From the IMG/VR virus record IMGVR_UViG_3300020442_002301, positions 1-22,640 of that record: a DNA stretch of 22,640 bases; one strand, 5' to 3'. Every line of letters starts with the position of its first letter. Within the stretch, counting starts at the first letter, position 1. Under the pieces are notes generated by a model that searched no databases, was not told the DNA's origin, and worked only from the letters and a program-made list of their open reading frames with translations. Positions 1 through 22,640 of the stretch are shown in pieces. The translations under genes and the position numbers were made by a program. This stretch comes from a virus.

Positions 1-2
1 AA

Positions 3-2114
3 GAAATTCAAGATATAGTAGGAGCTATGGTAACTGGTAATACTGAATCAGGTATTACAGTAACTTACCAAGACGGTGATGGAACGATTGACTTCTCTGT
101 AGCTTCACAAACAGATGAAAACTTTACTACTGCAGATCATGCTAAATTAGATGGTATAGAAGCAGGAGCTGATGTTACAGATACGACTAACGTTACAGCA
201 GCAGGAGCATTAATGGATTCAGAATTAACTTCTATAGCAGATGTTAAAGCATTAGATCAATCAGTAGTAGCAGGAGCTAGTCCAGATTTTGGAACAGCTA
301 ATATGACTGATGCTTCTAATAAGAGATTTATGACTGATGCTCAAGAAACTAAACTTGACTCAGTTGAAACTAATGCAGATGTTACTGATGCAACAAATGT
401 AACAGCAGCTGGTGCATTAATGGATAGTGAAGTAACTAACCTCGCAGCTGTAAAAGCTATAAACCAAGGACTAACAACAACTTCAGATGTAACATTTGCA
501 GATATATTAGTAACTGGTAATTTAACAGTACAAGGTACAAGAACAGAATTACAGGTAGCTACATTAAATGTAGAAGACTTAAATATTACAGTAGCATCTG
601 GTTCAGCAGATTCAGCAGCAGCTGATGGAGCTGGTATAACTATTGCAGGTGCTGATGAGTCATTAACTTGGGATCATGGTAATTCAAGATTTAACTTCTC
701 AGATGATGTACATGTAGTAGGTAATATTACAGTATCAGGAAATGTAGATGGAAGAGATGTAGCAACAGATGGTTCTAAATTAGACGGAATTGAATCAGGA
801 GCAACAGCAGATCAAACAGCAGCTGAAATTAAAACTTTAGTAGGAAATGCTTCTGACTCTAATGTATTTACAGATGCTTTACTTTCTAAATTAAATGCAA
901 TCGAAGCTAGTGCAGATGTTACTGATGCAACTAACGTTACTGCAGCAGGTGCTGTAATGGATAGTGAAGTAACTAACCTTGCATTTGTAAAAGGATTAAC
1001 AAAAGGTATTTCAGATGGTAATGTATTAACAGCTAACGATGCAGTAGCAGATAATGATTTCTTAAGAATTGATGGAACAGAAGTTGAAGGTTTATCAGCA
1101 TCAGAAGTAAGATCAGCAATAAATGTAGAAGACGGAGCAACAGCAGATCAAACAGCATCAGAAATTAGAACATTACTTGGAACTGGTAATAACGGTGTTA
1201 TACCATCAGCTGGTTCAGCAGGACAGTTCCTAAAACATGACGGTACGTTCGGTACTCCTTCATATACTACTAATACAGATACAGTAGATATGGGTGATGG
1301 TTTCAAAGTTCAAAACAGTGGCGGAAGTGACCAATTTACAATAACTGAAAATGAAGGTTTAAGATTTGCAGGAGCAGGTGCAACATCTGTATCTTTCGAT
1401 TCTTCTACTCAGAAAGTAACAATTACATCTACTGATAACAACACTACTTATTCAGTAGGAGATGGAGGATTAACAGAGAATAACTTTACTGACGCATTAA
1501 AAACTAAGTTGGATGGTATTGCAACTGGCGCAACTGCAAATACAGGAGATATTACACAAGTAAATATTACAGCTGGTACTGGTTTAACTGGAACAGTTAA
1601 TACAACTTCTGGGAACCATGTTCAAACAATAGATATTAGCAGGCCAACATCTGGAGACTGGTGGGGACACACAGCATATGTAGAGTCTGACGGTGTAATG
1701 GAAATTGGTAGATATATTGACTTCCATGATTCAGACTCAGAAACTGATGATTATTCTGTTAGATTAGATGGAAATGGAACTACGTTAGCAGTATCAGGAC
1801 ATATTACTTCAACAGGTAATATTACTGCAACTGGAGACGTTACTGCTTATTCTGATGAAACTCTTAAGAAAGATGTTAAGACTATCGAAGGAGCATTAGA
1901 TAAGACAAAAGAATTAAGAGGTGTAGAATTTACAAGAATAGCTGATGATTCTAAATCTATTGGTGTTATTGCTCAGGAATTAGAAAAAGTACTTCCAGAG
2001 TTAGTAAGCACTGATGATGAAGGTATTAAGTCAGTTAATTATGCACAAATTACCGGTCTATTAATTGAGGCCGTAAAAGAATTATCTGCTAAAGTAGAAG
2101 AATTAAGCAAATAA
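3..2114 (+). CDS. Tail fibre protein with C-terminal S74 intramolecular chaperone (5' end outside window)
   Basis: This is a long, Thr/Ala/Asp/Gly-rich repetitive fibre, probably the host-recognition fibre of the virion. The reading frame is open upstream of the ATG at 27: positions 3-26 encode EIQDIVGA leading straight into MVTGNTESG, so the gene runs in from the left and that ATG is unlikely to be its start. Numbering from that Met, residues 48, 117 and 296 begin three copies of an ADVTDATNVTAAGA-type repeat, and GATADQTA-type repeats lie near 259 and 371. The last part, from Ser609 (SDETLKKDV) to about 685, matches the Peptidase_S74 endosialidase-chaperone family. In that family a Ser-Lys pair cleaves the chaperone off after it has trimerised the fibre, and Ser609 with Lys614 or Lys615 fits. 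A helical SAKVEELSK tail ends the protein. Fibre identity is firm; the receptor is unknown. Confidence 0.92.
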   Translation, partial: EIQDIVGAMVTGNTESGITVTYQDGDGTIDFSVASQTDENFTTADHAKLDGIEAGADVTDTTNVTAAGALMDSELTSIADVKALDQSVVAGASPDFGTANMTDASNKRFMTDAQETKLDSVETNADVTDATNVTAAGALMDSEVTNLAAVKAINQGLTTTSDVTFADILVTGNLTVQGTRTELQVATLNVEDLNITVASGSADSAAADGAGITIAGADESLTWDHGNSRFNFSDDVHVVGNITVSGNVDGRDVATDGSKLDGIESGATADQTAAEIKTLVGNASDSNVFTDALLSKLNAIEASADVTDATNVTAAGAVMDSEVTNLAFVKGLTKGISDGNVLTANDAVADNDFLRIDGTEVEGLSASEVRSAINVEDGATADQTASEIRTLLGTGNNGVIPSAGSAGQFLKHDGTFGTPSYTTNTDTVDMGDGFKVQNSGGSDQFTITENEGLRFAGAGATSVSFDSSTQKVTITSTDNNTTYSVGDGGLTENNFTDALKTKLDGIATGATANTGDITQVNITAGTGLTGTVNTTSGNHVQTIDISRPTSGDWWGHTAYVESDGVMEIGRYIDFHDSDSETDDYSVRLDGNGTTLAVSGHITSTGNITATGDVTAYSDETLKKDVKTIEGALDKTKELRGVEFTRIADDSKSIGVIAQELEKVLPELVSTDDEGIKSVNYAQITGLLIEAVKELSAKVEELSK
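168..1007 (+). repeat. Three diverged copies of a ~30-codon repeat inside the tail fibre gene
   Basis: Copies begin near 168, 375 and 912, each about 90 bases. They encode ADVTD(T/A)TNVTAAGA(L/V)MDSE(L/V)T followed by a (A/F)VK(A/G) segment. The protein repeat is clear while the DNA differs at many third positions, so these are old fibre-shaft units and not recent duplications. Interspersed KLDGIE-type and GATADQTA-type units recur near 139, 775, 801, 1137 and 1504. Confidence 0.8.
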
Positions 2115-2132
2115 TTCGTATATTATAGTTAT

Positions 2133-2681
2133 ATGGGTTTAGTTATGAATATTGACCTGGAGACATCTGCAGGTCCAACAAAAGAGGCTTACTGTAGGAT
2201 TGATACCTACAGAGTAGACAAAGTTACAAATAGATTAAGGTTTGCTGTAACCTATTGGACAGATAAAGAAAGTGCAGCGAAGTTTAATCGAACTTACTTA
2301 GAAGAAGGCATGAAGCAAGCTTACGGTCTATTTTCTAGTAAGGTGGTTCATTATCCTGATCAGCTTTCAGAAGGTGATGAGGTTGATTTACCAACGTTCT
2401 TTGATGTTAGTATGGCTGATGAAATTGTAATTGAAGAGCCTATTTTAGAGGAGCAAGAGATAGAAAAGGAAGTACCTTATATATCTTTTGATGAGAATGG
2501 AGATGAGATTACTAAATATAGGACAGTAAAGAAGAAAGAGCAAGTTGAAGTCGGCAGTAAGACAGTAAAGAAAAATAAAATTGATAACTCTATTATAGGA
2601 GATTTACCTGAATATTGTTATCAGCATATAACTAAAGAATTAAAAAAATTGTTTCCAAAAGGAAAGATAACTAATAATTAA
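2133..2681 (+). CDS. Unrecognised 182-aa protein downstream of tail fibre
   Basis: I do not recognise the family. The first ~90 residues look like a compact domain (a TYRVDKVTNRLRFAVTYW stretch with alternating hydrophobics, then YLEEGMKQAYGLF). The middle, about residues 95-120, is very acidic (EEPILEEQEIEKEVPY), and a lysine-rich stretch follows with two similar TVKKK/TVKKN units. The C-terminus is a probable amphipathic helix. No signal peptide or membrane segment is seen. It lies 18 bases after the fibre gene and 5 bases before the next gene. A second in-frame ATG at 2145 (MNIDLET) is an alternative start, and neither has a clear Shine-Dalgarno site. By position it is probably virion- or assembly-related, but that is inference only. 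Confidence 0.6.
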   Translation: MGLVMNIDLETSAGPTKEAYCRIDTYRVDKVTNRLRFAVTYWTDKESAAKFNRTYLEEGMKQAYGLFSSKVVHYPDQLSEGDEVDLPTFFDVSMADEIVIEEPILEEQEIEKEVPYISFDENGDEITKYRTVKKKEQVEVGSKTVKKNKIDNSIIGDLPEYCYQHITKELKKLFPKGKITNN

Positions 2682-2686
2682 AAAAA

Positions 2687-3163
2687 ATGGCAGTATATTC
2701 ATACGGAGCAGGTAGTGCAGTAGCATTTTCAACTTTTGATACATGGTCAACTCAATATAGTAGTGACTCAAATGTAAGTTTAGACACAGTAATGAATAAC
2801 TTAGAACCAGCTGATGTTGCTCCTCATCAATGTTCAGAATTAAGAGGTAACAGCTTCTTATACGGAAATGTTTATGCTGACGGTGCTTCTGGTAATGTTG
2901 CAGTTACTACAGGATACTCACAAGGTGCTACTACCAGCTTTGCCTTAAAGAATGTTAACTTTAACTCAATATCATCAGTAGTAATAACTGCTACAGCAAC
3001 ATATCCGGTTTATTTAGAAGGATTTTATACTGCTACTAATGGAGGAGGAACATTATTAGAAAATTATGACGAGCCAACTACATCAGGTACAATAACATTA
3101 ACATCATCAACTCATACTGGTGTTGTTAATATTTATGCGTACTTTGTAGATGCTCATGCTTAA
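2687..3163 (+). CDS. Small beta-rich probable virion protein (fibre tip or accessory)
   Basis: This 158-aa protein is low in charge and rich in Ser, Thr, Gly, Ala, Val and Tyr, with no signal peptide or transmembrane helix. It starts AVYSYGAGSAVAFSTFD. Around residues 44-58 it has VAPHQCSELRGNSF, which resembles the short 'S-x-L/F-R-G' segments common at the ends of phage fibre proteins. The rest alternates short hydrophobic strands and polar turns ending in NIYAYFVDAHA, which suggests an all-beta fold. It follows the fibre gene cluster, and its ATG sits in an A-run with no Shine-Dalgarno site. A fibre tip, adhesin or decoration protein is the best guess, based on composition and position and not on a firm family match. 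Confidence 0.6.
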   Translation: MAVYSYGAGSAVAFSTFDTWSTQYSSDSNVSLDTVMNNLEPADVAPHQCSELRGNSFLYGNVYADGASGNVAVTTGYSQGATTSFALKNVNFNSISSVVITATATYPVYLEGFYTATNGGGTLLENYDEPTTSGTITLTSSTHTGVVNIYAYFVDAHA

Positions 3164-3181
3164 AATATAAATTAATAGGTT

Positions 3182-4039
3182 TTGAAAGTAATTTGGGTAT
3201 TAGAAAATATCCATAACGACAAAGGGTTCTACAGTAAGTTTAATATCTTATTATTACTAGCTTCTGTTACGTTATGGAAAAGGAACCATCCTACTCATCG
3301 TGCAGTACTATACTGTGATGATCTCACAAAAGAAACTCTCACCTTGGCAAATGCTATCCATCTATGGGATGAGATAGTTAAATACGAGCATACATATAAA
3401 ATTAAAAGAAGCGTTTTCTGGGCTGCAAATAAAGTAAAAACTGTATTTGAGCAAAGGGAACCTTTCGTTATTATGGATAACGATACATTGGTATTTAAAC
3501 CAATGCATGAATATCTTAAAGATGAAGTTTTAGTAGCTAATCTAGAAACCGGTAAAGGTTATTACCCAGGTAACATAGATCAATATGTTAAAAGACTATC
3601 CAATAAGGTTAGATGGCAACAAGATTCATTAAACGTTTCTTTCTTATATTTCCCAGATCCTAAACTATCAGAGTTTTATGCTAGATGGAGTTTAGAGATG
3701 ATGGAAGAATTTTCTGCTATGAATGTTCCTAATTCACAATATTTAATTTTTGCAGAGCAATTATTATTAAGATGGATATTAGATAACCATCCTGAGTATG
3801 GTAGTTATAAAAGTATGATATCTACTTATTGGGACTGTAATAAATGGGATTGGGGAGAAGATCATGATAAAGGATTATGGCCATTCCCTGAATCTGAATT
3901 ATATTTTAAACATTACGGACCAGGAAAAAGATATGTTATAAAAGATGCAACTGATTTAGGTTATGAAGGTGAATGCGAATTGTTAATTAATGCTATTAAT
4001 ATACCTGATTTAAATTTAGATCATATTACTAAAAAATGA
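3182..4039 (+). CDS. Putative GT-A-like glycosyltransferase (DxD), first gene of the accessory block
   Basis: This 285-aa protein begins MKVIWVLENI and has REPFVIMDNDTLVF at about residues 92-105. The DND at 99-101 fits the metal- and nucleotide-sugar-binding DxD of GT-A transferases. It resembles the protein at 16799-17644 (TEPYVHLDFDIF at the same place) and more loosely the one at 20380-21126, so the three look like one diverged family. Substrate is unknown. No membrane segment or signal peptide is seen, so it is probably cytoplasmic. The start is taken as TTG because an in-frame TAG lies at 3176-3178 and the next Met is far inside. Its stop overlaps the next start as ATGA. It could instead be a sugar-binding or inactive relative. 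Confidence 0.65.
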   Translation: MKVIWVLENIHNDKGFYSKFNILLLLASVTLWKRNHPTHRAVLYCDDLTKETLTLANAIHLWDEIVKYEHTYKIKRSVFWAANKVKTVFEQREPFVIMDNDTLVFKPMHEYLKDEVLVANLETGKGYYPGNIDQYVKRLSNKVRWQQDSLNVSFLYFPDPKLSEFYARWSLEMMEEFSAMNVPNSQYLIFAEQLLLRWILDNHPEYGSYKSMISTYWDCNKWDWGEDHDKGLWPFPESELYFKHYGPGKRYVIKDATDLGYEGECELLINAINIPDLNLDHITKK

Positions 4040-4788
4040 TATTAGATAAAAAATACATACAAAGTTTTATTACTAATAACCAGATTATAGAAGATGATAA
4101 AACTATTCTTAAACCTGTAAATTATAGATGGACTCATGGAGCTACTGATTTTCATATGGGTGATGGATTATTAATTTATTCTATTATTCAATATATGAGA
4201 GCTAAAGTATGTGTTTGTTTAGGATCAGGAGGAGGTTTTATTCCTCGTATTATGACTCAAGCAAGAGTAGATTTATATGATACTGAAATATTTGAAGGTA
4301 ATAGAGATTATAACTGGGGTGATATCGGTACTACTTTTATAGTAGATGCTGCAAATCAAGTAGGAGGTAATGTAGATTGGCTACCAGAAGATTCTTTCTT
4401 TAGAAAAATATTTTCCCCTAGAATTATTAATGATACTACAGAAAATGCTTATTATAACTTTTTTGTAAAAGAAGATTTAAAAATAGATTATTTACATATT
4501 GATGCTGGTCATTCTTATAAAGATGTAAAATTAGACTTTCACATGTACAGTTCTTTATTATCTGAACATGGTATTATATCTATTCATGATACCGATATTA
4601 GATACGCTGAAAATTACATAGTTACAAAAGATATAAAAGATCAAGACCATCATGATGAGTTTGCTAATGGACCTTCTGAATTTATTAAAGAGATAGGAGA
4701 TGAATGGCAAAGATTTGATTTCTTTAATGAAGGAACATATCCTAAAAAACCAAGTTCAACAGGATTAACATTATTAAGACGTGCTTAA
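4036..4788 (+). CDS. Class I SAM-dependent methyltransferase, Methyltransf_24-like
   Basis: This 250-aa protein has the landmarks of a Rossmann-fold methyltransferase. CVCLGSGGGF at residues 59-68 is the SAM-binding glycine loop (motif I), and an acidic VDLYDTEIFEG segment follows. DYLHIDAGHSYKDVKLDF at 151-168, with GIISIHDTD at 179-187, is characteristic of the Methyltransf_24 family, whose members often sit in polysaccharide and glycan clusters and methylate sugars. The acceptor here is unknown. It starts in an ATGA overlap with the upstream transferase and overlaps the next gene by 8 bases, so translation is probably coupled. Context suggests O-methylation of a sugar made or attached by the neighbouring transferases, which is inference. 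Confidence 0.82.
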   Translation: MILDKKYIQSFITNNQIIEDDKTILKPVNYRWTHGATDFHMGDGLLIYSIIQYMRAKVCVCLGSGGGFIPRIMTQARVDLYDTEIFEGNRDYNWGDIGTTFIVDAANQVGGNVDWLPEDSFFRKIFSPRIINDTTENAYYNFFVKEDLKIDYLHIDAGHSYKDVKLDFHMYSSLLSEHGIISIHDTDIRYAENYIVTKDIKDQDHHDEFANGPSEFIKEIGDEWQRFDFFNEGTYPKKPSSTGLTLLRRA

Positions 4789-5620
4789 TTTAGTTACAGT
4801 AGTAGGAGAAAATACTCATATATTACCTCATATGTTAAAACATTATGAAGGAGTAGTAGATAAATTCCATGTAGCTGTATATAGACAATCAGAAGATGAT
4901 GGTATATTAGAAGAGGTTGAAAAATTAGGTATTGAACCTTACGATGTATACACAGACGATAAATATAATTGGAATACTGTAACTCATATTTACAATGCTA
5001 TCAAAAAAACTAAACCTGATGAATGGTGGATAGTATGTGATGATGATGAATTGCAAGTATATCCTAGACCTATTAAGGACATAGTAAATGAATGTGAGAG
5101 ATACGGTTATGACTTTGTCACAGGAGGTTTCTTAGATAGAATAGGTACTAATGGTACCTTTCCAAAAGTAACGAGAGAGACTAATATTCACGAAGCCTTT
5201 CCTTATGCTGGTTTCTTTAGATACCCAATGTCTGGTGCTTGTCCTAACAAAGTTACATTAATGAAAGGACATCAAGAAATAACATCAGGTCAGCATTATG
5301 CTAAATTTAAGGATAATACTAATAGTTGGGGCACTGAACATCCTAAAAGAATGCCTATAAATGATTGTTTTGTTCAAGTACATCATTTTAAATGGGATGA
5401 AACCTGTATAGAAAGAATAAAAAAAGTAGCAGATGTTAAAAAAGATTATTCTTATTCAGAAGAATATGAAATAATGTATAATGCTATAAAGGATTCCGGA
5501 TGGAAAATAGATATACAAAATCCTACGTATAAAGTTGAAAAGCTGAAAGAATTTTCGTATATTAAGTATAATGACTATACTCAATGGTCTGTGTTAAGAA
5601 ATAAAATAGTTTTAATATGA
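4781..5620 (+). CDS. Glycosyltransferase, GT2-like
   Basis: This 279-aa protein has a GT-A fold layout. The N-terminus LVTVVGENTHILPHMLKHYEG is the usual 'stay-at-home, look at the other site' start of family 2-like transferases that act by inversion. A VDKFHVAVYRQSEDD strand follows, and EWWIVCDDDELQVYP at about 81-95 has the acidic DDDE nucleotide-sugar and metal site at 87-90. The C-terminal half carries HHFKWDETCIERI, which often closes such folds. No membrane span is visible, so it is probably soluble. Donor and acceptor are unknown. It overlaps the methyltransferase by 8 bases and the next small gene by 4 (ATGA). Confidence 0.8.
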   Translation: MLNLVTVVGENTHILPHMLKHYEGVVDKFHVAVYRQSEDDGILEEVEKLGIEPYDVYTDDKYNWNTVTHIYNAIKKTKPDEWWIVCDDDELQVYPRPIKDIVNECERYGYDFVTGGFLDRIGTNGTFPKVTRETNIHEAFPYAGFFRYPMSGACPNKVTLMKGHQEITSGQHYAKFKDNTNSWGTEHPKRMPINDCFVQVHHFKWDETCIERIKKVADVKKDYSYSEEYEIMYNAIKDSGWKIDIQNPTYKVEKLKEFSYIKYNDYTQWSVLRNKIVLI

Positions 5621-5850
5621 GTCAAAAAAAGACAGCAAGTTTCGGTAAACCAACTTTCGAACAACAAATTATCGAAGAAAGAAAGTTAAAAGCTTTAGAA
5701 AAGATTGCTAACTCTTTAGATGCTCTAGCTTTATGGTTTGAAGAAGTCGATAAAGAAGAGTGGGGAGATAGAATTCAATATTATTTAGCTGAATGGCATA
5801 AAACCTTACCAAAGAAAGAAACAGAAGAAGAAGTAGAAGAGGATGCATAA
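5617..5850 (+). CDS. Small charged helical protein, unrecognised (77 aa)
   Basis: I do not recognise it as a named family. It is short, highly charged and mostly helical. Residues about 15-45 (EQQIIEERKLKALEKIANSL) form a likely coiled-coil or helical hairpin, DKEEWGDRIQYYLAEWH follows, and it ends in an acidic EEEVEEDA tail. There are no cysteines and no leader-core layout, so it is a poor RiPP precursor candidate. It is linked at both ends by overlaps (4 bases upstream, 8 bases downstream), which ties its expression to the glycosyltransferases. It could be a small partner, adaptor or regulatory subunit. The role is unknown. Confidence 0.65.
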   Translation: MSQKKTASFGKPTFEQQIIEERKLKALEKIANSLDALALWFEEVDKEEWGDRIQYYLAEWHKTLPKKETEEEVEEDA

Positions 5851-7246
5851 ATTAGGTATTATAGTACCATATAGAGATAGAGAAGAACAGCTTAAAACTT
5901 TTATAGCTGCTATTAAAGACTATATACAAGATATAGATTACCAAATTATAGTTGTTGATCAGCAATGTGATAACGATTTTAATAGAGGTAAACTATTAAA
6001 TATAGGATTTTTAAAAGCTATGAGATTAGGATGTGACTATGTTGTATTTCACGATGTAGATATGTTACCGGTAAAAGTTGATTATTCTTATTCTCCTAAG
6101 GTACTACACCTAGTTAATGATTTAAGAGTTCCTGAAGGATTTAAGAGAACACATTTTGATGAATACTTCGGCGGTGTAACTTTATTTCCAGTAGAATTAT
6201 TTAAAGCTGTAAATGGTTATTCTAATGAATTTTGGGGATGGGGATTTGAAGATGATAATTTAATGTTAAGATGTGTTAAGGCAGGATTGGAGTTAGATAC
6301 TAAAGTTATTACACAAAGAGGGAGAGATGGTGTAGCTTTAGAGTTTAATGGTAAAGATTCATTTGTAGCATGTCCTAATGTATTTAATTCTATAAGAGAT
6401 TTTACTGTATTTATAAACTTTCAAATAGATCAAATAGAACAAAACCCTAAAAATATTACAGATGAAAGTTCTATATTTTCCATACCAGGTAGAGATACAA
6501 CTTTAACATATAATTCATTTAGAAACTTTGCTTTTCAATTTTGGAAAAAAGATTTAAGTTCAATGAATATAAATTCTGAACATTATCCTGAAGGTAATTA
6601 TAGCGTGGCTATAACTATAGGAAATAGAAAAGATCCTAAGGAAGTTAAGTTTTGGATGAATGGTAGAGAAATAGGTAGATTAACTTATGATAAAATGATG
6701 GATATCAAACAAGCTAAATATTTTTATTTAGGAGTAGGAGATCCTGAAAGAGAAGAAAAAAATAATTGGTTTGATGGAAGAATATCAACCTTTGCTGTTT
6801 ATCCTGAAGTATTAGATCAACTTTCATTAGAGAGAATAAGTAATAATGTTGAGCATAGTTTATTTCAAGTAGTAGATGCAGAACCAATATTATATTATGA
6901 TGCTAAATTTGTAAAGAATCAAGAACTATTAGATTTATCAGGGAATGGAAATCATGGTAGATGTTTCAATACTTACGGTACTGTTACTAGTAGACAAGAT
7001 ACTATGAATATTCCTATACCTTTTAGAAGAGACGGTGTATTAAGAGGACTTAAGCACGATGAAAATGGATATGTAGACGGATATTGGAAGACTTGGCAGA
7101 GTAGAGAAAACCAATTAAGATATTATAAACAGTTTTACGATAAAGATTATGATTATAATAAAGAAGGAGTTAACAACGTCTTCTATACTAAAATAGGAGA
7201 AGAAGTAAATGATAACGTTGTACATTTAAAAGTAGCATTAACATGA
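5843..7246 (+). CDS. GT7-type galactosyltransferase with a LamG-like domain nested in the catalytic fold
   Basis: The first ~150 residues carry the signature order of the GT7 beta-1,4-galactosyltransferase family: VPYRDRE (8-14), FNRGKLLNIGF (46-56), HDVDMLP (70-76, DVD metal site), YFGGV (108-112) and NGYSNEFWGWGFEDDNLMLR (124-143). About residues 160-385 then look like a LamG/concanavalin-like domain (ALEFNGKDSFV, later WFDGRISTFAVYPEVL and DLSGNGNHG). From about 395 the GT7 C-terminal lobe resumes: VLRGLKHDENG, then EGVNNVFYTKIGEE near 441-454. So the LamG-like part appears inserted into the enzyme and not appended. GT7 enzymes move a hexose or HexNAc from a UDP-sugar, and the substrate here is unknown. 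No membrane anchor is seen. It overlaps both neighbours (8 and 4 bases) and has a tandem paralogue next door. Confidence 0.87.
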   Translation: MHKLGIIVPYRDREEQLKTFIAAIKDYIQDIDYQIIVVDQQCDNDFNRGKLLNIGFLKAMRLGCDYVVFHDVDMLPVKVDYSYSPKVLHLVNDLRVPEGFKRTHFDEYFGGVTLFPVELFKAVNGYSNEFWGWGFEDDNLMLRCVKAGLELDTKVITQRGRDGVALEFNGKDSFVACPNVFNSIRDFTVFINFQIDQIEQNPKNITDESSIFSIPGRDTTLTYNSFRNFAFQFWKKDLSSMNINSEHYPEGNYSVAITIGNRKDPKEVKFWMNGREIGRLTYDKMMDIKQAKYFYLGVGDPEREEKNNWFDGRISTFAVYPEVLDQLSLERISNNVEHSLFQVVDAEPILYYDAKFVKNQELLDLSGNGNHGRCFNTYGTVTSRQDTMNIPIPFRRDGVLRGLKHDENGYVDGYWKTWQSRENQLRYYKQFYDKDYDYNKEGVNNVFYTKIGEEVNDNVVHLKVALT

Positions 7247-8655
7247 AATTAGGAGTTTGCGTTCCATATAGAAATAGAGAATTACATCTCAATGAATTTA
7301 TACCTAAAGTAGGTAAATACCTTAAAGATAGAAACATCGATTTTCAGATGTATTTCTGTCATCAAGTAGACGATAAACTCTTTAATAGAGGGGCGACTAA
7401 AAATATTGCAGCTAAACATGCACTAGAAGAAGGATGTGATTATATAGTATGGCATGATATTGATATGATTCCTGTAGAAGGAGGAGGCGCAGACTATTCA
7501 TTCCCAGAAAAAGCTCCAAGACATATTGCTACTAAAATAGAACAGATGGACTGGCAGTTAAAGTATCATGAATATTTTGGAGGTGCAGTTTTATTTAGTA
7601 AAGAACAATTAGAAGCTACTAACGGATATTCAAATGATTATTGGGATTGGGGTATGGAAGATGATGACTTATTTTGGAGATGCCATAAGGAAGGTTTAAC
7701 TAATGATAGTTATTTAGATGTTGACTTGGATGGTTCTCAATTTGTAAGATTTAACGGAGATGATGCCTCAGCATCTATTGATATACCAGAACAATATAAA
7801 AACTTTAACAGAAGATCTCATACAGTTTCAGTTTTAACTAGAGCATTTCAAATGCCTGATAAAAATCCTATATTCTTAATCGGTAGTAAAAAAAGAAGAT
7901 ATGTTGAATACCCAATATTAAGAGTACCAGGTTATGATTACGGTATATCTTTTAATAATTCTAGAGCTTTATCATTAACTTTCTGGAATACTTTTAATCA
8001 ACATAATTATATGTGGTTGAAAAGATATGATAATCAATGGAGCTGGGTAACTGTAGTATTTGATGATTATAATAAACTATCTCATTTTTATTTAAATGGT
8101 ACTGAAGTAGATTCCTTAGCAGGATTTGGTTCTCCATCACCATATAAGTATGAAGGTAGATTAAAAAAATATAATGTAGATAAAGTATATTTAGGATCAA
8201 CACCATCTGAAAAAGAAGATAGCCCTATAAAATATTTCAAAGGAGATATTGCATCAGTAAGAATATGGGATAGAGATTTAACTCCTACAGAAGTTGCAAA
8301 CTTACATAAAGAGGTTCCTTCAGATGGCTTATTTATAGATTTAGATCCTGGTGATTTGAGTTCATATAATAGTGATAATATTACCATAAGTAAAGATGAT
8401 ATTAGAATACCTAACTCTATAATCCCACATAGAGTAGAAGGTAAGATGAGATGTTTACCTCATAAGGATGAAGGTATAGTTGGCGGTAAGTTTGTAAAAG
8501 GAGAAACTACAGCTAGGAATGAAAGACGTTATGTCTTAGAAATGCAGCAAAATAAAATTAACTATAAAAATGATGGCTTAAAACAGGTTAAGTATGAACT
8601 TGTAGGAGAAGAGATACTTACACCGTGGGCTAAGATGATCAATGTTAAATTATGA
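7243..8655 (+). CDS. Second GT7-type galactosyltransferase with nested LamG-like domain (tandem paralogue)
   Basis: Same architecture as the gene before it. The GT7 motifs are VPYRNRE (8-14), LFNRGATKNIA (47-56), HDIDMIP (71-77), YFGGAVLF (111-118) and NGYSNDYWDWGMEDDDLFWR (127-146). A LamG-like insert spans about 163-385 (QFVRFNGDDAS, HFYLNGTEV, YFKGDIASVRIWDRDLTPTEVANL). The GT7 C-terminal lobe follows from about 391: GKMRCLPHKDEG, NDGLKQVKYELVGEE. The insertion point is the same in both copies while the sequences differ strongly, so the nested layout predates the duplication or was inherited together. WDWG replaces the usual WGWG, a possible change in the acceptor pocket. It joins its neighbours by ATGA overlaps at both ends. 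Donor and acceptor are unknown; cytoplasmic location is inferred. Confidence 0.87.
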   Translation: MKLGVCVPYRNRELHLNEFIPKVGKYLKDRNIDFQMYFCHQVDDKLFNRGATKNIAAKHALEEGCDYIVWHDIDMIPVEGGGADYSFPEKAPRHIATKIEQMDWQLKYHEYFGGAVLFSKEQLEATNGYSNDYWDWGMEDDDLFWRCHKEGLTNDSYLDVDLDGSQFVRFNGDDASASIDIPEQYKNFNRRSHTVSVLTRAFQMPDKNPIFLIGSKKRRYVEYPILRVPGYDYGISFNNSRALSLTFWNTFNQHNYMWLKRYDNQWSWVTVVFDDYNKLSHFYLNGTEVDSLAGFGSPSPYKYEGRLKKYNVDKVYLGSTPSEKEDSPIKYFKGDIASVRIWDRDLTPTEVANLHKEVPSDGLFIDLDPGDLSSYNSDNITISKDDIRIPNSIIPHRVEGKMRCLPHKDEGIVGGKFVKGETTARNERRYVLEMQQNKINYKNDGLKQVKYELVGEEILTPWAKMINVKL

Positions 8656-10031
8656 ACACATCCTACGCAAAGGTAAGAGATCAGCTCAATCAAAAAGGAT
8701 GTGGGTTTTGTCTCGCTAAATGGACTCAAGTAACTATGCACTTAGGTGTTGGTTTGACTCACTCATGTCACCACCCGGTACAACATAAGATACCACTTGC
8801 AGAGTTAAAAAGAAATCCTTCTGCCTTACATAATACAAGATATAAAAAGCTTAAGAGAAAAGAAATGCTGGAAGGTAAAAGACCAGCAGAATGTAACTAT
8901 TGTTGGAATATAGAAGATAACTCTAATGCTTTTTCAGATAGAACTTTTAAATCTGCAGAACCTTGGTCTTTAGATCAAATGGAAAAGATTAAAACTTCTA
9001 ATTGGAGAGATAACTATAATCCAAGATATGTAGAAGTTTCTTTTTCTAATACTTGTAACTTAAAATGTGCTTATTGTGGACCTCAATATTCATCTAAATG
9101 GGTAGAAGAGATAGAAAAGCATGGTGAATATAAAACATCTACTGAATTTAATAGTATTAAGTTACTTAAAGAAAGGGATGAAATGCCTCTTAAGAAGACT
9201 GAACATAATCCTTATGTAGAAGCTTTTTGGGAATGGTGGCCTGATTTATACCCAGACTTACATACATTTAGAATTACTGGAGGAGAACCTTTACTATCTC
9301 CTGATACATTTAAAGTATTAGAATACATTCAAGAAAACTGGGAACAGAATCCTAAGTTATCTTTAGCTATCAATACTAACTTAGCTGTACCAGATAAATT
9401 AATTCAAAGAATGTTAACTATAGCAGAAGATTTAGTTAATAATAATAAAGTTAGAGAGTTTATTATCTTTACTTCAGTAGAGGCTATTGGTAAGCAAGCT
9501 GAATATACTAGATGGGGATTAAAGTATGATAAGTTTTGGGAAAATATAGATGAAATTTGTACTAGACTTCCTAAAGTAACTGTTAATATTATGGCTGCAT
9601 TTAATGCATTATCTGTATTTACTTATGGTGAATTGATAGATAAAGTATTAGAGATGAAAAAGAAACATAATAACGGACAAAGGTACTGGATGACACCAGT
9701 ACAGTTAGATACTGCATATATTAGATGGCCAATGCATTTATCAGTTAAAATATTAGAAGCTAAAGATAAAGAAAATATATTAGAAGCAGCTAAAAAAGCT
9801 TTGCATTATGGTTCTAATAAAATGACTAAAACTACATACGGTTTTACTGACGTAGAAATACAAAAGATTAAAAGAGTATATGATTATGCGATAGCAGAAG
9901 ATTCTTTTGATACTGAAAAGTATAGAAAAGATTTTGGAATCTTTATAGAAGAAAATGATAAAAGAAAAGGAACTAACTTTAAAGAAGTATTTCCTGAATT
10001 AGCAGAATTTTATGATAAATATAAGCCGTAG
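8652..10031 (+). CDS. Radical SAM protein 1, N-terminal twitch type, SCHHP subtype
   Basis: This 459-aa radical SAM enzyme has the core motif CNLKCAYC with Cys135, Cys139 and Cys142, which bind the SAM-cleaving [4Fe-4S] cluster, and GGEP at 210-213. Before the core lies a cysteine module, C20...SCHHP (C39)...ECNYCW (C81, C84), matching the layout of the N-terminal twitch radical SAM proteins, where these cysteines would hold an auxiliary cluster. C17 is an extra cysteine. The C-terminus has the FKEVFPELAEFYDKY motif shared by most of the array. The reaction is unknown; relatives with auxiliary clusters modify peptides, proteins or sugars. It starts by ATGA overlap with the GT7 gene and is closest to the gene at 10605. 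The next gene starts 20 bases before its stop. Confidence 0.92.
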   Translation: MNTSYAKVRDQLNQKGCGFCLAKWTQVTMHLGVGLTHSCHHPVQHKIPLAELKRNPSALHNTRYKKLKRKEMLEGKRPAECNYCWNIEDNSNAFSDRTFKSAEPWSLDQMEKIKTSNWRDNYNPRYVEVSFSNTCNLKCAYCGPQYSSKWVEEIEKHGEYKTSTEFNSIKLLKERDEMPLKKTEHNPYVEAFWEWWPDLYPDLHTFRITGGEPLLSPDTFKVLEYIQENWEQNPKLSLAINTNLAVPDKLIQRMLTIAEDLVNNNKVREFIIFTSVEAIGKQAEYTRWGLKYDKFWENIDEICTRLPKVTVNIMAAFNALSVFTYGELIDKVLEMKKKHNNGQRYWMTPVQLDTAYIRWPMHLSVKILEAKDKENILEAAKKALHYGSNKMTKTTYGFTDVEIQKIKRVYDYAIAEDSFDTEKYRKDFGIFIEENDKRKGTNFKEVFPELAEFYDKYKP

Positions 10032-10608
10032 ACATCCATGGGCTTTATGGCCTAACAGTATCTGCCCAGCATTTTTAGATAAACCTGCTGTAGATAGGTT
10101 ACAAGGAGATCAGTATTGGAAAATAGATATAACTTTTTCATATAATGAAGTTAATATGAAGAATCAAAAAGATATATTTTGTATAGTTCCTAAATATACT
10201 GGACTTTCAGTACATGAAAAGAGAATATTTATAGGTGTAGGCCATGAAGATGAAGATGATTGGCATGGCACAGGTGAATTTATAGAACCTAATACTAAGG
10301 AACATTTTACATTTGAACATTTTCCTAAAGATAAATTAGTAGTATATAGAAACGGTGTTAATACTTTTGAATATTCATTAGTTGTGAGACCATTAGCAGT
10401 AGTATCACCACCTAAAGAACCTATAGTATTTATAGGAACTGATAGACATATAGTACAAGATCAACCCGAGGATGATGATATTACAGTTTACGAATTTAAA
10501 ATAACAGTTAAAGAAGGAGTTATTTGCCACCACGATTGGAGTGAAATAATTCATCATAAGTCTGTTGACAAAACAGGCAATTGTAACTTCTTGTATGAAA
10601 TGGCATGA
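10012..10608 (+). CDS. Unrecognised 198-aa protein, possible stand-alone LamG-like/jelly-roll domain
   Basis: No firm family. The pattern KLVVYRNGVNTFEYSL (about 113-128), then PIVFIGTDRHI, then DDDITVYEFKI resembles the 'strand-NG-strand ... iG ... evriy' pattern of LamG/concanavalin-like sugar-binding folds, as in the inserts of the two GT7 proteins. The N-terminus SRRHPWALWPNSICPAFLDKP contains no signal peptide. Three cysteines are scattered and no iron-sulfur motif is present. It sits between two closely related radical SAM genes, overlapping the first by 20 bases and the second by ATGA, so it is translated with them. It may present or bind the substrate for the adjacent enzymes. The fold call is weak and the role is inference. 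Confidence 0.6.
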   Translation: MINISRRHPWALWPNSICPAFLDKPAVDRLQGDQYWKIDITFSYNEVNMKNQKDIFCIVPKYTGLSVHEKRIFIGVGHEDEDDWHGTGEFIEPNTKEHFTFEHFPKDKLVVYRNGVNTFEYSLVVRPLAVVSPPKEPIVFIGTDRHIVQDQPEDDDITVYEFKITVKEGVICHHDWSEIIHHKSVDKTGNCNFLYEMA

Positions 10609-11954
10609 AAACTAGTTACGAAAGAACAAGGCAGATTATAAAAGATATAGCTCCTCAATCGTTTTGTGCAGCAAAATGGTATAATGTATCTATATGGCTA
10701 GGTAATGGTAGAACAGCTTCATGTCACCATCCATTAGCTCATAAAATACCAGATGATGAATTAGCAGCTGATGCATCTGCATTACATAATACAAAACATA
10801 AAAAAGAACAAAGACGTAAAATGCTTGCAGGTGAAAGACCTGCTGAATGTGGTTATTGTTGGAGAGTAGAAGATGCAGCTCAAAGTGAAGAAATTAATAG
10901 TGATAGAATATATCAAACTGCTAGATATACCGAAGAAGAAATAAAAGCATTAAAAGATATACCTTGGGATAAAAATGTAAATCCTAAAACTGTAGAAATA
11001 TGTTTTGATAACTTATGTAACTTAGCTTGTTCATATTGTAACTCAGAATTTAGTTCTACATGGTCTAAAGATATATCTACTAAAGGTGAGTATAAAAATA
11101 TGGTTACTGACGGTGGTAAAACGTATAGACAAGATGGTTCTATAGCAATGCCATTTGGTAATAAAAATGAAGGTAACATTTATGTGAAACGATTTTTTGA
11201 TTGGTTCCCTGAAATAAAAGATGGTATTCAAGAATTAAGAGTATCAGGAGGAGAACCTTCTCGTAGCCCTTCTTTCTGGAAACTTATTGATGTTAGTAAT
11301 GACGAAAAATTTGACTTTGCAGTTAATAGTAATCTAATTATGGAAGATTCTAGATTAGATAGATTAATTAACGCTGGTCAAAAGTTTAAAAAATTAGATA
11401 TCTATACATCTGCAGAATGTATGTATAAAAACCAAGAATTCGTTAGAGATGGATTCGTATGGGATGTATGGGAAAAGAATCTTAAGAAGGCTAATGCCTC
11501 ACCTCATGTGAACGGGGTATATATTATGATGACTATTTCTGTTTTAAGTATATGGACAGTAGCTGAATTTTTACAGCAAATAGTAACATGGAAAAAAGAA
11601 TGTAATGATATACATGCATTTTTTATGTCTGTTAATATACTCCGTTTCCCTTCTTTTCAGAGTGTAAATATGTTACCTCAAGCTACAAAAGAAATGTTAG
11701 CTGATAAAATAGAGAAGGTTATGAAGGTAAATAAAGACTGGATTAACGATTTAGAAAGGAATCAATTCCAAAGGTTGCTTATTTATTTAAGAAGGGTGGA
11801 TACTTCTTATGAGGATGTTGATGCTTACGGTAAAAAGAAAAATGATTTTATTAACTTCATAGATCAGTATGCCGAAAGAAGAGATAAACCCATAAAAGAG
11901 TATATGCCTAATAAATTTTTAAATTGGTACGAAGACCTTAAGAATGGAGAATAA
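10605..11954 (+). CDS. Radical SAM protein 2, N-terminal twitch type, SCHHP subtype
   Basis: This 449-aa protein is the closest relative in the window of the protein at 8652. The auxiliary-cluster module is FCAAKW (C21), SCHHPLAHKIP (C40) and ECGYCW (C82, C85), with an ALHNTKHKK segment between that matches ALHNTRYKK in protein 1. The radical SAM core is CNLACSYC (C138, C142, C145) and GGEP lies at 215-218. SSTWS after the core Cys corresponds to SSKW in protein 1. The C-terminal RDKPIKEYMPNKFLNWYEDL is a weaker form of the terminal motif. It is a predicted cytosolic Fe-S enzyme with unknown substrate. The pairing of two similar enzymes around a small possible sugar-binding protein suggests that the three act on one substrate. 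It overlaps the next gene by 11 bases. Confidence 0.92.
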   Translation: MKTSYERTRQIIKDIAPQSFCAAKWYNVSIWLGNGRTASCHHPLAHKIPDDELAADASALHNTKHKKEQRRKMLAGERPAECGYCWRVEDAAQSEEINSDRIYQTARYTEEEIKALKDIPWDKNVNPKTVEICFDNLCNLACSYCNSEFSSTWSKDISTKGEYKNMVTDGGKTYRQDGSIAMPFGNKNEGNIYVKRFFDWFPEIKDGIQELRVSGGEPSRSPSFWKLIDVSNDEKFDFAVNSNLIMEDSRLDRLINAGQKFKKLDIYTSAECMYKNQEFVRDGFVWDVWEKNLKKANASPHVNGVYIMMTISVLSIWTVAEFLQQIVTWKKECNDIHAFFMSVNILRFPSFQSVNMLPQATKEMLADKIEKVMKVNKDWINDLERNQFQRLLIYLRRVDTSYEDVDAYGKKKNDFINFIDQYAERRDKPIKEYMPNKFLNWYEDLKNGE

Positions 11955-13218
11955 GCCAAAATTTTTATGCTCATTGCCATGGGAACATTTAAGTATACAT
12001 CCTCATGGTCATTCATCTCCTTGTTGTGAAGTAGACTGGGGGAGTGATATCGCTTTTGCAAAAAATAAAATTAATGGTCAATATACTCCTAGTGTTTTAA
12101 ATATTGATAGAGATGGACCTGAAGCCATAATGAACTCTGATGCTTATAAGCAAATAAGAAAAGAGATGCTAGCAGGAGATGTACCAACTCCCTGTCTTAC
12201 TTGTTATAGACTAGAAGAAGCAGGAGGACAATCAAAAAGAAATAGAGAAAAAATAGTAGAAGAAGATTATTTACGTTCTATAACTCAAGATGACGGTACC
12301 ATAGAAGTAGATATTCAGAACTTGGAACTTAGATTAGGTAACTACTGTAATTTAAAATGTAGATCATGCAATGCTGAATCTTCTACATCTTGGATTGATG
12401 ACTATTATAAGTTAAAAGATGAGATTCATATGCCTAGTATTTTCGATAAGTTAAAAAACTCAGAAGATACTTCATATGAATGGGTTGATAAAGAAGAATT
12501 TTACGAAGAAATTTTAAAATACACCTCTAAACTTCATAGACTTCAGATAAGTGGTGGAGAACCTTTCCTTGTTGATAAACATAGTCATTTACTAGATTTA
12601 TTAATTGATAATGATATAGCTAAAAACGTTCATATATCTTATATTACAAATGCTAATTATAACTTTGATAAAGTTAGTGAAAAGTTCTTTGATAAACTTA
12701 CTAAGTTTAAAAGTGTTAATATGTCAATTAGTATAGATGATGTAGATAAAAGAAATACATATATTAGAAGTTTAAGTAACTGGAATTTAACTATAAAAAA
12801 TCTTAAAAGATTTATAAATGAATATCCTTCATTTCATTATTCAGTAACTCAGACTATAAATGTATTTAACTTTTTATATGTAGAAGAATTATCACAGTTT
12901 TTAATTAATGAAGGCTTACTTTCCTTAACTGGAAAAAAACCTCTTTATATAAATGATAATTATGTCTTCTCTCCTGAGTATCAAAGTGCTAATGTTTTAC
13001 CTTTAGAGGTAAGGAGAGAAAAAATAGATAGTATAGAAGGTAAATTACCTGTAACATTTTATAATAGATTAAAGTCTAACTTTTATAATACAGATTGCAA
13101 TGAGTTAGGTATGGATTGGGTAAAGACTACTAATGCTGTAGATAGAGTAAGAAGAGAAAAAGTTACTGATATATTTCCTGAGTTATATAAAATTATAGCA
13201 AATGAGTACAAAATTTAA
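11944..13218 (+). CDS. Radical SAM protein 3, N-terminal twitch type, SPCC subtype
   Basis: This 424-aa protein opens with FLCSLPWEHLSIHPHGHSSPCCE (C9, C27, C28). This is the common 'C..PW..L.i.p.G...PCC' start of N-terminal twitch radical SAM proteins, followed by PCLTCYRLEEAGG (C84, C87). The radical SAM core CNLKCRSC has C135, C139 and C142, and GGEP lies at 204-207. VSISIDDVDKRN in the later barrel is the usual position of a strand close to SAM. The C-terminus RREKVTDIFPELYKII is the shared terminal motif. It differs from the SCHHP pair by having CC at the second cluster position. It overlaps the upstream gene by 11 bases and the next by 17. Substrate is unknown. Confidence 0.92.
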   Translation: MENKPKFLCSLPWEHLSIHPHGHSSPCCEVDWGSDIAFAKNKINGQYTPSVLNIDRDGPEAIMNSDAYKQIRKEMLAGDVPTPCLTCYRLEEAGGQSKRNREKIVEEDYLRSITQDDGTIEVDIQNLELRLGNYCNLKCRSCNAESSTSWIDDYYKLKDEIHMPSIFDKLKNSEDTSYEWVDKEEFYEEILKYTSKLHRLQISGGEPFLVDKHSHLLDLLIDNDIAKNVHISYITNANYNFDKVSEKFFDKLTKFKSVNMSISIDDVDKRNTYIRSLSNWNLTIKNLKRFINEYPSFHYSVTQTINVFNFLYVEELSQFLINEGLLSLTGKKPLYINDNYVFSPEYQSANVLPLEVRREKIDSIEGKLPVTFYNRLKSNFYNTDCNELGMDWVKTTNAVDRVRREKVTDIFPELYKIIANEYKI

Positions 13219-14584
13219 ATGGCCAAAACACGATAAACTAAAAAGTACAAAATCGTTTTGTGTACTTCCTTGGTTGCATTTAAATGTACAACCTAACGGA
13301 GATATATACCCTTGCTGTATGGCACCTTATGGAGATACTATAGGGAATACCTCAGACAATACTTTAGAAGAAATATGGAACGGGGTAGCTATGAAAGACA
13401 TCAGAAAGAAGATGTTAGCTGGAGATAGACCAGAACTATGTCAAAGATGTTTTCTAATAGAGGATAATGGTTTAAATAGTCCAAGGTATACCCATAATGA
13501 TTATTTTAAAAATCGTATGGAAGAAGTATTAGATATGACTGATGAAAAAACAGGAGAAGTATCTGAGTTTAAATTAAGGTACTGGGATTTTAGATGGTCT
13601 AATATTTGTAATTTTAAATGTAGAATGTGTGGAGTTTACTCTAGTAGTAAATGGCATCAAGAGGCTATGGAACTCCATAACGATACTACAGCAGCTGATA
13701 CTAAAGGTATATTAGAATTTAATTCAAAAGGTAAAGAAGATACTTTTGCTTTAGTAGATAAATTTATATATGATGTAGAAGAGATATATTTTGCTGGAGG
13801 AGAACCTTTGGTAATGGAAGAACATTATTTAATTTTAGAGAAACTTATAGCAGCTGGAAGAACTGATGTAAGATTAAGATATAATACTAACTTTAGTCAT
13901 TTAAAATTTAAAAAATGGGATTTATTTGGAATGTGGCAACATTTTATAAATGATCCTAAAGGACATATACAATTATTTGCTTCGTTAGATGCAGTAGGTA
14001 AATTAGCAGAAGTAATTAGAGATGGTACTAAATGGAATAATGTATACCAGAATATAAAAAAATGTCAAGGTACCGGTATTATGATTTATTTTTCTCCTAC
14101 TATTAGTTTATTAAATATGTTCTTTATAGACGAACTTATAGATGTAGCAGCAGAATTAAATATAGACGTAGATAAAATAAACGTAAATAATATATTAACA
14201 ACCCCAGGATTTTATGATGTTAGATTATTACCTCAATACCTTAAAGATGAATTAATAAATAAATTAAAAGATTATAGAGATAATAAAGTACATCCTAAAT
14301 ATAGAGGAGTAGTAGAATATGGTTTAAAAAGTTGGAGTAGTTTTATTAACGAACCATTCAAAGGAGATAGAGAAGCTGAAGAGCAAAGCTTACTAGCTAA
14401 TACAGTCTATTTAGATGTTAGCCGTAAACAATCTTTTTTAGAAGTTAACCCTCAATATGAAAGATGGTTTAAAGAGATAAGACATAGACTTGATAGCAAA
14501 GGAATAGATTGGAAAAAATTACCAAAAGGAAAGAAAGAACCAATAATAAAAGTAACTAAAAAAGAAACCAGGCCTTTAATATGA
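13202..14584 (+). CDS. Radical SAM protein 4, N-terminal twitch type, YPCC subtype
   Basis: This 460-aa protein has SFCVLPWLHLNVQPNGDIYPCC (C20, C38, C39) and LCQRCFLIED (C80, C83), the auxiliary-cluster module. The radical SAM core is CNFKCRMC (C136, C140, C143) and GGEP lies at 199-202. GNTSDNTLEEIWNG at about 48-61 is a typical linker in SPASM/twitch proteins between the second cysteine and the final pair. The shared terminal motif is degenerate (FLEVNPQYERWF) and is followed by a basic ~35-residue tail not seen in the others (KKLPKGKKEPIIKVTKKE). That tail could be an RNA-, DNA- or partner-binding extension. It overlaps the next gene by ATGA. Substrate is unknown. Confidence 0.92.
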   Translation: MSTKFKWPKHDKLKSTKSFCVLPWLHLNVQPNGDIYPCCMAPYGDTIGNTSDNTLEEIWNGVAMKDIRKKMLAGDRPELCQRCFLIEDNGLNSPRYTHNDYFKNRMEEVLDMTDEKTGEVSEFKLRYWDFRWSNICNFKCRMCGVYSSSKWHQEAMELHNDTTAADTKGILEFNSKGKEDTFALVDKFIYDVEEIYFAGGEPLVMEEHYLILEKLIAAGRTDVRLRYNTNFSHLKFKKWDLFGMWQHFINDPKGHIQLFASLDAVGKLAEVIRDGTKWNNVYQNIKKCQGTGIMIYFSPTISLLNMFFIDELIDVAAELNIDVDKINVNNILTTPGFYDVRLLPQYLKDELINKLKDYRDNKVHPKYRGVVEYGLKSWSSFINEPFKGDREAEEQSLLANTVYLDVSRKQSFLEVNPQYERWFKEIRHRLDSKGIDWKKLPKGKKEPIIKVTKKETRPLI

Positions 14585-15609
14585 CAAAGGTACTAGATAA
14601 AAAAGATTGGGTCTGTACTCAACCATTTGAGTTTGCAGAAATATTCGACCATAAGATGTTTATGTGTTGCCCTAACTGGTTACCAGAAGATCTAGGAAAT
14701 CCTAATAATATTTTAGATAATTTTAAATCTGAGAAAGCACAAGCTATTAGAGATAGCATGCTTGATGGTTCATATAAATACTGTATAGAGGCTAGATGTC
14801 CAAAACTTACAGGATTAAAAGAAGGTAAAACTACTGGTTTTATTCCTAAATCAGAATATATTAAAAGAATAAAAGAGTTTGAAAATCAATATCCTCATCA
14901 GTTAAAATTTAATTTTGATCAAAGTTGTAATTTAAGATGTCCTTCTTGTAGATTAGATTTTATAAATTATGAAGGTAAGGAAAGAGAAAGAACAGAAGAA
15001 TTAATTCAGAATATAGAAGACCAGGTTGGTAATATTTTAACTCATATTGAATGTACGGGATCAGGAGATCCTTTCTTTTCTAGAACTTTTAGAAAATGGA
15101 TGATGAGATTTGATCCAACTAAATATCCTAAGTTACAATCTATACATTTACATACTAATGGTACATTATGGAATGAATCTAACTGGGTTAGAATGAAAAA
15201 CGTTCATAGGTTTGTTAAGAGCTGTGAGATATCTGTAGATGCTTCTAATAAAGATACATATGAAAATGTTACTAGGTTAGGAGGTAAGTGGGATAAGTTG
15301 ATGGAAAATTTAGAATATATTTCTAATATACCAACATTAAGAAATGTTACTCTATCATTTGTAGTTCAAAATGATAACTTTACTGAAATGGTAGACTTTT
15401 ATGATTTAGCAGGATCTATCTTTGGAGGTAAAAATAAGGAATGGAGTGTTTTTTATAATAGAGTAGTTAACTGGGGGCATTGGTCTAATGAAAAGTTTAA
15501 CTCTGTCGATGTAGGTAATCCTAACCATCCAGAATTTAATGATCTAATGCAGGTATATAAAAGACTACCAGTAGTTAATAATATAAGACATAATTTAACT
15601 ATATTATGA
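14581..15609 (+). CDS. Radical SAM protein 5, divergent short member (GSGDP instead of GGEP)
   Basis: At 342 aa this is the shortest and most divergent member. The core CNLRCPSC (C116, C120, C123) is intact. The GGEP motif that contacts the SAM amino group is replaced by GSGDP at 160-164, as in several radical SAM subfamilies that still bind SAM. The N-terminal module is WVCTQPFEFAEIF (C12), FMCCPNW (C29, C30) and YCIEARC (C68, C73). The last pair is spaced by four residues instead of two. The FPEL-type C-terminal motif is missing and the protein ends soon after the barrel. It is linked to both neighbours by ATGA. The reaction may differ from that of the other five, or it may be an accessory or regulatory subunit. 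Family assignment is firm; activity is not. Confidence 0.88.
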   Translation: MTKVLDKKDWVCTQPFEFAEIFDHKMFMCCPNWLPEDLGNPNNILDNFKSEKAQAIRDSMLDGSYKYCIEARCPKLTGLKEGKTTGFIPKSEYIKRIKEFENQYPHQLKFNFDQSCNLRCPSCRLDFINYEGKERERTEELIQNIEDQVGNILTHIECTGSGDPFFSRTFRKWMMRFDPTKYPKLQSIHLHTNGTLWNESNWVRMKNVHRFVKSCEISVDASNKDTYENVTRLGGKWDKLMENLEYISNIPTLRNVTLSFVVQNDNFTEMVDFYDLAGSIFGGKNKEWSVFYNRVVNWGHWSNEKFNSVDVGNPNHPEFNDLMQVYKRLPVVNNIRHNLTIL

Positions 15610-16799
15610 GTTTGAGATGTGTACATATTGATGCTGGTTTAAGAATACAGAATAATGGTTCGTATTCACCTTGTTGTGTTGCAAGAGAAGTCGCGTATAA
15701 GGATGAAAATGGAGAGTATATGAATGTTAAGACTCATACATTCGATGATGCTTTTGCTTCTCCTACCTTAAAAGAAATAAGAGATGCTTTTAAAAATAAT
15801 ATTAAGCATCCAGGTTGTTCTGATTGTTGGCAAGAAGAAGCATTAGGTAAAAAAAGTAAAAGATTAAGAGATAACGATAAAACTAAATTAGATAAAGTTA
15901 CTTATAATAAACCTCATTCATTAGAACTTAATTTAGGTAATATCTGTAACCTTGCTTGTAGAATGTGTTATTTAGGAGCTTCAATGAATTGGAAAAAAGA
16001 AGTTAACTTAGTTAGAGATCCTGATGAGCAATGGGACCAGGAAAAAGTAAATTCAATTGCTAAAGAACATAATAATTCTTTTACTGACGATAGTATTATA
16101 TGGGAACAGCTCCATAAAAATATGAAATATGTTAAATGGATAGATACTTACGGTGGAGAGCCTATGATGATGAAAAAGCAATGGGATGCTTTACGTTATA
16201 GTGTAGAACAAGGATATGCTAAAGAACAGTATATCCATTTTAATACTAACGGTACTATATTTAAACCTGAGTATGTAGATATTTTAAAACACTTTAAAAA
16301 AGTAGATATATCTTTCAGTATAGACGGCACTGAAAAGTACTTTGAATACATAAGATACCCAGCTAAATGGAGTGATGCAGAAAATACTATGGATACTTGG
16401 TTGGAAAATACAAAAGAATTTACTAACTTTGAATTTGACCTCTGTTTTACTTTTCAAATACTAAATGTACTTGATTATGGTAAGACAGCGGCATGGGCTA
16501 AAGATAGAGGAATTAGAATTTATAGAAATGCAGTATATGCTCCAAAATATTATAATGCTACAAATATAGCAGAGGAGTTAAAACCTGCAGTTATAGAAAA
16601 AATTAGATCTATACCAGTTAAGTATCCTGAAATTAGAGAAGAATGGGAAGAGATAATAAACCATATTAACTTTAAAGAAGGAGAACCTGATGCATGGAGA
16701 AGATTTAAGACTTATAATAAAAATTTAGATAAATCTAGAAATCAATCTTTTGAGGAATTATTCCCAGAGGAAACTAAGTTGTATAAAATAGTTATTTAA
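15606..16799 (+). CDS. Radical SAM protein 6, N-terminal twitch type
   Basis: This 397-aa protein starts MSLRCVHIDAGLRIQNNGSYSPCC (C5, C23, C24) and has GCSDCWQEEALGKKSKR (C71, C74), the auxiliary-cluster module in its shortest form. The radical SAM core CNLACRMC has C114, C118 and C121; GGEP lies at 183-186. VDISFSIDGTEKYFEYIR downstream is a typical conserved barrel strand. The C-terminus SRNQSFEELFPEETKLYKIVI is the shared terminal motif. It starts by ATGA overlap, and the following gene's ATG overlaps its TAA (TAATG). It is the last of six in the array. Substrate is unknown; it is a cytosolic Fe-S enzyme by prediction. Confidence 0.92.
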   Translation: MSLRCVHIDAGLRIQNNGSYSPCCVAREVAYKDENGEYMNVKTHTFDDAFASPTLKEIRDAFKNNIKHPGCSDCWQEEALGKKSKRLRDNDKTKLDKVTYNKPHSLELNLGNICNLACRMCYLGASMNWKKEVNLVRDPDEQWDQEKVNSIAKEHNNSFTDDSIIWEQLHKNMKYVKWIDTYGGEPMMMKKQWDALRYSVEQGYAKEQYIHFNTNGTIFKPEYVDILKHFKKVDISFSIDGTEKYFEYIRYPAKWSDAENTMDTWLENTKEFTNFEFDLCFTFQILNVLDYGKTAAWAKDRGIRIYRNAVYAPKYYNATNIAEELKPAVIEKIRSIPVKYPEIREEWEEIINHINFKEGEPDAWRRFKTYNKNLDKSRNQSFEELFPEETKLYKIVI

Positions 16800-17644
16800 T
16801 GGACGCTATATTTACCTGGAAAAATTTAAGTACTGCAAAGGAGTTGCAAAGTACATTTTTTTGGCATTACGCTAAAATTAGTGTACAAACTGCTTCTAAA
16901 TATCATAAAACTATTTTATATACTGATACGAAAGGGGCAAAACAGTTTAAAAATAATGGGATAGGATTTGATGAAGTAGTAATCTTAAAAGAAATAGAAG
17001 ATATAACAGGTAGTTTAATTTGTATACCTAAAATATACACTATGCTTCAAAGAACTGAACCTTACGTTCATTTAGACTTTGATATCTTTACAAATAGAGA
17101 ATACCATACATATGAACCAATAGCTTTTGGGTACCCCGAAGTTAATTTAAAAAAATATTTCGGTCTTACTGAATTAAGGTATTTAAACGATAACTATCTA
17201 AATGCTTATGAAAAAGAATTTTATATGTACTTCGATGGTAAAAACTGGGATTGGAGATTAATACCTAATTTTGGCGTCTTTATAGTTAATAATCCTTCTT
17301 TAGTTAAAGATATATTTTCTAGAATATTAAAAAAGATAGAAAGATTCGAACCAAGTTCTAGTACTAAACATGAATATGCTTCATTTATAGAGCAATTTTT
17401 ATTTATGCGGTATGTTGAAGAGTTTGATATAGATTATGAATTTATATACGATAAGTCACCTTTTACGTTTAAAGATAGCAATTTCGTATATGTAAAAGAT
17501 AAAATGATTAATGTAAGTTATAAATCAGGTATAAGTACGCATTTGAATACTTTAAAGTTTGCACACTTTCATGGTTATAGAAAATTTCCTACATTTAGCA
17601 ATACGATAATTAAAAAATTAATAACAAAAGAAAACCCAATATAA
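16799..17644 (+). CDS. Putative GT-A-like glycosyltransferase, relative of the 3182 gene
   Basis: This 281-aa protein starts MDAIFTWKNLSTAKE. TEPYVHLDFDIFTN at about 86-99, with DFD at 93-95, aligns by motif with REPFVIMDNDTLVF in the protein at 3182-4039. Both have a Lys/Tyr strand about 40-45 residues in (ILYTDT here, VLYCDD there) before the DxD. The second half has NWDWRLIPNFGVFIVNNPSLV and later an EQFLFMRYV helix, matching EQLLLRWIL in the other protein. So the accessory block is bracketed by two members of one putative transferase family. No signal peptide or membrane helix is seen. The acceptor is unknown. It overlaps the radical SAM gene by one base. Confidence 0.65.
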   Translation: MDAIFTWKNLSTAKELQSTFFWHYAKISVQTASKYHKTILYTDTKGAKQFKNNGIGFDEVVILKEIEDITGSLICIPKIYTMLQRTEPYVHLDFDIFTNREYHTYEPIAFGYPEVNLKKYFGLTELRYLNDNYLNAYEKEFYMYFDGKNWDWRLIPNFGVFIVNNPSLVKDIFSRILKKIERFEPSSSTKHEYASFIEQFLFMRYVEEFDIDYEFIYDKSPFTFKDSNFVYVKDKMINVSYKSGISTHLNTLKFAHFHGYRKFPTFSNTIIKKLITKENPI

Positions 17645-17645
17645 A

Positions 17646-17918
17646 ATGGCAAAAAAAGAAGAACAAAAAAAATCAATACCTTTAGAAGAGCAAGAGATTA
17701 CTAATCTACAGATTATACAGAACCGTAAGACTGCTTTAAGAAATGAATTAGCTGAAATAGGTTTAGCTGAATTAGCTTTAGAGAACAGAAAAGATAGCGC
17801 CAAGCTATTTAATAATAAGACCATCGAGATGGGATCTCAAGTAGGTAAGGCACTAGAGGAAAAGTACGGCAAAGGAATGCTTGATCTTGACAAAAAAGTT
17901 TTCGTCCCACAGGATTAG
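17646..17918 (+). CDS. Small helical protein upstream of tail sheath, unrecognised (90 aa)
   Basis: This 90-aa, lysine- and glutamate-rich protein has a long predicted coiled coil over about residues 14-55 (EEQEITNLQIIQNRKTALRN, then LAEIGLAELALENRKDSA). After the helix it reads KALEEKYGKGMLDLDKKVFVP, a short Gly-containing C-terminal tail. It has no cysteines and no leader-core layout. It begins one base after the stop of the transferase gene and is followed by the 113-base gap before the sheath gene, so it closes the accessory transcription block. It may instead be a small structural or chaperone protein that belongs with the tail genes. Function is unknown. Confidence 0.7.
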   Translation: MAKKEEQKKSIPLEEQEITNLQIIQNRKTALRNELAEIGLAELALENRKDSAKLFNNKTIEMGSQVGKALEEKYGKGMLDLDKKVFVPQD

Positions 17919-18031
17919 GTTTACGCTAAATTTACTCTATTTATTATTGTACCCTAAACGTAAATATAGATTAGTGTTTTAGGTATAATGACGATATTTA
18001 TAAGAGTACTCAATAATATAATTTTCAAAAC
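17919..18031 (+). promoter_or_regulatory. Intergenic region before tail sheath gene with promoter-like elements
   Basis: This is the longest non-coding gap in the window. It contains a TATAAT at 17984-17989 and an ATATTTATA element at 17994-18002, 29 bases before the sheath ATG. A weak imperfect inverted repeat at about 17950-17985 (TACCCTAAAC paired with GTTTTAGGTA, with bulges and a ~15-base loop) could be an operator or a remnant hairpin. It has no T-run and is not a convincing terminator. No Shine-Dalgarno site is seen before the ATG. A promoter for the late tail genes is likely here, but no clear -35 box can be assigned. Confidence 0.45.
17993..18002 (+). promoter_or_regulatory. GATATTTATA element upstream of tail sheath gene
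   Basis: GATATTTATA ends 29 bases before the sheath ATG. The same ten bases precede the tail tube gene, and a near match precedes the gp26-like gene. Its inner TATTTATA is the reverse complement of TATAAATA, the known T4 late promoter core. It may be a phage late promoter or a related element, and orientation is uncertain. Confidence 0.4.
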
Positions 18032-19798
18032 ATGGCAGAAACATTAATTTCCCCAGGCGTATTAGCGAGAGAAAATGACATTTCTTTTATCGCACCAGCA
18101 GCTATCGAAGCAGGGGCAGCAATTTTGGGACCTACTGTAAAAGGACCTGTTGAAGAGCCAGTAAAAGTAACTTCATACGGACAGTATCAAAATATATTTG
18201 GTACAGTATTTACTTCTGGATCTACAAAACAAGAATTTCTTACTTCTATTGCTGTTAAATCTTACTTTAACCAAGGTGGTACTTCAATGCTTGTAACTAG
18301 AGTTGTTACAGGTTCATTTGGCGTTGCTAGTAACTCAACAATCTCAGCAGCAGATTCAGGTACAGCACCATTTACATTAGCTACTTTAGGTAAAGGAGCA
18401 ATCTTTAATAACATCACAGGATCTACTTACAATGAAGTAGGATACGACGAAAATAGTGATGGTTCTTTAGTATCAGGTTCTTCTGATAACTTAAGATGGG
18501 AGATTGTTAATCAAGATACTGCAGCTGGAACATTCGGTCTATTAATTAGACGTGGGGATGATAACTCAAAGAACAAAATTATCTTAGAAACTTGGAACGA
18601 TTTATCATTAGATCCAAATTCTGAGAACTATATCGAATCTGTTATCGGTAATCAAAGCAAGTCAAAAGCTGTAGATAACGGACAGTATTATATTACAACT
18701 ACTGGTGAATATGTAAACAGATCTAAATACATTAGAGTATCTGGTGTAGCAAGACAAACATTAGACTATGTAGGTAATGATGGATTAACAGTTGGTACTG
18801 ACGAATCAGGAAATTCATTCTCTGGATCTCTTCCAAGTAACCAATCAGGTTCATTCCACGGAGGTACTGGTAATAATGTAGTAGGTGGAAGCACGAGAGA
18901 CAAATACTTCGGTGACATTAACGGAACAGATACACAAGGTTTAACAGGAGCTTGTTATGCAGATGCAATTTCAATCTTAGGAAATCAAGACGAGTACGTT
19001 TATAATATAATTTCTGCCCCAGGATTGATTTATGAATTTGGAGATCACAAGACTCAGATAGACTCAATTATCTCTACAGCTGAAAGTAGAGGAGATTGTA
19101 TCGCTGTTATTGATGTACAGAATTATGGCGCAACAGTAGCTAACGTAACAGGAACTGCAGCAACATTAAACAGTTCTTATACTGCTACTTACTGGCCATG
19201 GTTACAAACTTTATCATCTAATGGAAAAACAGTATGGATTCCAGCATCAGTAATTATACCAGGAGTATATGCATTTACTGATAGTGCAGCAGCACCATGG
19301 TTCGCTCCAGCTGGTTTAACTAGAGGTGGTTTAGGAGACGTAATTCAAGCAGAAAGAAAACTTACAAGATCTCAAAGAGATACTTTATACAACGCAAATG
19401 TTAACCCAATTGCAACATTCCCAGGAAGTGGAATCTCAGTATTTGGTCAGAAAACATTGCAAAAGAAAAAATCTGCTCTAGATAGAGTAAATGTTAGAAG
19501 ATTGTTAATTGATCTTAAGAAATTCTTAGGAGATACAGCTAAGCAATTAGTATTCGAACAAAATACTATCGCAACTAGAAATAGTTTCTTAGCTACAGTT
19601 AACCCTTACTTAGAATCAGTAGTACAAAGACAAGGTCTTTATGCATACAGAGTAGTAATGGATGACACAAACAATACTCCTGACACGATTGATAGAAACC
19701 AGTTAATCGGGCAAGTATTCATTCAACCAGCTAAAACAGTTGAATTCGTAGTACTAGACTTTACAATCGAGCCAACAGGCGCAACTTTTGGAGCATAA
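18032..19798 (+). CDS. 18: Tail sheath protein (gp18-like)
   Basis: This 588-aa protein is the contractile tail sheath of T4-like phages. The N-terminus LISPGVLARENDISFI followed by GPTVKGPVEEPVKVTSYGQY and YFNQGGTSMLVTRVV is the conserved sheath start, with its 'SPGV..E.D.s' handshake region. The middle, about 150-340, is a variable Gly/Ser/Asn-rich surface domain. The C-terminal part is the conserved sheath core: LTRSQRDTLYNANVNPIA, then DRVNVRRLLIDLKKFLG, then RNQLIGQVFIQPAKTVEFVV. Length is near the T4 protein's. It polymerises around the tail tube and contracts on infection. It sits directly before the tail tube gene, the usual T4-like order. The start has no Shine-Dalgarno site but is fixed by the conserved N-terminus. 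Confidence 0.96.
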   Translation: MAETLISPGVLARENDISFIAPAAIEAGAAILGPTVKGPVEEPVKVTSYGQYQNIFGTVFTSGSTKQEFLTSIAVKSYFNQGGTSMLVTRVVTGSFGVASNSTISAADSGTAPFTLATLGKGAIFNNITGSTYNEVGYDENSDGSLVSGSSDNLRWEIVNQDTAAGTFGLLIRRGDDNSKNKIILETWNDLSLDPNSENYIESVIGNQSKSKAVDNGQYYITTTGEYVNRSKYIRVSGVARQTLDYVGNDGLTVGTDESGNSFSGSLPSNQSGSFHGGTGNNVVGGSTRDKYFGDINGTDTQGLTGACYADAISILGNQDEYVYNIISAPGLIYEFGDHKTQIDSIISTAESRGDCIAVIDVQNYGATVANVTGTAATLNSSYTATYWPWLQTLSSNGKTVWIPASVIIPGVYAFTDSAAAPWFAPAGLTRGGLGDVIQAERKLTRSQRDTLYNANVNPIATFPGSGISVFGQKTLQKKKSALDRVNVRRLLIDLKKFLGDTAKQLVFEQNTIATRNSFLATVNPYLESVVQRQGLYAYRVVMDDTNNTPDTIDRNQLIGQVFIQPAKTVEFVVLDFTIEPTGATFGA

Positions 19799-19809
19799 TT
19801 TAATTTGTA

Positions 19810-19819
19810 GATATTTATA
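19810..19819 (+). promoter_or_regulatory. GATATTTATA element upstream of tail tube gene
   Basis: This ten-base match is identical to the element before the sheath gene and lies in the 37-base gap between sheath and tube genes. It overlaps a TATAAT at 19816-19821. It ends 16 bases before the tube ATG. Function as a promoter is inferred from recurrence and position only. Confidence 0.4.
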
Positions 19820-19835
19820 ATAAAGAAAACATAAA

Positions 19836-20321
19836 ATGGCAGTACTAGATCCTAACGAAATAATGTTTAGAGCCTTTGAGCCGAAGGTACAGAATAGATT
19901 TATCATGTATGTTGATGCTATTCCATCCTTCATGATCAAAAACGTAACGGCTCCTTCTTTCACTGATGAAGAAGTTAAACTAGATCATATGAATACTTAC
20001 CGAAAAATCAGAGGTAAGAGAAATTGGGAAAATATGGATATGACTCTATATGATCCAATAACACCTTCTGGAGCTCAAGCGGTAATGGACTGGGCAAGAC
20101 TTTCTTATGAGTCTGTAACAGGAAGAGCAGGGTATTCTGATTTCTATAAAAAAGACTTAACTTTAAACGTATTAGGACCTGTAGGTGACGTAGTAAGTGA
20201 GTGGGTAATCAAAGGTGCATTCATAGTAAATATGGCACAAGGATCATTTGATTGGGCTACTTCTGACGTTGCTGAGCTAACAGTAACTGTAGCGATGGAT
20301 TACTGCGTATTAAATTATTAA
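19836..20321 (+). CDS. 19: Tail tube protein (gp19-like)
   Basis: This 161-aa protein is the inner tail tube subunit of T4-like phages. The N-terminus AVLDPNEIMFRAFEPKVQNRFIMYVDAIPSFMIK matches the conserved start of the gp19 family. The FTDEEVKLDHMNTYRKIRGK segment, MDMTLYDPITPSGAQAVMDW and a VIKGAFIVNMAQGSFDWATS stretch near the C-terminus are also typical, ending in ELTVTVAMDYCVLNY. It stacks in hexameric rings inside the sheath and carries DNA on ejection. It follows the sheath gene by 37 bases and is followed by a terminator. An AAAGAA at about 19823-19828 is a weak possible ribosome binding site. Confidence 0.93.
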   Translation: MAVLDPNEIMFRAFEPKVQNRFIMYVDAIPSFMIKNVTAPSFTDEEVKLDHMNTYRKIRGKRNWENMDMTLYDPITPSGAQAVMDWARLSYESVTGRAGYSDFYKKDLTLNVLGPVGDVVSEWVIKGAFIVNMAQGSFDWATSDVAELTVTVAMDYCVLNY

Positions 20322-20344
20322 TTAGGAATTACCGTAGGAAAAAT

Positions 20345-20371
20345 AGCTCGATTTTATCGGGCTTTTTTTTT
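20345..20371 (+). terminator. Rho-independent terminator after tail tube gene
   Basis: An 8-bp stem, AGCTCGAT paired with ATCGGGCT (one G-T wobble), encloses a TTT loop and runs into nine consecutive T (20363-20371). It lies 23 bases after the tube stop and ends 8 bases before the next start, so it separates the tail genes from the glycosyltransferase pair. It is the only strong terminator I see in the window. Confidence 0.85.
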
Positions 20372-20379
20372 AGTTATAT

Positions 20380-21126
20380 ATGAAATTAGTTTGGACTTAT
20401 AGTGATAGGTTTAAAAAAGGTAAACCTAATAAAAATACCGTAGCTACTCACGAATATATTCAATTTCTTTTTAGAAAAGCAATTAAAGAAGCTCCTTCTT
20501 CTTATCAAAAAGTAGTATTTACTGATGACTATAACTTTTCTCTCTTTAAAGACCTAGACGTAGAATTAATCCCAGCACCAAAAAAAGACTTTATATTTTT
20601 AGATGATTTAAAATTTGATGCTGCTGAAATAATAGATGGAGAGTTTATTATATCTGACGGAGATCTTTTTATAAAAGAAGAATTATTTATTCCTTCAAAT
20701 TATAAAGTAGGTTTTGAGGTAAAGGTGGACTGTAAACCTTGTTTAGATTCTAAAATATTAATGCAAAAAGAAGGTATAGGTGATATATTACCGTATTGGA
20801 AAGGTAACAATAGTTTTATTAATAATTTAGGATTAATGTACTTTAATGATAATACCTTAAAAAAAGATATTATTAAGGAATATAGAAATACTCAAACTTT
20901 TTTTGCAAAATTTATAGATAGTCAATATAAAATTAACGAAAGAGATGTATTATTTGGCGGGATAGGATGCTGTATGTTCTTATACCAATACCTAAGTAGT
21001 AGAAAAATACCTACATTTTATTTTATAGATAATAATTTTGGTAAATATGATCATTTAGGAGCTCCTAGAAAGTTGGAATTCTTAGATGAATTTCATAAAT
21101 TAAATGGAGGACCTCCTTTAATATGA
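20380..21126 (+). CDS. Putative GT-A-like glycosyltransferase
   Basis: This 248-aa protein begins MKLVWTYSDRFKKGKPNKN. It has KVVFTDDYN at about 44-52 and IISDGDLFIKEE at about 90-101, with DGD at 93-95 as the probable DxD site. The start (MKLVW versus MKVIW) and the strand-then-DxD spacing suggest distant kinship with the proteins at 3182 and 16799. Cys motifs (DCKPCLD, GGIGCCMF) are present but do not form an Fe-S signature. It starts only 8 bases after the terminator T-run with no evident promoter between, so it may depend on read-through. It overlaps the next gene by ATGA. Substrate is unknown. Confidence 0.62.
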   Translation: MKLVWTYSDRFKKGKPNKNTVATHEYIQFLFRKAIKEAPSSYQKVVFTDDYNFSLFKDLDVELIPAPKKDFIFLDDLKFDAAEIIDGEFIISDGDLFIKEELFIPSNYKVGFEVKVDCKPCLDSKILMQKEGIGDILPYWKGNNSFINNLGLMYFNDNTLKKDIIKEYRNTQTFFAKFIDSQYKINERDVLFGGIGCCMFLYQYLSSRKIPTFYFIDNNFGKYDHLGAPRKLEFLDEFHKLNGGPPLI

Positions 21127-21818
21127 AAGAAGTTACAGTTGTATTGACGAGTTGTGGTAGATTAGATTTGTTATCTAAAACTATAAAGAGTTTTAATAAG
21201 TATAATACTTACCCTATATCTAAATTTATTATAGTAGATGATAGTGGGGATGAGTCTATTCATGAACAAGCAGATAAATTACTTCCAGCCTTACTCGAAC
21301 AATATGATCACTTTGTTATATTCAATAATAAAAGACAAGGTCAGATAAAGAGCATAGATGATGCTTATAGTTTAGTAAAAACACCGTATATATTTCATTT
21401 AGAAGACGACTGGGAGTTTTATAAACATTCATTTATAGAGCATTCGTTTAAACTAATGGATGAGAATTCTAAATTAATAACTGTTTGGTTAAGAGAATTA
21501 GACGATACTATGGATAATCCAATTGAGGGCGAGTGCCATTCTAATGGTAATTTAAAATATTATTATGTTAAAAATAACATAGGTTGGTCTGGTTTTTGTT
21601 TTAACCCAGGATTAAGAAGATACAGTGATTATAAAACTATAGCTCCTTTTACAAATATAGTACCTAAAGATTTAGTAGATATACCGAAATCTGTTTTAGA
21701 GGTAGAATTGATTATTAGTAAGAAGTATGGAGAGTTAGGATTTAAAGCAGCTATTTTTGATCAAGGATATGTAAAACATATTGGGTGGGCAAATACAACT
21801 AAAAAAACAATAATATAG
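21123..21818 (+). CDS. Family 2 glycosyltransferase
   Basis: This 231-aa protein has the GT2 layout: VTVVLTSCGRLDLLSKTIKSF (4-24), KFIIVDDSGDES (34-45), then RQGQIKSIDDAYSLVKTPYIFHLEDDWEF (71-99). The EDD at 94-96 is the DxD-like metal site, and LEDDWEF is a common form in GT2 enzymes. GWSGFCFNPGLRR corresponds to the later acceptor-side region. The protein is soluble by appearance, with no membrane helices. It is short but complete for a single catalytic domain. It starts by ATGA overlap with the previous gene and ends 62 bases before the gp26-like gene. It probably acts with the preceding gene on the same glycan. Confidence 0.83.
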   Translation: MKEVTVVLTSCGRLDLLSKTIKSFNKYNTYPISKFIIVDDSGDESIHEQADKLLPALLEQYDHFVIFNNKRQGQIKSIDDAYSLVKTPYIFHLEDDWEFYKHSFIEHSFKLMDENSKLITVWLRELDDTMDNPIEGECHSNGNLKYYYVKNNIGWSGFCFNPGLRRYSDYKTIAPFTNIVPKDLVDIPKSVLEVELIISKKYGELGFKAAIFDQGYVKHIGWANTTKKTII

Positions 21819-21841
21819 TTGGTTCCAAAGTTTTTTCTTCG

Positions 21842-21850
21842 TATATTTAT
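21842..21850 (+). promoter_or_regulatory. TATATTTAT element upstream of gp26-like gene
   Basis: CGTATATTTATTATTAG lies 30 bases before the gp26-like ATG, nearly the same distance as the GATATTTATA before the sheath gene. It is one base off that motif within the shared ATATTTAT core. A related TTCGTATATT begins both this element (about 21838) and the gap before the gene at 2133 (about 2115). Promoter function is inferred. Confidence 0.35.
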
Positions 21851-21880
21851 TATTAGAACTAGTTTTAACTTAATAAGTAT

Positions 21881-22624
21881 ATGGAAAAATCAAACAAATT
21901 TCCTAGCGAAATTGTAGAATTACCTTCAAAAGGCTTATTGTATTCAGAAGATTCACCTCTAAGATCCGGAAAAATAGAGATGAAATACATGACTGCAAAA
22001 GAAGAAGATATTCTAACAAATCAAAATTACATTGAAAGAGGAGTAGTAATAGATAAACTATTACAAGCTCTAATTGTAGACAAGGACATTAACTACAATG
22101 ACCTTCTTATAGGGGATAAAAATGCTCTCCTTGTGGCTGCAAGAGTTTTAGGTTACGGTAAGGATTATGAATTCAATTACGGTGATACTAAAGAAGTTAT
22201 AGATCTTTCTAAATTAGATAATAAAGAAGTAGACTATAAAGCTCTTACAGGCGGTAAAAATGAATTTAACTTTACATTACCTACTACAGGTGATGAAATT
22301 ACATTTAAACTTCTTACACATGGTGATGAGTCTAAGATACAAAGAGAAATAACTGGACTTAGAAAAGTAAATAAAGATGCATCACCTGATTTATCTACAA
22401 GATTAAAGTATATGATTATCGCAGTAAACGGTAATGGAGATACTAAAACTATTAGAGAATTTGTAGATAATCAATTCCTAGCAAGAGATTCTAGAGAATT
22501 TAGAAAACATGTTGAGAAGATCTCCCCAGACGTAGATATGACATTCTACCCTGAGAACGGTCCAGAGGAGGGGGTGACTATACCCATTGGGGTTACCTTT
22601 CTTTGGCCTGACGCAGCAATATAG
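21881..22624 (+). CDS. 26: Baseplate protein, T4 gp26-like
   Basis: This 247-aa protein resembles the T4 baseplate hub subunit gp26 family (T4_baseplate). The start PSEIVELPSKGLLYSEDSPLRSGKIEMKYMTAKEEDILTNQNYI is the hallmark 'LPSkG..Y....pl..G.i..r.mta.eE..l.' block. LLQALIVDKDINYNDLLIGDKNALLVAARVLGYG follows, which matches the family's 'gD.nall.a.Ri..yG' segment. The second half (DEITFKLLTHGDESKI, then FVDNQFLARDSREFRKHV) is also typical. It is a tail-assembly component and a core phage gene. It ends with FLWPDAAI, 16 bases before the window edge. It is preceded by a promoter-like element and sits apart from the glycosyltransferase pair. Confidence 0.87.
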   Translation: MEKSNKFPSEIVELPSKGLLYSEDSPLRSGKIEMKYMTAKEEDILTNQNYIERGVVIDKLLQALIVDKDINYNDLLIGDKNALLVAARVLGYGKDYEFNYGDTKEVIDLSKLDNKEVDYKALTGGKNEFNFTLPTTGDEITFKLLTHGDESKIQREITGLRKVNKDASPDLSTRLKYMIIAVNGNGDTKTIREFVDNQFLARDSREFRKHVEKISPDVDMTFYPENGPEEGVTIPIGVTFLWPDAAI

Positions 22625-22640
22625 GGTTAATCTGTTTACA

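Follow-up and report, generated by a model that had tools for sequence, protein, structure and literature searches.

Six radical SAM genes in a putative glycan-tailoring array of a T4-like environmental phage

Within a 22,640-nucleotide stretch of viral DNA (the window), we found six radical SAM (rSAM) genes that make up the 3' half of an operon of 14 genes, which overlap without interruption from 3182 to 17644 in the ORF coordinates, while the 5' half comprises a methyltransferase, a GT2, a small protein and two GT7 genes (Table 1). Judged from the sequence, the array seems, on balance, to be the tailoring half of a variable phage glycan operon, with enzymes acting on sugars. Tailoring the sugars of a phage-encoded glycan is its most likely role because it lies inside an operon with sugar-transferring enzymes; its substrate and its target (virion or host surface) we infer. 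A previous sequence-only reading had described six consecutive, overlapping rSAM genes between 8652 and 16799, interrupted only by a 198-aa gene (10012-10608), which coordinates and Pfam confirm, and the overlapping unit extends past both of these limits, from 3182 to 17644.

Table 1 Features of the overlapping unit and its flanks in the window.
Feature	Coordinates	Strand	Basis
Tail-fibre-like protein, C-terminal S74 chaperone	27..2114	+	Pfam Peptidase_S74, PHROG tail fibre families
DUF6734 protein, copy 1, first gene of overlapping unit	3182..4039	+	Pfam DUF6734 E 2e-8; paralogue at 16799
Methyltransferase (Methyltransf_24)	4036..4788	+	Pfam
GT2 (Glyco_tranf_2_4)	4781..5620	+	Pfam E 4e-6, barely above cut-off
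77-aa conserved protein, cysteine-free, probably helical	5617..5850	+	58 homologues at same place
GT7 (beta-1,4-galactosyltransferase-fold) with inserted LamG, copy 1	5843..7246	+	Pfam Glyco_transf_7N/7C; LamG_3 below cut-off
GT7 with inserted LamG/pentraxin-like domain, copy 2	7243..8655	+	Pfam
rSAM1, N-twitch	8652..10031	+	NF033640 332 bits; seven Cys invariant 149/149; AlphaFold pLDDT 92.7
198-aa free-standing LamG-like domain, homologous to inserts of both GT7	10012..10608	+	Family HMM recovers GT7-LamG proteins
rSAM2, N-twitch, sister lineage of rSAM1 (tree)	10605..11954	+	NF033640 279 bits; Cys 115/115
rSAM3, N-twitch	11944..13218	+	NF033640 317 bits; Pfam SPASM E 1e-6; Cys 34/34
rSAM4, N-twitch	13202..14584	+	NF033640 369 bits; Pfam SPASM E 2e-13; Cys 31/31
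rSAM5, 342 aa, divergent short member	14581..15609	+	NF033640 64 bits; Cys 24/24
rSAM6, N-twitch	15606..16799	+	NF033640 304 bits; SPASM E 9e-7; Cys kept in all rows covering sites
DUF6734 protein, copy 2, last gene of overlapping unit	16799..17644	+	Pfam
Tail sheath protein, downstream neighbour	18032..19798	+	PHROG tail sheath E 4e-73

The search against radical SAM HMMs that the sequence-only reading had proposed placed all six proteins above the Pfam Radical_SAM cut-off and five of them above that of NF033640 (N_Twi_rSAM, NCBIfam; curated at 170 bits over the whole protein), scoring 279-369 bits with nearly the full model covered, while rSAM5 (14581), at 64 bits, falls under the latter together with its orthologues and is, on its sequence, treated as a related, divergent protein outside the N_Twi_rSAM family. 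The NF033640 library entry (twitch domain-containing radical SAM protein) names no reaction. CNxxCxxC cores are present in all six proteins, as had been noticed before, at about 9054, 11016, 12346, 13607, 14926 and 15945 when calculated from residue positions, whereas the coordinates first listed for them are those of the gene starts. The N-terminal Cys module ascribed to each protein was likewise recovered in all six as four cysteines spaced C-X16-18-C-X38-56-C-X2-C (X4 for X2 in rSAM5), and the N_Twi_rSAM combination of a CxxxCxxC core with an N-terminal four-Cys twitch is conserved in the orthologues. Considering the conservation of all seven cluster cysteines in the six orthologue families (about 365 proteins in total) and a dN/dS of about 0.07-0.26 against close orthologues in loci L008 and L011, the array is not a product of chance. 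The paralogues are 20-27% identical to rSAM4 and represent separate old lineages in the tree, each with orthologues elsewhere, and neighbours in the array overlap by 4-20 bases. The presence of six separate, conserved lineages within a single operon supports the multi-step modification pathway that had been suggested from the letters alone, and among the options named there the neighbouring genes favour a glycan.

Hints to the substrate were sought by structure and by cysteine spacing. The best PDB matches of the rSAM1 model were viperin, SuiB, GDGT-MAS and BlsE (E about 4e-4 to 1e-3), and this structural search for a substrate-specific relative was uninformative, with no sugar-acting relative singled out. 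The BtrN-type twitch aminocyclitol dehydrogenase carries a four-Cys auxiliary module of the form C-X17-C-X44-C-X2-C, a spacing similar to that of the present proteins, but its twitch is C-terminal and not N-terminal as here, and sequence comparison with BtrN and related sugar-acting rSAM enzymes gave no direct match. Separately, rSAM2 orthologues of 509-543 aa were considered as LamG fusions and rejected, as by inspection the extra length is mainly a C-terminal extension without LamG similarity.

The two enzymes encoded 5' of rSAM1 share the catalytic fold and motifs of b4GalT1 and b4GalT7 (CAZy GT7), with both the N- and C-terminal catalytic regions above the Pfam cut-off and the DxD and WGWGxEDD-type motifs kept, which places them in GT7. 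Copy 2 matched the b4GalT7/b4GalT1 profiles with an E of about 1e-38, its AlphaFold model (pLDDT 89) returned b4GalT as the top Foldseek match, followed by pentraxins, and DID, WDWGmEDDD and H407 are conserved. Unlike b4GalT1 and b4GalT7, the phage proteins carry a LamG/pentraxin-like insert between the GT7C region and the conserved C-terminal part. A homologue of the free-standing 198-aa LamG-like gene comes after rSAM1 in most loci.

The source is an environmental T4-like phage, and the best isolate DNA match of the window is the sheath/tube region of a Flavobacterium Immutovirus (77%). The tail-fibre-like gene adjoins the island upstream, outside the overlapping unit, and the position of the array, flanked by fibre and sheath genes, no more than hints at a virion target. 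Among the remaining operon genes, the methyltransferase has a counterpart in 64 loci of the first related set and the GT2 family in 68 loci, while the DUF6734 protein at 3182, with invariant D99 and D101, is predicted to be GT-A-like because of this D-x-D. The window contains glycosyltransferases without a nucleotide-sugar synthesis gene, and nucleotide-sugar enzymes occur in related islands only, so the sugar donor would have to be supplied by the host or by another part of the genome. Scans for the T4-type late promoter TATAAATA gave no signal (7 sites versus 8.2 expected, six of the seven on the minus strand), and those for sigma-70 promoters and terminators stayed at chance level.

Related loci were gathered with rSAM or glycosyltransferase queries, taking the best 80 only, and the frequencies among the resulting 142 distinct contig groups are therefore not population estimates. 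Among these, the order methyltransferase-GT2-77aa-GT7-GT7-rSAM1 was found in 60 groups and GT7-GT7-rSAM in 86, the island being frequently placed beside fibre genes. Arrays hold between zero and nine rSAM genes, at least six lie close together in 23 of the 142 groups, and one 518-kb record has 21 rSAM matches in all. Neither the view that N-terminal-twitch rSAM proteins occur singly in phages nor the supposed rarity of a six-gene array survives these counts, as arrays of two to nine are common and the layout recurs widely among uncultivated aquatic phages; an assigned function, which together with such commonness had been named as a refutation, was not found. With the GT2 query alone, rSAM genes were present in 56 of 60 groups, and in two of the other four the contig stops shortly before the position of the rSAM gene. 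In whole records, an rSAM gene occurs within 5 kb for 19 of 22 GT7 matches (2.1 expected) and within 10 kb for 18 of 33 SDR-type nucleotide-sugar enzymes (5.7 expected), whereas plain GT2 (PF00535) is not enriched (2/22 within 10 kb), so not all glycan genes accompany rSAM genes. Replaceable neighbours include a GDP-mannose-dehydratase-like SDR (37 groups), UGD (27), carbamoyltransferase (14), DegT (13) and inosamine amidinotransferase (12), the last of which would fit an aminocyclitol-like chemistry. Locus L200 represents a natural swap, in which the core including the 77-aa gene lacks rSAM genes and has UGD instead, before the sheath gene.

Beyond these loci, a second viral cassette (about 19 groups) combines rSAM genes with GT-like genes weakly matching glycogenin, a GT8, and an alphaproteobacterial MAG has an rSAM pair near a carbamoyltransferase, again an rSAM-plus-sugar-gene layout. 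A bacterial origin was considered and rejected, as a scan of 84,980 species genomes, which reaches close relatives only, gave just four matches. Two of these four belong to a Marinimicrobia MAG and lie on phage-like contigs near a Peptidase_G2 fibre-type gene. A tblastn search of the isolated-phage collection with the GT7-LamG, methyltransferase, 77-aa and 198-aa proteins gave no match. In Vibrio phages K566/K567, GT8-like and GT4-like genes (GT4 by inspection only) are interspersed among five N-twitch rSAM genes; only two of the five exceed the NF033640 cut-off, and counterparts of the GT7-LamG, methyltransferase and LamG genes of the present operon are absent from the stretch scanned. In pelagimyophages, the hypervariable host recognition cluster combines fibre genes with glycosyltransferases and radical SAM gene cassettes that serve as swap units (PMC7029224). 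Those marine phages are likewise T4-like with fibres, glycosyltransferases and rSAM genes, but their lineage appears to differ from the present one with its Immutovirus match, and that paper assigns its rSAM genes no enzyme family, array or function. Phages rich in rSAM genes have been published, as have "radical SAM cassettes" next to glycosyltransferases, while the present operon and its recurrence appear undescribed.

In the glycan-tailoring scheme that we propose, the glycosyltransferases would build or lengthen a sugar chain, and the LamG domains may hold the acceptor or product. Each rSAM enzyme would take a hydrogen off a carbon of the sugar and oxidise, epimerise or deoxygenate it, with the twitch cluster binding the substrate or taking up an electron. 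Phages share the core but exchange the tailoring set, which comprises 0-9 rSAM genes, nucleotide-sugar enzymes and amidino- or carbamoyltransferases, and each phage would accordingly make a different glycan. The purpose may be to decorate the fibre or tail of the late virion or to alter the host surface so as to keep out competing phages, and this is the least certain part. It is a tentative and rather doubtful extension that the N-twitch rSAM series remodels sugars set by the lectin-fused galactosyltransferase-like enzymes on the virion or host surface and so yields unusual sugars specific to each phage, the array forming a combinatorial code for glycan variants in aquatic phages and an undescribed, modular pathway.

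SPASM/twitch rSAM enzymes act more often on peptides, which counts against sugars as substrates, and modules of this type are typical of peptide-modifying rSAM enzymes. The array could accordingly modify a virion protein (fibre, sheath or LamG) or a ribosomal peptide, with the 77-aa protein, conserved next to the GT7 genes, as possible substrate or partner, and all six enzymes weakly match peptide maturases. We regard this as unlikely: the maturase matches stay far under their cut-offs and fall largely within the shared core, neither a RiPP recognition element nor a peptidase or exporter turned up in Pfam and NCBIfam scans, and the genes from 3182 to 17644 are packed too tightly for a hidden peptide gene to fit between them. 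The 77-aa protein, without match in Pfam and NCBIfam, has no cysteine and, among its 58 homologues, a conserved, charged middle and variable ends without a repeated or hypervariable core; moreover, the core that contains it also exists without rSAM genes (L200). A RiPP cluster with SPASM maturase gained no support, as no maturase cut-off was reached and neither precursor nor recognition element was found.

Improbable, too, is a small-molecule substrate with no link to surface glycans, be it a nucleotide (viperin-like chemistry) or a cofactor or haem-type compound (MoaA- or AhbD-like chemistry). Viperin and MoaA are among the nearest solved sequences and folds, and some viral rSAM genes are annotated as ahbD in virome surveys (PMC9301287), but the highest model scores were 33 bits for viperin (NF038283; cut-off 180), 43 for MoaA (cut-off 284) and 36 for AhbD (cut-off 500), low values that reflect the shared rSAM core, and the fixed linkage is with glycosyltransferases and sugar enzymes. 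Membership of the array in the viperin, MoaA, AhbD or QueE families was rejected, the similarity being at core level only.

The interchangeable module of five rSAM genes and an amidinotransferase in Campylobacter phages CP220/CPt10, likely non-essential (PMC2853527), suggests that the array might be host-metabolism or fitness cargo without a glycan role. Like the present phage, CP220 is T4-like with many rSAM genes, but these all score below 31 bits with NF033640 and are not N_Twi members, and a GT7-LamG match is absent from CP220/CPt10 in the phage collection. The strong purifying selection, the frequent place by fibre genes and the constant partner set make cargo a poor candidate for the array, and the two nucleotide-diphospho-sugar-transferase-like genes of the CP220 module point back to glycans. 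Finally, decaying or redundant paralogues from recent tandem duplication, a refutation raised beforehand and consistent with one family in tandem and a copy number that varies among relatives, are a negligible prospect given the old, divergent lineages, and decay is excluded by the conserved cluster cysteines and the dN/dS values.

In conclusion, marine viromes abound in rSAM genes, most often recorded as auxiliary metabolic genes whose functions are guesses. One large rSAM family is now tied to a conserved, probable phage glycan operon, with enzymes that are intact and under selection. The comparable cluster of the cultured Vibrio phage K566 offers a place to test the idea. If glycan tailoring holds true, radical chemistry would diversify phage-made surface sugars, with a bearing on host recognition, superinfection immunity and the hypervariable region of T4-like phages.

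The six radical SAM (rSAM) genes described in the sequence-only reading proved real and intact, and each bears, as claimed, an N-terminal cysteine module, i.e., four N-terminal cysteines in addition to a CxxxCxxC core. It makes up one half of an operon of fourteen consecutive genes, every neighbouring pair overlapping by 1 to 20 bases, whose other products are a Methyltransf_24 protein, a GT2, a 77-aa protein, two LamG-containing GT7 enzymes, a stand-alone LamG-like protein and two DUF6734 proteins. The 198-aa gene interrupting the array is related to the LamG inserts of GT7 enzymes. The small, conserved, cysteine-free 77-aa protein had no family match, and 58 homologues adjoin GT7-LamG genes.

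Features of the window and of related loci
Feature	Position	Remark
Fibre with S74 chaperone	27-2114	window
Operon	3182-17644	window
77-aa gene	5617-5850	window
rSAM1 to rSAM6 (starts)	8652, 10605, 11944, 13202, 14581, 15606	window
Sheath gene	18032	window
Tube gene	19836	window
Two extra genes, tube to hub	20380-21818	window
Hub protein gene	21881	window
Five N-twitch rSAM interleaved with GT-like genes	11705-18441, 28017-30347	L093 (Vibrio phage K566, OZ196521.1); GT-like genes annotated hypothetical
Core glycosyltransferase cassette without rSAM	2220-13834	L200; c3 (unknown family) and UGD (UDP-sugar dehydrogenase) at the rSAM place, 5' of the sheath gene
c3 family gene	20028-21365	L062

The 22.6-kb fragment derives from an uncultivated virus with T4-type late genes, and the closest isolate DNA is that of Flavobacterium phage immuto (77%, sheath and tube only). 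The fibre-to-sheath interval of immuto contains a lysozyme and small genes without a comparable island, and its complete record holds no match to the N-terminal twitch family (N_Twi, NF033640). Between tube and hub, the window has two extra genes, one matching Glycos_transf_2 (E 1.5e-10) and one without a match; since the hub gene directly follows the tube gene 3' in three related loci (L008-L010), these represent a second small insertion.

The six rSAM genes encode separate enzymes under selection, not copies of one. The other five share 20-27% identity with rSAM4, and a 104-protein tree places each of the six with orthologues of other phages, the rSAM1 and rSAM2 lineages being adjacent. Their dN/dS against orthologues in the related loci L008 and L011 (0.07-0.26) is comparable to that of the sheath and glycosyltransferase genes, and the seven cysteines are invariant where aligned (orthologue sets of 148, 114, 33, 30, 23 and 17 proteins).

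Profile comparison links the GT7 portion to beta-1,4-galactosyltransferases 7 and 1 (E about 1e-38), and a structure model of copy 2 (pLDDT 89) matches b4GalT 7/1 structures, followed by pentraxins and other LamG-fold proteins. The conserved DID, WDWGmEDDD and H407 suggest an active GT7 enzyme. Conservation is higher C-terminal to LamG than within it (0.70 vs 0.59), hence we read LamG as an insert within the catalytic domain.

Scans of IMG/VR with rSAM1, rSAM2, rSAM4, rSAM6 and the GT2, capped at the best 80 loci, yielded some 250 loci, which fall into 142 distinct groups. Among these 142, with arrays defined by gaps up to 2.5 kb, 23 groups have at least six rSAM genes and two have nine; 60 show the ordered core cassette MT-GT2-77aa-GT7-GT7-rSAM, 86 GT7-GT7-rSAM and 48 rSAM-LamG-rSAM. 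rSAM genes were present in 56 of the 60 groups found with the GT2 query, and L200, a clear exception among the other four, retains the core cassette without any rSAM, so that the putative tailoring module has been exchanged naturally. The c3 family (~446 aa), present in 42 first-set loci and frequently close to rSAM genes, has no match in Pfam, NCBIfam or PHROG. Whole records carry up to 21 N_Twi matches (L120, record G016, 518,643 bases), with 20 in L173 (246 kb) and 13 in L155 (457 kb). Protein searches of 50,697 phage records with rSAM1, rSAM4 and rSAM6 matched only Vibrio phages and one marine single-cell virus. L097 and L098 (contigs of 153 and 335 kb), whose rSAM loci closely resemble each other and lie near a Peptidase_G2 fibre-type gene, are probably phage contigs inside one Marinimicrobia MAG.

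Variable genes of related islands include a GDP-mannose-dehydratase-like SDR (37 groups), UGD (27), an E1/TPP enzyme (17), NodU-type carbamoyltransferase (14), DegT aminotransferase (13) and inosamine-phosphate amidinotransferase (12; E 8e-97 to 1bwd). GT7 genes lie within 5 kb of rSAM genes in 19 of 22 cases (2.1 expected; nine whole records) and SDR genes within 10 kb in 18 of 33 (5.7 expected; 13 whole records); PF00535 GT2 genes showed no such clustering in whole records (2/22 within 10 kb). Unrelated lineages repeat this layout. A second cassette has, 5' of its array, fibre-like genes, two GT8-like genes (glycogenin by profile, E 0.002) and one more probable glycosyltransferase; a 116-aa gene precedes its GT-like pair. 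GT8-like (WbbM, E 0.004) and, by inspection, GT4-like genes are interspersed among the N-twitch rSAM genes of Vibrio phage K566, whose rSAM gene VPHK566_0308 carries the annotation 'hypothetical'. An alphaproteobacterial contig has an rSAM pair near a carbamoyltransferase.

Because of these surroundings and the repeated layout, we lean slightly towards the rSAM enzymes being sugar tailors, their substrate deduced from neighbouring genes. The rSAM1 model (pLDDT 92.7) matched several rSAM classes about equally. That an N-twitch series remodels sugars placed by lectin-fused galactosyltransferase-like enzymes into phage-specific sugars is a tentative and rather doubtful proposal.

Pelagimyophage host recognition clusters hold glycosyltransferases and radical SAM cassettes (PMC7029224), and Campylobacter phages CP220 and CPt10 encode 11 and 12 rSAM proteins, with an interchangeable module of five rSAM and an amidinotransferase (PMC2853527). 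In the CP220 record this module also has two sugar-transferase-like genes, and Synechococcus phage S-SCSM2R an rSAM gene among glycosyltransferases and inosamine amidinotransferase, yet neither phage's rSAM proteins are N_Twi. Full-text searches of open-access journal articles turned up no description of a GT7-LamG/N-twitch operon. Virome surveys list 'ahbD' as a core auxiliary metabolic gene (PMC9301287); as N-twitch-type rSAM score weakly on the AhbD model (rSAM5, 36 bits vs 500), some of these calls may be members of the N-twitch family.

Vibrio phage K566 offers a cultured, experimentally accessible relative. The six-gene array is recurrent and not a unique curiosity, and it probably represents one version of a modular island for phage glycans.
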